Shown piece after piece: positions 1 through 64,000 of a DNA stretch of 64,000 nucleotides. This DNA is from Clostridia bacterium. GTDB taxonomy: Bacteria > Bacillota > Clostridia > Christensenellales > Aristaeellaceae. Made by a program: the position numbers and the translations under genes. The stretch is taken from NCBI GenBank assembly GCA_017936375.1, contig JAGBFR010000025.1, positions 22,718 through 86,717 of the forward strand. The letters are read 5' to 3'. The notes below the pieces were generated by a model. It did no database searches, had not been told where the DNA came from, and worked only from the letters and a program-made list of their open reading frames with translations. Positions within the stretch are counted from its first letter, which is position 1. Every line of letters begins with the position of its first letter.

Positions 1-159
1 GGGCGCAACAGGCAGGTCAGGCGCATGTTTGACGCGGTGGGGCACAAGGTGCTCCTCCTGCGCAGGATCCGCTTTGGCCCGCTGGAGCTGGGCGATCTCA
101 GGCGCGGGGAATGGCGCGAACTGACCGAACAGGAGATTGAGACACTCAGGCAGATGTAA
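1..159 (+). CDS. Ribosomal-RNA pseudouridine synthase, C-terminal end only (RsuA/RluB family)
   Basis: The reading frame is open from the first base and ends at TAA 157-159, giving the last 52 residues of a protein. The start GRNRQVRRMFDAVGHKV and the following RxRxGPLxLGDLRxGEWRxLT pattern are the conserved C-terminal part of RsuA/RluB-type enzymes, which convert uridine to pseudouridine in 16S or 23S rRNA. The catalytic Asp and the S4 domain lie upstream of the window, so whether it acts on the small or large subunit cannot be told. The next gene starts 45 bases later on the same strand. Confidence 0.85.
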   Translation, partial: GRNRQVRRMFDAVGHKVLLLRRIRFGPLELGDLRRGEWRELTEQEIETLRQM

Positions 160-204
160 TAGACGCGCGCACGCGCGAGGATGAGCAGCGAGAGGTGACA
201 GAGG

Positions 205-3003
205 ATGAAAAGCGATCTGACCTGCCCGGTGGAGGTCGTCAGCGTACGGCTTGGCCAGGAGACCTATGGCGAGGAGGCAAAGGAGCAGCTTGTCTGCGTG
301 ATTGAGTTCTTCAATCTGTCCGACAGGGTGATCGAGAGCCTGCAGATGAACATCATCTGCTTTGCCGCGGACGGCACACGCATCGGCGGACGCCTTGTCC
401 GCGCGAGCGCGAGGGGCGAGGGGCGCGCGCGCTTTTCCGGCGCGTTCATGCCCGAGCATGTCGACGGCACCGAGCGTGTGGAGGCCTCTGTGGAAAAGGT
501 CTGGTTCCAGGGCGGCATGGTCTGGCGGCGCGAGGAGCGCAATGTGCGTGAATACACGCCTAACGCGCTGCCCGAGGGACGCGAACTGGATCGCCTGCGC
601 GCCGTCGCCGGGCCGGACGCGGCTGGCTATGCGCGCGAGGACGACATCGTCTGGATGTGCGTCTGCGGCAGGGCGAACCGCACCAGCGACGGCAAGTGCC
701 TGCGCTGTGAGCGCGAGCGCGCGGCTGTGCTGCGGGATTACTGCTTTGCTGCGATCGACTCGACCGTGGGCCGCAGGGAGCGCATGCTCGAAGAGAAGAC
801 CATGGAAACCATGCGCCGCAGCAGCGAGGAGACGGCGAAACAGGTCGCCGATGAAAAGAAGAAGGAAAAGCGCAGGCGCAGGCGCATGCATGCGGTCATT
901 GCGCTGCTGATTCTTGTGATCATCGGCCTGCTGATGGCGCGCTGGGGCGTGCCGTACGCCGCCGGGCTGTATGCGGATTATGAGATGAAGCAGGGGCATG
1001 CGGCTGACGCCAAGGAAGTCTACGGCTTCATCGACCGGTATTGGCCGGGCTTTGGCGGCGCTGCCGATCGTGCCAACGAGGCGGAGACGATCATCATCGA
1101 GGGGCTCATCACCGCGAACACGGATGAGTCGCTGGAAAACGCCGCCCGCCGCGCGCAGGAGCTGAAGACGGAGGGCGCGCCGGCGCTGCATGAGCGCGCT
1201 GTTATCGCGCGCGCGCAGCTGGCGATTGAAAACAAGGATACCGACAGCGCAGAGGCGCTGCTTGCCGCCCTGCCGAAGAGCGAGACGGCACAGAATATGC
1301 TCCTTGAGCTGGTCCGCAGCATCGCGGACGAGGCGATGGCGATGACGGATTACCCGACGGCCATCGCGCGCTATGAATCTCTCGGCGAGGCGGGCGACGC
1401 GCAGGAGATGAAGCTTGAATGCGTCTATCTCTATGGCAGGCAGCTCATGCGCGAGGGGAAGTATGCCCTTGCCTGTGAGCAGCTGCTGCAGGTGACCGAC
1501 CGCGAGGACGCGATCTCTCTGATCCGCCAGTGCCGCTATGCGCTGGCGGGCGAAAAGATGGAGGCTGGGGAATATATCGAGGCCGCCGCTCTCTATGAGA
1601 CGCTGGGCGTCTACGAGGAGGCGGAAACGCGCGGAAAGTACTGCCGCTATACGGCGGGCATGGATGCGCTGGCGGACGGCAGGCTCGAGGAGGCTGCGCA
1701 GCAGCTGAAGCTGGCGGAGGATTACGAGGACGCGCATCAGCAGTATACGGATGTGTCCTTTACGCTGGGCAGCGCCGCGATGACCGACGGACGCTATGCC
1801 GACGCCATCCGCTGGCTGGAGCAGCTGGACCGCGAGGGCGAGATCGCAGAGGCGTATCAGCTCTCCGTCTATACCTACGCCAGGCAGCTGGAGGACGCGG
1901 GGCAGCTCGTGCCTGCGCTGGAGCAGTTTGCCGTTGTGGGCGACTATGAGGATGCGGCGGAGCGCTGCAGAGCGATCGAGTACACGCTCGCCGTGCGTGA
2001 GATGGCGCAGTCCGCCGAGGCGGCGCTGGCGCGCTTTGAGGCGCTGGGCGAGTATAAGGACGCGCCCGAGCAGGCGGACGCCTGCCGCTATATGATTGCT
2101 TCTGCGGCGTTTGACGCGGGCGAATATGAGGATGCACTTGAGCGCTTTGAGGCGCTGGGCGAGTATGAGGACAGCGCGAGCCAGGCGCAGCGCAGCCGTT
2201 ACGCGCTGGCGAATCAGATGAGCGCGATGACGCTCTATGCCGAGGCGGCCTCGCTTTATGAGGCGTGCGGCGTCTATCTGGACGCGGAGGAGCGCGCGAT
2301 GCGCATGCGCTATGAGCAGGCGGCTGCGCTGGAATCTGCCGGCGAATACGAGTCCGCGGCGAAGGCGTTTGCCGCGCTTGGCAGCTATGAGGACGCCAAG
2401 ACGCGGACGGGCCGCTGCGAGGACGCGTGGCTGAAGAAGGCCTATCGCGCTGCTGTGATGGATATGGAGCTGGGTGATTACGACAGCGTGATTGCGGGGC
2501 TTGAGCCCTATTGGCAGAAGGAACTGCCGGAGCGGTATGCGAGCATGACGGATATGTACCGTGAGGCCAGCATCGCCCGCGGCGAGGCGCTCATCGAGCA
2601 GGGCAAGCCGTTTGACGCGCTGCCCATCCTTGAAAAGATTACGGACAGCAGGCGCGTGGACAAGCTGCTGGACGCCTATGTCTACGGCGTGATCGGCCGC
2701 TGGAAGGACCTCCAGGGCGGGGAATACATTTTCAGGCGCGACGGCTCCTGCTCGATTCTGGGCGTGGAGGGCTGGTACGGCGGCGAGGCGTATGACCTGT
2801 ATATCGGCGAGGAACCCTATCCCGATAAGACGGTCTATTCTGTGGTCGATCTGAGAAAGAAATCGCTCACGCTGCGCCGGGCGGAGGATAAGAAGAACAT
2901 CCGCCTGACGTATCTGGGCGAGCCGACTCCGGCGCCCGAGCCGGAAACTGAGCCGGAGATCACGCCGGCGACACCGGCTGAGGCGCAGCGCGCCGAGTCA
3001 TAA
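205..3003 (+). CDS. Zinc-ribbon, single-TM protein with long TPR-like repeat domain
   Basis: This 932-residue protein is not a recognised named family. Residues 1-120 form a beta-rich domain. C152, C154, C165 and C168 form a zinc-ribbon-like cluster. A highly basic stretch (about 219-228) precedes one membrane segment at about 229-248, so the N-terminus is probably cytoplasmic. The outer part, about 260-830, is a run of degenerate 30-40-residue helical repeats with the recurring signature Y-(E/A)-x-A-x-x-x-(F/Y)-E-x-L-G-x-Y-x-D-A, which resembles TPR/Sel1-like solenoids. A C-terminal domain (about 835-910) and a Pro/Glu tail follow. The ATG at 205 follows GAGG closely. A sensing or scaffold role at the membrane is inference only. 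Confidence 0.7.
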   Translation: MKSDLTCPVEVVSVRLGQETYGEEAKEQLVCVIEFFNLSDRVIESLQMNIICFAADGTRIGGRLVRASARGEGRARFSGAFMPEHVDGTERVEASVEKVWFQGGMVWRREERNVREYTPNALPEGRELDRLRAVAGPDAAGYAREDDIVWMCVCGRANRTSDGKCLRCERERAAVLRDYCFAAIDSTVGRRERMLEEKTMETMRRSSEETAKQVADEKKKEKRRRRRMHAVIALLILVIIGLLMARWGVPYAAGLYADYEMKQGHAADAKEVYGFIDRYWPGFGGAADRANEAETIIIEGLITANTDESLENAARRAQELKTEGAPALHERAVIARAQLAIENKDTDSAEALLAALPKSETAQNMLLELVRSIADEAMAMTDYPTAIARYESLGEAGDAQEMKLECVYLYGRQLMREGKYALACEQLLQVTDREDAISLIRQCRYALAGEKMEAGEYIEAAALYETLGVYEEAETRGKYCRYTAGMDALADGRLEEAAQQLKLAEDYEDAHQQYTDVSFTLGSAAMTDGRYADAIRWLEQLDREGEIAEAYQLSVYTYARQLEDAGQLVPALEQFAVVGDYEDAAERCRAIEYTLAVREMAQSAEAALARFEALGEYKDAPEQADACRYMIASAAFDAGEYEDALERFEALGEYEDSASQAQRSRYALANQMSAMTLYAEAASLYEACGVYLDAEERAMRMRYEQAAALESAGEYESAAKAFAALGSYEDAKTRTGRCEDAWLKKAYRAAVMDMELGDYDSVIAGLEPYWQKELPERYASMTDMYREASIARGEALIEQGKPFDALPILEKITDSRRVDKLLDAYVYGVIGRWKDLQGGEYIFRRDGSCSILGVEGWYGGEAYDLYIGEEPYPDKTVYSVVDLRKKSLTLRRAEDKKNIRLTYLGEPTPAPEPETEPEITPATPAEAQRAES

Positions 3004-3027
3004 TCCCGAAGGGAAGCATTCAAAGGC

Positions 3028-3408
3028 ATGAAAAAGAAGGACATGATACTCATCGCCGTGCTGCTGCTGGCTGCGCTTGCGCTCTATGCCGTGTCGCAGA
3101 TCACGCTGGGCGCGCCTGCGGCGTCCGTGGTGGTGACGCTCGACGGCAAAGAGGTGCTCAGAAAGCCCCTCGCCGTCGAGGGCCGCTACCCGATTGAGCA
3201 GGCGGACGGATCGGTCAATGTGATCGCCGTCGAGGACGGCGCGGTCTATATGGCGGAGGCGAACTGCCGCGACGGCCTGTGCATCAGGCAGGGCAGGATG
3301 AAGAATGCTGCCAAAACCATCGTCTGTCTGCCGCATAAGCTGGTTGTTCAGCTCAGCGGCGAACCCATTGTGCAGGAGAACAGCGATCTGGACGTGATCA
3401 TTCAGTGA
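3028..3408 (+). CDS. NusG domain II-like membrane-anchored protein
   Basis: This 126-residue protein has a signal anchor at residues 5-24 followed by one small extracellular beta domain. The pattern with CRDGLCIRQG and then CLPHKLVV is typical of the NusG_II family of Firmicutes, with Cys residues that could pair outside the cell. The family is small and membrane-tethered, and its molecular role is not established. It lies 24 bases behind the zinc-ribbon/repeat protein and probably shares its transcript. Confidence 0.75.
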   Translation: MKKKDMILIAVLLLAALALYAVSQITLGAPAASVVVTLDGKEVLRKPLAVEGRYPIEQADGSVNVIAVEDGAVYMAEANCRDGLCIRQGRMKNAAKTIVCLPHKLVVQLSGEPIVQENSDLDVIIQ

Positions 3409-3485
3409 CGTCCTGCGCAGATGAATCGGGGAAAGAATCCGCGCCTTCGGGTGAGGGTTCTTTTCTCACATTTTACGGAGGTTTC

Positions 3486-4721
3486 ATGAATCCCATCAGA
3501 ATCTGGCTCAGCGACGCGAGGAAGCGTCCTGATTCCCGCCATGTCGATACCTGCGACGGCCTGCGCGCCATCGCGATCCTGATTGTCGCGTGGTATCACA
3601 TCTGGCAGCAGTCATGGCTCTACCCGGCGGTGGATGTTTTCGGGCGGCATATCAGCTTTGATCCGCTGGTCCGCTCGGGCTACATGTGGGTCGACATGAT
3701 GATCCTGATCAGCGGCTTCTGCCATTACCTGCCATGGGCGCGCCTTGCCGATGGGGATAAGCGCCCGCATCCTGTGGATTTCTATGCGAAGCGCCTGTTC
3801 AGGATTCACCCGTCGTATCTGCTGACGATCGCGGTGATGTTTGCCGTGGCGCTGGCGACGGACGCCTACTACAGCGATGCGCATCTGCGGCTGGATCTCT
3901 TCTCTCATCTGACGTACACGCATACGTTCTTTTACAATTCGTACTATGCCAGCAATCTCGGCGGCGCGCTGTGGACGCTGGCCATCGAGCTTCAGTTCTA
4001 TCTGATTTTCCCGTGGCTGGCGAGGGAATTCAAGCGTTCTCCGCTGATGACCTTCCTGGCGATGACCTGCTTTTCCGTGGCCTTCAGGCTGTGGGGGCTT
4101 TCGCGCTATGCCGACGTGTCGATGATCGTCAATCAGCTGCCGGCGTATCTGGATACCTTCGCCTTCGGCATGGCCGGCGCGCATATCCACCATACGCTCT
4201 CCAGGCATAAGCGCGGCGCAGCATCGCGCATCGCCTGTTCGGCGCTCTGCGTGATGATGATTCCGCTTGTCTGGCGCGTGGTGCGCGCGCAGGCGTCTCT
4301 TTCCAGCGTGGAGGCGATCCGCATCGGTCAGATGAATCACCGCATGGCGATGAATGTGCTGGGCTGCGCGCTGCTCGTCCTCTCGGCGAATGCCGGGCTG
4401 ATCGTGCGCAGGCTGCTGTCCAATCCGCTGACGCGCTTTGTCTCTGCGGTGTCGATGCAGTTCTACATCTGGCATCAGACGATTGCCGTCTGGCTGCTCA
4501 AGTACAGGGTGATCCCCAGCGAGGCGGAGCACCCCAATTACGAGGGCGATCTGAGATGGCAGGTGCTCTATACGATCGCATGCTTTGCTGTGTCCTTCCT
4601 CGTCAGCGCGGTGCTGACATACGGCTTTGAGCGGCCTGTGAGCCGGCTCCTGCAGAGGGAATGGAACGCATGGCGCACACGCCCGAAGAAGACGGCGCAC
4701 GCAGAGGAGGCGGAGGAATAA
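3486..4721 (+). CDS. Acyltransferase 3 family membrane protein
   Basis: This 411-residue polytopic protein has about ten hydrophobic segments. The N-terminal motif CDGLRAIAILIVAWYHIW holds the Arg and His expected of acyltransferase-3 enzymes (OafA/YrhL type), and KRLFRIHPSYLL is the usual second motif. Such proteins move acyl groups, often acetyl, onto extracellular glycans or lipids. The start at 3486 is chosen because GGAGG sits just before it; an in-frame GTG at 3405 lacks such a site. The stop codon shares one base with the start of the endonuclease IV gene, which suggests translational coupling. The substrate is unknown. Confidence 0.85.
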   Translation: MNPIRIWLSDARKRPDSRHVDTCDGLRAIAILIVAWYHIWQQSWLYPAVDVFGRHISFDPLVRSGYMWVDMMILISGFCHYLPWARLADGDKRPHPVDFYAKRLFRIHPSYLLTIAVMFAVALATDAYYSDAHLRLDLFSHLTYTHTFFYNSYYASNLGGALWTLAIELQFYLIFPWLAREFKRSPLMTFLAMTCFSVAFRLWGLSRYADVSMIVNQLPAYLDTFAFGMAGAHIHHTLSRHKRGAASRIACSALCVMMIPLVWRVVRAQASLSSVEAIRIGQMNHRMAMNVLGCALLVLSANAGLIVRRLLSNPLTRFVSAVSMQFYIWHQTIAVWLLKYRVIPSEAEHPNYEGDLRWQVLYTIACFAVSFLVSAVLTYGFERPVSRLLQREWNAWRTRPKKTAHAEEAEE

Positions 4722-5554
4722 TGCTGCACATCGGATGCCATCTGTCGTGTTCAGCGGGCTATCTGGCGATGGGCCGTCAGGCGCTGGCGATCGGGGCGGA
4801 TACGTTTCAGTTTTTCACGCGCAATCCGCGCGGCGGCTCGGTCAAGGCGTTTGACCCGGAGGACGCGAAGGCGCTGGTTGATTTCATGCAGGCGCACCGC
4901 TTTGCGCCCGTGCTGGCGCATGCGCCGTATACGCTCAATGCCTGCGCAGCGGAGCCCTCCATCCGCGAGTTTGCGGAGCGGACGATGCGCGAGGATCTGG
5001 AGCGGCTTTCGCATATTCCCGGCGCGATGCTCAATTTCCATCCCGGCAGCCATGTGAAGCAGGGCGCGGAGACGGGCATACGGCTGATCGCGCAGATGCT
5101 CGATCGTGTCCTGACCGCGGACATTCAGACGCCTGTGCTGCTTGAGACCATGGCGGGCAAGGGCAGCGAGGTCGGCCGCAGCTTTGAGGAGCTGCGCGCG
5201 ATCATGGACGCCAGCCGCGAGGGGGACAGGCTGGGCGTTTGCCTAGATACCTGCCATGTATCCGACGCGGGCTATGACGTCGTCGGGCGGCTTGACGACG
5301 TGCTGGAGGAGTTTGACCGGGTCGTGGGCCTTGAGCGCCTTCGTGCCATCCATATCAATGACAGCAAGAATCCGCCCGGCAGCCGCAAGGACAGGCATGA
5401 GCGGATCGGCGAAGGGCAGATCGGGCTGGAAGCGCTGGTGCGCGTGATCAATCATCCTGCGCTGCGCAGCCTGCCCTTCTATCTGGAGACGCCCAATGAG
5501 ATTGACGGCTATGCGCAGGAGATTGCGCTGCTGCGCAGCCGGTATAAGGAATGA
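4721..5554 (+). CDS. nfo: Deoxyribonuclease IV (endonuclease IV, AP endonuclease)
   Basis: This 277-residue protein is the usual length for endonuclease IV, a Zn-dependent TIM-barrel enzyme that cuts DNA 5' of abasic sites in base-excision repair. The start HIGCHLSCSAGY, the mid motif LNFHPGSH, the LETMAGKGSE segment, CLDTCHVSDAGY and the C-terminal HINDSKNPPGSRKDRHERIG are the family's metal-binding signatures. The start ATG overlaps the preceding TAA (TAATG). Confidence 0.96.
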   Translation: MLHIGCHLSCSAGYLAMGRQALAIGADTFQFFTRNPRGGSVKAFDPEDAKALVDFMQAHRFAPVLAHAPYTLNACAAEPSIREFAERTMREDLERLSHIPGAMLNFHPGSHVKQGAETGIRLIAQMLDRVLTADIQTPVLLETMAGKGSEVGRSFEELRAIMDASREGDRLGVCLDTCHVSDAGYDVVGRLDDVLEEFDRVVGLERLRAIHINDSKNPPGSRKDRHERIGEGQIGLEALVRVINHPALRSLPFYLETPNEIDGYAQEIALLRSRYKE

Positions 5555-5567
5555 GGAGGAACAGAAG

Positions 5568-6476
5568 ATGGAAATCCGTAAGGTTGGCCTGATCGGCCTT
5601 GGCGCGGTGGGCATGAACTTTGGCGAGCACCTGCTTGACGCCGGCGCGGATCTGCTGGTCATCGCCGACGAGGGACGCATCGCCCGCTTCAGGGAAGAGG
5701 GCCTGTACAGCAATGGAAAGAAGATTGAATTCACCTATGCCTCGCCGAAGGAGGCGCAGGAGGTGGATCTGCTGCTGATCGCCACAAAGATCGGCGGGCT
5801 GCGCGGGGCGATGGAGACCGCCGCGCCCTTTATCGGCGCGCATACGCTGCTTGTCTGCCTGATCAACGGCATCACCAGCGAGAGCCTGCTCGCCGAACGC
5901 TTTGGCGGGGAGAATGTGCTATACAGCGTTGCGCAGGGTATGGACGCGGTCAAGGTGGGCAATCAGCTCACTTACACGAATTCCGGCAGGATCGTGCTGG
6001 GTGAAAAGGAGCCCGGCCCCGTCTCTGCGCGCGTGCAGGCGGTGGCGGATTACCTGAACAGCCATGGCGTGACCTGCCAGCCGGTGGAGGATATGGTCCG
6101 CCGCCAGTGGGGCAAGCTGATGCTCAACGTCGGCCTCAATCAGGCCTGCATGGTCTTTGAGGGCGATTATTCCGCCGTGCAGAAGCCCGGCAGGGCGCGC
6201 GATACGATGCTTGGCGCGATGCGCGAGGCGCAGACGCTCGCCGCGCTGGAGGGCTTTGCGATCAGCGAGGCGGAGTTTGAAGAGTGGGTGGCGATGGTCG
6301 ACGGCCTCGCGCCGGAGGGCAAGCCGAGCATGCGCCAGGACGGCGAGGCGCACAGGAAGAGCGAGGTCGAGCTTTTCGCCGATACGATGATCCGCCTCAG
6401 TGAAAAGCATGGCGTGCCCGTCCCCGTCAACCGCTGGCTCTACGAGCGCGTGATGGAGATGGAAGCGGCTTACTGA
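5568..6476 (+). CDS. Ketopantoate reductase family (2-dehydropantoate 2-reductase-like)
   Basis: This 302-residue protein has an N-terminal Rossmann motif GLIGLGAVGMNFG (about residues 7-19) for NADP(H). The conserved Lys in RRQWGKLMLNVGLNQ and a Glu in KSEVELFAD occupy the catalytic and substrate-binding places of PanE. PanE reduces ketopantoate to pantoate in coenzyme A synthesis. Many Clostridia carry several paralogues acting on other 2-oxoacids, and no other pantothenate gene is nearby, so the substrate is left open. GAGGAGGA precedes the ATG at 5568. A hairpin terminator follows. Confidence 0.85.
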   Translation: MEIRKVGLIGLGAVGMNFGEHLLDAGADLLVIADEGRIARFREEGLYSNGKKIEFTYASPKEAQEVDLLLIATKIGGLRGAMETAAPFIGAHTLLVCLINGITSESLLAERFGGENVLYSVAQGMDAVKVGNQLTYTNSGRIVLGEKEPGPVSARVQAVADYLNSHGVTCQPVEDMVRRQWGKLMLNVGLNQACMVFEGDYSAVQKPGRARDTMLGAMREAQTLAALEGFAISEAEFEEWVAMVDGLAPEGKPSMRQDGEAHRKSEVELFADTMIRLSEKHGVPVPVNRWLYERVMEMEAAY

Positions 6477-6496
6477 TCCCATTCCAAAGCATAAAG

Positions 6497-6527
6497 AAAA
6501 CTGCCCGGCAGAATCGGACAGTTTTTT
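6497..6527. terminator. Bidirectional rho-independent terminator
   Basis: The arms AAAACTGCCCG and CGGACAGTTTT pair with one internal mismatch around a 7-base loop. The T run serves the plus-strand gene and the A run serves the converging asparaginase gene on the minus strand. Confidence 0.8.
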
Positions 6528-6575
6528 CATATCGGGGAAGAATTGGGTGATTTGAAGCGTCTTATATGTAACGGC

Positions 6576-7577
6576 TCAGACGAAGCGCAGCAGATCGTGC
6601 GACACAGGCTGATAGAAGAGTACTGCGATCTCGCTGAGCTCATGCGCCTGCGGGAGGATCCACATGAGCTTGGTGACGACGGACTCGACCGTCATCGTGT
6701 GCGCCTGCAGGACGCCCGGCGTATCCGCCACGCGCGCGCCGACCTGATAGACGGACAGATCGCTGCCTTCGTGCGGCACCTGCGTGGTGATGACGATGGG
6801 CTTGCCGATGCGCGCCCATGCAGCGACGGCGGCAAGGAAATCCTCGCTTTCATAGCAGGGGAGGCCGCCCACGCCGAAGCTCTCGATCACCAGCGCGTCA
6901 AAGCTGTCCAGCAGCGTATAGAGCACGCCCGGATTCATGCCGGGGATGAGGCGCAGGACAAAGACGCGGGGGTTGAGCTGATCGTAGAAGACGGGGCAGC
7001 CCTCGGGCTTGGGCTCGCGGATATAGTGAAGGATGCGTCCCTCGCGAAGGAGGGCGACGTCGGGATAATCGATGCTGGAAAAGGCGTTGAGGGATTTGGT
7101 GCGTGTCTTGCGCGCACGCGTGCCGGTGATGACCCGGCCGTCAAAGACCAGCAGCACGCCGTGAAGCTCGTCATCCTGCGCGGCGAGGAAGGCGTCGTAG
7201 AGATTGCGGCGCGCGTCCGTATCCTGAGAGTAGATGGACTTCTGCGAGCCGGTGAGGACGATGGGCTTGGCGCTTTGCTGGATGAGATAGGACAGGGCGC
7301 TGGCGGTATAGGCCATGGTGTCCGTGCCGTGGGTGATGACAAAGCCGTCGTAGTCCTCGTAATGCTTGCGCACGCAGGCGGCGATGGCCAGCCAGCATTC
7401 TGGGGACATGTTCGTCGAATCGATATTCATCAGCTGCAGGGCGTCGATGCGGCACAAATCCCGCAGCGCAGGCACACAGTCAAGGATATCCTGCGCGCGC
7501 AGCTGCGGCGCGAGGCCGGCGATCGTGGGCCGGCTGGCGATGGTGCCGCCGGTGGCGATGAGCAGAATGCTTTTCAT
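6576..7577 (-). CDS. ansA: L-asparaginase, type I-like
   Basis: This 333-residue enzyme hydrolyses asparagine to aspartate and ammonia. ATGGTIAS at residues 8-15 carries the nucleophilic Thr, and HGTDTM carries the second Thr-Asp pair of the family. There is no signal peptide, which fits the cytoplasmic type I enzyme. It converges on the ketopantoate reductase gene. A TATACT -10 element lies at 7609-7614 on the minus strand without a clear -35. Confidence 0.93.
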   Translation of the reverse strand: MKSILLIATGGTIASRPTIAGLAPQLRAQDILDCVPALRDLCRIDALQLMNIDSTNMSPECWLAIAACVRKHYEDYDGFVITHGTDTMAYTASALSYLIQQSAKPIVLTGSQKSIYSQDTDARRNLYDAFLAAQDDELHGVLLVFDGRVITGTRARKTRTKSLNAFSSIDYPDVALLREGRILHYIREPKPEGCPVFYDQLNPRVFVLRLIPGMNPGVLYTLLDSFDALVIESFGVGGLPCYESEDFLAAVAAWARIGKPIVITTQVPHEGSDLSVYQVGARVADTPGVLQAHTMTVESVVTKLMWILPQAHELSEIAVLFYQPVSHDLLRFV

Positions 7578-7643
7578 GAGGCGCGTTCCTTTCGCGTTTG
7601 CTGGTAACAGTATACCACGTTTTTGAGGGATGAAAAAGAGGCT

Positions 7644-7672
7644 TTGACGAATGGCGCACGGGATGATATAAT
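7644..7672 (+). promoter_or_regulatory. Sigma-A promoter for the 7754 secreted protein gene
   Basis: TTGACG at 7644-7649 and TATAAT at 7667-7672 are separated by 17 bases. The spacing and both hexamers are near consensus. The predicted transcript starts about 75 bases before the ATG at 7754. Confidence 0.8.
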
Positions 7673-7753
7673 ATACGACCGTGATCCATTTGCCATAGAG
7701 AAAAGGGCGGCGCGCTGCTGGCAGCTGCCGGCCGGAATCAAGGAGGATACAGA

Positions 7754-8251
7754 ATGAAAAAACTGATGACTGCGCTGATGGCGCTTATGCTGCTGCTGCC
7801 CGCGCTTGCGCTGGCGGCGGGCCCCGTGCTGCTCGTTGAGCTGCCGGAAGATGCGCTGATGGTGGAGAATATTGAGTTTGAGGATGGGGATTTCATCCAG
7901 ACCTATCAGATGGGCGGCGCTCAGGTGCAGCTGCTGCGCTATGCGTCCTTTGACATGACTGTCGAGGAGTTGGCGATGAGCGACTGGGCCGGTGCGCAGA
8001 ATGTCCTGCCGATGGAGATGACCCGCGTGGGCAATTTCCCGATGAGCGGCGTGACGCTGACCTATGCCGAGGAGGGGCAGGAGCCTCTTGACGTGACCCT
8101 TGCTCTGGTGGACGCCGGCGCGTATACGCTGGTGTTCAGCGCGGTGGTTCCGCAGGGCGCGGACGAGGCTGTGCATGCGCAGATCGACGCCCTTGTAAAG
8201 ACCATGCAGGTCTACAGCGAGGAGCTGGGCGGCGAGGGCGAAGTGGGCTGA
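7754..8251 (+). CDS. Small secreted protein of unknown function
   Basis: This 165-residue protein has a clear signal peptide (KK, hydrophobic core, LALAA cleavage region near residue 22). The mature part is acidic, with alternating hydrophobic residues that suggest a beta sandwich, and ends in a Gly/Glu tail. I do not recognise the family. It has its own strong promoter and terminator, so it forms a single-gene unit between the divergent asparaginase gene and the convergent murC. GGAGG lies before the ATG. Confidence 0.7.
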   Translation: MKKLMTALMALMLLLPALALAAGPVLLVELPEDALMVENIEFEDGDFIQTYQMGGAQVQLLRYASFDMTVEELAMSDWAGAQNVLPMEMTRVGNFPMSGVTLTYAEEGQEPLDVTLALVDAGAYTLVFSAVVPQGADEAVHAQIDALVKTMQVYSEELGGEGEVG

Positions 8252-8275
8252 GGCTCCAAATAAACAGCACACAGG

Positions 8276-8310
8276 AAAAGCAGCGGTGATCAAAGCGCCG
8301 CTGCTTTTTT
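8276..8310. terminator. Bidirectional terminator between the 7754 gene and murC
   Basis: The arms AAAAGCAGCGG and CCGCTGCTTTT pair perfectly over 11 bases around an 11-base loop, with T and A tails on either side. It can serve both converging genes. Confidence 0.85.
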
Positions 8311-8327
8311 ATGTGATGGAAATAAGA

Positions 8328-9722
8328 TCAGAGGACGTAATCGTCGCCGTGCTTCTGGATCTGCGCATTGAGCAGATGGACGTCGCCGCAGCTCATGGTG
8401 ATGACCAGATCGCCGGGCTGCCAGTTCGCGCGGAGGAAGCGCTCCGCGTCGTCAAACGTCGGGGTGTAGTGCACGCGCTTGCCCGTCGCGGCGATGGCGT
8501 CCACGAGCATGGTGGAATGGATGTCGCCGGGGTCCTTTTCCCGTGCGGCGAAGATGTCCGTGATCAGGATCTCGTCGGCGAGATCGCAGCAGTGGATGTA
8601 GTCCGCAAAGAGGGACTTGACGCGTGAATAGGTGTGCGGCTGCATGACGGCGAAGAGCCTGTTATGCGGCTGATGGGCGGCATTCTCCAGCGCGCTGTGC
8701 ATCTCAGCGGGGTTGTGGCCGTAATCGGTGTAGAGCTTCACGCCGCAGACCGTGCCCGTATGCTCAAAGCGCCTGTGCGGCGCAGTGAAGCGGGAGAGGG
8801 ATTCGGCGACGACGCAGGCGTCTGCGCCGACCTCCACGCAGGCGGCGATGGTCGCCAGCGCATGCATGACATTGTACTCGCCGGGGACGTGCAGAACGAC
8901 GTGCGCCTTGACCTCCCCATCGAATGCCGCGTCAAACTGCGTGCAGCCGGTCTCGTCATAGACGAGATTGGCCGGCTGCCAGCTGCAGCCCGCGCCAAAG
9001 CCATAGCTGACGGTCTTGACCGGGAGCGCCTGCATCAGGCGGACGACGCGCTCGTCATCGCCGTTGCCGATGCATACGCCATCCTCCGGCAGGAGGGCGA
9101 AGAAGCGGGCGAAGGCGGAGCAGATGTCGTCGATATCCTTGTAGAAATCGAGATGGTCTTCCTCGATATTGGTCACCACGGCGATCGTCGGATGGAACTG
9201 CAGGAAGCTGGCGTTGAATTCACACGCCTCCACAACAAAGGTCTCATGGCTGCCGATGCGCGTGCTGCCGCCGATGTAATCCAGCTGACCGCCGATATGC
9301 ACGGTGGGGTCGAGCCCGGCGTCGAGGAGCACCTCGGCGATCATGGAGGTGGTGGTGGTTTTGCCATGCGTGCCGCAGACGTTGATGGCGTGGCGATAGC
9401 CCTCCATCAGCTGCCCGAGGAGCGTTGCGCGCTCCATCTGCGGGATGCCAAGCGCCAGTGCGCGGGCGCGCTCGGGGTTCTCGGCGGAGATGGCGGCGGA
9501 ATAGACGACCAGATCCGCGCCGTCGACATTCTCGGCGCGATGGCCGATGGAGACGCTGATGCCGCGGGCGGCGAGCGCATCGGTCATATAGGAGCGGGCA
9601 TTGTCAGAGCCCGAGACCTTGACGCCGGTCTTGGCGAGCATGCCGGCAAGGCCGCTCATCGAGCTGCCTCCGATGCCGATCATGTGAACGCGCTTTCCGG
9701 TATAATCCTTGATATGCGGCAT
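8328..9722 (-). CDS. murC: UDP-N-acetylmuramate--L-alanine ligase
   Basis: This 464-residue protein is the first amino-acid-adding ligase of peptidoglycan precursor synthesis and acts in the cytoplasm. The N-terminal UDP-binding motif HMIGIGGSSMSGLA, the ATP loop GTHGKTTTTSM (about residues 114-124), the EACEFNASFL segment, the TNIEEDHLDFY segment and the C-terminal DYGHNPAEM segment are Mur ligase hallmarks with the MurC-specific N-terminus. It stands alone rather than in a division cluster. A minus-strand sigma-A promoter lies at 9801-9830. Confidence 0.97.
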   Translation of the reverse strand: MPHIKDYTGKRVHMIGIGGSSMSGLAGMLAKTGVKVSGSDNARSYMTDALAARGISVSIGHRAENVDGADLVVYSAAISAENPERARALALGIPQMERATLLGQLMEGYRHAINVCGTHGKTTTTSMIAEVLLDAGLDPTVHIGGQLDYIGGSTRIGSHETFVVEACEFNASFLQFHPTIAVVTNIEEDHLDFYKDIDDICSAFARFFALLPEDGVCIGNGDDERVVRLMQALPVKTVSYGFGAGCSWQPANLVYDETGCTQFDAAFDGEVKAHVVLHVPGEYNVMHALATIAACVEVGADACVVAESLSRFTAPHRRFEHTGTVCGVKLYTDYGHNPAEMHSALENAAHQPHNRLFAVMQPHTYSRVKSLFADYIHCCDLADEILITDIFAAREKDPGDIHSTMLVDAIAATGKRVHYTPTFDDAERFLRANWQPGDLVITMSCGDVHLLNAQIQKHGDDYVL

Positions 9723-9800
9723 AATGTGCCTCCTTGCTGTGCTGTAAGGCGCGTGCTATGTGCACGTCAGCCGTCATAGTGAAATGGGCATGATAAGAAT

Positions 9801-9830
9801 ATTATACGTCAAACGGGACCCTGCAATCAA
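9801..9830 (-). promoter_or_regulatory. Putative sigma-A promoter of murC
   Basis: Read on the minus strand, TTGATT (9830-9825) and TATAAT (9806-9801) are separated by 18 bases, about 80 bases upstream of the murC start. Confidence 0.65.
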
Positions 9831-9903
9831 CCGGAAAGCAGAAATCAAAGACAAAAATTTGCCTGAATGGACGAAGGAAGGCAGCTGAGAGACGGAAGAA
9901 GCT

Positions 9904-9993
9904 GAAATTTTTGAGAAATTTCAAAAATGGCTGGATTTCTGTCAAAACATGAATTATAATATGTAATAAACTGCCTAACATTCGGGAAAAATT
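9904..9993 (+). promoter_or_regulatory. purR control region: -10 element, PurBox-like site and inverted repeat
   Basis: A perfect inverted repeat GAAATTT-N5-AAATTTC lies at 9904-9922. A TATAAT -10 element lies at 9955-9960 with no strong -35. At 9977-9993, read on the minus strand, TTTTCCCGAATGTT is close to the Bacillus PurBox consensus (W-rich, CCGAAC core). It lies just downstream of the -10, where bound PurR would block transcription. Self-regulation of purR is inferred from this placement. Confidence 0.55.
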
Positions 9994-10027
9994 GATGCAG
10001 GAATATTCGTATTTGGGAGGGACTAGC

Positions 10028-10870
10028 ATGGACCGCATCCGCCGAAATGAGCGTCTTGCCGCCATGACAAGGATTCTTGTTGAATCCCCTAATAAGATTC
10101 TGACGCTTGGAACGTTTTGTGAGATGTTTGGCGCGGCCAAGTCCACGCTCAGCGAGGATATCGACATTCTGCGTGGTGTGTTCGCGCAGTTCCATCTGGG
10201 TCAGCTGGATACCGTGACCGGCGCTGCAGGCGGCGTGCGCTATCGCCCCGTTCCGTCTGCGGAGGATGCGCATCTCTGGGTGAAGGAGCTTGCGCAGATG
10301 CTCTCCACGCCGGACAGGCTGCTTCCGGGCGGGTTCATCTATATGGCGGATATCCTTGCCATGCCGGAGCAGGTGGAGCGCATGGGCGCTGTGATCGCCG
10401 CTCAGTATTATCGCGCGGAGCCGGACTTTGTCCTGACGATGGAGACCAAGGGCATTCCGATCGCGATGATGACGGCCAAGATGCTTGGCGTGCCGATGGT
10501 CATCGTCCGCCGCGACAGCAAGGTCTATGAGGGCCCGGCGGTCAATATCAACTATCTTTCCGGCTCCGGCGGAAGGGTGGAGACGATGAGCCTCTCCCGC
10601 CGCGCGGTGAAGGAGGGGCAGCGCGCGCTGATTATTGACGATTTCATGCGCGCAGGCGGCACGGCGCGCGGTATGGTCGACATGATGCGCGAATTCTCGG
10701 TGACGGTTGTCGGCGTGTGCGTGCTGGCTGCGACGCAGGAACCTGTGCGCAAGCGCATTGACGGCGTCAAGTCTCTGCTGGTCATCGAGGGTGCGGACGA
10801 AAACAGCAGCACCATCAGCATCCGTCCGTCTGCATGGCTGACCAGCGCAGCGGAGAAGTCGAAGGCATAA
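10028..10870 (+). CDS. purR: Pur operon repressor PurR (Bacillus type)
   Basis: This 280-residue protein has an N-terminal winged-helix domain (about 1-75, with a KSTLSEDIDILR recognition helix) fused to a phosphoribosyltransferase-like domain. LIIDDFMRAGGTARGM is the PRPP-binding loop. In Bacillus, PurR represses purine genes and is relieved by PRPP. The ATG at 10028 follows GGGAGG; an in-frame TTG at 9992 would place translation over the putative operator and is less likely. No purine synthesis gene lies nearby, so targets are probably elsewhere. Confidence 0.93.
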   Translation: MDRIRRNERLAAMTRILVESPNKILTLGTFCEMFGAAKSTLSEDIDILRGVFAQFHLGQLDTVTGAAGGVRYRPVPSAEDAHLWVKELAQMLSTPDRLLPGGFIYMADILAMPEQVERMGAVIAAQYYRAEPDFVLTMETKGIPIAMMTAKMLGVPMVIVRRDSKVYEGPAVNINYLSGSGGRVETMSLSRRAVKEGQRALIIDDFMRAGGTARGMVDMMREFSVTVVGVCVLAATQEPVRKRIDGVKSLLVIEGADENSSTISIRPSAWLTSAAEKSKA

Positions 10871-10983
10871 CGGCGTTTGGGGACGCGCATATGCGTGAAA
10901 CCCGAACGATCAGCATAAAATCAAGCGGGGGCCCCTGTATGGGACTCCCGCATAGGCTGTTTTGGGATAACGGAGGTTTACAT

Positions 10984-11553
10984 ATGTTTATTGTGATCGG
11001 CCTGGGCAATCCGGGCAGGGAATACGCGAGAACGCGGCACAACGTCGGCTTTGACGTGATCGATGTGCTCAGCGAGAAGTATGGCATTCCGCTGACGAAA
11101 AATGCCATGCATGGTCAGATTGGCGAGGGCTTTGTCGGCGGGGAGAAGCTGATCCTTGTCAAGCCGCAGACATTCATGAATCTCTCCGGCCAGTGTGTGA
11201 CGGAGATCGTCTCCTGGTATAAGCCGGAGATGGACCGCGTGCTGCTTATCTACGACGACATTGATCTGCCGCTGGGCAAGCTGCGCCTGCGCAAGAGCGG
11301 CAGCGCCGGCACGCACAATGGCATGCGCTCGGTGATCGGCTTGCTGGGCAGGCAGGATTTCCCGCGCCTTCGCGTGGGCGTGGGCAAGAAGCCTGAGGGA
11401 TGGGAGCTGGCTGACTGGGTGCTCTCCCATTATCAGACCGAGGAGGACAGAAAGGTGCAGTTCGACGCCTTCATGCTCGCCGCGGACGTGGTCATCGACC
11501 TGATGAAGAACGGCATCGACAGCGCCATGCGCACCGCGAACACGCAGAAGTGA
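10984..11553 (+). CDS. pth: Peptidyl-tRNA hydrolase
   Basis: This 189-residue protein cleaves peptidyl-tRNA released from stalled ribosomes. GLGNPGREYARTRHNVGFD contains the conserved Asn and catalytic His (about residue 20). IYDDIDLPLGKLRLR and GTHNGMRS supply the other active-site residues. GGAGG precedes ATG 10984. It sits directly upstream of mfd (48-base gap), the common pth-mfd order of Firmicutes. A PurBox-like AAACCCGAACGAT occurs at 10898-10910 in the spacer after purR. Confidence 0.97.
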   Translation: MFIVIGLGNPGREYARTRHNVGFDVIDVLSEKYGIPLTKNAMHGQIGEGFVGGEKLILVKPQTFMNLSGQCVTEIVSWYKPEMDRVLLIYDDIDLPLGKLRLRKSGSAGTHNGMRSVIGLLGRQDFPRLRVGVGKKPEGWELADWVLSHYQTEEDRKVQFDAFMLAADVVIDLMKNGIDSAMRTANTQK

Positions 11554-11601
11554 CGCGGCGGGCCATCGCGCAGAGTTGTGTATTGACGATAAGGAGTCAT
11601 C

Positions 11602-14600
11602 ATGCAGACGCATTTCTTATTTGATGCGCTGGAGGAGCTCAAGCCCTTCCGGGAGATTGTGGAGGAATCCGCGAAGCCCGGCGCGGTGATCGCAGCCTCC
11701 GGCCTTGCCGGCGCGCAGAAGATTCATCTTGCCTGTGCGCTGGCGAAGAAGACGGGCAGACCGCTCGTCTTCCTTGCCGCCAGTGAACGTGCCGCAGCGG
11801 AGGCGATGGAGGATGTCGCCTCGCTGACGGATGGCGGCGTGAGCCTCTTTCCGGCGAGGGAGATCACCTTTTATCAGGACGTTGCGGCCAGCCGTGAGGT
11901 CGCCTTCCGCAGGATTGAGACGCTGCGCAGGCTGGTGACGGGCGAGGTGCGCGCTGTCGTCGCCCCGGCGGACGCTGTGCTGCACAGGGTCATGCCCCGC
12001 AGCGTATTCAATGATTTTACCATCGATCTGCGCACGGGCGAGCGGATGGACATGGATTATCTGGTGGAGAGCCTGCTCGCCGCAGGATATTCGCGCGAGC
12101 ACATGGTCGAGGGCAAGGGGCAGTTTTCCGTGCGCGGCGGCATCGTGGACGTCTATCCGGCGGATGCGCTCAATGCGGTGCGTGTGGAGTTCTTTGACGA
12201 TGAGGTCGACTCCATCCGCGCCTTTGATGTGATGAGCCAGCGCTCGCTGCACAACCTTCGCGAGATCGTCATCCCGCCGGCGAGCGAGGCGCCGTCCCTC
12301 CCGGAGAGCGCTGAGGAATTTGCGGAGAGAATCGAAGCCGCGCTGCGCGCGCAGAGTGAGCGCATGCGCCGGGCGAAGGAAAAGGACGACTCGGAAGGCT
12401 CGCTCGCTGATCTGCCGCTGGAGGAGGGGGAGATCGCCGTTCCCGCGGCGAAGGAGGCCTTCACTCGCGAGAGCAGGACGCTGGACCGCTATCAGGAGAA
12501 TGTCCGCACGGCGCTGGAGCAGATGAAGAAGGGTATTTCCAGCCGCCTGCTGGAAAAGTACATCCACCTGCTCTATGAGCAGACGAGCACGCTCTTTGAC
12601 TACATGCAGCGCCCGATCATCGTGCTGGATGAGCCGGAGGCGCTCTTTGCCCGCATGGACAGCCGTCTGTCCGAATTTGGACAGGCGATCTCCGCGGCGC
12701 TTGAGCGCGGAGACGCCATCCCCGAGCAGGAGGGCCTGATGCTCGGCAAGGATGAGACGATCGAGCTCATGCACGGGCAGACGATGCTCGCCCTGACGAC
12801 AATCCTGCGCCCTGTCGAGCGCCTCAAGCCTACGCTCCTTGCCCAGATGGGCGGCATGGGCGCGGGCAGCTATGGCGGGCGCATCAAGGACATGTGCGAC
12901 GACGTCACCCGCTGGATGAACGATGGGTGGCGCGTGATCATGCTCTCCGGCGGCGCGGCGCGCGGCGAGCGCATGCGCCAGTCCTTTGAGGACGAGGGCG
13001 TCAGGACCCGGTTTGACGAGCTTGGCGCGTCCATGCCGGAGCGCGGAGAGTGCGCGATCTATCCGATGATGCTCTCCGGCGGCTTCCAGTATCCGCAGAT
13101 CCGCCTTGCCGTGCTGGTGGAGGGCGACGTCTATGGCGCGAAGGGCGCAAAGGCGAAGGCTAAGACCAAAAAGGGCAGCAAGATCGCCTCGTTCACCGAT
13201 CTGACAGTGGGCGATTACGTCGTCCATGAGATGCACGGCATCGGCATCTATCAGGGAACAAAGCGCATCACCACGGACGGTGCGGCGCGCGATTATCTGC
13301 TGGTGCAGTATCTGGGCAGCGACAAGCTCTTTATCCCCGTGGATCACCTTGACCGCATCCAGAAGTACATCGGCGGCGGCGAGGCGGCTGCGCCCAAGCT
13401 CTCCCGCCTTGGCGGCAAGGACTGGGATAAGCAGAAGAGCAAGGTCCGCGAGAGCCTCAAGGAGCTGGCGTTTGACCTTGTCGGCCTCTATGCCCAGAGG
13501 CAGAAGAACGCGGGCTATGCCTTTGATAAGGACACGCCGTGGCAGCAGGAATTCGAGGAGAATTTCCCCTATGAGGAAACGCCGGACCAGCTGCAGGCGA
13601 CGGACGAGATCAAGCGTGACATGGAGCGCGCGCAGCCGATGGATCGCCTGCTCTGCGGCGACGTCGGCTACGGCAAGACGGAGGTCGCGCTGCGCGCAGC
13701 CTTCAAGGCGGTGATGAGCGGCAAGCAGGTCGCCATCCTCGCGCCGACGACCATCCTTGCCCAGCAGCATTACAACACGCTGCTGCGCCGCTTTGAGGGA
13801 TTCCCGGTACAGGCGGCGGTCCTGAGCCGCTTTGCCTCGGCAAAGGAGCAGAAGGAAACGCTGCGCCGCGTGGAGGCGGGCGAGGTGGATATCGTCGTAG
13901 GCACGCACAGGCTGCTGGCCAAGGACGTCAAATTCAAGGACCTCGGATTGCTGATCGTCGACGAGGAGCAGCGCTTCGGCGTGGGGCATAAGGAGACGAT
14001 CAAGAATCTCAAAAAGAGCGTGGACGTGCTGACCATGTCGGCTACGCCCATCCCGCGTACGCTGCATATGTCCATGGTCGGTATCCGCGATATGAGCCTT
14101 CTGGAGACGCCGCCGCAGGCGCGCTATCCCGTGCAGACCTATGTCATGGAGTATCAGGACAGCGTCATCCGCGACGCCATCCTGCGCGAGCTGGGGCGCG
14201 GCGGCCAGGTCTTCTTCCTCTACAACCGCGTGGGCTCGATCGACCTATGCTACAAGCAGCTGCAGAAGCTGGTGCCCGAGGCGCGCATCGCCATCGCGCA
14301 CGGCCAGATGAAGGAAAATGTGCTGGAGGACGTCATGCTCGACTTCAGCCAGCAGAAATACGATGTGCTCCTGTGCACGACGATCATCGAATCCGGCCTC
14401 GATATTCCGATGGCCAATACGCTGATCATCTATGATGCGGATCACTTCGGCCTCTCCCAGCTCTATCAGACGAGGGGCCGCGTCGGCCGCTCGAACAGGC
14501 TGGCCTATGCGTACTTCACCGTCCGCCCGGGCAAGGTGCTCTCCGAGACGGCGCAGAAGCGCCTTGACGCCATCCGCGAGTTCACGGAGTTTGGCTCCGG

Positions 14601-15225
14601 CTTCCGCATCGCGATGCGCGATCTGGAATTGCGCGGCGCGGGCAATCTGCTCGGCCCGCAGCAGAGCGGCCATCTGGCGAACATCGGCTATGACCTGTAC
14701 TGCAAGCTGCTGGAGGAGGCGGTCCTTGAGGCGCAGGGCGAGGAGCCCAAGCCCAACCGCGACATCGAGACGCGCATGGATGTGCATATCAATGCCTATC
14801 TGCCGGCGGATTATGTCACGGGCGACAAGCAGCGCCTTGAGGTCTATAAGCGCATTGCTTCCATCACAACGGCGGAGCAGCGCGACGAGATCGAGGATGA
14901 ATTGATCGACCGATTCGGTGACGAGCCGCTGTGCGTGTCCAATCTGGTCTCCGTCGCGTACCTCAAGGCAATGTGTACGCGCCTTGGCATCGACAGGGTG
15001 CACCAGACGGACGGCTTGATTGAAATGCGCTTCCATCCGCAGGCGAAGATCGACGGACAGAAGCTCTTTGAGGCGCTGCAGCGCTTTGATCCGAGGCTGA
15101 CGCTCAATGCCCGCGTGCCGGTTTCTCTGCGCCTGCAGGACAGGACGCTGGCGAGGGATGATCTCTTCCAGCTGTGCGTCAAGATCATGGAGCGCCTGCT
15201 TACGCGCATGGGCATGCCGCTGTAA
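11602..15225 (+). CDS. mfd: Transcription-repair coupling factor
   Basis: This 1207-residue protein has the full Mfd layout: a UvrB-like N-terminal region (about 1-350), the RNA-polymerase-interacting domain beginning at [15 protein letters not shown] (about 535), a RecG-like translocase with Walker [12 protein letters not shown] (about 685-697) and a DEEQ box ([10 protein letters not shown]), the TRG-like stretch after QTRGRVGRS, and a C-terminal TRCF domain. Mfd removes stalled RNA polymerase and recruits UvrA to lesions. It is probably co-transcribed with pth. A Lys-rich linker ([13 protein letters not shown]) lies just before the polymerase-binding domain. Confidence 0.97.
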
Positions 15226-15279
15226 AAACTGCGCCGAGAAATGGAAGAAGCTTCATTTATGAATTCTTTGTTAACTGAC

Positions 15280-15308
15280 TTGCATTTTGCCCGCAGATGA
15301 GGTACAAT
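15280..15308 (+). promoter_or_regulatory. Sigma-A promoter of the SRP RNA gene
   Basis: TTGCAT at 15280-15285 and TACAAT at 15303-15308 are spaced by 17 bases, with the RNA predicted to begin about 7 bases later. Confidence 0.8.
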
Positions 15309-15314
15309 AGGCGG

Positions 15315-15446
15315 GTAGAGTGTGATGACGGATGGAACTCATGCAATGCGAAGGTGTGAACCTTGTCAGGGCCGGAAGGCAGCAGCAATAAGCATTGTAT
15401 CGTGTGTGCCGTGGGAATTTTCTGCCCCGAGCATTCTACGTTTTTT
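15315..15446 (+). ncRNA. ffs: Small (4.5S-type) signal recognition particle RNA
   Basis: The segment GTCAGGGCCGGAAGGCAGCA near 15364 is the conserved apical loop and asymmetric loop that binds Ffh. It is flanked by CAATGC and GCATTG arms that close the hairpin. An outer pair, GTAGAGTG near 15315 and CATTCTAC near 15440, would close a longer helix, giving an RNA of about 130 nucleotides, a little longer than the usual 4.5S form. The RNA guides signal-peptide-bearing proteins to the membrane. The exact ends are estimates. Confidence 0.88.
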
Positions 15447-15456
15447 ATGGAAAAGC

Positions 15457-15480
15457 AGCGCCGGAGCGATCCGGCGCTTT
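15457..15480 (+). terminator. Terminator of the SRP RNA gene
   Basis: AGCGCCGG and CCGGCGCT form a perfect 8-base stem around a 6-base loop, followed by TTTTC. Confidence 0.8.
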
Positions 15481-15493
15481 TCTATATGAATAT

Positions 15494-15531
15494 AACAGGA
15501 CACGGATCGAGATGGGGATCCGTGTCCTGTT
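15494..15531. terminator. Long hairpin between SRP RNA and the convergent 15538 gene
   Basis: AACAGGACACGGATC and GATCCGTGTCCTGTT form a perfect 15-base stem with an 8-base loop. It lies directly behind the stop codon of the minus-strand membrane protein gene and probably ends its transcript, although the downstream T run on that strand is weak. Confidence 0.6.
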
Positions 15532-15537
15532 TGGCTT

Positions 15538-16710
15538 TTATTCCGGCTGGGTGAAGAGCGCGGCAAACGCCTTATCCTGCATCAGCCTGGAGATCCACCA
15601 GGCGCTGGCGAGCGGATTGCGCTCACGCATGAGGGCTGCGCACTGCTGCATGCTGCGGGATGGCAGCTCCGCCCACTTGACGGTCAGCCAATACGAATGA
15701 TGAATCTTGCGCGGGTCGGGATTGCGCGGCGTGGGATTCTGCTCCGTGTTCATACGGAATTCGATGCCATCCTCCGTGTTGTGGACGGTGACGATCTCCC
15801 TGCACATATAGAGCATATCGTTCCACGAGCGCGCAGCGCCCGCGGCGATTGGCGCAGCATCCAGCAGATCATTGAGCACGTGCTGCAGCGTCTCGCGCTG
15901 CTCCGGCGCTGCGGCGGCCAGCACGCGCGCGGCGACCTCGGGATGATCGGGCATGGAGATGGCCAGCACATTCTGCGGGGAGAGCGGACCCCAGCCGCTG
16001 CGGACAAGCGTCCCATCCTGCGCGGGCTTATGAAGGTCGATATAGTAGTAGCCGATCTCCTCGCGCATGCGGATGATGCTGGTCTGTCCGTCCTTTTCCC
16101 GGCGCATCAGCTCGATATCGCTGCTGAGCCAGCGGTTGAGGCGCTCCGCATGCCGGACGAGGCGCTCGCGCCAGTCGTCGTTGAATACGGCGGGTTTGAG
16201 CCCCTCCAGCGCGGCGGCCTTCTCATTCGGTGCAAGCGCTTTGTCGCGCCATGCGCTGCCGGGGGTGGGGATAATATCGGGCAGGCCTGCGGCCAGAGCG
16301 CTCTCCTGCGGATTGGATGGAGCAGGAGGTGCGGCCTCTATGAGCGATGCCGGCGTAGCCGCCAGCTCAGCCTTTTCGCGCGCGGCTTCGCGGGCGTCCT
16401 CTGCGGCGCGGAAGGTGGCAATCTGCCTGGCCTGGGCGAGCTGGGAAAGCTGCTCGGCCTCTCGCTTTTTGAGGCGGGCGGCATACAGGCGCAGGCCGCC
16501 CCAGACGAGAAGAGCAATGGGCCCCGAGATCAGCCACAGGGCGAAGAGGAAGACGGGCGCGGCGGCAACCTCCGTGATATCGGTGACGGCCTGAATGACC
16601 ATCATGATGAAGGAAAAGCTGAGCACGAAAATCAGGCTTCGCCGATAGACGGAGGCGATCCTGCGGCTTTGCTCAAGGATTCTTTCTGAAGAGCGCTGGG
16701 TCGGGCGCAT
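15538..16710 (-). CDS. Two-TM protein with coiled coil, unknown function
   Basis: This 390-residue protein has two membrane segments near the N-terminus (about 24-45 and 52-76), an Ala/Glu/Lys/Arg-rich coiled coil (about 78-120), a Pro/Ala linker, and a soluble domain of about 220 residues with several Trp residues (WRERLVRHAERLNRW, SWNDMLYMCREIV, HSYWLTVKWAELP). I do not recognise the family. Start 16710 is chosen because AAGGAGGG precedes it; longer in-frame starts run across the promoter. The gene is divergent from deoB. Confidence 0.65.
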   Translation of the reverse strand: MRPTQRSSERILEQSRRIASVYRRSLIFVLSFSFIMMVIQAVTDITEVAAAPVFLFALWLISGPIALLVWGGLRLYAARLKKREAEQLSQLAQARQIATFRAAEDAREAAREKAELAATPASLIEAAPPAPSNPQESALAAGLPDIIPTPGSAWRDKALAPNEKAAALEGLKPAVFNDDWRERLVRHAERLNRWLSSDIELMRREKDGQTSIIRMREEIGYYYIDLHKPAQDGTLVRSGWGPLSPQNVLAISMPDHPEVAARVLAAAAPEQRETLQHVLNDLLDAAPIAAGAARSWNDMLYMCREIVTVHNTEDGIEFRMNTEQNPTPRNPDPRKIHHSYWLTVKWAELPSRSMQQCAALMRERNPLASAWWISRLMQDKAFAALFTQPE

Positions 16711-16741
16711 GGCTTGCCCTCCTTGGTGTATAGATACATAC

Positions 16742-16770
16742 ATTATAGCATTCTTTGGCGCGGCAGGCAA
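16742..16770 (-). promoter_or_regulatory. Sigma-A promoter for the 15538-16710 gene
   Basis: On the minus strand TTGCCT (16770-16765) and TATAAT (16747-16742) are spaced by 17 bases, about 30 bases before the start codon. Confidence 0.75.
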
Positions 16771-16803
16771 TCGCAGACAAGCTGGCCGGGCTGTGGGTTG
16801 AGA

Positions 16804-16832
16804 TTGAAAACGCGGCTCCTTTGGGGTATAAT
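16804..16832 (+). promoter_or_regulatory. Sigma-A promoter of deoB
   Basis: TTGAAA at 16804-16809 and TATAAT at 16827-16832 are spaced by 17 bases, about 70 bases before the deoB start and divergent from the promoter at 16742-16770. Confidence 0.8.
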
Positions 16833-16904
16833 GATATGAGGATTCGTCTGCGCAGAGGATGCGCAGGCGATGGAATGTGAACAAGAGCATCGGAGGATGA
16901 GAAT

Positions 16905-18074
16905 ATGAATAAAAAGGCCATTCTGATCGTGCTGGACAGCGTGGGCATCGGCGCCCTTGAGGATGCTGCGGCCTATGGCGACGCCGGCGCGGACACGCTG
17001 GGGCATATCATCAATACCTGCCATCCCGCGCTGCCCAATATGATGCAGCTGGGCCTTGCGCATATCGACGGCGCATCCTTCTCGGGGCGTGTGGAGGCTC
17101 CGACGGGCTGCTACGGCAGGCTGAAGGAGGTCTCCGCCGGCAAGGACACGACCACCGGCCATTGGGAGATCGCCGGCGTGCAGCTCGCGCGCCCGTTCCC
17201 GACGTTCCCGGAGGGATTCCCGCAGGACTTCATCGAGCGATTTGAGCAGGCTGTCGGCCGCGGCACGCTGGGCAACAAGCCCGCCTCCGGCACGGCGATC
17301 CTCGACGAGCTGGGCGAGGAGCACATGCGCACGGGCAAGCTGATCGTCTATACCTCTGCGGACAGCGTCTTCCAGATTGCGGCGCACGAGGAGGTCGTGC
17401 CGCTTGAGGAGCTCTACCGCATCTGCGAGATCGCGCGGGATATGCTCGTGGGCGAGCTTGAGGTGGGCCGCGTGATCGCGCGTCCGTTCATCGGCGAGCG
17501 CTCCGGCGCGTTCACCCGCACGGGCGGGCGCAGGGATTTCAGCGCGATTCCGCCGACGACGATGTGCGACCTGCTGGAAAAGGCTGGCAAGACCGTCTAC
17601 GCCGTGGGTAAGATTGAGGACATCTTCTGCCTGCGCGGCATCACGAAATCGAATCACGCTGCGGGCAATGCGGCCTGCATGGAGGCGGCATTCGCCGCGC
17701 TCGACGAGGACTTTGATGGCCTGCTGTTCGTCAATCTGGTCGACTTTGACATGCAGTACGGTCATCGCCGCGACGTCGAGGGCTACACGAAGGCGCTGGA
17801 AGCCTTTGACGCGCAGATTCCGCAGATCATGGAGAAGATGAGCGATGAGGACATCCTGATCCTCACGGCGGATCACGGGTGCGATCCCTGTCACACCGGC
17901 ACGGACCACACCCGCGAGCATACGCCGCTGCTCGTCTGGGGAAAGGGACTCAGGAGCGGCGTGAATCTTGGAACGCGCGCAACCTTTGCCGACATCAGCG
18001 CGACGGTGCTTGATTTCTTCGGCGTTGCCAATACGCTCAAGGGTGAAACCTTCCTCGACGAGACGGCGAAGTGA
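16905..18074 (+). CDS. deoB: Phosphopentomutase
   Basis: This 389-residue enzyme interconverts (deoxy)ribose 1-phosphate and 5-phosphate in nucleoside salvage. LDSVGIGALEDAAAYGDAGA, TTGHWEIAG, VNLVDFDMQYGHRRDVEGY and LTADHGCDPCHTGTDHTREH are the metal-binding and phospho-Thr motifs of the alkaline-phosphatase-superfamily mutases. ATG 16905 follows GGAGG. No deoCA or nucleoside phosphorylase gene is adjacent. The following RluA-type gene begins 39 bases later and may be co-transcribed. Confidence 0.97.
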   Translation: MNKKAILIVLDSVGIGALEDAAAYGDAGADTLGHIINTCHPALPNMMQLGLAHIDGASFSGRVEAPTGCYGRLKEVSAGKDTTTGHWEIAGVQLARPFPTFPEGFPQDFIERFEQAVGRGTLGNKPASGTAILDELGEEHMRTGKLIVYTSADSVFQIAAHEEVVPLEELYRICEIARDMLVGELEVGRVIARPFIGERSGAFTRTGGRRDFSAIPPTTMCDLLEKAGKTVYAVGKIEDIFCLRGITKSNHAAGNAACMEAAFAALDEDFDGLLFVNLVDFDMQYGHRRDVEGYTKALEAFDAQIPQIMEKMSDEDILILTADHGCDPCHTGTDHTREHTPLLVWGKGLRSGVNLGTRATFADISATVLDFFGVANTLKGETFLDETAK

Positions 18075-18113
18075 GCATGCCGTGCAGCGGCGATGACAGG
18101 AACGGAGAAGCAC

Positions 18114-18725
18114 ATGGAGATACTGCATCAGGACAGGGAGCTGGCCGTCGTCGTCAAGCCCGTCGGGCTGGATGCGGAGCACCAGCTGCCGGAGGCGATC
18201 CGCGCGAAGCTGGGCGGCGAGGTATATCCCATCCACAGGCTTGACCTGAATGTCGGCGGCGTGATGGTCTACGCGCGGACAAAGGCTGCAGCTGCAGCGC
18301 TCTCCCGCGCCGTGCAGGAGGGGACGATGGTCAAGGAATACGTCGCCATGGTGCACGGCGAACCGCCGGAGGCAGGCGACTGGGAGGATCTGCTCTTTAA
18401 GGATTCCAGAAAGAACAAGGTCTTTGTCGTCAGCCGCATGCGCGCGGGCGTCAAGCGCGCCCGGCTGGAATACAGAAGGCTGACAGCGGGCGAGACGTCG
18501 CTGGTGCGCATCCGCCTGCATACGGGCCGCAGCCACCAGATCCGCGTGCAGTTTTCCAGCAGGAAGTATCCGCTGGTTGGCGATCACAAGTATGGCGCGC
18601 GGGATGAGGCGGCGGCGCCGATGCTCTATTCCTGCTGCCTGACATTCCCGTGGAAGGGACAGACGCTGCGCTTTGAACAGCTGCCCGATTGGGCAGAGCG
18701 ATCGACTGCGGAGGCTGAAGCATGA
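18114..18725 (+). CDS. RluA-family pseudouridine synthase
   Basis: This 203-residue protein is short for the family and lacks an S4 domain. IHRLDLNVGGVMVYARTKAA contains the HRLD motif with the catalytic Asp, and LHTGRSHQIRVQFSS is the second conserved block. It would isomerise uridine in rRNA or tRNA; the target cannot be read from sequence. The start could also be ATG 18093, but 18114 is better placed behind GGAGAA. Its stop overlaps the next start (ATGA). Confidence 0.88.
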   Translation: MEILHQDRELAVVVKPVGLDAEHQLPEAIRAKLGGEVYPIHRLDLNVGGVMVYARTKAAAAALSRAVQEGTMVKEYVAMVHGEPPEAGDWEDLLFKDSRKNKVFVVSRMRAGVKRARLEYRRLTAGETSLVRIRLHTGRSHQIRVQFSSRKYPLVGDHKYGARDEAAAPMLYSCCLTFPWKGQTLRFEQLPDWAERSTAEAEA

Positions 18726-19162
18726 TCTATACACCGATGACAATCCGGGCAATGAGGCTTGCATACCGTGCGCATGAAGGTCAGATGGATTACAGCGGCG
18801 TGCCGTATATTTACCATCCCATGCACCTGGCGGAGCAGATGGACGACGAGGTGAGCTGCACCGTCGCGCTGCTGCACGACGTGGTGGAGGATACGGATGT
18901 GACTGCGGAGGAGCTTGCGCGCGAGTTCCCGCAGGAGGTTGTGGAGGCGGTGCTGCTGCTGACGCACGACAATCAAACGGATTATTTCGACTATGTCCGG
19001 GCGATAAGCAGAAACCCCATTGCAAAGAAGGTCAAGCTGGCGGACGTCGCGCACAATTCCGACGAGAGCCGGGACGTCGATACGGAGATTTCGCCGGAGC
19101 GGCGCATCTGGTGGAAGAATAAATACGCAAAAGCAAAGCGGATTCTGATGGGGGAAGAGTAA
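18722..19162 (+). CDS. HD-domain protein (RelA/SpoT hydrolase-like)
   Basis: This 146-residue protein consists of one HD domain. YIYHPMHLAEQM, VALLHDVVEDTD (the HD pair) and KLADVAHNSDES match the metal-dependent (p)ppGpp hydrolase half of SpoT and the stand-alone MESH1-like enzymes. No synthetase or TGS domain is present. Whether it degrades (p)ppGpp or another nucleotide is open. It overlaps the RluA-type gene by four bases, which suggests coupling. Confidence 0.8.
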   Translation: MIYTPMTIRAMRLAYRAHEGQMDYSGVPYIYHPMHLAEQMDDEVSCTVALLHDVVEDTDVTAEELAREFPQEVVEAVLLLTHDNQTDYFDYVRAISRNPIAKKVKLADVAHNSDESRDVDTEISPERRIWWKNKYAKAKRILMGEE

Positions 19163-19198
19163 TCCCTCGGAACGGACCGAAAGGTTTCGGAGGAACGT

Positions 19199-20128
19199 AT
19201 GGAGAAATGGAGCGCCGTGGCGCAGGTGGTTGCGCCGATTTTTGCGGCGGTGTTCGTCGGCATCTATGCCAGGAAAAAGCAGCTGCTGACGATGAAGGAA
19301 GTCAAGGGCATGCAGTCGTATGTGATGAGCTTCGGTCTGCCGTGCGTGCTGTTCAATTCCTGCCTTGGCGCGACGATGAATGCGGGCTCGCTGGCCAGCT
19401 TTGCGATGGTCTTTCCGACGATCCTGATGACCGCGCTCTTCGCCTTCTTCTATCTGAAAAAGAGGATGCCGTATCATAATCTGCCCATGCTCTTTGCCGC
19501 GCAGGAGAGCGGCATGCTGGGCATTCCGCTGTATATGACGCTCTTTGGGGCGGAGCATATCTTCAAGATGGGCGTATTGGATCTGGCGCAGGCGCTGATC
19601 TGTATCGCGACGATTGCAATCCTGACGGCGGACGCGGGTGAGAATCCCACGCCCGGGGCCATCGCCAAAGAGGTGCTGCGCTCGCCGCTGCTGCTGATGT
19701 GCGCGGGCGGATTGATTCTCAATGTGACGGGCGCAAAGCTTGTGCTGGACGGCTGGGGCGTGCTGCCGGTGATCACGGAGGTCGCCTCGTTTATCGCGCA
19801 GCCCGTCAGCGCGCTGATGCTCTTTACTGTGGGCTTCAGCCTGTCGCTGTCCGAGGGTAACCGCAGCGTGATTATCCGCATCTGCGTGATTCATTTTGTG
19901 ATCATGGCCGCAGCCGGTCTGGTCATGCAGGGAATCATGTGCCTGCTGCCACAGGTGGAGGCGGAGACCCGCTGGGCGATCCTCCTGTACACGATGCTGC
20001 CGGGCAGCTATATCGCCACGACGCTCAGCCGCACGAAGGAAGAATCCGAGATGGCCTCCGGCGTCTGCTCGATCCTGACGCTGGTGACGCTGGCGGTGTT
20101 CTGTGTGATTGCGGTGTGCGTGGCGTGA
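19199..20128 (+). CDS. AEC family (auxin efflux carrier-like) transporter
   Basis: This 309-residue membrane protein has about ten hydrophobic segments in two halves of five. The stretches SYVMSFGLPCVLFNSCL and AAQESGMLGIPLYMTLFG, and the C-terminal MLPGSYIATTLSRTKEE, follow the AEC carrier pattern. Family members export small organic acids or other metabolites; the substrate is not predictable. A purine-rich GGAGG precedes the ATG. Confidence 0.85.
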   Translation: MEKWSAVAQVVAPIFAAVFVGIYARKKQLLTMKEVKGMQSYVMSFGLPCVLFNSCLGATMNAGSLASFAMVFPTILMTALFAFFYLKKRMPYHNLPMLFAAQESGMLGIPLYMTLFGAEHIFKMGVLDLAQALICIATIAILTADAGENPTPGAIAKEVLRSPLLLMCAGGLILNVTGAKLVLDGWGVLPVITEVASFIAQPVSALMLFTVGFSLSLSEGNRSVIIRICVIHFVIMAAAGLVMQGIMCLLPQVEAETRWAILLYTMLPGSYIATTLSRTKEESEMASGVCSILTLVTLAVFCVIAVCVA

Positions 20129-20165
20129 TGCTGGAGGCGAAGCCGAGACTGAGAGGGCTTTCACT

Positions 20166-20600
20166 ATGTTGATTCGTGCGGATATCACTCAAGCAGGTGT
20201 AATTGCTGCACTGGCTGTGCAGATGTGGGACGAACATACGCAGGAGGAGCTTGAGCGGGATTTCGCTGCGCTGCTCCAGAGAGAGGACGCCGCTGTCTTT
20301 CTGGCGGAAGAAGAGGGCAAGGCAGTTGGCTTTGCGCAGTGCCAGCTGCGGCGCGATTACGTTGAGGGAACGGAAACGAGCCCTGTCGGGTACCTTGAGG
20401 GCATCTTCGTAGAGCCTGCATACCGCGGAAAGGGCGTCGCCCGCGCGCTGCTTGCCTGCTGTGAGCAGTGGGCGAGGGAGCAGGGCTGCATGGAATTTGC
20501 CAGCGACTGTGAGCTTGACAACACGCAGAGTCTGGCTTTCCACATGCGGCTGGGCTTTGACGAGGCAAACAGGGTCATCTGCTTTACTAAATTGCTTTGA
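20166..20600 (+). CDS. GNAT acetyltransferase resembling AAC(6') aminoglycoside acetyltransferases
   Basis: This 144-residue protein has the GNAT acetyl-CoA motif VEPAYRGKGVARALL. The surrounding segments DYVEGTETSPVGYLEGIFV, EFASDCELDNTQSLAFH and the end RVICFTKLL closely follow the aminoglycoside 6'-N-acetyltransferase I family. It may N-acetylate an aminoglycoside, but many chromosomal relatives have other natural substrates and activity cannot be inferred. ATG 20166 has GAGAGGG upstream. It sits at the edge of an AT-richer stretch with the following gene. Confidence 0.75.
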   Translation: MLIRADITQAGVIAALAVQMWDEHTQEELERDFAALLQREDAAVFLAEEEGKAVGFAQCQLRRDYVEGTETSPVGYLEGIFVEPAYRGKGVARALLACCEQWAREQGCMEFASDCELDNTQSLAFHMRLGFDEANRVICFTKLL

Positions 20601-20675
20601 TAATTGTTAAGGTTTGATTTCGTTGTTGGCGTTTTGATATTGTTCCAAGTAGTGTATATGAGAAGGAGAAATACA

Positions 20676-21200
20676 ATGGCGATATTTGGTTTTGGAAAAC
20701 AAAAGAAGGAAAAAGAGTACTTATTACAATGGCAAAACACCATCATCTCTGAACCTATCAATAAGCTTGTCCTTTCGAAGGAAGAACTTGAGGCACAGAC
20801 AAGGGAATTGGCTTCAAATGATATTCGCATTATTGAAGATTCGCTCGCCATTGTTCAGAAGACATTAAATCCAGATGTGTTTTTCACACGAATGAACCTT
20901 CTAATTGATGTTTCTACTAGGCTGAAAAAATATGAGCCGTATTTGCCTAGAGCAAGAACGACACCAAGTGAGCTGAATTTACATTTGAAAGAGCAATATC
21001 AGAGCGTTGTAAGGAGGTTCCTATTAAGGTATTATTCTGACACTAGAGACAAAATAAATGCCCTAAAAACAGACAAAGGAAAACTTGCAAGATGGAAGAA
21101 CTGGTATGATTCATTGCGTGACTATTATGAGTATATGGACGAAGAAAACATCCATTTGATAGAAGCGGATTACCGTATCAATACAAGAGAAAAGGAATAA
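20676..21200 (+). CDS. AT-rich orphan protein, unknown function
   Basis: This 174-residue soluble protein starts MAIFGFGKQKKEKEY, with GAGAAGGAG before the ATG. It is mainly helical and charged, without signal peptide or membrane segment. I do not recognise the family. Its base composition is clearly AT-richer than the housekeeping genes on either side (many AAA, ATT and TTA codons), which points to recent acquisition. It faces gltX across a terminator. Confidence 0.65.
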   Translation: MAIFGFGKQKKEKEYLLQWQNTIISEPINKLVLSKEELEAQTRELASNDIRIIEDSLAIVQKTLNPDVFFTRMNLLIDVSTRLKKYEPYLPRARTTPSELNLHLKEQYQSVVRRFLLRYYSDTRDKINALKTDKGKLARWKNWYDSLRDYYEYMDEENIHLIEADYRINTREKE

Positions 21201-21209
21201 AATCAACAA

Positions 21210-21248
21210 ATCCCCCTGAATGTCTGAGAAACAGAGATTCAGGGGGAT
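21210..21248. terminator. Hairpin terminator between the 20676 gene and gltX
   Basis: ATCCCCCTGAAT and ATTCAGGGGGAT form a perfect 12-base stem around a 15-base loop, between two converging genes. Confidence 0.75.
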
Positions 21249-21262
21249 CATTCGTAATACTA

Positions 21263-22810
21263 TTACAGCTTCGCCATTGCGGCGTCAAGGCGCTTCATAG
21301 CCTCGTCCTTGCCCAGCAGGTAGAGCATCTCAAACGCTCCGCCCGGTGTGGCGGCGCGGCCGGTGACGGCGATGCGCAGCGGCCAGAGGACGGTGGCATT
21401 CTTCATGCCGGTCTGCGGAATAGCCTCCATGACCACGTCGTGCAGATTCGCCTCGGTCCAGTCGGTGATGCCCTCAAGGATCGGACGGATGAACTCGAGC
21501 GCGGCCTTGCTGGTCTCGGGGGTGGACTTGCTCTTCTTGTTGGTGAAGAGCGCCATGTCCAGTTCCGGCATCTCAGCGAGGAAGTCGACCAGACCCGGCA
21601 GCTGGGAGAGAATCTCGGTGCGGGCCTGCAGCAGCTCGCAGATGCGCTTGAAGTCGAACTTCGCGGGATCGAGCACCTTCGCCAGCCACGGGGTGGCCTT
21701 CTCCTCGAACTGCTCGGGGGTGAGCCTGCGGATGTACTCGGCGTTGAACCAGTTCATCTTGCCAAAGTCGAAGAAGGACGGGCTCTTGGACAGGCCTTCG
21801 AGGTCAAAGACCTCCTCCAGCTCCTTGAGCGTGTAGAACTCGCGCTCGCCGCGCGGGCTCCAGCCCAGCAGGACGAGATAATTGATGATCGCCTCGACCA
21901 GATAGCCGCCGGCCATCAGATCCTCAAAGGACGGATCACCCTGGCTCTTACTCATCTTGCGCTTGACGATGGCCTTCTTCGGCTCGCCGTTCTCATCGAG
22001 GACGACGTTGCCCTTCTCATCGGTTTCATAGGTGTAGACGCCGGTCTTCTTGTCGCGCAGCGTGCCCTCGACCATGACGGGGGTCAGGTGCACATAGGTC
22101 GGCGGCGTCCAGCCGAAGGCCTCATAGAGCAGATTGTACTTCGGCGCGGAGGAGAGGTACTCGTTGCCGCGCATGACATGGGTGATGCCCATGGTGTGGT
22201 CGTCGATAACGTTGGCGAAATTGTAGGTCGGCAGGCCGTCGGCCTTGATGAGCACGTTGTCGTCCAGCGTGTCGCAGTCCACCTCGACATGGCCGTAGAT
22301 GACGTCGTCAAAGCTGGCCTTGCCGGTGGTCGGGATGTTCTGGCGGATGACGTACGGTTCGCCCGCGGCGATCCTGGCCTCGATCTCTTCCTTGGACAGG
22401 TGCAGGCAGTGCTTGTCGTACTTGAAGGTTTCGCCCTTGGCCTCAGCCTCGGCGCGCGCCTCGTCAAGGCGCTCCTTGCTGCAGAAGCAGTAGTAAGCGC
22501 CGCCCTTCTCGACGAGCTCCTTGGCATAGGGGAGGTACATGTCCTTGCGCTTGGACTGGATGTACGGGCCGCAGGGGCCGCCGACGTCCGGACCCTCGTC
22601 ATGAATGAGGCCGGCAGTCTTCATGGAGCTGTAGATGACGTCCACAGCGCCGGCGACCTCGCGCTCCTGATCGGTGTCCTCAATGCGCAGGATGAACTTG
22701 CCGCCGTTGCGGCGGGCCCACAGATAGGTATACAGCGCAGTGCGCAGATTGCCCAGGTGCATATAGCCGGTCGGGCTCGGCGCAAAGCGCGTACGAACAT
22801 CGTTAGACAT
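21263..22810 (-). CDS. gltX: Glutamyl-tRNA synthetase
   Basis: This 515-residue class I synthetase charges tRNA-Glu. APSPTGYMHLGNLR carries the HIGH-like motif (about 18-21) and KRKMSKSQGD the KMSKS motif (285-289). An insertion of about 30 residues (about 253-282, DKKTGVYTYE to KKAIVK) lies just before KMSKS. The gene lies 75 bases behind glnS on the same strand, and no terminator is seen between them, so they may form one transcript. A GAAAGAGAG purine stretch precedes the ATG. Confidence 0.96.
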   Translation of the reverse strand: MSNDVRTRFAPSPTGYMHLGNLRTALYTYLWARRNGGKFILRIEDTDQEREVAGAVDVIYSSMKTAGLIHDEGPDVGGPCGPYIQSKRKDMYLPYAKELVEKGGAYYCFCSKERLDEARAEAEAKGETFKYDKHCLHLSKEEIEARIAAGEPYVIRQNIPTTGKASFDDVIYGHVEVDCDTLDDNVLIKADGLPTYNFANVIDDHTMGITHVMRGNEYLSSAPKYNLLYEAFGWTPPTYVHLTPVMVEGTLRDKKTGVYTYETDEKGNVVLDENGEPKKAIVKRKMSKSQGDPSFEDLMAGGYLVEAIINYLVLLGWSPRGEREFYTLKELEEVFDLEGLSKSPSFFDFGKMNWFNAEYIRRLTPEQFEEKATPWLAKVLDPAKFDFKRICELLQARTEILSQLPGLVDFLAEMPELDMALFTNKKSKSTPETSKAALEFIRPILEGITDWTEANLHDVVMEAIPQTGMKNATVLWPLRIAVTGRAATPGGAFEMLYLLGKDEAMKRLDAAMAKL

Positions 22811-22885
22811 AGATTTCTCTCTTTCTGTTAAAGTAGTTTCCGAGCGCCCTCTGTGCGAAGCGAAGAGGGGGCGGGCACTGCCCGC

Positions 22886-24607
<1,722 letters not shown>

Positions 24608-24654
24608 GGAAATCCCTCCTTTGGAGTACCTTGGATTAGTATCCATATTGAGAT

Positions 24655-24683
24655 AGTATACTATACCTGCGTTTTTTTTTCAA
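24655..24683 (-). promoter_or_regulatory. Sigma-A promoter of glnS-gltX
   Basis: On the minus strand TTGAAA (24683-24678) and TATACT (24660-24655) are spaced by 17 bases, about 48 bases before the glnS start. Confidence 0.8.
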
Positions 24684-24762
24684 TGATTCTTTGGCTATTT
24701 CGCCCCCGTGCAGAGAAATTTGCGCAGGAAAAACCGCGGACAATCGCGATGCGCCGTATCGC

Positions 24763-24791
24763 TTTACAATCCGATTTGTTTGATATATGAT
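24763..24791 (+). promoter_or_regulatory. Putative sigma-A promoter of cas9, reading across the tracrRNA gene
   Basis: TTTACA at 24763-24768 and TATGAT at 24786-24791 are spaced by 17 bases. A transcript from here would start near 24798 and carry a leader of about 165 bases that is the complement of the whole tracrRNA before reaching cas9. Confidence 0.65.
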
Positions 24792-24798
24792 GGAAATA

Positions 24799-24906
24799 GA
24801 AAAAGCCCGCAGAAGCGGGCAGCTCACACACTGTGAGGTTGGACAAAGCCAACAGGTTTGGCAACGCCGTATTTGAACGCGTTGTGTTGTAAGATGGTAA
24901 CCTTAC
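24799..24906 (-). ncRNA. tracrRNA of the type II CRISPR system
   Basis: The anti-repeat at 24900-24872 (minus strand) begins TTACCATCT and continues ACAACACAA, both exact complements of the CRISPR repeat, then ends TTCAAA after a bulge. Downstream are a short GGC-GTT-GCC nexus-like hairpin (24868-24860), a GTTGG/CCAAC hairpin (24853-24838), a CTCACA/TGTGAG hairpin (24837-24823) and a GCCCGC/GCGGGC terminator (24820-24805) with a T tail. The RNA of about 105 nucleotides pairs with crRNA for processing and loads Cas9. It is divergent from cas9. Confidence 0.92.
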
Positions 24907-24912
24907 ACGGTT

Positions 24913-24941
24913 ATCTTATCACGGCGTGCGCCTGTTGTCAA
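24913..24941 (-). promoter_or_regulatory. Sigma-A promoter of tracrRNA
   Basis: On the minus strand a consensus TTGACA (24941-24936) and TAAGAT (24918-24913) are spaced by 17 bases. The predicted start near 24906 lies just before the anti-repeat. Confidence 0.88.
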
Positions 24942-24961
24942 TGGACAAAGGAGGAAAATGC

Positions 24962-27900
24962 ATGTCCGAATACTTCATTGGTCTGGATATCGGTACGGAT
25001 TCCGTGGGCTGGGCGGTGACGACGCCGGATTACCGCGTGGTAAAGAAGAACGGCAAGGCGCTGTGGGGCGTGAGGCTGTTTGAAAGCGCGCAGAATGAGA
25101 AGGACAAGAATAAAAAAACGCCCATGGCCGAACGCAGAGGACACAGGTCAGCGCGCCGCCGCCTTGAGCGAAGGAAGCAGAGAATCAGCATGATCCGAGC
25201 GTATTTCAGCGAGGAGATTGCGAAGATTGATCCGGCGTTTTTTCTGAGATTGGACGAGAGCAAATTCCACCCGGAGGATAAGAAGCTCACCGATGATGGG
25301 ATGCCGCTGGGGAAGCATCTGCTTTTCACCGGGAGTGCGTATAATGACAAACAGTATCATAAGGACTATCCGACGATTTATCATCTCAGGCATGCGCTGA
25401 TGACACAGGAACGGGAGTTTGATGTGAGGCTTGTGTATCTGGCTGTCCACCATATTATTAAAAACCGTGGTCATTTTCTTCAGCCGGATATGAACATAGA
25501 GGATGTACAATCGTTTGATCTGTGCTGGAATGCGCTTATTGATTATCTGAGAGAAGAATCTGATGCTGAAGATGTGCCCGTGATTTCCTTTGCAGATATA
25601 AAGGGGATTGAGGATATTCTGCTCAGCCGTGATCTCCGGGCGAAGGAGAAGAAAAAGCTGCTGTGCGAAAAGGCCGGACTTAATCAGAAGAACGACGCGC
25701 ACAAACAGCTGTGTGCAATTCTTGGATTGATCTCGGGAAATACCGAGAGCGCAGCGACGGTATGCCGTCTCAGAATACCTGCGCAGGAAGATATGAAAGT
25801 CAGCTTCAGTGATTTTGACGAAGAAAAAGAAGGCAAGCTTGCAGAACTGGTCGGCGAGAGCATGGAATTGATGAATATTATCAGGGGTGTTTTTGACTGG
25901 GCAGTACTCAATCAAATGACGCATGGCAATAGTTCTATTTCTGAAGAACGGATAAAGACATATGAATGCCATCGTCAGGATCTGAAAGATTTGAAAGCGG
26001 TCTTTGGCACAGACAGGAAACTCTATAACGAAGTATTCCGCAAAGAGGGAATGGATAATTATCCCAGCTATATTGGACACACGAAGCGGAAAAGCAATTT
26101 CAAATATGAGGACTTCTGCAAATTTGTCAAAAAGCGGGTTGAAATGGTCAAGAATGGCCTCCATGGTGAACTGAGAGAGAAAGCCGAGAAGATTCTGCAA
26201 AGGCTTGAGGATGGCACATTCATGCCCAAACAGACGAACAGGGATAACGGTGTGATTCCCCATCAGCTGCACGAGTATGAGCTGAAAGTCATTCTGGATC
26301 GCGCGAGCCGGTATCTGCCGTTTCTCAATGAGATTGACGAGAGCGGCCTTGCGTGCAAGGAACGGATCATGGCGATTTTCCGCTTCAGAATTCCCTATTA
26401 TGTCGGGCCGCTGACCAGCAAGGGGGCAAAAAAGCCTGAGGAGAATGGCAGAAAGGACAGAAAGAAACAGAACTGCTGGGTGGTTCGCACCGATGAAAAG
26501 ATCACGCCGTGGAATTTTGAGCAGGTCGTGGATCTTGAAAAGTGCGCAGAAAACTTTGTTACCCGCATGACGGCAGTCTGCACCTATATCGGGGAGCCCA
26601 TTCTGCCTAAGGATTCGCTGCTGTACAGCCGCTTTATGGTGCTCAATGCCATCAATAAAATCAGGATTAACGGGGATCTGATCTCGCCGGAGCTTAAGCA
26701 GCGGATATACAATGAGCATATTCTCGCACAAGGAAAGACGAGCTATGCGCAGATTCGGAGATTCATGCTCGCCAATGGATTGATGCAGAAAGGCGATGAA
26801 CTGACGGGCATTGATGAAGAATTCAAGGCAACGCTGACCGGGTACAAGACATTCAAGCAGATTCTCTCAAAGGGCGGCAATGAGGAGATGATTGAGGACA
26901 TCATCCGGCATATTGTCCTATTCAGTGAGGAGAAAAAGCGGCTGGCCATATGGATGGAGAAAACGTACGGCAACCGTCTTGGCGAGGGGGACTGCGATTA
27001 TGTTCTCAAGCAGTGCGGCCGATTCAAGGGCTGGGGTAAGCTGTCGGCTGAGTTCCTGACAGAGATCAAGCATGCTGACAGTGAAACAGGCGAACTGCTG
27101 TCCATCGACGACATGCTCTGGCAGACGAGCGATAATCTGAATGAACTGCTCTCGGACAAATACAGCTTTATGCAGGCAGTCAGGGAATACCGCGCCGGTA
27201 AGGCTGGGGCGAACAGGGACACGCTGGAAGATGTGCTTGACAATTCCTATGTATCGCCCAATATCCGCAGAGCGATCCATCAGACGATCGGCGTCATCTC
27301 GGAGATTGAGAAGATCATGCGCGGAAAACCCAAGCGAGTGTTTGTCGAAGTGGCCAGAGAGAAGGGAAAAGAGGGACGGGTACCCTCACGAAAGAGGGAA
27401 CTGGAAGCACTCTATGCCAAATGCAGCGGCGAAGTCGAGGCAATCTGCGAGCAGCTTGGGCTGGAAAATGAAGGCAATTTGCGCAGCAAGAAGCTGTATC
27501 TGTATTACAAGCAGAAGGCACAGTGCATGTACAGCGGAGAACCGATTAAGCTGAGCGAATTGATGACCAGCAATGGGCGCTATGACATCGACCATATCTA
27601 TCCGCAGAGCCTTGTGAAGGAAGACAGTCTTGACAATATGGTACTGGTAAAAAAGAGCCTGAATCAGGAAAAGAGCAACGATCTGCTCAGCCCGAAGATT
27701 CGCAGCGATAGAAGGCCCTTCTGGGAGGAACTCAAACGAGAAGGGTTTATCTCAGAGGAGAAGTTTAAGCGGCTGACGCGCAGAGAGCCATTCGGCGAGG
27801 AGGAACGCGCGGGATTTATCGCCAGACAGCTTGTTGAAATGCGGCAGTCTACAAAGGTGATAGCGCATCTGCTTGAGGAGCGGTATGGCGAAGCAAGCGA

Positions 27901-29083
27901 GGTCGTCTATGTAAAGGCGGGCAATGTCAGCGCATTCAGGCAGGATCAGCACATCCTTCCGGATGGAACAAGGATTGACGCCAGCGTATGTAAGAGAGAT
28001 GATTCTAAGCAGGATCCGCTCTTTGTCAAGTGCCGCGAGGTCAATGATTTCCACCATGCGAAGGACGCCTACCTCAATATCGTTGTGGGCAATGTGTATC
28101 ACATGAAATTCACGCGGAGCCCGATTACCTTTATCCGCAGCGGACAGCCTTACAGCATGAACTGCGTGTTTGCCAGAGATGTTATCCGCAATGGCGAGTG
28201 TGCATGGAAGGCGGGGGACGAGGGTTCGATCGCCATGGTTCGCAGCATGATGCGCAAAAATAATATTCTCTTTACGAGGTATACGCATGAAGCGGCGGGT
28301 AAGTTGTTCGATGCAAATATTGTATCCAAAAGAAAAGGATTGACGAGAATCAAGGAAAGCGATCCAAGATTAACAACCGAGAAGTATGGTGGATACGATA
28401 AAGCCCGAACTGCGTATTTCTTCTTTGCAGAGCATACAGAAGGAAAAAAACGCATACGTTCGATAGAAACTGTGCTGATTATGCACAAAGAGATGTATGA
28501 AAAGAATCCTGAATTATATTGCGAGATGATGTGTGGATTAATAGAGCCAAGAGTTCTTATTCGCAAGATTCCGATTGATAGCCTTATTTCCTACGATGGA
28601 TATAGGATGTTTATGGCCTCAAGATCAAACGATAATATATTCTATAATAATGCTCATCAGCTTGTGATTGACAATGAGATGTGTTCATATGTAAAACAGC
28701 TGGCAAAGAGTAAAAAAACAGGGATTCTTGTTAAGGGGATTACTGCAGAAAAGAATACTGAACTATATGATTTAATCAGATCAAAACTGAGTGCAACAAT
28801 ATATAGGATTAAGTATGAAACACCGCTTAAGCATCTGGATAGTCTGAGAGAGAATTTCGTATCTGCTGCTATAAAAGATCAGGTTGAAGCACTCATGCAG
28901 ATTATGAATCTGTTTACAACGAGTACAGTTAAAAAGGATCTCAAGATCATAGGCGGAAAGGCAACGGGGCAGTTAAGCCTTTCAAAGAGGCTTGACGTTT
29001 CTGGGAAACACAAAGTGATACTGATTCATCAATCAATCACTGGCTTCTTTGAGCAGGAAATCGACCTGCTTGGTGAATTCTGA
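24962..29083 (+). CDS. cas9: CRISPR-associated endonuclease Cas9
   Basis: This 1373-residue protein is the RNA-guided nuclease of the locus. Start ATG 24962 has AAAGGAGG upstream; an in-frame GTG at 24926 lies inside the tracrRNA promoter. RuvC-I is YFIGLDIGTDSVGWAV (D9); the Arg-rich bridge helix is RRGHRSARRRLERRKQR; RuvC-II is RVFVEVAREKG (E796); the HNH core is YDIDHIYPQS (H878); RuvC-III is HHAKDAYLN (H1032, D1035). All catalytic residues are present. Length and repeat type fit the Streptococcus-like II-A group. The last 270 or so residues, the PAM-interacting part, are visibly more AT-rich than the rest. The gene ends at TGA 29081-29083, immediately followed by a csn2 fragment. Confidence 0.97.
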   Translation: MSEYFIGLDIGTDSVGWAVTTPDYRVVKKNGKALWGVRLFESAQNEKDKNKKTPMAERRGHRSARRRLERRKQRISMIRAYFSEEIAKIDPAFFLRLDESKFHPEDKKLTDDGMPLGKHLLFTGSAYNDKQYHKDYPTIYHLRHALMTQEREFDVRLVYLAVHHIIKNRGHFLQPDMNIEDVQSFDLCWNALIDYLREESDAEDVPVISFADIKGIEDILLSRDLRAKEKKKLLCEKAGLNQKNDAHKQLCAILGLISGNTESAATVCRLRIPAQEDMKVSFSDFDEEKEGKLAELVGESMELMNIIRGVFDWAVLNQMTHGNSSISEERIKTYECHRQDLKDLKAVFGTDRKLYNEVFRKEGMDNYPSYIGHTKRKSNFKYEDFCKFVKKRVEMVKNGLHGELREKAEKILQRLEDGTFMPKQTNRDNGVIPHQLHEYELKVILDRASRYLPFLNEIDESGLACKERIMAIFRFRIPYYVGPLTSKGAKKPEENGRKDRKKQNCWVVRTDEKITPWNFEQVVDLEKCAENFVTRMTAVCTYIGEPILPKDSLLYSRFMVLNAINKIRINGDLISPELKQRIYNEHILAQGKTSYAQIRRFMLANGLMQKGDELTGIDEEFKATLTGYKTFKQILSKGGNEEMIEDIIRHIVLFSEEKKRLAIWMEKTYGNRLGEGDCDYVLKQCGRFKGWGKLSAEFLTEIKHADSETGELLSIDDMLWQTSDNLNELLSDKYSFMQAVREYRAGKAGANRDTLEDVLDNSYVSPNIRRAIHQTIGVISEIEKIMRGKPKRVFVEVAREKGKEGRVPSRKRELEALYAKCSGEVEAICEQLGLENEGNLRSKKLYLYYKQKAQCMYSGEPIKLSELMTSNGRYDIDHIYPQSLVKEDSLDNMVLVKKSLNQEKSNDLLSPKIRSDRRPFWEELKREGFISEEKFKRLTRREPFGEEERAGFIARQLVEMRQSTKVIAHLLEERYGEASEVVYVKAGNVSAFRQDQHILPDGTRIDASVCKRDDSKQDPLFVKCREVNDFHHAKDAYLNIVVGNVYHMKFTRSPITFIRSGQPYSMNCVFARDVIRNGECAWKAGDEGSIAMVRSMMRKNNILFTRYTHEAAGKLFDANIVSKRKGLTRIKESDPRLTTEKYGGYDKARTAYFFFAEHTEGKKRIRSIETVLIMHKEMYEKNPELYCEMMCGLIEPRVLIRKIPIDSLISYDGYRMFMASRSNDNIFYNNAHQLVIDNEMCSYVKQLAKSKKTGILVKGITAEKNTELYDLIRSKLSATIYRIKYETPLKHLDSLRENFVSAAIKDQVEALMQIMNLFTTSTVKKDLKIIGGKATGQLSLSKRLDVSGKHKVILIHQSITGFFEQEIDLLGEF

Positions 29084-29450
29084 TGAACTTTGGTATCATC
29101 TTATACTTCTGAAACCTGAGATGGATTATCCTGTCGCCTATGAGCAGAGCGAGAATCTGGCGGCTCTGCTCAAGGCGATGGATTTCCGCGTCGAGCTCGA
29201 CGGGCTTCCTGTTGTCGAGGCGCTATATGAGCATATTGCGCTGTATCACAGGCTGATGAAGAATCAATGCTTTATCCTTGTGCATGCGAAGGCGTACTTT
29301 TCTGAAGATGAGATGCTGAAGCTGTATGAGATGGCGCAGTATCAGAAGTGGAATCTGCTGCTGGTGGAGTCGCACGAGTACGAAAACAAGCTTAAAGCTG
29401 AACAGCACAGGCTGTTTGATGCAGATTTATGCGAACTCATTCTTGAATAA
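29084..29450 (+). pseudogene. csn2: Truncated csn2: C-terminal half only, fused behind cas9
   Basis: The readable frame encodes about 120 residues. The segment from LLKPEMDYPVAYEQS through FILVHAKAYFSEDEMLKLYEM, WNLLLVESHEYENK and the end DADLCELILE matches the C-terminal half of the Csn2 family, whose members are usually about 220 residues. The first 100 or so residues, including the start and part of the Ca-binding head, are missing. The homology begins within about 20 bases of the cas9 stop, so one deletion probably removed cas1, cas2 and the 5' half of csn2. Translation could begin at an internal ATG near 29121, but an active spacer-integration protein is unlikely. Confidence 0.85.
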
Positions 29451-29526
29451 TGGGGAACCATGCGATAAAATGAATGTACCATCTACATGCACGGCGCTTC
29501 GTTGTGGCGTTATCTCTCAATTTGAG
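29443..29526 (+). promoter_or_regulatory. CRISPR leader with promoter and leader-end motif
   Basis: TTGAAT at 29443-29448 (overlapping the csn2 stop) and TAAAAT at 29466-29471 are spaced by 17 bases. Transcription would start near 29478, about 50 bases before the first repeat. The last seven leader bases, ATTTGAG at 29520-29526, equal the leader-anchoring sequence described for type II-A arrays of streptococci. Confidence 0.75.
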
Positions 29527-29892
29527 GTTTGAGGATTGTGTTGTTTTAGATGGTAATCAAACCATCTCCTGAGTGTGACCCTTTGGCAGATCGTTTGAGG
29601 ATTGTGTTGTTTTAGATGGTAATCAAACCGTAGAGCTAGAGACATTGGAGATAACGGTGTTTGAGGATTGTGTTGTTTTAGATGGTAATCAAACGCGGGA
29701 TTCGCTCTGGCTGTCGCCCTTGTAGTTTGAGGATTGTGTTGTTTTAGATGGTAATCAAACAAGAAGGCGAGCACGATGCTCGCGCCCAAGGTTTGAGGAT
29801 TGTGTTGTTTTAGATGGTAATCAAACGTCGTAAAGCTCGGCTTCGACATCGACATGGTTTGAGGATTGTGTTGTTTTAGATGGTAATCAAAT
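29527..29892 (+). CRISPR. Type II CRISPR array, 6 repeats and 5 spacers
   Basis: Six 36-base repeats start at 29527, 29593, 29659, 29725, 29791 and 29857. They begin GTTTGAGGATTGTGTTG and end GATGGTAATCAAAC, like the II-A repeat of Streptococcus in layout. All five spacers are exactly 30 bases. The first five repeats are identical; the last ends in T instead of C (29892), marking the trailer end. The array follows the csn2 remnant on the same strand and is transcribed rightward. The spacers are all different; their targets cannot be named from the window. Confidence 0.98.
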
Positions 29893-29905
29893 ATCCTGCA
29901 TATAC

Positions 29906-29943
29906 ACGCCTGTGATTCTCCCATGAGCATCGCAGGCGTTTTG
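29906..29943 (+). terminator. Terminator behind the CRISPR array
   Basis: ACGCCTG (29906-29912) and CAGGCGT (29933-29939) pair around a 20-base loop, followed by TTTTG. Confidence 0.65.
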
Positions 29944-30087
29944 CTATACAGACGAGCGCCACAGAAAGCGCCCCGCCGCCCCGGCGCATTCCCCCGAATT
30001 CCGTCACATACAGGCAAAAAAGCGCGCGAAATCTTCACCCTCTTGTGAAAAATATGCCGCAGGGTGTTTCCTTTTGCCGAAGGGATG

Positions 30088-30096
30088 TGCTATAAT
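30088..30096 (+). promoter_or_regulatory. Extended -10 promoter for the iron-sulfur scaffold gene
   Basis: TGC-TATAAT at 30088-30096 forms an extended -10 element about 64 bases before the ATG at 30160. The -35 region is poor. Confidence 0.6.
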
Positions 30097-30159
30097 AAAC
30101 CGGTTGCAAATATTGAGCATTCTCTGCTCTCAAGCATCACGATAAGGAGGACACACACT

Positions 30160-30861
30160 ATGCAGTATTCCCGCGAAGTGGAAGAAATGATCTGCGTTGC
30201 CAAGGGTCCGAATCACGGCCCGGCTCCGATCCCGGAAGAGGGCAAGTGGGTTCAGGCGAAGGAGATCAAGGATATCTCCGGCTACACCCATGGCATCGGC
30301 TGGTGCGCCCCGCAGCAGGGCACCTGCAAGCTCTCCCTGAATGTTAAGAACGGCGTCATCGAAGAGGCTCTGGTCGAGACCATCGGCTGCTCCGGTATGA
30401 CCCATTCCGCCGCGATGGCGTCCGAGATTCTCCCGGGCAAGACCATCCTCGAGGCGCTGAACACCGACCTCGTCTGCGACGCGATCAACACCGCCATGCG
30501 CGAGCTGTTCCTGCAGATCGTCTATGGCCGCACCCAGTCCGCTTTCTCCGATGACGGCCTGCGCATCGGCGCCGGTCTGGAGGATCTGGGCAAGGGCCTG
30601 CGCTCCATGGTCGGCACCATGTACGGCACCAAGGCGAAGGGCACCCGCTACCTCGAGATGACCGAGGGCTACGTGCTCAAGATGGCGCTGGACAAGGACG
30701 ATCAGGTCTGCGGCTATCAGTTCCTGTCCCTGGGCAAGATGATGGACGCCATCAAGAAGGGCATGTCCCCGAACGAGGCGTATGAGAAGAACATCGGCAC
30801 CTACGGCCGCTTCAAGGCTGAGGATGGCGCTGTGAAGTGGATCGATCCGCGCAACGAGTAA
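30160..30861 (+). CDS. Iron-sulfur cluster assembly scaffold-like protein (NifU/IscU N-domain type)
   Basis: This 233-residue protein has AAGGAGG nine bases before its ATG. Conserved Cys residues occur in GIGWCAPQQGTCKLSL and TIGCSGMTHSA, at places where IscU/NifU N-domain proteins hold an iron-sulfur cluster. The C-terminal half is an extension not found in IscU. The next gene, a GGGtGRT protein, starts 20 bases later, and this pairing recurs in Clostridia. A shared role in an iron-sulfur-dependent process is inference from the pairing. Confidence 0.75.
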   Translation: MQYSREVEEMICVAKGPNHGPAPIPEEGKWVQAKEIKDISGYTHGIGWCAPQQGTCKLSLNVKNGVIEEALVETIGCSGMTHSAAMASEILPGKTILEALNTDLVCDAINTAMRELFLQIVYGRTQSAFSDDGLRIGAGLEDLGKGLRSMVGTMYGTKAKGTRYLEMTEGYVLKMALDKDDQVCGYQFLSLGKMMDAIKKGMSPNEAYEKNIGTYGRFKAEDGAVKWIDPRNE

Positions 30862-30881
30862 TAGAAGGAGGCGTACGGAAA

Positions 30882-31901
30882 ATGGCTCTGTTTGAAAACT
30901 ACGAAGGTCGTATGCCCCAGCTCCAGCCTGTTCTGGAGAAGTACGGCTTCAAGGACTTTGACGAGGTCAAGGCCTACACCAATTCCATGGGCGTTGACGC
31001 CTACAGCATCGTTGAGAGCACTCAGCCGATCTGCTTCGAGAACGTGAAGTGGGCCTATGAGCTGGGCGCTGCCATCGCCATGAAGAAGAATGCGGAGACC
31101 GCCGCCAAGGCCGCTGAGTACATCGGCGAGGCCTTGCAGGCCTTCTGCATCCCGGGCTCCGTTGCTGACCAGCGTCAGGTTGGCTACGGCCACGGCAACC
31201 TGGGCGCCATGCTGCTGGACGAGAAGACCGAGTGCTTCGCCTTCCTGGCCGGCCACGAGTCTTTCGCCGCTGCTGAGGGCGCCATCAAGATCGCGCTGAA
31301 CGCCAACAAGGTCCGCAAGAACCCGCTGCGCGTTATCCTCTGCGGTCTGGGCAAGGATGCGGCGATGATCATCTCCCGCATCAACGGCTTCACCTACGTG
31401 GAGACCAAGTATGATTACCTCTCCGCCGACGTCAAGGAAGACCATGCGCTCACCATCGTGAACCGCACTCCGTATTCCAACGGCGACCGTGCGAAGGTCA
31501 ACTGCTACGGCGCTGACGACGTCCGCGAGGGCGTTGCCATCATGTGGCACGAGAATGCCGATGTTTCCATCACCGGCAACTCCACCAACCCGACCCGCTT
31601 CCAGCATCCGGTTGCCGGCACCTATAAGAAGGAGCGCATCGAGGCTGGCAAGAAGTACTTCTCCGTCGCTTCCGGCGGCGGCACCGGCCGTACCCTGCAC
31701 CCGGACAACATGGCTGCCGGCCCGGCTTCCTATGGCCTGACCGATACCATGGGCCGTATGCACGGCGACGCTCAGTTCGCGGGCAGCTCCTCCGTCCCGG
31801 CTCACGTCGAGATGATGGGCTTCCTGGGCGCGGGCAACAACCCGATGGTCGGCATGACCGTCGCTGTTGCCGTTGCGGTTTCTCAGGCGCTGGCGAAGTA
31901 A
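30882..31901 (+). CDS. GGGtGRT family protein
   Basis: This 339-residue soluble protein is named for its conserved signature, here GGGTGRTLHPDNMAAGP. Other conserved stretches are VGYGHGNLGAMLLDE, AGHESFAAAEGA and the end GAGNNPMVGMTVAVAV. The biochemical role of the family is unknown. AGAAGGAGG precedes the start at 30882, and it is co-directional with the scaffold protein. It is the last chromosomal gene before the conjugative element. Confidence 0.85.
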   Translation: MALFENYEGRMPQLQPVLEKYGFKDFDEVKAYTNSMGVDAYSIVESTQPICFENVKWAYELGAAIAMKKNAETAAKAAEYIGEALQAFCIPGSVADQRQVGYGHGNLGAMLLDEKTECFAFLAGHESFAAAEGAIKIALNANKVRKNPLRVILCGLGKDAAMIISRINGFTYVETKYDYLSADVKEDHALTIVNRTPYSNGDRAKVNCYGADDVREGVAIMWHENADVSITGNSTNPTRFQHPVAGTYKKERIEAGKKYFSVASGGGTGRTLHPDNMAAGPASYGLTDTMGRMHGDAQFAGSSSVPAHVEMMGFLGAGNNPMVGMTVAVAVAVSQALAK

Positions 31902-31910
31902 TTTTTCTAA

Positions 31911-31958
31911 GTATTGCTTGATTTCTTGAGGGTTGCCTCAAGAGGGAATAAGCGATAC
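31911..31958. repeat. Extended two-part hairpin behind the GGGtGRT gene
   Basis: Outer arms GTATTGCTT (31911-31919) and AAGCGATAC (31950-31958) and inner arms TCTTGAGG (31924-31931) and CCTCAAGA (31936-31943) pair around GTTG. No T tail follows, so it may be a poor terminator or part of an attachment region. Confidence 0.55.
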
Positions 31959-31987
31959 AGACGGGATAAAAACCACTCAGTTTGGTT

Positions 31988-32044
31988 TGTGACCCCGTCG
32001 TGACCCCGACAGCTCAAAAAGCTGTTTGAATATGTGGGGTCACA
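31988..32044. repeat. GTGACCCC direct and inverted repeats at the element's left end
   Basis: TGTGACCCC at 31988-31996 and GTGACCCC at 32000-32007 lie in direct orientation, and GGGGTCACA at 32036-32044 is the inverted copy. Between them ACAGCT-CAAAA-AGCTGT forms a small hairpin. Such clustered sites at an element end could bind an integrase or partition protein; this is inference. Confidence 0.55.
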
Positions 32045-32061
32045 GCTGAATACAGCAAATT

Positions 32062-32090
32062 AGAGAGAGTTCGTAAGAGCTCTCTCTTTT
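32062..32090 (+). terminator. Terminator-like hairpin upstream of parA
   Basis: GAGAGAG (32063-32069) and CTCTCTC (32080-32086) pair and are followed by TTTT. Confidence 0.6.
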
Positions 32091-32146
32091 CATATACCTG
32101 TGAACATACGCTGCAAAGGCGCAGTTGTATGGGGCATAGCAGATTC

Positions 32147-32177
32147 AAGGCGTTCATGAAAATGAGCGCCTTTTTTT
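32147..32177 (+). terminator. Second terminator-like hairpin upstream of parA
   Basis: AAGGCG and CGCCTT, with inner CAT/ATG pairs, form a stem-loop followed by seven T. It lies 34 bases before the parA start and may act as an attenuator or insulate the element. No gene is seen between 31902 and 32210. Confidence 0.7.
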
Positions 32178-32210
32178 GTTTCTCGGAAACAGAGAAGGAG
32201 GAGTGATTCT

Positions 32211-33032
32211 TTGACAGCCAATATCATCGCCATCGCCAACCAGAAGGGCGGCGTCGGCAAGACAACGACTTGTGCCAACTTGGGAATCGGATTGGCGCAG
32301 GAAGGAAAGAAGGTGCTGCTGATTGACAGCGATCCGCAGGCCAGCCTCACGATCAGCCTTGGATTCCCGAAGCCGGATCAACTGCCTATGACGCTTTCGG
32401 ATGTCATGGGCGCAGCTATGATGGATCAGCCGGTGAACGTACAGGACGCCATTCTTCAGCATTGGGAGAAGGTGGACATTCTGCCGTCGAGCATCGAGCT
32501 TTCCGGTCTGGAGGTATCGTTGGTTAATGCCATGAGCAGAGAGACGATTCTCAAGCAGGCGCTTGAACCGCTGAAAAGGCAGTACGACTACATCCTGATC
32601 GATTGTATGCCCTCGCTGGGGATGCTCACGATCAACGCGCTGGCGGCAGCAAGCAGCGTCCTGATTCCAGTTCAGGCGCAGTACCTTCCGGCGAAGGGCC
32701 TTGAACAGCTTCTGCACACAGTATCGCGTGTACAGCGGCAGCTTAATCCAAAGCTCAAGATCGACGGCATTCTGCTGACAATGGTGGATAGCCGGACGAA
32801 CTACGCCAAAGAAATCAGCGGCTTGCTGCGTGAGACATACGGCAGCAGAGTAAAAGTCTTTGGAATGGATATCCCGCACTCCGTTCGCGCTTCAGAGATC
32901 AGTGCGGAAGGCAAGAGCATCTTCGCACACGATCCCAAGGGAAAGGTTGCAGCGGCGTATCACGATCTTACGAAGGAGGTGCTCAAGATTGAAAGGCAGC
33001 GGCAGAAAGCTAAGTCTGACCTCTTACGATGA
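32211..33032 (+). CDS. parA: ParA/Soj-family partition ATPase
   Basis: This 273-residue ATPase has the deviant Walker A KGGVGKTTT (residues 12-20), LLIDSDPQAS and DYILIDCMPSLG. It has no N-terminal DNA-binding extension, as in the Soj subgroup. With ParB it would stabilise the excised or plasmid form of the element. Start TTG 32211 is chosen because GAAGGAGG lies just before it. It overlaps parB by 44 bases. Confidence 0.93.
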   Translation: MTANIIAIANQKGGVGKTTTCANLGIGLAQEGKKVLLIDSDPQASLTISLGFPKPDQLPMTLSDVMGAAMMDQPVNVQDAILQHWEKVDILPSSIELSGLEVSLVNAMSRETILKQALEPLKRQYDYILIDCMPSLGMLTINALAAASSVLIPVQAQYLPAKGLEQLLHTVSRVQRQLNPKLKIDGILLTMVDSRTNYAKEISGLLRETYGSRVKVFGMDIPHSVRASEISAEGKSIFAHDPKGKVAAAYHDLTKEVLKIERQRQKAKSDLLR

Positions 33033-33927
33033 AATCTTCTCGACGGAGGAAAGCAGGGCGGATGAGCGGCGCGAGAAGGTCACGGAGATTCCGCTTTCAC
33101 AGCTTCATCCGTTCAGAAATCATCCCTTCAAGGTGCAGGACGATGAGAGAATGGCAGATACGGCTGAGAGCATCCGGGAATACGGAGTTCTTGTTCCTGC
33201 GATTGTCCGTCCACGGGAAGAAGGCGGTTTCGAGATTGTTGCCGGTCACAGACGAAAGCGCGGATGTGAAATCGCTGGGCTTGACACGATGCCGGTGATT
33301 GTCCGTGATCTGGATGACGATGCAGCGACGATCATCATGGTTGACAGCAACATCCAGCGCGAGAGTCTTTTGCCCAGCGAAAGAGCGTTTGCGTACAAGA
33401 TGAAGCTGGATGCCATGAAAAGACAAGCCGGAAGGCCGAGCAAGGGAAATTATTCCCAAGTTGGGAATAATTCTTTGGGAACGACTTCAAGTGAGCTTAT
33501 GGCTCAACAAATTGGCGAAAGCAAGAATCAAATATTCAGATTCATTCGCCTCACCAACCTGATTCCTGAACTGCTGGAAATGGTCGATAATCGCAAGATT
33601 GCGTTCAATCCTGCCGTGGAACTGTCGTATCTCAAACAGGACGAGCAGACGGAACTTCTGGACGCTATGGACAGCGAACAGGCGACACCTTCGCTTTCTC
33701 AGGCACAGCGCCTGAAGAAGTTCAGTCAGGAAGGGCGCTTGTCCATCGACGTGATGCGCGCGATCATGTCGGAAGAAAAGAAAAGCGATCTGGATCGTGT
33801 GACGCTATCGAGCGAGAAGCTGTCAAAATACTTCCCCAAGTCATGGACGCCTTCGCAGATGGAAAACCAAATCATCAAGCTCCTTGAAAGCTGGTACAAA
33901 CGACGCCAGCAGATGCAGGAGCGGTAA
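32989..33927 (+). CDS. parB: ParB-family partition/CTPase protein
   Basis: This 312-residue protein begins at TTG 32989, inside the end of parA, with AAGGAGGT eight bases upstream; the frame is open further upstream but only in antiphase with parA. ISQLHP-like PLSQLHPFRNHPF and VAGHRRKRGCEIAG form the ParB N-terminal CTP-binding domain, ATIIMVDSNIQRE is the following box, and MAQQIGESKNQIFRFIRL is the central helix-turn-helix. It would bind a parS-like site and work with ParA. Confidence 0.9.
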   Translation: MKGSGRKLSLTSYDEIFSTEESRADERREKVTEIPLSQLHPFRNHPFKVQDDERMADTAESIREYGVLVPAIVRPREEGGFEIVAGHRRKRGCEIAGLDTMPVIVRDLDDDAATIIMVDSNIQRESLLPSERAFAYKMKLDAMKRQAGRPSKGNYSQVGNNSLGTTSSELMAQQIGESKNQIFRFIRLTNLIPELLEMVDNRKIAFNPAVELSYLKQDEQTELLDAMDSEQATPSLSQAQRLKKFSQEGRLSIDVMRAIMSEEKKSDLDRVTLSSEKLSKYFPKSWTPSQMENQIIKLLESWYKRRQQMQER

Positions 33928-33951
33928 CGCCCTGCATGGGCGTTTTTTTGT
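33926..33951 (+). terminator. Terminator behind parAB
   Basis: AACGCCC and GGGCGTT form a perfect stem around a 5-base loop at the parB stop codon, followed by a run of T. Confidence 0.8.
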
Positions 33952-33977
33952 ATCCGTGAGGAAAGGGGGAAACCAGC

Positions 33978-34889
33978 GTGGCGTTTTTTCGCGTGGAGAA
34001 AACGAGGGATTACACGGTTATGGCAAACCATCACCTGAAAAACAGGAATCTGACGCTCAAGGCCAAGGGGCTGCTGTCCGTCATGCTTTCGCTGCCGGAT
34101 GATTGGGATTTCACACTCAAGGGGCTGGCGCGGATCAACCGCGAGGGCATCGACGCGATCCGGGAAGGGATCAGGGAACTTGAGCAGGCTGGTTATGTGA
34201 TGCGACACAGGGTACGGGACGAGCGGGGAAAGCTGCGCGGCAATGAATACGTGATCTATGAACGCCCGCAGCTGCCAACATCGGATTGTCCTGCGCAGGA
34301 AAAGCCTGCGTTGGAAAACCCAACGTTGGATAATCCAACGCAGGAAAACCCAACGTTGGAAAAACCTACGTTGGAAAATCCAATGCAATTAAATACTCAA
34401 GGAACAAGTACGTATTCCCCAAATACGTATGTACCCAATACTCATGCAGAAAATCCTAATCCATCAAATCCTTATCCATCCTTCAGGCAGACGCCTGCGC
34501 GGGAAACGGATGGAGTGATGGAGCTGATGGATGCCGTCCGCAGCCAGATCGGCTATGACTGCATTGCGGACAGGTTCAACCGGGAACGCCTGGATGAAAT
34601 CGTCGAGCTCATCACGGAGATTCTTGCTTCCCAGAGTGAAACCATCACGATATCTGGCATGGCGTACCCGGCAGCGCTGGTGAAGCGGCGCTTTGAAATG
34701 ATCAACAGCCTGCATATCGAGTTTGTCTTTGCCAGCCTTGAGCAGAGCGCAAGCCCGATCCGCAACATCAAGCAGTACCTCAAAACGACGCTGTTCAATG
34801 CGACCGGCACGATGAACAGTTATTATGACGCGCTGGTTCGACACGAACAGCGAAGAAAATACGATTGGATGGATGATCTGGATGGATAG
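33978..34889 (+). CDS. Replication initiator-like protein (winged helix plus DUF6017/DnaD-like C-terminus)
   Basis: This 303-residue protein starts at GTG 33978 behind AAAGGGGG. Residues 1-95 are a winged-helix domain (LKAKGLLSVMLSLPDDWDF, GIDAIREGIRELEQAGYV) as in ICE and plasmid replication initiators. Residues about 105-134 are six pentapeptide units (PALEN, PTLDN, PTQEN and so on). Residues about 165-303 match the C-terminal domain common in ICE Rep-like proteins. The repeat DNA inside the gene could be the origin. Its place behind parAB supports a replication or maintenance role. Confidence 0.75.
   Translation: MAFFRVEKTRDYTVMANHHLKNRNLTLKAKGLLSVMLSLPDDWDFTLKGLARINREGIDAIREGIRELEQAGYVMRHRVRDERGKLRGNEYVIYERPQLPTSDCPAQEKPALENPTLDNPTQENPTLEKPTLENPMQLNTQGTSTYSPNTYVPNTHAENPNPSNPYPSFRQTPARETDGVMELMDAVRSQIGYDCIADRFNRERLDEIVELITEILASQSETITISGMAYPAALVKRRFEMINSLHIEFVFASLEQSASPIRNIKQYLKTTLFNATGTMNSYYDALVRHEQRRKYDWMDDLDG
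34290..34379. repeat. Six 15-base tandem repeats inside the initiator gene, possible iterons
   Basis: Units start at 34290, 34305, 34320, 34335, 34350 and 34365. The commonest form has CCAACGTTGG, a 10-base palindrome, followed by AAAAC or ATAAT. They encode the pentapeptide linker. Several Gram-positive Rep families carry their origin within the rep gene, so an origin function is plausible but not shown. Confidence 0.7.
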
Positions 34890-34963
34890 GATGGGATATG
34901 GATGCCGCTCGCCGCCGCCAGAGGATGGGCAGCATTTCACAACGACAAACAGGAGGAATCCCA

Positions 34964-35908
34964 ATGAGCAAGCACAACGACAGGAAACACAGTGGACGCA
35001 AAGGCGTCATGGGTACGTTTCTGGCGCTTCTTCTGATCGGCGCGCTGGCAATTGCCGTGCCGGTCATCATGCAGGATATGGAGCTGAACCGCGATGCGGC
35101 GGAATACGAGGAACTGCGTAAGTCATTGGTGACCGCAGTGCCCGTACCGACGCCGGATGAACCCAAGCCGGTCGATCCGGCTGTGAACGTAGGCATTCCG
35201 GACGAAACGGAAACGCCGGACAGCGAAACCGAGGAAAGCGGCGATGAGTCGGTGCCGCCCGCAGCGGCGGCAGAACCGCAGGCAACCGAGAACCCGGCAG
35301 CAGAGGAATCTGCTGCCCCTTCTCAGGTGCAGGAAGAGAGAACCGTGCCCGATATGGCGGCGCTCAAGGCACAGAATGACGATTTCGCCGCCTGGATTCA
35401 GATTCCGGGTACGAATGTCGATTATCCCGTGGTGGTGTCGGACGATACAGAATACTACCTGACGCATACGTTCACCGGGAAGGAAAGCAAGATCGGCACG
35501 CTCTTTTCTCTGGCGAAGACCGATTACGCAGCGCCCAGCAGGAACATTGCCATCTACGGTCACAACATCAAGAGCAGCGGAAACAACATGTTCCGCACGC
35601 TCCACTCCTACAAGGATCAGGACTTCTATGACGAACACGATACCGTTTACTTCGATACGCTGTATCGCTCCGGCGCGTATTCCATCTTTGCGGTGCTCAA
35701 CATGATCGACGGTGAATGGGACCCGTCCACGGCGATGTTCGTGGATGATGATGCGTTCATGCGATTCGTTGAGCGCGCAAGAGCACAGTCCATGTACGAG
35801 ACGGGCGTGGATGTGACGCCGCAGGATGAAATCCTCACGCTCATCACCTGTGACCGTTCATACAGCTCCCCGGATGGCCGCCTGCTGGTGATGGCAGTCA
35901 GACAGTAA
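34964..35908 (+). CDS. srtB: Class B sortase
   Basis: This 314-residue membrane transpeptidase has one N-terminal membrane segment (about 14-35), a long acidic Pro/Glu/Ala linker (about 55-125), and a sortase beta-barrel. AIYGHNIKSSGNNMF carries the catalytic His, LTLITCDRS the nucleophilic Cys (about residue 296) and DGRLLVMAVR the Arg. The SrtB-specific helix between strands is present. ATG 34964 follows CAGGAGGAA. It lies 30 bases before the giant adhesin gene and most likely anchors that product to the wall. Confidence 0.92.
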   Translation: MSKHNDRKHSGRKGVMGTFLALLLIGALAIAVPVIMQDMELNRDAAEYEELRKSLVTAVPVPTPDEPKPVDPAVNVGIPDETETPDSETEESGDESVPPAAAAEPQATENPAAEESAAPSQVQEERTVPDMAALKAQNDDFAAWIQIPGTNVDYPVVVSDDTEYYLTHTFTGKESKIGTLFSLAKTDYAAPSRNIAIYGHNIKSSGNNMFRTLHSYKDQDFYDEHDTVYFDTLYRSGAYSIFAVLNMIDGEWDPSTAMFVDDDAFMRFVERARAQSMYETGVDVTPQDEILTLITCDRSYSSPDGRLLVMAVRQ

Positions 35909-35938
35909 TGAAAAGCACAACTGGAAGGAGGAACGGCA

Positions 35939-38900
35939 TTGAAACTGACGAAAGGCAAAGTGATCTCAGCGCTGCTGGTTTTGCTGCTGGTGCTTCTTGC
36001 GCTCTTCCCGATTCCGGCGACGTCGGAAAGCGGGATGGGAGAAGAGGCGGCGATTGAAATCACGATCCCGGATGAAGAACCGCCGGAAGAACCCGAAGCG
36101 ATTCAGATTGAGCTGGATGCGGATGACGATGAACCGGCGCAGGAAGATGTTCCTGAGATTGAGGTGTCCTTGGAGGAAACCGAAGATGATCTGCCGGATG
36201 AAGAACCAGCAGACGAGCTGGTGATCGAAGATATCCAGATCACCGAAGAAGCGCCGGAAGAACCCGTGCAGTCGGAAGAACCTGCACAGCCGGAAGAAGA
36301 ACCGGCTGATCTGGCGGGCGTGATTGCGGCACACGGATATGCGTATGTGGTGACAACCGGTGAAACGAAGGTGTATGGTTCTTCGGATTTGGCGGAAGAT
36401 CAGCACGTTTTCACGATTACAGGCGGTCAGCCGCTTCTGGCAACGGCTTGTATTGACAGCGAAACACATTCCAGTATCAAGGTCTGGTTCATCACGGGAA
36501 CCGGTGAGGCGATGACCGGCTATGTGCCCGCGCAGTTCCTGGAGGAAGCGCCGCTTGATGTGGATGAAGCCAATGCGGTGGCTGCCTATGGTTCCGGCTA
36601 TGTGGATTCGGAAGCGGGCATTCTGCTGGCCTTTGTCGTTCTGGGAGAGTTCCCGCAGACGATGGAGGAAACAGCGCCTGACGACATGGTGGCGGAGGAC
36701 ATTCAGATTCCTGACGAGGAAGAGAGCGCAGCCATCGAAGTGGTGCTGCCGGATGAACAGGAGGACGAATCGATTCCCGCTGAGCCTGAGACAACTGAAG
36801 AGCATGAAGAAATCCCCGATTCCAAGCAGATGCTTGCTGAAATCGGGGATTTTGCTTATGTCACGACGAATACGCGAGCCTTCATGGAGGTCGATGAATC
36901 GGCTGCGGACGATTACTACGGCGACTATTTCCTTGGCTACTTCCTCAAGGACGCCGCTGTTCAGGTCGAGGACGTAGTGACAGATTTCCTTGACCGCACA
37001 TGGTACAGCGTCTCATACATCTACGGCCCGGATGAAGGCGACGGCCTGACCTGTGAAATCGTCGGCACGGTATACGTCCTTGCAGAAGAAACGGAGCAGA
37101 CCGATCTTGATGAGCGAACGGCGACGGATTACGGATATCCGCCTGATTATTTCAGGCCGATACTGCTGTCATCGTTCTATGTGGATCTGGAAGACCATTA
37201 TGGCGGTGTGGCGAGCTTCTATGTCGGAGAATCCGGCCTGCATGCCACGACCGGTCACGACAACGAGTATAAGCAGATCGCCCGGCACGACGAGTACGGC
37301 ACGATCTTTGCTACGCCGCATTACCTCAAGGGAGAGACGGCGTACTGCCTTGAGCATACCCAGCCCAGCCCGGTTGTACGCGATCATGCTTCCGGCCCTT
37401 ATCAGATCGTCGATCTGGACGGCTACAAGGTGACGCCCGGTTACTCCGGCTACATCTTCTCGGATAAGACCATGCACGCGCTTGCATGGGTGCTGCGGCA
37501 TACCTACCCGTTCATGGTGCTGGATCGCAGCGATTCGGATAACGAAGTCTGGTGCCGCGTTGCCGGTCAGTTTGCCATGCGTGAGGTCATCAAGCAGCTT
37601 GAAGGCGATTTCTACGTCATGGACTATTGGGAGATGGACGAGTTCTATCGCGCCTACGATCAGGCTCCCGGCGTCTATCTGGATTATGCCAGATGGCTGG
37701 CGGAGGAAGCACTGGCCTACGTAGAGGATTACGGAAACGTCACGGTATCGAATAAATCCGTCAGCGCGTCCGGCGGCAAGTACATCGGCACGGCAACGCT
37801 GTATACGAGCGCGGACAGACTGCGCATCAGCACATCGGTTGGTTCGGTTTCAGGTCACTCCGGTGGCAGCGATGGCGAATACTATTACGTGTACAGCGGC
37901 GATACGATCTCCATCACGTCCAGCAAGAGCAAGTTCTCCGTGCCGATTGAGATCATGCCTTCTGCGGATGATGAGGCGCGCTTCTATGTTGGCGTCACCT
38001 ATGAGGATATTCAGAAGCTGGTTCTGCCGGTATACGGCGAGCCGTATCCGATCCTTGCGACGTCGCTGGATTTTGAAGTGCCTCACGGCTCTGTCACGGT
38101 GAGCAAGAAGAGTGCACAGACCGGTGCGCTGCTGCCGGGAGCCGTCTTTGAGCTTTTGAACAGCTCCGGCAGCGTCGTGCAGACGCAGACGACCGGGGCA
38201 AATGGCACGGCGACGTTCAGCAACCTGACGCCGGGTACTTACAGCGTCCGTGAAAAGACAGCGCCGCAGGGCTATCTGCTTTCGGCGACGAGTTCGCAAA
38301 GCGTCACGGTGACGGCAGGCGTCAATGCACAGGTGAGCTTCTCCAATGAAGTCAGCAAGTCGAGAATCCGGATCATCAAGACGGATTCGTTGACCGGCGA
38401 TGCGCTGGCTGGTGCAGAGTTCACGATTACACGCCTGTCTGCACCGTCTGGCGGTTCGGGCGTTGGGAGCGTCGCGGCAGTCCTGACGACGGGTGCAGAT
38501 GGCACGGCTGAAACCGGCTGGCTTGAATGGGGCAGGTACAGGATTGAAGAAACCAAAGTGCCTGAACATTATGAGGACAGCGGCTTTGTCACGGAGATCG
38601 ATGCGTATGAAAACGGCAGAACGTATGAGTTCAGCGTGAAGAATACGCCGGTCTGTGGTTACATCCAGCTGACCAAGACGGATGCTGAGCGCGGCATCCC
38701 ACTCAGCGGCGTCCAGTTCGATATCTATCACAATGACGCCTACGGATCGGGGCTTGCCGGCAGCATGACGACGGATGCAGACGGAATTGCGCATTCCGGG
38801 CCGCTGCGAAAGGGAACGTATCGCGTGGAAGAGCATGCGAATCCCGAAGGCTATACCGGCGAGCTGACAACGCTTGACGCAGTGGTAAAACCGGATGAAA

Positions 38901-41900
38901 CGACAGCGCTTGAAGCTGAGAACCAGCCGATTCAGGGAAAGATTCGGATTGTCAAAACGGATGAGCTGACCGGCGAAGCACTTGCAGGCGCAGAGTTCAC
39001 GATCACGCGCATCGAAGCCTCTCCAGCTGCGAACGGCGCTGGTGTTGGCGAAACGACAACCATCACGACGGACGAAAGCGGCATTGCTGAAACCGGATGG
39101 CTTGACTATGGTACATATCGCATCACAGAAACCGTTGTCCCGGAACATTTCGTGGACAGCGGTTTTTCTGTTGAGGTAGACGTCCATGAGGATCAGCAGA
39201 CCTATACCGTAGATGTTCCGAATGAACCGACGAAGGGATACATCCAGATCGTCAAGACGGACAGCCTCGATCAGACGCCGATTGAGGGCGTGCAGTTTGA
39301 TATCTACTACAACGACGAGTATGGCGAAGGGCTTGCGGCGACCATGACGACCAATGCAGACGGCGTAGCGGTTTCGCAGCCGCTTCGCAAGGGCAGGTAC
39401 ATCGTGCGCGAGCACGACAATCCTACCGGCTATGTCTCTGAGCTGATCGAGCTGAACGCTGCGGTCAAGTCGGATGAAACGACGTATCTGAGCGCAGAGA
39501 ATGAACCGATTCAGGGGCAGATTCGGATCGTCAAAACGGATGAGCTGACCGGCGAAGCGCTTGCGGGCGCGGAGTTCACGATCACCAGAATCAGCGGCCT
39601 GCCGTCTCATAAGGGCGCGGGCAACGGCGATGTTGTTGCCGTGCTGACTACGGATGCTTCCGGCGTTGCGGTTTCTCCGCTTCTGACGTGGGGCGTATAC
39701 CGGGTGGAAGAGACGAAGGTGCCGGAGCATTTCGTGGACAATGGATTCACCGCTGATGTGACCATCGACGCGGAGAATATGCAGACCTATGAGGTTGCGG
39801 CGGAAAACGAGCCGACAAAGGGCTACATCCGAATCACCAAAACGGACAGGGTAAACGGCAATCCGATTGCCGGTGTTCGTTTTGATGTCTACTACAACGA
39901 TCAGTACGGTGAAGGTCTGGCGACGAGCATGGTGACGGATGAAAACGGCGTCGCTGTATCTGAGCCGATCCGCAAGGGACGATACATCGTCAGGGAAAGC
40001 GGCGCAACGACCGGCTATCATTTTGAAGAGGTCACGCTGGATGCTACGGTCAGATCGGATGAAACGACGGAGCTTGCGGCAACCAACATGCCTGTGCTGG
40101 TCAAACTGAGGATTTACAAGCGGGACGCCGGGGAGATGGCTCCCAAGAGCATCGGCCTGAAGGCTCGCGGCGACGGTATCCTGACCGGAGCGGAGTTTCA
40201 GGTGCTTGCTGCCGAGGACATCGTGGATCGACAGGGAAATGTGGTACATCCCATAGGCAGCATCGTCGTGGATTCCATTGTGACCGAAGGCGATGACGCG
40301 GCAGCTCTTACCGATAACCTCTGGCCCGGTCTGTATGAGATCGTGGAAGTGACGCCGCCTGAAGGTTATCATCTGAGCAGCGAGCCGATCATTGTGGACG
40401 CGAGAAGCGCTGCGCAGCAGTCGGAGGAAGCGGTCATCATCTACGAAGGGACGAAATCCAATGAGATCATGACCGGCGCGCAGGCTATCGTGAAAATCCT
40501 TGGCAGCGGCGATCATAACCCCGATCCGGATCGCGTGGAGATTCCTGAACCCGGAGCAGAGTTTGAGGTTTATCTCAAGCGCGCTGGATCGTATGAGAAC
40601 GCGAGAGACATCGAGCGCGATTACCTGGTGACGGATGAAAACGGCTATGCCAGAACCAAGGAGCTTCCGTATGGCGTGTATGTGCTCAGGCAGACGGTCG
40701 GCAAGGACGGCTATGAGCTCAAGAGCGCTATCGAGTTTAAGATCGACGGTACGGAAGATCTCATTTATCCGCCGATCATGACGCTCAGCGACAGACCGAT
40801 CCTGTATCGCCTGCGCCTGATCAAGACGGATGCCAAGACCGGCAAGGTGATTACGCTGCCCGGAGCTTCGTTCAAGCTCAAGGACGCGGACGGCAATTAC
40901 GTGAGGCAGACGGTTTACTATCCGACAGAGAGGGAAATCGACACCTTCACAACGGATGATTCCGGTGCGGTGACGCTGCCGGAGACGGTTGGCTGGGGAC
41001 TTTACTTCATCGAGGAAGTCAAAGCGCCGCAGGGCTATCTGATCAGGGATCAGGAACTGGCTGTTTTCGTGGGCAGAGACGGCGATACGCCGGACGGCGT
41101 GTATGAACTGGATATCGAGATTCCCAATGATCCGGTAAGCGGCAGGATTGTGGTGCACAAGAAGGGTCTTCAGATGACCGGTGTGCATGAAGAAAAGGAC
41201 GAGTATGGTAATACGGTGTATGCGCCGGTTTTTGAAGAACGATATCTTGCAGGCGCGGTCTTTGAAGTGCGCACTGCGGAGGATATCGTCGGCGGCGACG
41301 GAACGATCTGGTATCAGAAGGACGAGCTGGTGGACACGATCACCACGACGGAAGAAGGCTGCGACACATCCAGGGAGCTGCCGCTGGGCAGATATGTCCT
41401 GATCGAAACGCAGATGCCGGATGGCTATGTCGGATTTGCTGAGCGCTATGAGGTCGATCTGGCCTATGCGGATGAGCATACGGCAGTGGTCGAGATCAGC
41501 ACGGAGATTCACAATGCCTATCTGCCTGCGCAGGTCAGTCTTGCGAAGGTAAAGGAGATCACGCAGACGGCAAAGCAGGATGATCTGGTCAAGCAGGAAA
41601 TCGTCATCGTACCTGGTGAAGGATTTGTGTTCGGCCTGTATGTGCAGAATGATATTCCGTACAGCGGCAGTACGCTCATGGCGGATACGCTGGTGGCAAC
41701 CGGGGCAACGGATGCAGACGGCAAGCTGATTTTCGGCGGTATGTTCCCGCATGGCGATTACTACCTGAAGGAGCTGTCTGCGCCGGACGGCTGGAAGATG
41801 AGCGCGGAGCGGTATCCGATCCAGATTTCTGCGGAAAACCGGGCGGAGGATCAGGCAATCATCCGCGTAGGCATGGAAGAACCGATTCTGAATCGCCTTG

Positions 41901-43381
41901 TGTATACGCCGGTCACGCTGACCAAGACGGACATTACCGGTGAAAATACGGTTCCCGGCGCGCTGATCGTGGTCAGGAACAGCGAGGGAGAGATCGTCTA
42001 TCAGGCGTATACCGATGAAAACGGCGAGATCCCCGATATGCCGCTGACGCCGGGCGATTACACCTTCCGCGAGATTCTCGCGCCGGAAGGCTATGAGCTC
42101 AATGTGACGGAGATGGCCTTTACCGTCCATGAGGATGGAACGGTCACGGGCGATACCTCAATCCGGGATGACTTCACGCGCGTGCAGCTGATCAAGCACG
42201 ATGAAAACGGCAAGCCGCTTGCGGATACGCAGTTCATTCTGAGCGATGAAAGCGGCAGGATTCTCAAGATCGAGGTGTCGGATGAAAATGGTCTGGTGAC
42301 GTTTGACAGGATTCCGTATGGCACGTTCGTGATCGAGGAAAGCAGACCCTTGAATGGTTATCTGCCAAGCCGCAAGAAGGTGACGATCACCGTTACCGGC
42401 GCGTTCATCAATCCAACCAAGCCGCTGGATACATTCGTGAATTATCCGAATGAGGCGGTGATCCGCAAGGTGGATCAGAAGGGCAAGGCGCTGCCTGGTG
42501 CGGTGTTCGGCTTGTTCGATGAAAACGGTAAGCGCAAAATGACGGCTGTATCGGATGAAAAGGGTATTGTCCGTTTCACGAAGATCCCGCATGGCGATTT
42601 CACGATCCGTGAGATTGAACCGCCGAACGGCTATCTGCTCTGCAAAGAGGTCGTGAACCTGACGATTGACGACAGCTATGTGAGCAGCGATACGCCCATT
42701 GCGACGCTGACCAACCATCTGAAGCGTGTGCGCTATCAGAAGGTGGACACGTCCGGCAAGTATCTGCCCGGTGTGGAGTTCAGCCTGATCAACGCAGCGA
42801 CCGGCGAAGTTGTCGAAAACGTAGTCAGCGACGATCATGGCGAGTTCGTGTTCACGAAGTTTGACTATGGCGACTGGATTATCCGCGAGACGAAAGCGCC
42901 GGAGGGATTTAACCGCATGAACGACCTGACGCTGCACGTCGATGAAAACTGGAAGGAGCCGGAGCCATTCACCTGTGTGAACATTCCCAACCACTATGAG
43001 TTCATTAAGACGGATAATCGCAGGAATCCGATTCCGGGCGTGAAGTTTGCGCTTGAGGATGAGGACGGCAACTTCCTGCGCGAGCTGGTGTCCGGTGATG
43101 ACGGTATCGTGCGTGCGGACAACCTGACGCCCGGTAAGTATGTGATCCGCGAAACGGAAGCGGCAGAGGGCTACACCAAAACGGATGAAGTGATCGAAAT
43201 CACCATCGATGAAAACTATGTCCCGCCCAAGCGCCTCAAGCGTCTCAAGAACTATTCCACGATCCAGACGGGCGTGGAAATCGAGATGACGCCGGTCATG
43301 TGGGCGGGCGCTGGGCTGATGGCAGTTACTGCTGTGGTCATGGTTGTTTATGCTGTGCGAAGCAGGAAGCACCGCAAATAA
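35939..43381 (+). CDS. Giant thioester/SpaA-repeat surface adhesin
   Basis: This 2480-residue wall protein starts at TTG 35939 behind GGAGGAAC. It has a signal peptide (1-30), an acidic Glu/Pro spacer (31-125), two SH3-like segments (about 128-225 and 298-380), and a thioester-type domain with ETAYCLEH (Cys470) and a later AGQFAMREV Gln segment. From about residue 717 there are some 17 SpaA/Cna-B units, each with a Lys in (V/I)xKTD and a Glu in xxEExxxP for isopeptide bonds. The C-terminus is IQTG (2442-2445), one membrane helix, and RSRKHRK. It would let carriers attach covalently to host or partner-cell targets. The IQTG signal fits a class B sortase rather than LPXTG. Confidence 0.9.
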   Translation: MKLTKGKVISALLVLLLVLLALFPIPATSESGMGEEAAIEITIPDEEPPEEPEAIQIELDADDDEPAQEDVPEIEVSLEETEDDLPDEEPADELVIEDIQITEEAPEEPVQSEEPAQPEEEPADLAGVIAAHGYAYVVTTGETKVYGSSDLAEDQHVFTITGGQPLLATACIDSETHSSIKVWFITGTGEAMTGYVPAQFLEEAPLDVDEANAVAAYGSGYVDSEAGILLAFVVLGEFPQTMEETAPDDMVAEDIQIPDEEESAAIEVVLPDEQEDESIPAEPETTEEHEEIPDSKQMLAEIGDFAYVTTNTRAFMEVDESAADDYYGDYFLGYFLKDAAVQVEDVVTDFLDRTWYSVSYIYGPDEGDGLTCEIVGTVYVLAEETEQTDLDERTATDYGYPPDYFRPILLSSFYVDLEDHYGGVASFYVGESGLHATTGHDNEYKQIARHDEYGTIFATPHYLKGETAYCLEHTQPSPVVRDHASGPYQIVDLDGYKVTPGYSGYIFSDKTMHALAWVLRHTYPFMVLDRSDSDNEVWCRVAGQFAMREVIKQLEGDFYVMDYWEMDEFYRAYDQAPGVYLDYARWLAEEALAYVEDYGNVTVSNKSVSASGGKYIGTATLYTSADRLRISTSVGSVSGHSGGSDGEYYYVYSGDTISITSSKSKFSVPIEIMPSADDEARFYVGVTYEDIQKLVLPVYGEPYPILATSLDFEVPHGSVTVSKKSAQTGALLPGAVFELLNSSGSVVQTQTTGANGTATFSNLTPGTYSVREKTAPQGYLLSATSSQSVTVTAGVNAQVSFSNEVSKSRIRIIKTDSLTGDALAGAEFTITRLSAPSGGSGVGSVAAVLTTGADGTAETGWLEWGRYRIEETKVPEHYEDSGFVTEIDAYENGRTYEFSVKNTPVCGYIQLTKTDAERGIPLSGVQFDIYHNDAYGSGLAGSMTTDADGIAHSGPLRKGTYRVEEHANPEGYTGELTTLDAVVKPDETTALEAENQPIQGKIRIVKTDELTGEALAGAEFTITRIEASPAANGAGVGETTTITTDESGIAETGWLDYGTYRITETVVPEHFVDSGFSVEVDVHEDQQTYTVDVPNEPTKGYIQIVKTDSLDQTPIEGVQFDIYYNDEYGEGLAATMTTNADGVAVSQPLRKGRYIVREHDNPTGYVSELIELNAAVKSDETTYLSAENEPIQGQIRIVKTDELTGEALAGAEFTITRISGLPSHKGAGNGDVVAVLTTDASGVAVSPLLTWGVYRVEETKVPEHFVDNGFTADVTIDAENMQTYEVAAENEPTKGYIRITKTDRVNGNPIAGVRFDVYYNDQYGEGLATSMVTDENGVAVSEPIRKGRYIVRESGATTGYHFEEVTLDATVRSDETTELAATNMPVLVKLRIYKRDAGEMAPKSIGLKARGDGILTGAEFQVLAAEDIVDRQGNVVHPIGSIVVDSIVTEGDDAAALTDNLWPGLYEIVEVTPPEGYHLSSEPIIVDARSAAQQSEEAVIIYEGTKSNEIMTGAQAIVKILGSGDHNPDPDRVEIPEPGAEFEVYLKRAGSYENARDIERDYLVTDENGYARTKELPYGVYVLRQTVGKDGYELKSAIEFKIDGTEDLIYPPIMTLSDRPILYRLRLIKTDAKTGKVITLPGASFKLKDADGNYVRQTVYYPTEREIDTFTTDDSGAVTLPETVGWGLYFIEEVKAPQGYLIRDQELAVFVGRDGDTPDGVYELDIEIPNDPVSGRIVVHKKGLQMTGVHEEKDEYGNTVYAPVFEERYLAGAVFEVRTAEDIVGGDGTIWYQKDELVDTITTTEEGCDTSRELPLGRYVLIETQMPDGYVGFAERYEVDLAYADEHTAVVEISTEIHNAYLPAQVSLAKVKEITQTAKQDDLVKQEIVIVPGEGFVFGLYVQNDIPYSGSTLMADTLVATGATDADGKLIFGGMFPHGDYYLKELSAPDGWKMSAERYPIQISAENRAEDQAIIRVGMEEPILNRLVYTPVTLTKTDITGENTVPGALIVVRNSEGEIVYQAYTDENGEIPDMPLTPGDYTFREILAPEGYELNVTEMAFTVHEDGTVTGDTSIRDDFTRVQLIKHDENGKPLADTQFILSDESGRILKIEVSDENGLVTFDRIPYGTFVIEESRPLNGYLPSRKKVTITVTGAFINPTKPLDTFVNYPNEAVIRKVDQKGKALPGAVFGLFDENGKRKMTAVSDEKGIVRFTKIPHGDFTIREIEPPNGYLLCKEVVNLTIDDSYVSSDTPIATLTNHLKRVRYQKVDTSGKYLPGVEFSLINAATGEVVENVVSDDHGEFVFTKFDYGDWIIRETKAPEGFNRMNDLTLHVDENWKEPEPFTCVNIPNHYEFIKTDNRRNPIPGVKFALEDEDGNFLRELVSGDDGIVRADNLTPGKYVIRETEAAEGYTKTDEVIEITIDENYVPPKRLKRLKNYSTIQTGVEIEMTPVMWAGAGLMAVTAVVMVVYAVRSRKHRK

Positions 43382-43387
43382 GTCATG

Positions 43388-43416
43388 GGGAGGTCGCAAA
43401 ACGGCCTCCCTTTCTC
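43388..43416 (+). terminator. Terminator behind the adhesin gene
   Basis: GGGAGG (43388-43393) and CCTCCC (43405-43410) pair and are followed by TTTCT. Confidence 0.6.
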
Positions 43417-43437
43417 GTTTGAAAGGAGGTCTGAGTT

Positions 43438-43914
43438 TTGCAGGAAGATATCGAAAACAGAACAGTGAGCATGGCCGTCAGCGGCAGCAAGTTCACAGGA
43501 AGGATGCTCAAGGATGCGATCACCAAGCTGCTGGCGCACCAGAAGAATCCCAAAGTCGCAAAGGACGTCACGCCGCATGGCAAACAGACAGTCAGGCAGC
43601 TGGCGGCGCAGAATCAGGGCATGACGAGCATCGAGATCAAGGACAAAAGCATGAAGGACTTTGAAAGGATTGCCCGCAAGTACGGTGTGGATTTCGCGGT
43701 AAAGAAGGTGAAGGGGGACGATCCCAAGTTCTACGTGTTCTTCAAGGCGAAGGATGCAGATGCGCTGACCGCCGCCTTTGAAGAGTACACAAAAAAGCGT
43801 GTACGCGATAAGAGCAAGTCGTCTGTAATCAAGACGCTGCGCAGCCTTCAGGCGATGATTGCCGCCAAGCAGATCGATCCGGTCAAAAACAAGAAGCAGG
43901 AGAGAAGCCTATGA
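43438..43914 (+). CDS. PcfB-like conjugation protein (DUF3801)
   Basis: This 158-residue protein starts at TTG 43438 behind AAAGGAGG. KFTGRMLKDAITKLLAH at the N-terminus and the middle KDFERIARKYGVDFAVKK followed by FYVFFKAKDADALTAAF are the DUF3801/PcfB pattern. In pCF10, PcfB is a relaxosome accessory factor that helps dock the relaxase-DNA complex on the VirD4-type receptor. Its end overlaps the coupling-protein start by four bases, as usual for this pair. Confidence 0.88.
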   Translation: MQEDIENRTVSMAVSGSKFTGRMLKDAITKLLAHQKNPKVAKDVTPHGKQTVRQLAAQNQGMTSIEIKDKSMKDFERIARKYGVDFAVKKVKGDDPKFYVFFKAKDADALTAAFEEYTKKRVRDKSKSSVIKTLRSLQAMIAAKQIDPVKNKKQERSL

Positions 43915-44447
43915 ATGTGAAGAAGCGGCTGATTCTGTATCTTCCGTATCTGGTGATCGGGCTGTATGCCGGCAAGCTGCCGCAGGCGTGGCGAATGGCG
44001 GCAGGAGCCAATGCATCTGAAAAGCTGCTCAACATCATGGGCGGCATGGAGCAGGCGTTTGCCTCCCCGCTGCCCAGCTTCTATCTGCCGGATCTGCTGA
44101 TTGGCCTGATGCTCGGCGCGGCACTCCGTCTGGCTGTCTATCTTAAGGGCAAGAACACGAAGAAATACCGGCATAATCAGGAACACGGCTCTGCACGCTG
44201 GGGGAATCAGACGGACATTGCGCCGTATATCGATCCGGTGTTTGAAAACAACGTGATCCTGACGCAGACGGAAAGGCTGACAATGAACAACCGGCCCAAA
44301 GATCCCAAAACGGCGAGGAATAAGAACGTGCTGATCATTGGCGGCTCCGGCAGCGGCAAGACGCGCTTCTGGCTCAAGCCGAACCTCATGCAGTGCCATT
44401 CCAGCTACGTCGTCACCGATCCCAAGGTCTATAATACAGATGGATAG
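43911..44447 (+). pseudogene. VirD4/TraG-type coupling protein, cut after Walker A
   Basis: The frame gives 178 residues, against about 600 for the family. Two N-terminal membrane segments, the HGSARWGNQTDI motif and Walker A GGSGSGKT (144-151) are intact. The native sequence continues to HSSYVVTDPK (K172) and is then replaced by six foreign residues and a stop. Walker B and the all-alpha domain are missing. The break coincides with the left end of a serine-recombinase element, so the other part should lie beyond its right end. Conjugation through this receptor should be blocked while the insert is present. Confidence 0.88.
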
Positions 44448-44511
44448 AAAAAAGTAGCGTGTTGCATACAGAAACAGACGAAAAATGTCCTGATGAAGGG
44501 AGGTGTAAATT

Positions 44512-46917
44512 GTGCAGAAGAAAGATGCAGTCAAAATTACAGCGTTGTATGAGCGCTTGTCCAGAGATGATGAGCAAGTCGGAGAATCGAACTCAATCCA
44601 GAATCAGAAGATGTATTTGGAGGATTATGCCCGCCAGAAAGGACTAAGGAATATTCGGCACTTTTCTGATGACGGCTACTCCGGTACGAATTTCAACCGG
44701 CCTGGATTTGCCGCGCTGCTTGAGGAAATAGAGGCAGGACACGTTGAGACTCTTGTGGTTAAGGATCTCAGCCGGTTTGGTCGTAACTATCTGCAAGTCG
44801 GTTACTATACCGAAATCCTGCTGCCGAAAAAGGGCGTGAGGTTTATTGCCGTCAACAACAGCGTTGACAGCGCGAACCCAGCGGAAAATGACTTCACCCC
44901 GTTTTTGAACATCATGAACGAGTGGTATGCCAAGGATACCAGCAACAAAATCAAGGCAGTATTCAGGGCCAGAATGCAGAAAGGGCTGCGATGCAGCGGC
45001 GCTATTCCTTATGGTTACAAGCGAGCGAAGGGCGATAAGCAGCTGCTTCTCGTTGACGAACCTGCTGCTGAAGTGGTCAGAAGGATTTTTCGGCTGGCTT
45101 GTCAGGGTATCGGGACGACGGTTATTGCTGAACGGCTGACGGAAGATAAAATCCTGATACCATCCGCATATGCCGCTATAAACTCGCCTGAGAATTGTCG
45201 ATGCAAGGAGGTTGCCGATCCCTGCCGATGGAGCGCCAACACCGTTGGCACAATCCTTGACAGGCAGGAATACCTCGGTCATACCGTGCTGGGAAAATCC
45301 ATCTGCGAGAACTTCAAAACCAAGCAGCGCAGGGCAGCTACTGCTGACGAGCTGATGATATTCCCTGACACACACGAAGCCATCATTGATCAGGATTCAT
45401 GGGATATCGCCCAGAAGTTGCGATCCCGGAAAAAGCCAAGGGCAGCCAACGGAACGTATTCCCATCGCCTTTCCGGTTTTGTGTACTGCGCTGACTGTGG
45501 TGCAAGAATGGGCTTTATCAGTCCAGAAGCCGGACACAAGGGAAAGCACTACGATTCAGATTCCGCTTTCCAATGCGGCAACTACCGCAGCAAGTGCGAT
45601 AAATGTGCCTCTCACTTTGTTAAATCATCAGTGCTGGAAACGGCTATTTCACAGGCGATTCGCGGTGTCAGCCGATATGTCCTTGAAAACGAAGAAGGAT
45701 TTGTTGCACAGCTGAAAGCCGTTTGGAACGAGAATAAATCCCGCAGCACTTTCATCGGGCAGCAAGAGCTTGAACAAGCCATGCAGCGCATGTCCGAACT
45801 GGATGCCCTGATACAGAATCTATACGAAAGCTCTGTCAATGGCTTATTGCCAGAGCGACAGGCCAAGAGGATGATTCAGCAGTACGACGAAGAACAGATT
45901 CTTCTTGAACGGCGAATCGAGGAACTGAAAGGGCAAATCCAGTATGAAGAAGCCAAGGTAGCCGAGACGGGACGATTTATCGCGCTGGTCAGAAAGTACA
46001 AAGACTGCGACGAGCTGACTGATGCTATGCTATGTGCTTTCATCGACAGGGTAGAGGTTCACGAGGCCACAGGCGGACGCACGATTTATCGCCAGCAGAG
46101 GATCGACATTCACTTCAACTTCATTGGTCAGTTTTCCCCGCCTGCTGGGACTACCTCCGATGAGGAGCATATTGCTGCTATTGAGGCAGAACGGCTTCGC
46201 AAGAAACAGGAAAAGGCAAAACGAGCTGCCGCTGTTCAGAAGCAAAAAAAGGCGGAACTCAAGAAAGCAGCGCAAGCAGGAGATCCTGAAGCAATGGCTG
46301 AACGCGAAAGGCAACTCGCCATGCAGCGCGAGCGCAACCGCCGCAGACAGCAGAAAATCAGAGATGCCAGAAAAGCCGACCCGGAGTACATCCGCCAAAT
46401 GGACGAGAAGGAGCGCATCAGACAGGAAAAACTGCTTGAAGCAGAACGCAGACGAATAGAAAAGCAAAACCGGAAGGCGAAGCTGTCGCGCGCGGAGCTG
46501 AAGGAGAAAGCCAAATCCGATCCTGAAGCTGCCAAGGAATGGGAAGCACTAAAGGCAAAAGAAGCCGAAGCACGGCAACAAAAAAAGGAGCGGGAGGAAG
46601 CGCGCATGGCGGCTGATCCTGAATATGCAGCGATGATGGTACAGCGCAAGGCAGAATACGCCCGAGCAAGGACAGCCAAGCGGAAGGCAGAGCGTGAAGC
46701 CCTTATGGAGCTTGCCCAAACCGATCCCGAAGCCGCTAAGAAGCTGGCTGAAATGAGAAAGTATCAGAGTGAAGCGACTGTCAGGAGCTATCAGAAAATG
46801 AAGGCTGACGCGGAAGCGGGAAATCCTGATGCAATCAGACGCTACGAAACCTACCTTGCCAAACGCAGGGAAGAATATCACAAGAGGAAAGCTGAAAAGG
46901 AGGAGATATCAGCATGA
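44512..46917 (+). CDS. Large serine recombinase with long charged C-terminal tail
   Basis: This 801-residue protein starts at GTG 44512 behind GGAGGTG. The catalytic domain has ALYERLSRDDE (Ser17), DDGYSGTNFNRPGF and VKDLSRFGRNYL. The recombinase domain, a zinc ribbon (CADCGARM, later CGNY and CDKC) and a coiled coil follow, as in TnpX/TndX proteins. From about residue 545 to the end runs a Lys/Arg/Glu/Ala-rich helical tail with recurring DPE(A/Y) steps, which most relatives lack. It would excise and integrate the element at a dinucleotide core. Confidence 0.93.
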   Translation: MQKKDAVKITALYERLSRDDEQVGESNSIQNQKMYLEDYARQKGLRNIRHFSDDGYSGTNFNRPGFAALLEEIEAGHVETLVVKDLSRFGRNYLQVGYYTEILLPKKGVRFIAVNNSVDSANPAENDFTPFLNIMNEWYAKDTSNKIKAVFRARMQKGLRCSGAIPYGYKRAKGDKQLLLVDEPAAEVVRRIFRLACQGIGTTVIAERLTEDKILIPSAYAAINSPENCRCKEVADPCRWSANTVGTILDRQEYLGHTVLGKSICENFKTKQRRAATADELMIFPDTHEAIIDQDSWDIAQKLRSRKKPRAANGTYSHRLSGFVYCADCGARMGFISPEAGHKGKHYDSDSAFQCGNYRSKCDKCASHFVKSSVLETAISQAIRGVSRYVLENEEGFVAQLKAVWNENKSRSTFIGQQELEQAMQRMSELDALIQNLYESSVNGLLPERQAKRMIQQYDEEQILLERRIEELKGQIQYEEAKVAETGRFIALVRKYKDCDELTDAMLCAFIDRVEVHEATGGRTIYRQQRIDIHFNFIGQFSPPAGTTSDEEHIAAIEAERLRKKQEKAKRAAAVQKQKKAELKKAAQAGDPEAMAERERQLAMQRERNRRRQQKIRDARKADPEYIRQMDEKERIRQEKLLEAERRRIEKQNRKAKLSRAELKEKAKSDPEAAKEWEALKAKEAEARQQKKEREEARMAADPEYAAMMVQRKAEYARARTAKRKAEREALMELAQTDPEAAKKLAEMRKYQSEATVRSYQKMKADAEAGNPDAIRRYETYLAKRREEYHKRKAEKEEISA

Positions 46918-47315
46918 AAGAAAGCAATTCCTGTACCTATAAAATCAGAATCAACTATATTCGCGTTGGCGATTACTATGTTCCAGACCTTGCGCTTCCC
47001 AAGAGTGAAGCCTATTCTCTCGGAAAATATGGCCGCATGCGTGAGCGCCATTTGAAAGAGAAGCATCCTGTGCTGTACAATGTACTTATGCTTTCCGGTA
47101 AGCTTCAGCTTCATCTGCGAGAGATTGACGAAGCCGCCTGCAAACGCATGGAGATGATGATGCCGCAGCTCATGCAAGCTGCTGGCGTGACCGAAGAACT
47201 GAAAGCAGCCGATCCCTTGCGCTGGGCAGGACTGATGAATACGCTGAAAGCGCAGGCGGAAGAAATAATTCTGACCGAATTGATTTATACCGAGGAACAG
47301 GAGGCAGCTCTATGA
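46914..47315 (+). CDS. tnpV: Transposon-encoded protein TnpV
   Basis: This 133-residue protein matches TnpV of Tn4451-like elements: YYVPDLALP, SLGKYGRMRERHLKE, LREIDEAA, GVTEELKAADPLRWAGLMN and the end EEIILTELIY. The role of TnpV is not established; it is not needed for excision by the serine recombinase in Tn4451. It overlaps the recombinase stop by four bases (ATGA) and the next gene by four bases, so the three are translated from one message. Confidence 0.9.
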   Translation: MKESNSCTYKIRINYIRVGDYYVPDLALPKSEAYSLGKYGRMRERHLKEKHPVLYNVLMLSGKLQLHLREIDEAACKRMEMMMPQLMQAAGVTEELKAADPLRWAGLMNTLKAQAEEIILTELIYTEEQEAAL

Positions 47316-47614
47316 CGTTTGAAAAGGTTTTGCAGGTGTTTGATGATATAATCGAAAATGACCCGATGTATGAGATTGTCACAACCAGCCACGGCTATGC
47401 GCTTCTGGAATGGTGCGCGCCGCAGGAGGAATGGAGCAACATTGAACATCTTCCCACGCCGGAGGTTATGCTGGAAAAGCTCCTGGACATGCACAGGAAC
47501 TTTCTCACATGGCAGATCATGCAGGATGCGGGCAGGGAAGAATTGACGCTGCTGGAACAGAACATGGTAGATTCTAAGTGTCAGAAGTTAAAGAGAGAAT
47601 GCCAAAAAGAATAA
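47312..47614 (+). CDS. Small protein downstream of tnpV, unknown function
   Basis: This 100-residue acidic protein starts MTFEKVLQVFDDII and has no membrane segment or signal peptide. WCAPQEEWSNIEHLPTPEVML suggests a compact alpha/beta fold. I do not recognise it beyond its place behind tnpV. It overlaps tnpV by four bases (ATGA) and ends at a strong terminator. Confidence 0.6.
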   Translation: MTFEKVLQVFDDIIENDPMYEIVTTSHGYALLEWCAPQEEWSNIEHLPTPEVMLEKLLDMHRNFLTWQIMQDAGREELTLLEQNMVDSKCQKLKRECQKE

Positions 47615-47655
47615 AAGCAAACGGAGGACACGCTCAGGTGTCCTCCATTTGCTTT
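47614..47655. terminator. Strong bidirectional terminator
   Basis: Two 18-base arms, beginning AAAGCAAAC and ending ATTTGCTTT, pair over GGAGGACAC/GTGTCCTCC with one mismatch and a 6-base loop. It overlaps the 3' end of the convergent XRE gene. Confidence 0.85.
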
Positions 47656-47990
47656 AACCTCATAGCGCCATCAATCGCACCTTCGATGATGGGCAGATAT
47701 TCTTCCGGGCACAGCTTCATTTTATGGGATACTCGTTGACGCTGTGTGCTTTCCTCCCTCATGGTTTCCGGATTGAAGTAACGTTCTATCGGAAGGCCGC
47801 AGATCCTGATGAGCTGTATAACGACTGGCAAGCTGGGAATCGTGTCTTCGTTTTCAATGTTGGCGAGGTAACGTGAATCAATGTGCAGCAAATCGGCCAA
47901 TGCCTGTCTGGACATGCCCTTGGCTTTTCGGGCATTTTTCGCATCGCGTCCAAATGTTTCAAATCCGGGACAATCTGCAACTTTAGCCAT
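47634..47990 (-). CDS. XRE-family helix-turn-helix regulator
   Basis: This 118-residue protein has a Cro/C1-type helix-turn-helix at about residues 14-70 (ARKAKGMSRQALADLLHIDSRYLANIE). The C-terminal segment has no known domain. Such small regulators often control excision or cargo of the element. It faces the tnpV block and stands upstream of the two-component system on the same strand as that system, but a terminator separates them. Confidence 0.85.
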   Translation of the reverse strand: MAKVADCPGFETFGRDAKNARKAKGMSRQALADLLHIDSRYLANIENEDTIPSLPVVIQLIRICGLPIERYFNPETMREESTQRQRVSHKMKLCPEEYLPIIEGAIDGAMRLKQMEDT

Positions 47991-48090
47991 ATAACATCAC
48001 CCGCATACATTGTATATTTCATAATGCTTGCGGAAAATGATGTAATATGCACTTTGACTACACTTTATAAAACATAATCGAACGAAAAAG

Positions 48091-48124
48091 GAAAGCGACT
48101 ATCAAAACACAGATAGCCGCTTTC
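48091..48124 (-). terminator. Terminator of the two-component operon
   Basis: Read on the minus strand, GAAAGCGGCTATC and GATAGTCGCTTTC pair around an 8-base loop and are followed by CTTTTTC. Confidence 0.75.
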
Positions 48125-48128
48125 GGCG

Positions 48129-49448
48129 TTATTCTGATTTTTTGGCGTTCTTCAGGAACGGCAGCACGACTTTGGCATGGAACTCATTGTCCTCGGTACG
48201 GAACTCCGCGCGTCCTTCAGCCCGTTCAGCAATGGCTTCGATGCTGTGCAGGCCGATGCCATGTAATCCCGGTTCGTTCTTTTTCTTAGAAGTGAGGAAT
48301 AGTCCTTTTTTCGGAACAAGCGTGGACGGTTCGCACGGGTTTGTGCAATAAACGTAGAACATGTCCCACGAACGGGAGAATGTGAGATGGATCAGCGGAT
48401 TTGCAGGAGGTTCTGCGATGCGCTGGATACCTTCAATCGCGTTGTCAAGCAGATTGCCGAGGATTGCGCAGAAGTCTGTGGTGGTAATCGGCAGGTTTGC
48501 AAGTGGATAAGGCGTGAGCTTGAATTCAATTCCTTTTTCACGCATAATGCGGCGCTTAACTGTGAGTAGAGCATCCACTTCCGGAGAACCGGTTATGATC
48601 ATATCCTCATCGGCGGCTTCTTTGGTGATGGAGTCAAGATATTCCTTTGCCGTGGAACTGCTGCTGCTGACGAGTTGTGTCAGCGTCTGCAGATGATGCT
48701 TGTAGTCGTGCTGGCGCGCGGTCAGGGTTTCATACATCTGCGAAAGCTCGTGCTGATGCTGCTTTGTCAAGCTGAGCATCGTGATTTCGGTTTGTAAACG
48801 GTTTTTGCGTTCAGTATCAAAGGAAATAATACGGAAAAGAAGGAAGGACATTATCGTAATAGCAATCATGCCCAGACACGCCAATAAGAAGGGGAGTTTG
48901 ACAGCAGTTCCTATTTCATTAAATATGGTAAACAGGGATTCCACTACTACAAATGCAAAACCTAAAATGAGAATAAATGCAATGTAAGAGGAAGTGCCGG
49001 GCGGTGGGCAGATTCTTTTAAGGCGAATGATGCTCTTCAGCACTATAAATAGTATGATATTTACTGTTACAATGCAGAAGAAGCGTTCCATATACTGCAG
49101 GGGTAGACGATAGTGAAGGACTGCGGGAACCAGCTCAAAGATGGGCAGTAGCATTGTTGGTACTATACTGAAAACCATAATTAGGACGACTAACCAATAT
49201 ATGATAGATATCTTTTTTTCGGAAGAAAAGAGAAAAGCGTAGATTATGGGAAAAGCGAAAAGAAGATAATCTACGTGAAGCATATTGCCGAAAAAAATAA
49301 AATAGCTTAGGAATCCTGCGCAGGAGCAAACAAGAAGCACATCGGCGATCGGGTGCTTTTTTTCGTATGTGAAGCATTGCTTGACATACATAAGAAGCAG
49401 GTATCCCTGAAAAATGTTGATTGCAATCTCAAACGCCGTCCAGATCAT
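48129..49448 (-). CDS. AgrC-like GHKL sensor histidine kinase
   Basis: This 439-residue protein has six or seven N-terminal membrane segments (residues 5-208), a short coiled coil, the H-box ARQHDYKHHLQTL (His247) and a GHKL ATPase domain with LGNLLDNAIEG and GLHGIGLHSIEAIAE. This is the layout of peptide-sensing kinases of the AgrC/ComD class. Its start lies 20 bases inside the end of the response-regulator gene. No agrB or agrD gene is visible, so the signal is unknown; it could be an exogenous peptide or a product of the divergent operon. Confidence 0.88.
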   Translation of the reverse strand: MIWTAFEIAINIFQGYLLLMYVKQCFTYEKKHPIADVLLVCSCAGFLSYFIFFGNMLHVDYLLFAFPIIYAFLFSSEKKISIIYWLVVLIMVFSIVPTMLLPIFELVPAVLHYRLPLQYMERFFCIVTVNIILFIVLKSIIRLKRICPPPGTSSYIAFILILGFAFVVVESLFTIFNEIGTAVKLPFLLACLGMIAITIMSFLLFRIISFDTERKNRLQTEITMLSLTKQHQHELSQMYETLTARQHDYKHHLQTLTQLVSSSSSTAKEYLDSITKEAADEDMIITGSPEVDALLTVKRRIMREKGIEFKLTPYPLANLPITTTDFCAILGNLLDNAIEGIQRIAEPPANPLIHLTFSRSWDMFYVYCTNPCEPSTLVPKKGLFLTSKKKNEPGLHGIGLHSIEAIAERAEGRAEFRTEDNEFHAKVVLPFLKNAKKSE

Positions 49449-50178
49449 ATTTTACATGTCCTCCTTGGTGATAGCGGTCAAAGATTTCCTCGACTTCAGC
49501 GCTGTATGTTCTGGAGATCGGAATGTTCATATCGTTTGATAGCGTACACTCCGTCCTCGTCAGCATCCGTATATGGGCAATGTTGACGATATAGCTGCGA
49601 TGGCAGAGGATAAAGAGGTTTTCTGGCAGACTGCTTTGGATATCTGTCAGCTTGGCATTGATGCGGAGCGGTTCGTCGCTGAGCGTTGTATAGAAAAGCA
49701 GACTTCGCAGACGCGCTTCGATGCAGCGGATTTCGATATGGCGCAGAACGTATCGCTTTCCGGCAGAAAAGAGCGTCAGCGCATGGTCGTTCCGGATGGC
49801 AAGCCGGTTATAGACGTAGCTGCAGCAGTAGTTAATATCCTCCTGCGTGACGGGCTTCTTGAGGTATCGGAGTGCATTGACGGTGTATCCTTCAAAGACA
49901 TATTCGCTGTAGTTCGTGCAGAATACGATGGTCATGTCCAGATGCGCTTCGCGGATCTTGCGCGCCAGCTCGACGCCGTTCATTTCTCCGGGAATCTCTA
50001 TATCGACGAAGAGCAGATCGACCTCGGCTCCGTGCTCCAGATGATCAAGCAGATCTTCGGAGGAAGAGAACACGGACAGCTCAATATCCTCGTGATCGCT
50101 GGCGGCTTTCCAGCTTCCGATTGCCTCGACAATCTCCTTCTGATACATTTGCTCATCTTCGCAAATGACGATCTTCAA
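49429..50178 (-). CDS. LytTR-family response regulator (AgrA-like)
   Basis: This 249-residue protein has a receiver domain (CEDE acidic pocket at 7-9, phosphoacceptor Asp59 in LLFVDIE, LKKP Lys near 112) and a C-terminal LytTR DNA-binding domain (ENLFILCHRSYIVNIAHI). LytTR proteins bind repeated sites of about 9 bases upstream of target promoters and activate transcription. It is the first gene of the leftward operon and is divergent from the secreted-protein operon, its likely target. Confidence 0.9.
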   Translation of the reverse strand: MKIVICEDEQMYQKEIVEAIGSWKAASDHEDIELSVFSSSEDLLDHLEHGAEVDLLFVDIEIPGEMNGVELARKIREAHLDMTIVFCTNYSEYVFEGYTVNALRYLKKPVTQEDINYCCSYVYNRLAIRNDHALTLFSAGKRYVLRHIEIRCIEARLRSLLFYTTLSDEPLRINAKLTDIQSSLPENLFILCHRSYIVNIAHIRMLTRTECTLSNDMNIPISRTYSAEVEEIFDRYHQGGHVKYDLDGV

Positions 50179-50282
50179 GTCGCTATCCCTCCTTCATCAG
50201 AGTTTCTAATCACATACTATCAGGGGAATCTCCCCTTGTCAAATTAGACGTTGGGAATCGGCAATTTTTATCTTTTTTCAGG

Positions 50283-50378
50283 AAAAAAGTTTTGAAAAGA
50301 GGAAAGCGCTGCATTTCATTACAAAAAAGTTGCGCTTCATGCTTTTGGAAACTTTTCGAATGGAAAGCCGATTAGAAT
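50283..50378 (+). promoter_or_regulatory. Candidate LytTR operator and activated promoter
   Basis: AAAAAAGTT occurs at 50283-50291 and again at 50323-50331, exactly 40 bases apart, and the inverted AAACTTTT at 50349-50356. A -10 element TAGAAT lies at 50373-50378; its expected -35 place (50350-50355, AACTTT) is far from consensus and is overlapped by the inverted site. This is the arrangement expected of an activator-dependent promoter. Control by the adjacent regulator is inference. Confidence 0.5.
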
Positions 50379-50427
50379 AAACTTGCCACATTGGAGAAGC
50401 AGCCGATTGGCGAGTTAGGAGGTGCTG

Positions 50428-50667
50428 ATGTTGAATCCCCTGCGAAAAGAGAAAGTGACTACAGAAGAATATGATCGAGATGCGCTTGATGAGGTGATCC
50501 GGAAGGAACTGCGCAAAGGCGTCGAGCAGCTTGATTTGCCGCTGCGTGCGCACGACAGGTTCTTTGGATGGCTTGAAGCTGAAGAACAGAAAAAGCAGAA
50601 AGCAAATAGAGGCTTCCTGTGGCGGCTGGCTGATGGGATCAGGAATCTGTTTTACAAGAAGATGTGA
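50428..50667 (+). CDS. Small charged cytoplasmic protein, first gene of the cargo operon
   Basis: This 79-residue protein (MLNPLRKEKVTTEEYDRD at the start) is rich in Lys, Arg and Glu and ends in an amphipathic or weakly hydrophobic helix, GFLWRLADGIRNLFYKK, that could touch the membrane. AGGAGG lies just before ATG 50428. I do not recognise it. A 28-base piece of this gene recurs at 53704-53731, which shows that the gene was once duplicated with its neighbours. Confidence 0.65.
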   Translation: MLNPLRKEKVTTEEYDRDALDEVIRKELRKGVEQLDLPLRAHDRFFGWLEAEEQKKQKANRGFLWRLADGIRNLFYKKM

Positions 50668-50683
50668 ACGAGGAGGAAACATA

Positions 50684-51139
50684 ATGAAAATGAAGATTAC
50701 AATGCTGCTTGCGCTCATTATCCTCTGTGCTTGCACTGCGGCATCCGCGCAGGAATACTATACGCTGCCGGAGATTCGGGAGCAAGCGGCTGTTGGGTGG
50801 CATGAGACGTATACCGATAAATATGGACGAACGATTCCTGTTGATCTTGAGATTGATGTGTTTGGTGAGGATGTTGCACCGGTTCTGAAAGTAGGAATTG
50901 CACCTTACGAGAAATATCGAGTTAAGGAGAATAATCCATTTGAGTCGGATAGAAGCATTGAGAAATCGGGTGGGAAACGCACTTTTGTCGTGCGCCTGAG
51001 TGGACAAAAGATAGATTTAGATAAAGCATATGGAATTGACTATGAGAATGACTTGACTGTGCGGGAAGCATATGGCTTTGTGCGCAAGGAAGATATCGTT
51101 GTGGGTATTTCGCGGACAGATGCCAGATACAAGAATTGA
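50684..51139 (+). CDS. Secreted EYYTLPE-family protein, short copy
   Basis: This 151-residue protein has a signal peptide (LLALIILCACTAASA) and the family start EYYTLPEIREQ, then WHETYTDKYGR and a VDLEIDVFGED strand. It matches the first 140 or so residues of the full-length copies downstream (351-359 residues) and then ends early. The C-terminal half with the INAQTG signature is absent. It may be a truncated paralogue or a working short form. ATG 50684 follows GAGGAGG. Confidence 0.7.
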   Translation: MKMKITMLLALIILCACTAASAQEYYTLPEIREQAAVGWHETYTDKYGRTIPVDLEIDVFGEDVAPVLKVGIAPYEKYRVKENNPFESDRSIEKSGGKRTFVVRLSGQKIDLDKAYGIDYENDLTVREAYGFVRKEDIVVGISRTDARYKN

Positions 51140-51175
51140 TTTGCGTAAAAGCGGAATCTGCAAAGGAATCGGATC

Positions 51176-52387
51176 ATGAAATCGGTAAGAAGCTTAATTG
51201 GCGTACTTCTGGTTACCCTCTTTCTTTATCCACTTGGTGCGTTGAGCGAAATCATTACGGACAGGCAGACGTGGGAGAAAACAAATCTGCTCATCTCAGA
51301 TTCCTATTGCACATCAAATGGTTCATTTGTAGTGTCGGGATATCGAAATGAACAGGATGTATCTATTGCTAACGGTCTGGTCAGATCCGTCACAGAGAGC
51401 AGCTTCGTTTGGGATGACGATAAAACGATACCGACCAGCGTGGTTGAGTGCTATTCGGAATCGGGTGAATTACGTTGGTCTTGGAAGGATGAGGCTGAAA
51501 TGCCAAACGTGATGACCGTTCTAGGTGAGTTTCCGGATAGCAGGATTCTGATAAAAGCTATTGCAGTTGATCAATGGTGGGAATTGGGAGAGAAGCACAA
51601 GTGTTTCTTTCTGATCGATGAAAAAGGAAAGGGCATACCGCTTCCTCTCGAATATCAGATTCTCGAACAGGAAGCTTTTTTCTTAACTGATGACGGCATA
51701 ATGATCCAGCGGAAAGGACAGACGGGCTCCTTTATATATTACACACATGAACAAGATGCTCTGACAGAAGTGTGGTCTGTATCCTATACGGAGCTTGATG
51801 GGTTATGGGGAAATCAGATGATCGCTGTGCCAGGCGGATTTGTTTTCAGCGGCTTGGATATTCGTGAGGAAAATGGTTATCAGGGTGCGGTTTTTATGCT
51901 GGGAAAAAACGGAGAACTGAAGTGGAAATATACGACCGGCACAAAGCTTTCGATGATTTATGACGCCGCATTACTTGAAAACCAGGTACTGTGCGGTGGC
52001 GTAGAGACGTCATTTCTCCCGGATGGAAGCGTAAAGCAAAGAGCGGTGCTATTTGGTTTGGATGTTTTCAGTGGAGAACGCACGAGCGAATATGCGGAAT
52101 GCGCAAGCGGTGTTACATTAATCAATGAAATTGAGGTCGTGGACGATGGAAAAGAGGTTATCCTGTATGGTCAAAGTCGGGACGAGATGGGAAAAACACT
52201 GCTGATTACAGATCGATTGCTTAATACAATGGAGGAAATCTCTTTCAATCCAGAGGGGTACTTTGTTGAACAGCCTCGTATTCTACGGCAAAACGATCAG
52301 GATTATTCGATACTGTACTCGGTGTATTATTATGAGTCAAAGCAGAATGATGTTGAACGGATTCAAATTGAGAGGATTGCTTCTTGA
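51176..52387 (+). CDS. Secreted protein, possible beta-propeller
   Basis: This 403-residue protein has a signal peptide (LLVTLFLYPLGALS). The mature part is a series of beta strands with repeated (G/D)-x-L-x-W-x-(W/Y) turns (GELRWSWKDE, GELKWKYTTG) and short hydrophobic strands, suggesting a PQQ- or YncE-like propeller. No enzyme motif is visible. It lies between the short and the remnant EYYTLPE copies, so it may have entered with the neighbouring two genes. Confidence 0.6.
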   Translation: MKSVRSLIGVLLVTLFLYPLGALSEIITDRQTWEKTNLLISDSYCTSNGSFVVSGYRNEQDVSIANGLVRSVTESSFVWDDDKTIPTSVVECYSESGELRWSWKDEAEMPNVMTVLGEFPDSRILIKAIAVDQWWELGEKHKCFFLIDEKGKGIPLPLEYQILEQEAFFLTDDGIMIQRKGQTGSFIYYTHEQDALTEVWSVSYTELDGLWGNQMIAVPGGFVFSGLDIREENGYQGAVFMLGKNGELKWKYTTGTKLSMIYDAALLENQVLCGGVETSFLPDGSVKQRAVLFGLDVFSGERTSEYAECASGVTLINEIEVVDDGKEVILYGQSRDEMGKTLLITDRLLNTMEEISFNPEGYFVEQPRILRQNDQDYSILYSVYYYESKQNDVERIQIERIAS

Positions 52388-52442
52388 GTTGGGATTATGC
52401 CGGTTGATAGCAAGTTGACATTATAGATAAGGAGGGGGCTTA

Positions 52443-53639
52443 GTGCATAAATTACTTAGATGCGGTGCACTTATTGTTGCGGTTCTTCTGATCTTCAGCC
52501 AAATCGCGATGGCAGATAGAGATGTGCTTTTTCCGATATCTCAGAGCAAACTAAATGTTGATGAAGTGAAAACGGTTTTTATCGAACATTTTGCAAGAAG
52601 ATGCAATCTGCCTTGGGCAGAAGTTGAAAAAGCATTCGAGGCAAAGGAAGCTAAGGACGGTCTGCAATTTGGTTTGTTTGGTTATGGCTATCTTCCTGAT
52701 GCGAGTACTACCCCAGTATGGCAGGCTCATCTTCGGCTTCATGGAGGAGTTCATTATGCGCTTCTCAATGCTGAAGGAGAAATTCTATATTGGCAAAGCC
52801 ATGGTACTGAGCATTACAGAAATGAACCGGATGTATGGGAAACTGCTGTGACTTCTACGCCTCTCAAAACGGATGCTTCGGAAGATCAGATTTTGTCTGA
52901 TGTAAAACTGCGTTTGATGGAAAAAGCAGGATACTCGAAAACTGAAATTGAAGACTTTGACTATCGCATGCGATTTGTCTATGAGAAACACTTTAACGAA
53001 GGGAACATTCCGGTGTGGCTGACCTATGTATATGATGCCAACATACTCATCTATAAGCAGGTAAACGGATATGACGGTTCATTCATGTGCTTGAATACAC
53101 CTGAAGAGGATTTCGGCGAATACAGAACGAATCTCCCTTCTTTTATCGATACGATGAACTTTCCGTATTCTGACTGGTGGGGAGATACGATGACCATCGA
53201 AGAAAAAGCCATGCAAGCAGAATACTGGCGTCCTGCTGTCGAGCAATGGCTCAAGGATTATCCATATTCAGAAGAGAGCCTTGGCTTGGTCTACGATGTC
53301 ACACTCCATCAGACTTTTGGTGTCCCCGACGATGAAGCTATCACGCAGCGTGAAGCAGAGCAAATCGCAAGCGATTATGCTTCTCATTTGGGATTCAGTG
53401 ATCTCTTTTTTGAACAGCGAAAGTGTAGGGCAAATTATCTGGTGACTGATCCAGAAAAGCCAATCTGGAGAATTTTGGTCAGAACTCCAGAGATTTCAAT
53501 GGAGAAATCAAAGAAATACTGGGGAGTAGACGAACTCCTTTTCAGAGAGTATGTGGTTGAAATCGATGCATACACAGGAGAGGTGGTTTTTGCAACTATC
53601 GTTGATGTTGATACGCCTAGGTACTTGTGGCAATATTGA
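52443..53639 (+). CDS. Secreted PepSY/YcdB-like protein
   Basis: This 398-residue protein starts at GTG 52443 behind GGAGGGGG and has a signal peptide ending near QIAMA. Two halves with the form (A/E)-x-x-I-A-x-x-Y-(A)-x-x-x-G followed by strands and ending YVVEIDAYTGEVVFA resemble PepSY/YcdB repeats, which are often linked to inhibition of extracellular proteases or to wall-associated lipoproteins. The match is by pattern only. Confidence 0.55.
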   Translation: MHKLLRCGALIVAVLLIFSQIAMADRDVLFPISQSKLNVDEVKTVFIEHFARRCNLPWAEVEKAFEAKEAKDGLQFGLFGYGYLPDASTTPVWQAHLRLHGGVHYALLNAEGEILYWQSHGTEHYRNEPDVWETAVTSTPLKTDASEDQILSDVKLRLMEKAGYSKTEIEDFDYRMRFVYEKHFNEGNIPVWLTYVYDANILIYKQVNGYDGSFMCLNTPEEDFGEYRTNLPSFIDTMNFPYSDWWGDTMTIEEKAMQAEYWRPAVEQWLKDYPYSEESLGLVYDVTLHQTFGVPDDEAITQREAEQIASDYASHLGFSDLFFEQRKCRANYLVTDPEKPIWRILVRTPEISMEKSKKYWGVDELLFREYVVEIDAYTGEVVFATIVDVDTPRYLWQY

Positions 53640-53776
53640 TTAATTTGGATCGTTTGCTTGGAATGACAGAGTAGCTTTTTTCAGTCCGGAGGAATATTGG
53701 GTTGAATATGGTCGAGATGCGCTTGATGAGGCGACAGCTGAAAAAGAGAGAGTATATATAGGAGGGAAATGTAATT
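53640..53776 (+). pseudogene. Remnant of a duplicated copy of the 50428 gene
   Basis: Bases 53704-53731 match 50467-50494 at 27 of 28 positions (GAATATG to CTTGATGAGG). The frame around it reads EYGRDALDEA in place of EEYDRDALDEV. The rest of the gene is lost. A ribosome binding site for the next gene follows. Confidence 0.6.
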
Positions 53777-54964
53777 ATGAAAAAGACAAAGACACTATTT
53801 GCCATCGTGATATTGCTTCTTTCTTCTGCCCTCCATGGAGTGGCAGAGAATGATAGTGTGCTGTATATTCGGGGTGTCATGGATGTTACTCACATTGATG
53901 GCGACTTTGAGGTTCAAAGCGATAGCAAAATTGATCGTCATATTGCCTCTGCAATAAATGCATTAGATGTGCGCAAGGCGATTGAATCGGGTGATACAAC
54001 TGATTTGTTTCATATACCGCTGGATTCGGATGTGATTGAACTTATGCATGATGGATTAATTGTTCCGCTTGGATTATCAGATGCTCTGAGTGCAGATGTG
54101 CTGGAGATGACACCGGCTGTGAAGGAAGCGTTATTTGATAATGGCGTACTTTACGCTGTACCTTCGGTGATGCTTGCGAAAGTCTGGAAAGGAGAAATCG
54201 AGATTCCAGAAACATATACAGAGTTTCTGAATTATACCGACAGTTTAGCTATTGCATGGGGCGATGAGAGTATTTGGTCGAAGAGAGATTATGTAAACGC
54301 ACTGTTGGAAACGTTTTTTTCTGAATCTATAAGGAATAACGGAAAGATTGATTTCTACTCGGAAGCGTTTGTGGAGCTATTGAAAATACTGAAGAAAGTA
54401 AGGCTGCCGTTAGAGTTGAATTCTGATTGTATTGCGGTAATAAATCCTGCTGAGATTATTGATCTTGGCGATGCTTTCACAGGCGCTTTGCTCAAAAATA
54501 CTGGAAAAACTGGCGATCTGGGAACAAATAGCAAGGATGATCCGCAGTGGATGCTTCCACCAACGGTGATGAAAGAGGCTGAACCTTCTGTACCTGTAAG
54601 GATGTATGTCTACATAGTCAACGTACATGCCCAGAATATAGATAAAGCCTTACAATACCTTGAATATGTGGTGTCTCATCGTGATTCTGGCGATGAAGGA
54701 CTGTTAAAGCCCGATAATGCAGAAGCAGTTTTCGATTCTGAATCAAATGTATGGTCTGTTACGGAAAAGAAACTGATGGCATATAAAGAAAACTATCTTC
54801 CATACCTGGATATGAGAATGCATCCGTTATTCTCTTTTTCTGCAAAGCAAGAGGGAGGCGCCTATTTCAGAATGTTTGAAATTGTTATGGAGTATGTGGA
54901 AGGAAATGCCGAACTTGATATATGCCAATCAAGGCTAGAGCACATTATGGAAGATTTTAAATGA
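53777..54964 (+). CDS. Secreted protein, solute-binding-like, unknown function
   Basis: This 395-residue protein has a signal peptide (LFAIVILLLSSALHGVA). The pattern of the middle part, with VIELMHDGLIVPLG, LFDNGVLYAVPSVML and YTEFLNYTDSLAI, resembles extracellular solute-binding proteins of ABC importers, but the lipobox Cys is missing and no importer genes lie nearby. AGGAGGG precedes the ATG. The gene ends next to a leftover 3' end of an EYYTLPE gene. Confidence 0.55.
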   Translation: MKKTKTLFAIVILLLSSALHGVAENDSVLYIRGVMDVTHIDGDFEVQSDSKIDRHIASAINALDVRKAIESGDTTDLFHIPLDSDVIELMHDGLIVPLGLSDALSADVLEMTPAVKEALFDNGVLYAVPSVMLAKVWKGEIEIPETYTEFLNYTDSLAIAWGDESIWSKRDYVNALLETFFSESIRNNGKIDFYSEAFVELLKILKKVRLPLELNSDCIAVINPAEIIDLGDAFTGALLKNTGKTGDLGTNSKDDPQWMLPPTVMKEAEPSVPVRMYVYIVNVHAQNIDKALQYLEYVVSHRDSGDEGLLKPDNAEAVFDSESNVWSVTEKKLMAYKENYLPYLDMRMHPLFSFSAKQEGGAYFRMFEIVMEYVEGNAELDICQSRLEHIMEDFK

Positions 54965-54993
54965 AACGCCAGACTCTCGTTTTTTCATGCAAG

Positions 54994-55077
54994 ATGCTGG
55001 ACTGGTTTGACACGAGCTATCATGGCCGCGGAGATGGACGTTACAAGGGCTTCATTCCATGGGACAAGGTACAGTAA
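54994..55077 (+). pseudogene. Orphan 3' end of an EYYTLPE-family gene
   Basis: These 84 bases encode MLDWFDTSYHGRGDGRYKG and a final FIPWDKVQ, and end at TAA. They equal the C-terminus of the full copies at 56158 and 57250 almost base for base. Nothing before them belongs to the family, so this is the stump of a deleted or recombined copy. Confidence 0.85.
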
Positions 55078-55089
55078 GGAGGTACAACC

Positions 55090-56145
55090 ATGAAAAAGAG
55101 ATTTGCGATTCTGCTTGCGCTGCTGCTCATGCTCGTCTGTGCTGCTGCTTCTGCGCAGGAATACTACACACTGCCGGAGATCCGGGAGCAAGCGGCTGCG
55201 GGGTGGCATGAGACGTATACCGACAAATATGGTCGGGAGACTATTGTCGATATTGATGTTCAGGTCTTCGGAGAGGATAAAGCTCCCGTTCTCAAGGTTG
55301 GGCTCCCGGATTACGTGGAGTATACGCATCTTGAAAACAATCCTTATCTTTCGGTGACGAATGTAAAAAGTAAGGGCGGTCAGCGCACCTATATTTATGA
55401 TTGGTATGGCAAAGAAATTGATCTGGATACCGCATATGGTGCTGACTATGGAAATAACCTGACGCTGAGAGAGGCGTATAGCTTTGTTGGAGAAAAACTG
55501 GAAGAACAAGGCATATCGCCAGATGAGTTTATTCTGAATCAGCCGCGTACATTCCAGATGCTTTGCAACACCAGCCAAAAAACTGGAGAAGTCCTGTCGC
55601 CGGCGTTCTATCTTGTCCGCTTCTGGCCTAAACTGCATGAATTGCCGCTTCTTACGCATGTCATGCGAAGCTTTGTAAAGCCAGGTGGCCCGGATCATGA
55701 TCCTGAAATGCATTTCATGATGCGTAATGAAAATGAGTATGTGATATATGTTTGCACCTTTGTTGAGAAGGAGATGCTTGAGGCGGATATTCCGCTGTGT
55801 TCTCTCGAAAAAGTGATTGAGAGCGTAGAGCGTGAAATCAAAGATGGTCATATTCAGGAAGTGAGTTCTCTGCGATTCGGATACTCTATCTACAATGATC
55901 CGAATATTAAAAGCAAAAGGCCCGTTGCAATCTATGATGTTGATTACTTTTATGCAGTTCCTTCTTGGGTGCTGGAGTGTAAGTATGTAGAGAATGCTAA
56001 AGATACCTTCAACGAAAATACACAAACCATGTATATCACCATCAATGCGCAGACGGGTAAGATGATCGATCCGATGGATAAGAGCAAGAATAAAGCGGGA
56101 GATGGCGATTACAAGGGCTTCATCCCCTGGGATAAGGTGCAGTAA
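55090..56145 (+). CDS. Secreted EYYTLPE-family protein, full copy 2
   Basis: This 351-residue protein has a signal peptide cleaved after ASA, giving QEYYTLPEIREQ. A beta-rich N-terminal half (VDIDVQVFGED, GKEIDLDTAYGADYGNNLTLREAY) is followed by a second half with TGEVLSPAFYLVRFWP, IPLCSLEKVIESVE, SLRFGYSIYNDP, YAVPSWVLECKY and INAQTGKMIDP. No known domain is recognised. It is about half identical to copies 3 and 4. GGAGG lies at the end of the previous stump, the same spacer as before each later copy. Confidence 0.75.
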   Translation: MKKRFAILLALLLMLVCAAASAQEYYTLPEIREQAAAGWHETYTDKYGRETIVDIDVQVFGEDKAPVLKVGLPDYVEYTHLENNPYLSVTNVKSKGGQRTYIYDWYGKEIDLDTAYGADYGNNLTLREAYSFVGEKLEEQGISPDEFILNQPRTFQMLCNTSQKTGEVLSPAFYLVRFWPKLHELPLLTHVMRSFVKPGGPDHDPEMHFMMRNENEYVIYVCTFVEKEMLEADIPLCSLEKVIESVEREIKDGHIQEVSSLRFGYSIYNDPNIKSKRPVAIYDVDYFYAVPSWVLECKYVENAKDTFNENTQTMYITINAQTGKMIDPMDKSKNKAGDGDYKGFIPWDKVQ

Positions 56146-56157
56146 GGAGGTACAATC

Positions 56158-57237
56158 ATGAAAAAGAGTTTTGCGATTCTTCTCGCACTGCTGCTTGCGC
56201 TCGTCATGCTCTGTGCTTGCACTGCTGCATCCGCAGAGGAATACTACACCTTGCCGGAGATCCGGGAACAGGCGGCTGCCGGGTGGCATGAGACGTATAC
56301 CGATAAATATGGCAGAACCCGACAGGTGGACATTGACATTGAGGTGTTCGGCGAGGAGCGGGCGCCAGTCATCAGGGCCTGCTGGGATGATCCGTATAAG
56401 CTCCTCTTTTATGGCGGAAAGGATCCTTATGGTGAGATCACTGAGGAAGTAGATAAAGGAAGAGGCGAAAGGGTCTTCTTGTATAGCAGTGTGAGAGGGA
56501 TGACGGTTGACCTCGATCAAAAGTATGGGGAGGCGTATGGAAACGATCTGACGCCACGAGAGGTCTATGCGTATATTGAACAATGCTTGCAGGAGCGAGA
56601 TGTTGATCAGGACTATATTTGGGAGCGTCCCAATACATTCAGTCTCGTGTACGGTCAAGATAAAAAATCTGGAGAAGTACTTGTCCCACCGGTTTACTAT
56701 ATATGGCTTTGGCCACGGGAGCAGGGTTTGCCCATCATGGGACATGTGGGTTCTTCGTTTCAACGGAATATGAATGAGCCGTTTTCGTTTCCAAGGCTCA
56801 TGATCTGGATGCGGGATCGAGAGAATTATAGCTGTGCTGTAACCGATTTCGATGTACAGGAGGTTCTCGCAGAGGATATTCCGCTGTGCGCCGTAGACAA
56901 GGTGATTGAGGGCGCGCGGAAGATGATTGAGGATGGGCATATTTGTCAAGTGCTGTCTCTGCGGTTTGGCTATGTTGTGTATACTGATCCTGATTATCAA
57001 TGGAAAAGAGGAGAGACAGCATACGATATGCCTGCGGGCTATCTCGTGCCTTCGTGGGTACTTGAGTGTTACATGCTGAATAATCCAAAGGTGGACAAAC
57101 TGAGCGAACATGCAGGTGTCAGAACGTTGGTCATCAATGCACAGACAGGTGAGATGCTGGACTGGTTTGACACGAGCTATCATGGCCGCGGAGATGGACG
57201 TTACAAGGGTTTTGTTTCTTGGGATGAAGTACAGTAA
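56158..57237 (+). CDS. Secreted EYYTLPE-family protein, full copy 3
   Basis: This 359-residue protein has a signal peptide with LCACTAASA and mature start EEYYTLPEIREQ. It shares long, nearly identical DNA stretches with copy 4 (for example the segment around 56459-56540 and the last 250 bases), so the two arose by a recent tandem duplication. SFPRLMIWMRD, DGHICQVLSLRFGYVVY, YLVPSWVLECYML and VINAQTGEMLDWF are shared. Each copy is separated by a 12-base spacer carrying GGAGG. Confidence 0.75.
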   Translation: MKKSFAILLALLLALVMLCACTAASAEEYYTLPEIREQAAAGWHETYTDKYGRTRQVDIDIEVFGEERAPVIRACWDDPYKLLFYGGKDPYGEITEEVDKGRGERVFLYSSVRGMTVDLDQKYGEAYGNDLTPREVYAYIEQCLQERDVDQDYIWERPNTFSLVYGQDKKSGEVLVPPVYYIWLWPREQGLPIMGHVGSSFQRNMNEPFSFPRLMIWMRDRENYSCAVTDFDVQEVLAEDIPLCAVDKVIEGARKMIEDGHICQVLSLRFGYVVYTDPDYQWKRGETAYDMPAGYLVPSWVLECYMLNNPKVDKLSEHAGVRTLVINAQTGEMLDWFDTSYHGRGDGRYKGFVSWDEVQ

Positions 57238-57249
57238 GGAGGTACAACC

Positions 57250-58317
57250 ATGAAAAAGAGATTTGCGATTCTTCTCGCTCTGATACTCATACTCGTTTGC
57301 GCTGTAGCATCTGCGCAGGAATACTACACGCTGCCGGAGATTCGGGAGCAGGCGGCTGCTGGGTGGCATGAGACGTATACCGACAAATATGGCAGAACGC
57401 GTCAGGTGGACATTGACATTGAGGTGTTCGGCGAGGAGCAGGCGCCAGTCATCAAGGCCTGCTGGGATGATCCGTATAAGCTCCGCTTTCAGGGTGAAAA
57501 GAATCCCTATGGAGAGATCACTGAGGAAGTAGATAAAGGAAGAGGCGAATATGTCTTCTTGTATAGCAGCGTGAGAGGGATGACGGTTGACCTCGATCAA
57601 AAGTATGGGGAGGCGTATGGAAACGATTTGACGCCACGAGAGGTCTATACGTTTATGAAACAACGCTTGCAGGAGCAAGGTGTTGATCAGGACTATATTT
57701 GGGAGCGACCATATACATTCAGTCTCGTGTACGGTCAACATAAAAAATCTGGAGAGGTACTTGTCCCGCCGGTTTACTATATATGGCTTTGGCCACAGGA
57801 GCAGGGTTTGCCCATCATGGGACATGTGGGTCATTCGTTTCAACGTAATATTATTGAGCCGTTTTCGTTTCCAAGGCTCATGATCTGGATGCGGGATCAA
57901 GAGAATTATTCCTGTGCTGTAACCGATTACGACGTACAGGAGGTTCTCGCAGAGGATATTCCGCTGTGCCCCGTAGATAAGGTGATTGAGGGCGCGCGGA
58001 AGATGATTGAGGATGGGCATATCTGTCAAGTGCTGTCTCTGCGGTTTGGTTATGTTGTGTACACTGATCCGGATTATCAAAGGAAAAGAGGAGAGACAGC
58101 ATACGATATGCCTGCGGGCTATCTCGTGCCGTCGTGGATCCTTGAGTGTTACATGCTGAATAATCCAAAGGTGGACAAACTGAGCGAACATGCAGGTGTC
58201 AGAACGTTGGTCATCAATGCACAGACAGGTGAGATGCTGGACTGGTTTGACACGAGCTATCATGGACGCGGCGATGGACGCTACAAGGGCTTTGTTTCTT
58301 GGGATGATGTGCAATAA
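57250..58317 (+). CDS. Secreted EYYTLPE-family protein, full copy 4
   Basis: This 355-residue protein has a signal peptide cleaved after ASA. It is a near twin of copy 3, with differences clustered in the signal peptide and in the region 57480-57560. It is the last copy before the ABC transporter genes and lacks the GGAGGTACAA-type spacer at its end. The conserved VPSW(V/I)LECY and INAQTGEMLDW block lies at about residues 300-335. Confidence 0.75.
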   Translation: MKKRFAILLALILILVCAVASAQEYYTLPEIREQAAAGWHETYTDKYGRTRQVDIDIEVFGEEQAPVIKACWDDPYKLRFQGEKNPYGEITEEVDKGRGEYVFLYSSVRGMTVDLDQKYGEAYGNDLTPREVYTFMKQRLQEQGVDQDYIWERPYTFSLVYGQHKKSGEVLVPPVYYIWLWPQEQGLPIMGHVGHSFQRNIIEPFSFPRLMIWMRDQENYSCAVTDYDVQEVLAEDIPLCPVDKVIEGARKMIEDGHICQVLSLRFGYVVYTDPDYQRKRGETAYDMPAGYLVPSWILECYMLNNPKVDKLSEHAGVRTLVINAQTGEMLDWFDTSYHGRGDGRYKGFVSWDDVQ

Positions 58318-58338
58318 AGCATTTTGAAGGGTGATAAC

Positions 58339-59133
58339 ATGTTGGAAGAACTCAAAAAAGCATTTCGCGCCAGACAATTCTGGGTGTCGTTTGGTACTTG
58401 CTTTGTGGTTCTGCTGGGTTATTCGCTGGTGTATTGGCTTGGAAGCATCAGCGCTGGAGAATGGATTGAGTATCGTGAGAGCGCGCTTCATCTCGCGCTT
58501 GGTGGGATTTACTTCGGTGGCTTCATGCTGCTGTTCCCATTCTGCATAGCATTTTCGTATGCAACCGGTCAGGTAGACGAAATGCGCTCCGGCATGATGC
58601 AGTGGCGTACATTCCGAAGTTCCATCTGGAAGTATGTCAAAACAAAAGTTGGCGCGGGCATGATCCTTTCTGCTTGCGCAGCGGTCGTTCCGTTTATCCT
58701 GCACGCGATCCTGTGGTATCATATTGCATTGCCGATTGAGCCGGAAACCTATCCGAATCATGCTATCTATTTCAGCGAGCGGTTTATTTATCACGACGTC
58801 TATGCCCTATGGCATGGTTTGCCGCTGTATGTAGGCACAGCAATCGGTATGGCGTTCACGGCAGCCATGTGGTCGGTGATCGCGCTTGCAGTGTCGATCT
58901 GGATTCCGGACAAGCTGCTTGTCATCGCAATTCCGGCAGCGATCTTCTACATCTGGAATGCGGATATTTCATTCTATGTGTTTGACATTCCGCTGCCGAG
59001 TCCGACGAGCTTGTTCAACGATGGCCTGTCTGTGCAGAAAGCTGTAACCGCATTGATCATGTATACGATTGCCTTTGCGATCAGCGTGGGTGTTTTCTAC
59101 ATGGGATGCAGAAAGAGGTGTCAGGATGTCTGA
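58339..59133 (+). CDS. ABC exporter permease 1
   Basis: This 264-residue membrane protein has about six hydrophobic segments and a cytoplasmic start, MLEELKKAFRARQFW, as in ABC-2-type permeases. ATG 58339 has GAAGGG upstream. It overlaps permease 2 by eight bases. With the next two genes it forms a complete exporter of two different permeases and one ATPase, a design common for export of or self-protection from peptides. Confidence 0.75.
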   Translation: MLEELKKAFRARQFWVSFGTCFVVLLGYSLVYWLGSISAGEWIEYRESALHLALGGIYFGGFMLLFPFCIAFSYATGQVDEMRSGMMQWRTFRSSIWKYVKTKVGAGMILSACAAVVPFILHAILWYHIALPIEPETYPNHAIYFSERFIYHDVYALWHGLPLYVGTAIGMAFTAAMWSVIALAVSIWIPDKLLVIAIPAAIFYIWNADISFYVFDIPLPSPTSLFNDGLSVQKAVTALIMYTIAFAISVGVFYMGCRKRCQDV

Positions 59134-59983
59134 GAAGCAAAAGCCGACGAACTGGATGTGTGCTGCGCTGTATGGGCATTTCAGCCTCTGGGCGCATTCG
59201 CTGAGAACCATCCTGATGCTCATCTTTGCGCTCATGATGAACTATATGCTCACAAGGAGCGAAGGCGCACGAATTATGGGAATGGGATATGAGGTACATA
59301 TGGGAGAAATGGTTTTCTCCTATCTGCATCAGGGATTCAATATGCTCATGGCGAGCTTTGCGTTCTTTGTGATGATGTCGGAAATCCCGAAGCATGTACC
59401 GTATCAGAAGTATTCGACATTCCGCATGACCAGACGTAGGTGGCTGGCATCGTTGGTGGTGTTTTGTATGCTGATTGTCCTGCTATATCTTGCGCTGATG
59501 ACCATCTCTTCCGCACTTTTTTCGTTGCCTTATGCGTCATCTGGCAGCGGCTGGAGCGATCTTGAACGGCTGGCTGCCGACCCGGATTATATTTACGAAA
59601 TCTCATATATTCCGGGATATGTTGTGAGCAGTCTTTCACCGCTTACGGCAAGCGTAATGGCGGGCACGATTCTGTTCCTGTTCTGGACGGCAATGGCTTT
59701 CATCATTCTGCTGTCCTCGCTGTACCGTGCGCCGAATGTGGGCATCGTCATCTGCGTTGCGACCATTACTGGCAGTATCGTAATTCTGGTGGAGAGCATT
59801 CCCGGCCTTAAGCTTCTTGATTCGTTTTCGACGATGGCCAGAATTGCATCGAAGTTCTATGAACATGAATTACTGGCGGTTGGACTGGCGATAGTCGGCT
59901 GGCTGCTGCTTAATGGACTGCTGGTGGTCCTGATGGATCGCCGTGTACAGCGGATGGAGATTGAGTTTTCGGGAAAGGAGTAA
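59126..59983 (+). CDS. ABC exporter permease 2
   Basis: This 285-residue membrane protein has about six hydrophobic segments and a large loop after the third or fourth. It begins MSEKQKPTNWMCAALYG and is unlike permease 1 in sequence, so the two probably form a heterodimer. The ATPase gene starts at the base after its stop codon. Confidence 0.75.
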   Translation: MSEKQKPTNWMCAALYGHFSLWAHSLRTILMLIFALMMNYMLTRSEGARIMGMGYEVHMGEMVFSYLHQGFNMLMASFAFFVMMSEIPKHVPYQKYSTFRMTRRRWLASLVVFCMLIVLLYLALMTISSALFSLPYASSGSGWSDLERLAADPDYIYEISYIPGYVVSSLSPLTASVMAGTILFLFWTAMAFIILLSSLYRAPNVGIVICVATITGSIVILVESIPGLKLLDSFSTMARIASKFYEHELLAVGLAIVGWLLLNGLLVVLMDRRVQRMEIEFSGKE

Positions 59984-60685
59984 ATGCAAATGATTACAGT
60001 AGAGAATCTGAGCAAGTCTTACGGCAGCAATTCTGTGCTGAAAAACATTTCTGTGAACTTCCATGAGGGAGAGATTTGCGGCCTCGTCGGCGCGAATGGC
60101 TGCGGCAAGACAACGCTGATGCGCTGCATCTGCGGCTTTTCTCAGCCGACGTCGGGCTATGTGGTCGTCAACGGATCGCTGATCGGCGGCAAGTCGGCAA
60201 TCAAGAGGAATCCGGAACTTGCCGGAACGAATCCCAGCATTTTTAGCCGCGTGGCAGACTTTGCGCCCAATACCGGCGTGATCATCGAGACGCCGGGCTT
60301 CCTGCCGCATGAGACGGGCCTTCAGAACCTTATGCTCCTTGCGGCAATGTCCGGCAGAGCGGATAAGGCAAGAGCAAGGCGTGCGATGATCGAGCTGGGG
60401 CTTGATCCGGACGAAAAGAAACAGGTCTGGAAGTATTCGCTTGGGCAGCGTCAGCGGCTGGGTTTTGCGCAGGCGTTCATGGAAGATCCGGACGTCTTGA
60501 TTCTGGACGAGCCGTTCAATGCTATGGATAAGGCGTCCATGGAAGAGGTACATGACCTGCTTCAGCGCTTCAAGGCGGAGAATAAGATCGTTCTGCTGGC
60601 GAGTCATAGCGCGGAAGATATCGCCAGAGCGTGCGATGTGATCTTTGAGATGGAGGACGGCAATCTGCGTATGATCAGAGAATGA
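59984..60685 (+). CDS. ABC exporter ATP-binding protein
   Basis: This 233-residue ATPase has Walker A GANGCGKTT (36-44), the signature SLGQRQRLGFAQ (a LSGGQ variant), Walker B VLILDEPFNAMD and the switch His in LLASHS. It is of the short exporter type with no fused membrane domain. GGAG precedes the ATG. It energises the two upstream permeases. Confidence 0.92.
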   Translation: MQMITVENLSKSYGSNSVLKNISVNFHEGEICGLVGANGCGKTTLMRCICGFSQPTSGYVVVNGSLIGGKSAIKRNPELAGTNPSIFSRVADFAPNTGVIIETPGFLPHETGLQNLMLLAAMSGRADKARARRAMIELGLDPDEKKQVWKYSLGQRQRLGFAQAFMEDPDVLILDEPFNAMDKASMEEVHDLLQRFKAENKIVLLASHSAEDIARACDVIFEMEDGNLRMIRE

Positions 60686-60725
60686 AAAATCCTGTGATTC
60701 TTAATTGAAAGAGGAGGAAACTAGA

Positions 60726-61907
60726 ATGAAACAACTATTCTCTCTTTGCCTGGCACTACTCATGCTATCTTCAGTAGCATCTGCCGAGAATATGAAATCG
60801 ATTACTGAAGTTAAGAGCAATACTCCAGATAGATGGACAAAGACCTACGAAACACAGTGGCGCAATGTTGATATCGACGTCGGCATTGACATTCCGAATG
60901 TGGAGGCTTTTCCAATTATCCGGGTAAAGTATGCAGATCCCGTTCCGGAAAACATGTATGGTTCTTTTCAAGTGAAAGAGAATGGGAGAAATGATTTCGA
61001 TCAAGGAATGTTTCGAGGAGAAAAGGGTAGTTTTGTTGGAAGTCTAAAAGATTGGAAGAATGTGCGAGCAAGAGAAACGATTGTGTTTACTGAAAAACCT
61101 TTAGCTGACTATCCTGATAATACAGGTGTAGAACTATCTGAGATTATGAAACCATTTACCGGTGAGATCCCAGAGATTACAGCAGAAAACTTGTCGCTTA
61201 CAGCACAAGAGGCCTATGGAAAAGCAATTAGTGAACTGGAAAGCGTACTAGGAACAAGAGTTGACAGCCTCCGTCTTACAGGTTTTCAGGTCGTTAGCTG
61301 CTACTATAAATACCATGAAACTGAAAATGGACTTGAGTGGAAGGAACCTCAGAACAAAACAGGATACTACCTTTTTGAACTTGCGCAGGTTTACGAAGGA
61401 ATCGATTATCATTCAGGTGACCATTTTAAATCAAGTGTTCAATACGATGGACCGAATTTTGAAAGAGGCAGTGTTAGTCTTATAACTGACGGAAATGGTT
61501 ATACATTGGTCGTATCAGGTCTGTATGATTTGATTGATAAACCCTATCCGGATGTCCCGCTTGTTTCATTCGATAAGATAATCGAAGAATTAGAAGGAGA
61601 TATCATGTCAGGTAATATCCGAAGGATTGATAAAGTAAAACTGTGTTATTACGGTTATCATGATCCGAATGACAATTCCGTTGTTTGGTTGCTTCCAACG
61701 TGGATTGTTGAATCAGTCTATTGTGAGAAACCTGATGAAGAGGTTGCAGAGAATACATACAACAAAATGGGCGAACTAATTAATGTGACGCAAAAACGCG
61801 CGTATGTGATTAATGCTCAAACAGGGGAAATGCTGGATAGGAATAGTAAGTCAAAAGAACGTAGAAATGTTCCGGGCATCATTACATGGGAGACAACTGT
61901 GCAGTGA
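60726..61907 (+). CDS. Secreted protein, distant EYYTLPE-family relative
   Basis: This 393-residue protein has a signal peptide (LCLALLMLSSVASA). The start of the mature part differs, but DRWTKTYETQWRNVDIDVGI aligns with WHETYTDKYGR-VDIDI, and the C-terminal half shares VPLVSFDKIIEELEGDI, VKLCYYGYHDPND, WLLPTWIVESVY and YVINAQTGEMLDR with the tandem copies. It sits after the ABC genes. ATG 60726 has GAGGAGG upstream; an in-frame TTG at 60705 does not. Confidence 0.7.
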   Translation: MKQLFSLCLALLMLSSVASAENMKSITEVKSNTPDRWTKTYETQWRNVDIDVGIDIPNVEAFPIIRVKYADPVPENMYGSFQVKENGRNDFDQGMFRGEKGSFVGSLKDWKNVRARETIVFTEKPLADYPDNTGVELSEIMKPFTGEIPEITAENLSLTAQEAYGKAISELESVLGTRVDSLRLTGFQVVSCYYKYHETENGLEWKEPQNKTGYYLFELAQVYEGIDYHSGDHFKSSVQYDGPNFERGSVSLITDGNGYTLVVSGLYDLIDKPYPDVPLVSFDKIIEELEGDIMSGNIRRIDKVKLCYYGYHDPNDNSVVWLLPTWIVESVYCEKPDEEVAENTYNKMGELINVTQKRAYVINAQTGEMLDRNSKSKERRNVPGIITWETTVQ

Positions 61908-61944
61908 GATAAAGGAATCGAACATAGGATGAGGCACACATACG

Positions 61945-62448
61945 ATGAGTGACCTTTCGATTTACAAAAACGCCTATGAAGACGGCGTTTCGCTCATGGT
62001 TGAGCAATACAGTGGTATGCTGGTAGGACTCTGTACCCGACTTCTTCAGGATTACTATCTTGCGCAGGATGCTGTGCAGGAGACATTTCTGAAAGCCTAT
62101 CTGAAGCGCGACAGCTTCAGAGGCGAAAAGACGAGTAGCGAGAAAGCTTGGTTGATTTCGATTGCTGTAAACGTATGCCGTGATCAGCAGAGATCAAGGT
62201 GGTCGCGCATGATTGAAAGCAGGATCTCTGTGGATACGCTGAACATGGTGAGTATGGAAACGGCTGAAGATCAGGTACTGCTCAATGCGGTTGTCGATTC
62301 TCTGCCTGAGAAATACCGTAATGTGCTGTATATGTACTATTATCAGGACATGACGGCGCAGGAAATCGCATATGTGGTGAAAAAATCGACCTCGGTTGTT
62401 TATCGTCGAATCAGAGAAGCCAGACAAGTGCTGATGGAGCTTATGTAG
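61945..62448 (+). CDS. ECF-type RNA polymerase sigma factor
   Basis: This 167-residue protein has sigma region 2 (LCTRLLQDYYLAQDAVQETFLKAY) and region 4 (LPEKYRNVLYMYYYQDMTAQEIAYVVKKSTSVVYRRI). It is the last gene of the cargo operon. No anti-sigma gene follows; the only membrane or charged partners are the operon's own products. It could amplify transcription of the operon or of wall-stress genes; the target promoter is not known. Confidence 0.88.
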   Translation: MSDLSIYKNAYEDGVSLMVEQYSGMLVGLCTRLLQDYYLAQDAVQETFLKAYLKRDSFRGEKTSSEKAWLISIAVNVCRDQQRSRWSRMIESRISVDTLNMVSMETAEDQVLLNAVVDSLPEKYRNVLYMYYYQDMTAQEIAYVVKKSTSVVYRRIREARQVLMELM

Positions 62449-62836
62449 AACAAAGAGGATTTCTTGGATTTGAGTTCCTCGGCGTAGGCTTTCAACGCGA
62501 GACGACAATTCTCGTTCATGACAGATCAACATCTCATCTGCCCAGCGGCAGAAAAGAAAAAAACCGCTGCTGGGCAGACAACTTCTCATGCACAAATATA
62601 GTCAGCGGCGTTTTTGGTTTTCAAGACCGCCGTTTTTTGCTGTTATCAGATAAACAGATATGATTTGAATCTCATGAAGGCACGGCAGTCATTGAAAGGA
62701 TGCTGCTGTGCTTATGAGACGGAAATGCAAATTACAGGGGATTAAACCGCTAAAAAAAGTAAGGCTGCTAAAGCGGCTGAATATACCCATCTGTATGTAG
62801 TATACGATGAAATGAATCGGCGTCTGCATGCATATT

Positions 62837-62875
62837 GCACTCGATCTGCGTTGTTCAGATTGAGTGCTTTTTTAT
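62837..62875 (+). terminator. Terminator or attenuator before the 62947 gene
   Basis: GCACTCGATCTG (62837-62848) and CAGATTGAGTGC (62856-62867) pair with one mismatch and are followed by a run of T. Confidence 0.75.
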
Positions 62876-62900
62876 GTACTGTAAGATGCCGTTCTCCGCC

Positions 62901-62938
62901 CTTTTCCGTTCGGATTACTCACAAAAATCTGAACGGAG
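62901..62938 (+). promoter_or_regulatory. Leader hairpin overlapping the ribosome binding site of the 62947 gene
   Basis: TCCGTTCGGAT and ATCTGAACGGA pair with one mismatch around an AT-rich loop. The right arm runs into the GGAGGA ribosome binding site nine bases before ATG 62947, so folding would partly hide it. Translational control is inferred. Confidence 0.5.
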
Positions 62939-62946
62939 GAATCAGG

Positions 62947-63360
62947 ATGGAGATCACCATCAGCATGGACGGGCAGATCGTGTCCGTCGAAGTCAGCATT
63001 GAGGTATATGAATACCTTGATGCTGCTGACCGCAAGGAAGAAAACCTTGCGCATGAGCAGCGACGTCATTGGGATGCGCGCGAGTTTGACGAGTGCATCG
63101 TATTTGCAGAAGGACGCTCCTGCTATTGTCAATCGCCAGAGCAGATCATTCTGCGAAAGGAAACGATGCAGATGATTCAACAGGCTCTTGCGCTTTGCAC
63201 CGACTATCAACGCTGCCGTTTTCTGCTTTACGCCCTGGATGATATGAGCTGTGCGGAAATTGCTGCGCTGTACGGTTGCTCCAAAGCCAACGTACATGAA
63301 AGCATTCAGGCGGTAAGAAAAAAGTGCAAAAAATATTTTTCAAAACACCCTGACGATTGA
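62947..63360 (+). CDS. Sigma-70 region 4-like element regulator
   Basis: This 137-residue protein has no region 2. The C-terminal ALCTDYQRCRFLLYALDDMSCAEIAALYGCSKANVHESI is a sigma region 4 helix-turn-helix. The N-terminus (MEITISMDGQIVSVEVSIEVYEYLDAADRK) is the form seen in many ICE and mobilisable element regulators. It probably acts on element genes rather than as a full sigma factor. ATG 62947 follows GGAGGA. Confidence 0.8.
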   Translation: MEITISMDGQIVSVEVSIEVYEYLDAADRKEENLAHEQRRHWDAREFDECIVFAEGRSCYCQSPEQIILRKETMQMIQQALALCTDYQRCRFLLYALDDMSCAEIAALYGCSKANVHESIQAVRKKCKKYFSKHPDD

Positions 63361-63411
63361 CCTGTTTTGTGGCTATACGGTGAAGGGACTTTCCCTATCA
63401 CACGCCGGAAG

Positions 63412-63441
63412 GGGCAGACAGTTTTTGCTGTCTGCCCTTTC
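63412..63441 (+). terminator. Terminator-like hairpin between the two sigma-like genes
   Basis: GGGCAGACAG and CTGTCTGCCC form a perfect 10-base stem with a 6-base loop followed by TTTCT, 20 bases before the next start. Confidence 0.75.
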
Positions 63442-63460
63442 TGCGTTCAGGAGGATGACC

Positions 63461-63919
63461 ATGCCGCAGATCAATCTGAAAAAGTATTACTACTACCTGT
63501 ATCCCAAGGACACGTTCATCGAAGTGAGCGATGAAGTAGCTGAGGCGCTGCTGGCGCTGCATCGCGCGGAGGAAGCCCGAAACGGAAAGATCCGCTATCA
63601 TAAGGCGTACTACTCGCTTGACTGTGACGACGGAATCGAAAACCACATTCTGGATGAACCGGTTCCTTCGCCGGAACAGATTATGATGGAAAAGGAGGAA
63701 GAACGTTTGCGTCAGTTGATGTTTAAGCGTTTGCTCAAGGCGGTTGCCCGTCTGCCGCCCGCGCAGGCACGGCGGATTCATCAGCGCTATCTGCTGGGAA
63801 TGAGCGTAAAGGAGATCGCCCGTGCAGACGGCGTTGAGACGGGAACTGTTTATCAAACACTACGAAGCGGATTAAAGAGGCTGCAAAAATTTGATCGAAG
63901 AAAGGAAGAGTGGGCATGA
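63461..63919 (+). CDS. Second sigma-70 region 4-like element regulator
   Basis: This 152-residue protein starts MPQINLKKYYYYLYPKDTF, a start common in ICE-borne sigma-like proteins, and ends with a region 4 helix-turn-helix (RRIHQRYLLGMSVKEIARADGVETGTVYQTLRSGLKRL). ATG 63461 is preferred over ATG 63455, which abuts AGGAGG too closely. The stop overlaps the start of the next gene by four bases. Confidence 0.82.
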   Translation: MPQINLKKYYYYLYPKDTFIEVSDEVAEALLALHRAEEARNGKIRYHKAYYSLDCDDGIENHILDEPVPSPEQIMMEKEEERLRQLMFKRLLKAVARLPPAQARRIHQRYLLGMSVKEIARADGVETGTVYQTLRSGLKRLQKFDRRKEEWA

Positions 63920-64000
63920 GTCAACTGGACGAGCTGCGGGCTGAGCAGCAGAAGATTCAAACGCAAATTCAACAGCTTGAGAATCGCAATAAGATTCTGT
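63916..64000 (+). CDS. DUF3847-like protein, 5' end only
   Basis: The first 28 residues (MSQLDELRAEQQKIQTQIQQ and onward) are visible before the window ends. The Gln/Glu-rich coiled coil and its place directly behind a sigma-like gene fit the small DUF3847 proteins that precede relaxase genes in Firmicute elements. Its start overlaps the previous stop (ATGA). Confidence 0.6.
   Translation, partial: MSQLDELRAEQQKIQTQIQQLENRNKIL

Follow-up and report, generated by a model that had tools for sequence, protein, structure and literature searches.

Tandem secreted proteins with profile-level likeness to DUF6034 beside an ABC transporter, a LytTR two-component pair, and an ECF sigma factor in a Clostridia genome

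The region described here lies in a 64,000-nucleotide window (the whole stretch of DNA analyzed) of a Clostridia genome, and the arrangement that an earlier note had proposed there is in large part real. The divergent LytTR two-component pair is confirmed by Pfam, with both genes on the minus strand just left of the point at which that note had begun the system: an AgrC-like sensor kinase (48129..49448) with a GHKL ATPase domain (HATPase_c_5, 5.9e-20), a SpoOB-type helical domain (SPOB_a, 5.4e-07), and seven hydrophobic peaks, and a LytTR response regulator (49429..50178; Response_reg, 3.8e-15; LytTR, 4.1e-15). To their right, a putative LytTR-controlled promoter on the plus strand (50300..50379) contains TCAT-containing direct repeats at 50312 and 50333 and the motif TAGAATA at 50373. 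The promoter region of a related locus, L040, is alike: in both, the direct repeats are spaced at 21 bp and TAGAATA follows the first one by 61 bp, and the best ungapped match between the two intergenic regions has 44 identities in 49 bp. We infer that the LytTR regulator binds at these repeats.

The expected parts of a rightward operon are all present on the plus strand, namely a small charged protein, members of the EYYTLPE family, three other secreted proteins, a two-permease ABC set, and an ECF sigma factor. The charged protein (50422..50667; an ORF of 81 aa) lacks a hydrophobic segment, and no relatives of it were found among the fetched loci; these two features and a best E of 0.49 lent no support to its being an anti-sigma factor. 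The earlier note had counted four tandem versions of the family. Three are intact, as judged from their ORFs and by family comparison: copy 2 (55090..56145), which opens with an N-terminal signal segment, copy 3 (56158..57237), and copy 4 (57250..58317), which is 91% identical to copy 3. The remaining one is split into an N-terminal piece (copy 1, 50684..51139; 59% to residues 1-143 of copy 2) and a C-terminal remnant of 29 residues (54988..55074; 66% to residues 323-351 of copy 2), with three unrelated secreted genes between them. At the nucleotide level, 247 nt are common to four copies (67-72% vs. the reference copy) and 300 nt to two copies (91%), both far beyond chance. The distant fifth relative was also borne out (60726..61907; 28% identity), and a longer reading of it from 60705 matches DUF6034 at E 0.0039, under the Pfam cut-off. 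An ordinary signal-like segment opens most family ORFs, and a lipobox is absent, by a simple pattern, from 69 of 82. A long minus-strand ORF (54985-58794) overlaps the plus-strand genes here and is presumably antisense to them rather than a gene.

The first of the three inserted genes (51176..52387) encodes a secreted protein with one N-terminal hydrophobic segment and a possible, weakly matched beta-propeller (Pfam Beta-prop_CGLA, 9.1e-4, under the cut-off). The second (52443..53639) has a weak PepSY-like C terminus (0.15, under the cut-off) and matches, many of them partial, in 21 of 149 other genomes of the taxonomic family. In other loci the family adjoins proteins of 714-746 aa whose C-terminal part is solute-binding-like, and it is to this part that the third inserted protein (53777..54964) is related (hhalign probability 96%, E 3.1e-09); neighbors of this type are present at seven of 48 other family loci, and one weakly matches SBP_bac_1 (0.002, under the cut-off). 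The idea that the first and third proteins are the two halves of these neighbors was supported for the third alone. The whole insert is missing at L040.

Downstream of copy 4 lie ABC permease 1 (58339..59133) and permease 2 (59126..59983), both aligned with permeases of L040, L046, L048, and L058, followed by an ABC ATPase (59984..60685) that carries the motif IIETPGFLP. The best NCBIfam match of the ATPase is the lantibiotic protection model TIGR03740 (3.5e-39), with 134.8 bits against a cut-off of 309.75, and the permeases reach a best Pfam E of only 0.08; the description lantibiotic exporter is thus a guess from layout. Each permease shows five hydrophobic peaks on a simple scale, compared with the six helices expected for LanFEG/CprABC. 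The ETPGFLP motif occurs in 11 of 13 module ATPases, being missing in L046 and L144; we read this site as the Q-loop, and we take it that in LanFEG/CprABC ATPases a Glu replaces the Q-loop Gln (the E-loop, a term that we did not find in open-licence literature). Among 25 matches to permease 1 in 297 genomes of the order, 18 lie no more than about 1.5 kb from a gene of the family or of DUF6034 (16 of 23 when two matches from the query alignment are removed). Anti-phage defense was rejected: in a PADLOC scan at E 0.001, which covered ten proteins and left out copy 3, the kinase, the regulator, and the sigma factor, nine matched no family and the generic ATPase was the only match.

The operon ends with the ECF sigma factor (61945..62448; Sigma70_r2, 3.2e-16; Sigma70_r4_2, 4e-09), and no anti-sigma gene was found beside it or beside its counterpart in L040. 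Within the window, AAAC-N15-18-CGTC turns up at 16 sites, none of them directly upstream of the operon, so an ECF promoter for the operon was set aside. Among relatives, the pattern precedes seven of 27 sigma genes, and the six regions that share a longer form are likely ECF promoters. For the other sigma genes, a dyad search of 12 upstream regions yielded no clear signal beyond CGTCTA-like boxes in some.

The earlier note had found no recognized domain in the family. Pfam searches with the tandem copies as single sequences agree (best E only 0.2), but comparison of profiles does not. Some 200 C-terminal residues of the family profile align with DUF6034 (Pfam PF19499), a family of unknown function, at an hhalign probability of 99.5 and E 3.7e-23, and DUF6034 is detected at E 0.01 or better in 13 of 43 aligned family members (best 7.8e-08), although the best window member scores 16.6 bits against a Pfam gathering cut-off of 27 bits. 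Judged by profile, the EYYTLPE family is therefore not an orphan but DUF6034-like. Of the HMM and structure searches that had been suggested, the former gave this link and the latter matched no solved structure (best E 0.26). Because Pfam states no function for DUF6034, this homology, clear as it is, does not refute the proposal of a new system; we found no paper on DUF6034 in open-licence literature. Aligned DUF6034 proteins have an invariant Cys in a lipoprotein-like Cys-x-x-Thr-Pro start, which is not seen in the window copies. They resemble the window family in neighborhood as well as in the C terminus: L101 combines three DUF6034 genes, an ABC set of the same type, and a divergent kinase/LytTR pair, and tandem DUF6034 arrays adjoin a two-permease ABC set along with ECF sigma (L098) or M56 (L095, L096) genes.

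The main new evidence comes from fusions, in which the domain makes up the outer portion of BlaR1-type M56 transducers and of membrane proteins encoded in the anti-sigma position. A single open frame joins M56 (BlaR1) to a family or DUF6034 domain in 14 ORFs from 11 loci, a count that is no frequency, given that eight of the 11 loci were fetched for long frames and one ORF is short (478 aa). The fusion in L095 is preceded by a Penicillinase_R repressor, and a scan of four fusions at E 0.05 listed no penicillin-binding (transpeptidase) family. Further, L142, L143, and L147 each encode, after a sigma factor, a protein in which a family domain lies beyond a single hydrophobic segment. The heads of these three proteins match no anti-sigma model, so their proposed anti-sigma role is read from position.

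Of 48 family loci besides this one, 29 have a same-strand ECF sigma gene no more than 4 kb away, 16 an anti-sigma gene (with profiles built from DUF4179- and DUF4367-type neighbors), eight the ABC permeases within 1.5 kb, and one (L040) the LytTR pair, and 14 have no linked feature. Within the same loci, sigma genes number 33 in 297 kb near the family vs. five in 275 kb farther off. At 40 of the 48 loci, some of which are cut by contig ends, no ABC permeases lie within 1.5 kb, so the family also occurs without them; six loci (L044, L066, L067, L072, L140, and L141) extend more than 8 kb upstream, yet show neither the linked regulators nor the permeases. The set is accordingly no widely conserved unit, and its core was found complete at just one further locus, L040. 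The two share 80-88% identity in the permeases and ATPase and 61% in the family protein and kinase. The proposed mobile-element setting stands, with mobile-element genes adjoining the window module and similar ones adjoining L040. The earlier note had offered, as a refutation, a family found mostly outside this neighborhood: this is half true, for most family loci lack the set as such, yet most do have an ECF sigma gene.

With slightly less than even confidence, we propose that the locus is a mobile module that senses an envelope-active ligand, probably an antimicrobial peptide, and confers immunity to it; it would be comparable to LanI plus LanFEG, with a LytTR pair in place of ECF/anti-sigma control. 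The AgrC-like kinase would sense the ligand or its effect, and the regulator, through the two direct repeats kept in L040, would turn on the rightward operon. The exported family proteins would then bind the ligand outside the membrane, as suggested by the same domain in the BlaR1-type transducers and anti-sigma-position proteins, and the two-permease transporter would, by analogy of layout with LanFEG beside LanI, remove it from the membrane. More speculatively, the sigma factor might relay the signal to other promoters, perhaps at the second, chromosomal family locus of this genome (L009), which has an ECF sigma gene and a DUF4179 anti-sigma gene.

Known systems resemble parts of this arrangement. 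LanFEG with LanI and CprABC of Clostridioides difficile likewise combine an ATPase and two permeases with an outer partner protein; LanI binds lantibiotics beside LanFEG (PMC5786555, PMC4239024), and Cpr is under two-component control (PMC5786555). The window family, however, matched neither in the searches run, the ATPase here falls under the NCBIfam cut-off, most family ORFs lack the lipobox of LanI by a simple pattern, and control is LytTR-type here and ECF or M56 elsewhere. RsiV, a DUF4179 anti-sigma factor that responds to lysozyme (PMC6066255), and RsiP belong to ECF systems like those at L009 and in relatives, whereas the mobile copy has a sigma gene with no detected anti-sigma gene and a LytTR pair beside the operon. 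The M56 fusions share their transducer with BlaR1/BlaI, and one shares the repressor, but they carry DUF6034 or the window family as their outer domain. The GHKL kinase and LytTR regulator recall AgrCA; A search of this genome for AgrB, though, found no match, a weak negative given that the assembly is 81% complete, and peptide quorum sensing thus finds no support. Self-immunity of a lantibiotic producer was rejected on a similarly weak negative, LanC having no match in the same assembly.

Envelope protection or signaling remains the best-supported function class on two grounds: M56 transducers and anti-sigma-position membrane proteins use the family domain as their outer part, and the transporter layout is LanFEG/Cpr-like. 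Under an unlikely though serious alternative, the locus is a regulatory accessory only, its secreted proteins acting as soluble partners or decoys for anti-sigma or M56 outer domains and tuning an ECF regulon while the transporter serves another envelope task. The prevalence of ECF sigma genes over permeases at family loci, the membrane proteins with the family domain encoded after sigma genes, and the six likely ECF promoters favor it; the permease-1 linkage argues against it, as does the lack of a detected anti-sigma gene beside the window and L040 sigma genes, so that a decoy's partner would have to sit elsewhere, such as at L009.

That the family proteins are themselves substrates of the transporter, acting outside as competition effectors or signals, which the earlier note had left room for, is improbable. 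Tandem, diverging paralogs next to an ABC transporter favor it, yet most members begin with an ordinary signal-like segment, the same domain forms part of membrane transducers, and permeases are absent within 1.5 kb at most loci. Slightly more improbable still is a nutrient or glycan uptake set fed by the solute-binding-like protein; the relation of this protein to the 714-746-aa neighbors and the weak SBP_bac_1 match of one of these are on its side, whereas the three-gene block sits inside a broken family copy and is missing from L040, and the ATPase is closest to exporter-type models.

A broader proposal, possible but doubtful, would unite DUF6034 with the window family in an undescribed superfamily of extracytoplasmic ligand binders. 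Christensenellales would connect its members to signaling chassis of three kinds (ECF anti-sigma, BlaR1-type M56, and LytTR two-component) and would further use them, next to a shared exporter, as soluble or lipid-anchored receptors in tandem, diverging copies, giving a modular antimicrobial-recognition repertoire captured by mobile elements. If the module proposal is right, DUF6034 would gain a role open to testing, namely the recognition of envelope-active compounds outside the cell; the fusions would point to the sensor and the linkage to the pump. These Clostridia would exchange the control circuit (ECF, BlaR1-type, or LytTR) while retaining the recognition protein and exporter, and the immunity set would travel with serine-recombinase elements.

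The EYYTLPE family of secreted proteins, described earlier as having no recognised domain, gives no Pfam match better than E 0.2 when the tandem copies are searched as single sequences, and to that extent the description holds. It fails at the profile level: DUF6034 (PF19499, for which Pfam states no function) is matched at E 0.01 or better by 13 of 43 aligned family members, and when the window family is compared, profile to profile, against 22 DUF6034 proteins, E is 3.7e-23. Those 22 proteins are lipoprotein-like, with an invariant Cys and then Thr-Pro; a simple pattern finds no lipobox in 69 of 82 window-type ORFs. Given this absence and the DUF6034 homology, the window family is, judged by sequence, a secreted and mostly non-lipidated branch of a larger family without known function. 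Among 200 genomes searched in the order, 29 gave DUF6034 matches (27 over cut-off), as did 12 among 291 searched in the class (7 over cut-off). For the window-type family, 22 of the 297 order genomes gave matches, weak partial ones counted, and a larger profile matched 33 of 150 genomes in the taxonomic family. In L041 (Lapin-016 record), five members of the EYYTLPE/DYYTLPE branch stand in tandem and fill a 5.4-kb contig, the last reaching the contig end.

The window module lies at the right end of its contig, in a genome assembly that is 81% complete. Its minus strand carries an AgrC-like kinase and a LytTR regulator, and its plus strand a gene run from an 81-aa protein through to an ECF sigma factor (50422..62448). 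The earlier note counted four tandem family versions; three are intact (55090, 56158 and 57250), but copy 1 is broken, with residues 1-143 in 50684-51139, residues 323-351 at 54988-55074, and three other secreted genes (51176..54964) between. We read this block as an insertion into copy 1 or a recombination across it. The G+C of the three genes (0.41-0.44; copies 3 and 4, 0.49) backs this reading weakly, because copy 2 (0.455) and the distant copy at 60726..61907 (0.40) are also low. Ahead of the gene at 53777, a 31-bp stretch (53704-53734) has 94% identity to 50467-50497 within the 81-aa gene, and may be left over from a duplication of the operon start.

Neighbourhoods were counted at 48 other family loci, some closely related to one another, with the window and hand-picked DUF6034 loci left out. 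What recurs of the window's gene set is the ECF sigma link (same strand, within 4 kb, 29/48), whereas the module permeases lie within 1.5 kb at only 8 loci and a LytTR pair at 1. Anti-sigma genes are nearby at 16 loci, more than one family copy is present at 14, and a neighbour of the 714-746-aa type at 7. Sigma genes number 33 in the 297 kb within 4 kb of the family versus 5 in the 275 kb farther off in the same stretches, a roughly sixfold difference in density. Regulators, permeases and fusions are all absent from 14 loci: in six the contig is cut within 1.3 kb upstream (L041, L050, L052, L056, L070, L133), two (L064, L145) carry sigma and anti-sigma on the opposite strand, and L044, L066, L067, L072, L140 and L141 have more than 8 kb upstream, yet no linked regulator, permease or fusion. 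Where at least 3.5 kb upstream is available, 21 of 30 loci have a regulator (sigma, LytTR, M56 or fused). Searching in reverse with permease 1, we found a family or DUF6034 gene alongside 18 of 25 matches, or 16 of 23 without two members of the query alignment. A second family locus in the window's own genome (L009) has a sigma, a DUF4179 anti-sigma and two family genes before stopping at a contig edge, and in the hand-picked DUF6034 locus L101 a kinase/regulator pair is divergent from three DUF6034 genes and an ABC set. The sequence AAAC-N17-CGTCT(G/T)AT precedes the sigma gene in L053, L069, L073, L128, L131 and L135, by about 115 bp in five loci and 207 bp in L135, and is likely a self-controlled ECF promoter; a looser AAAC/CGTC pattern occurs in 7 of 27 sigma upstream regions versus 57 of 5400 control stretches.

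The strongest clue to family function is provided by domain fusions. In L049, the family domain is fused to a BlaR1-type M56 domain in an ORF directly upstream of permease 1; 13 further ORFs have DUF6034 fused to M56, and at the one M56 fusion where this was tested a Penicillinase_R repressor lies alongside. In each of L142, L143 and L147, the gene after an ECF sigma gene encodes a protein with a head at its N-terminus, then a single hydrophobic segment and, beyond that segment, the family domain; the heads matched no anti-sigma model, and we call these proteins anti-sigma-like by position. Since the same domain forms the outer part of both these types of membrane protein, it would most simply be a sensing domain. 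The component parts are of known kinds; searches of open-licence papers on DUF6034, DUF4179/ECF, ECF classification and M56/BlaR1 gave no published account of the recognition family or of its deployment in three different control circuits.

A sensing role could be combined with immunity. Excerpts of two articles (PMC5786555, PMC4239024) describe nisin-type immunity, with a peptide-binding surface protein, LanI, and a three-part exporter, LanFEG, as well as CprABC, a non-producer version under two-component control. The window module is similar in layout. Its ATPase (in the ABC set at 58339..60685) has a lantibiotic protection model as its nearest NCBIfam match, at a score far below cut-off. 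An ETPGFLP motif occurs in 11 of 13 module ATPases, and a Glu at this place would be a mark of LanF; a search of open-licence papers gave no text on this point. The DUF4179 anti-sigma factor RsiV responds to lysozyme (PMC6066255, in excerpt), consistent with an envelope theme. However, the exporter is absent from most family loci, and immunity together with sensing is a tentative reading by analogy, which we doubt slightly more than we believe.

The one other locus found with the whole core set is L040, in an assembly from the gut of a water deer. It keeps the window's gene order: kinase, regulator, three family genes (one EYYTLPE type, two longer), both permeases, ATPase and sigma. It is without the 81-aa protein, the three-gene insert and the distant copy. 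Identity to the window is 80-88% for transporter proteins, 74% for the regulator, and 61% for kinase, family protein and sigma. The intergenic regions have a 49-bp stretch in common (44 identities) containing TCAT-containing direct repeats at 21-bp spacing, and in both a TAGAATA box lies 61 bp past the first repeat; we propose these conserved elements as a putative LytTR-controlled promoter.

The L040 contig also carries relatives of window element genes (ParA 76%, DUF6017 44%, TnpV 52%, a sigma-like regulator 40%, a serine recombinase 33%). The recombinase lies right of the module in L040 and left of it in the window, so the two elements are similar in kind but not the same. Element genes are found at both sites, in line with the proposal that the module is carried by a mobile element, and we infer that it is most likely cargo in both. 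At 43911-47315, a VirD4-like ORF just 178 aa long stands immediately before genes for a large serine recombinase and TnpV, an arrangement that could reflect insertion of an element into a conjugation gene. Adjoining the mobile-element genes, 34898-43381 encodes a sortase and a repeat protein of 2480 aa in which SpaA domains are numerous. The stretch 24926-29892 holds a Cas9 gene (Pfam Cas9_REC, 4.6e-124) and, after it, a short CRISPR array of six direct repeats spaced 66 bp apart. At the contig end (62812-63919) are two more sigma-region-4 proteins, the second sharing 40% identity across 143 residues with a protein encoded next to the L040 module.
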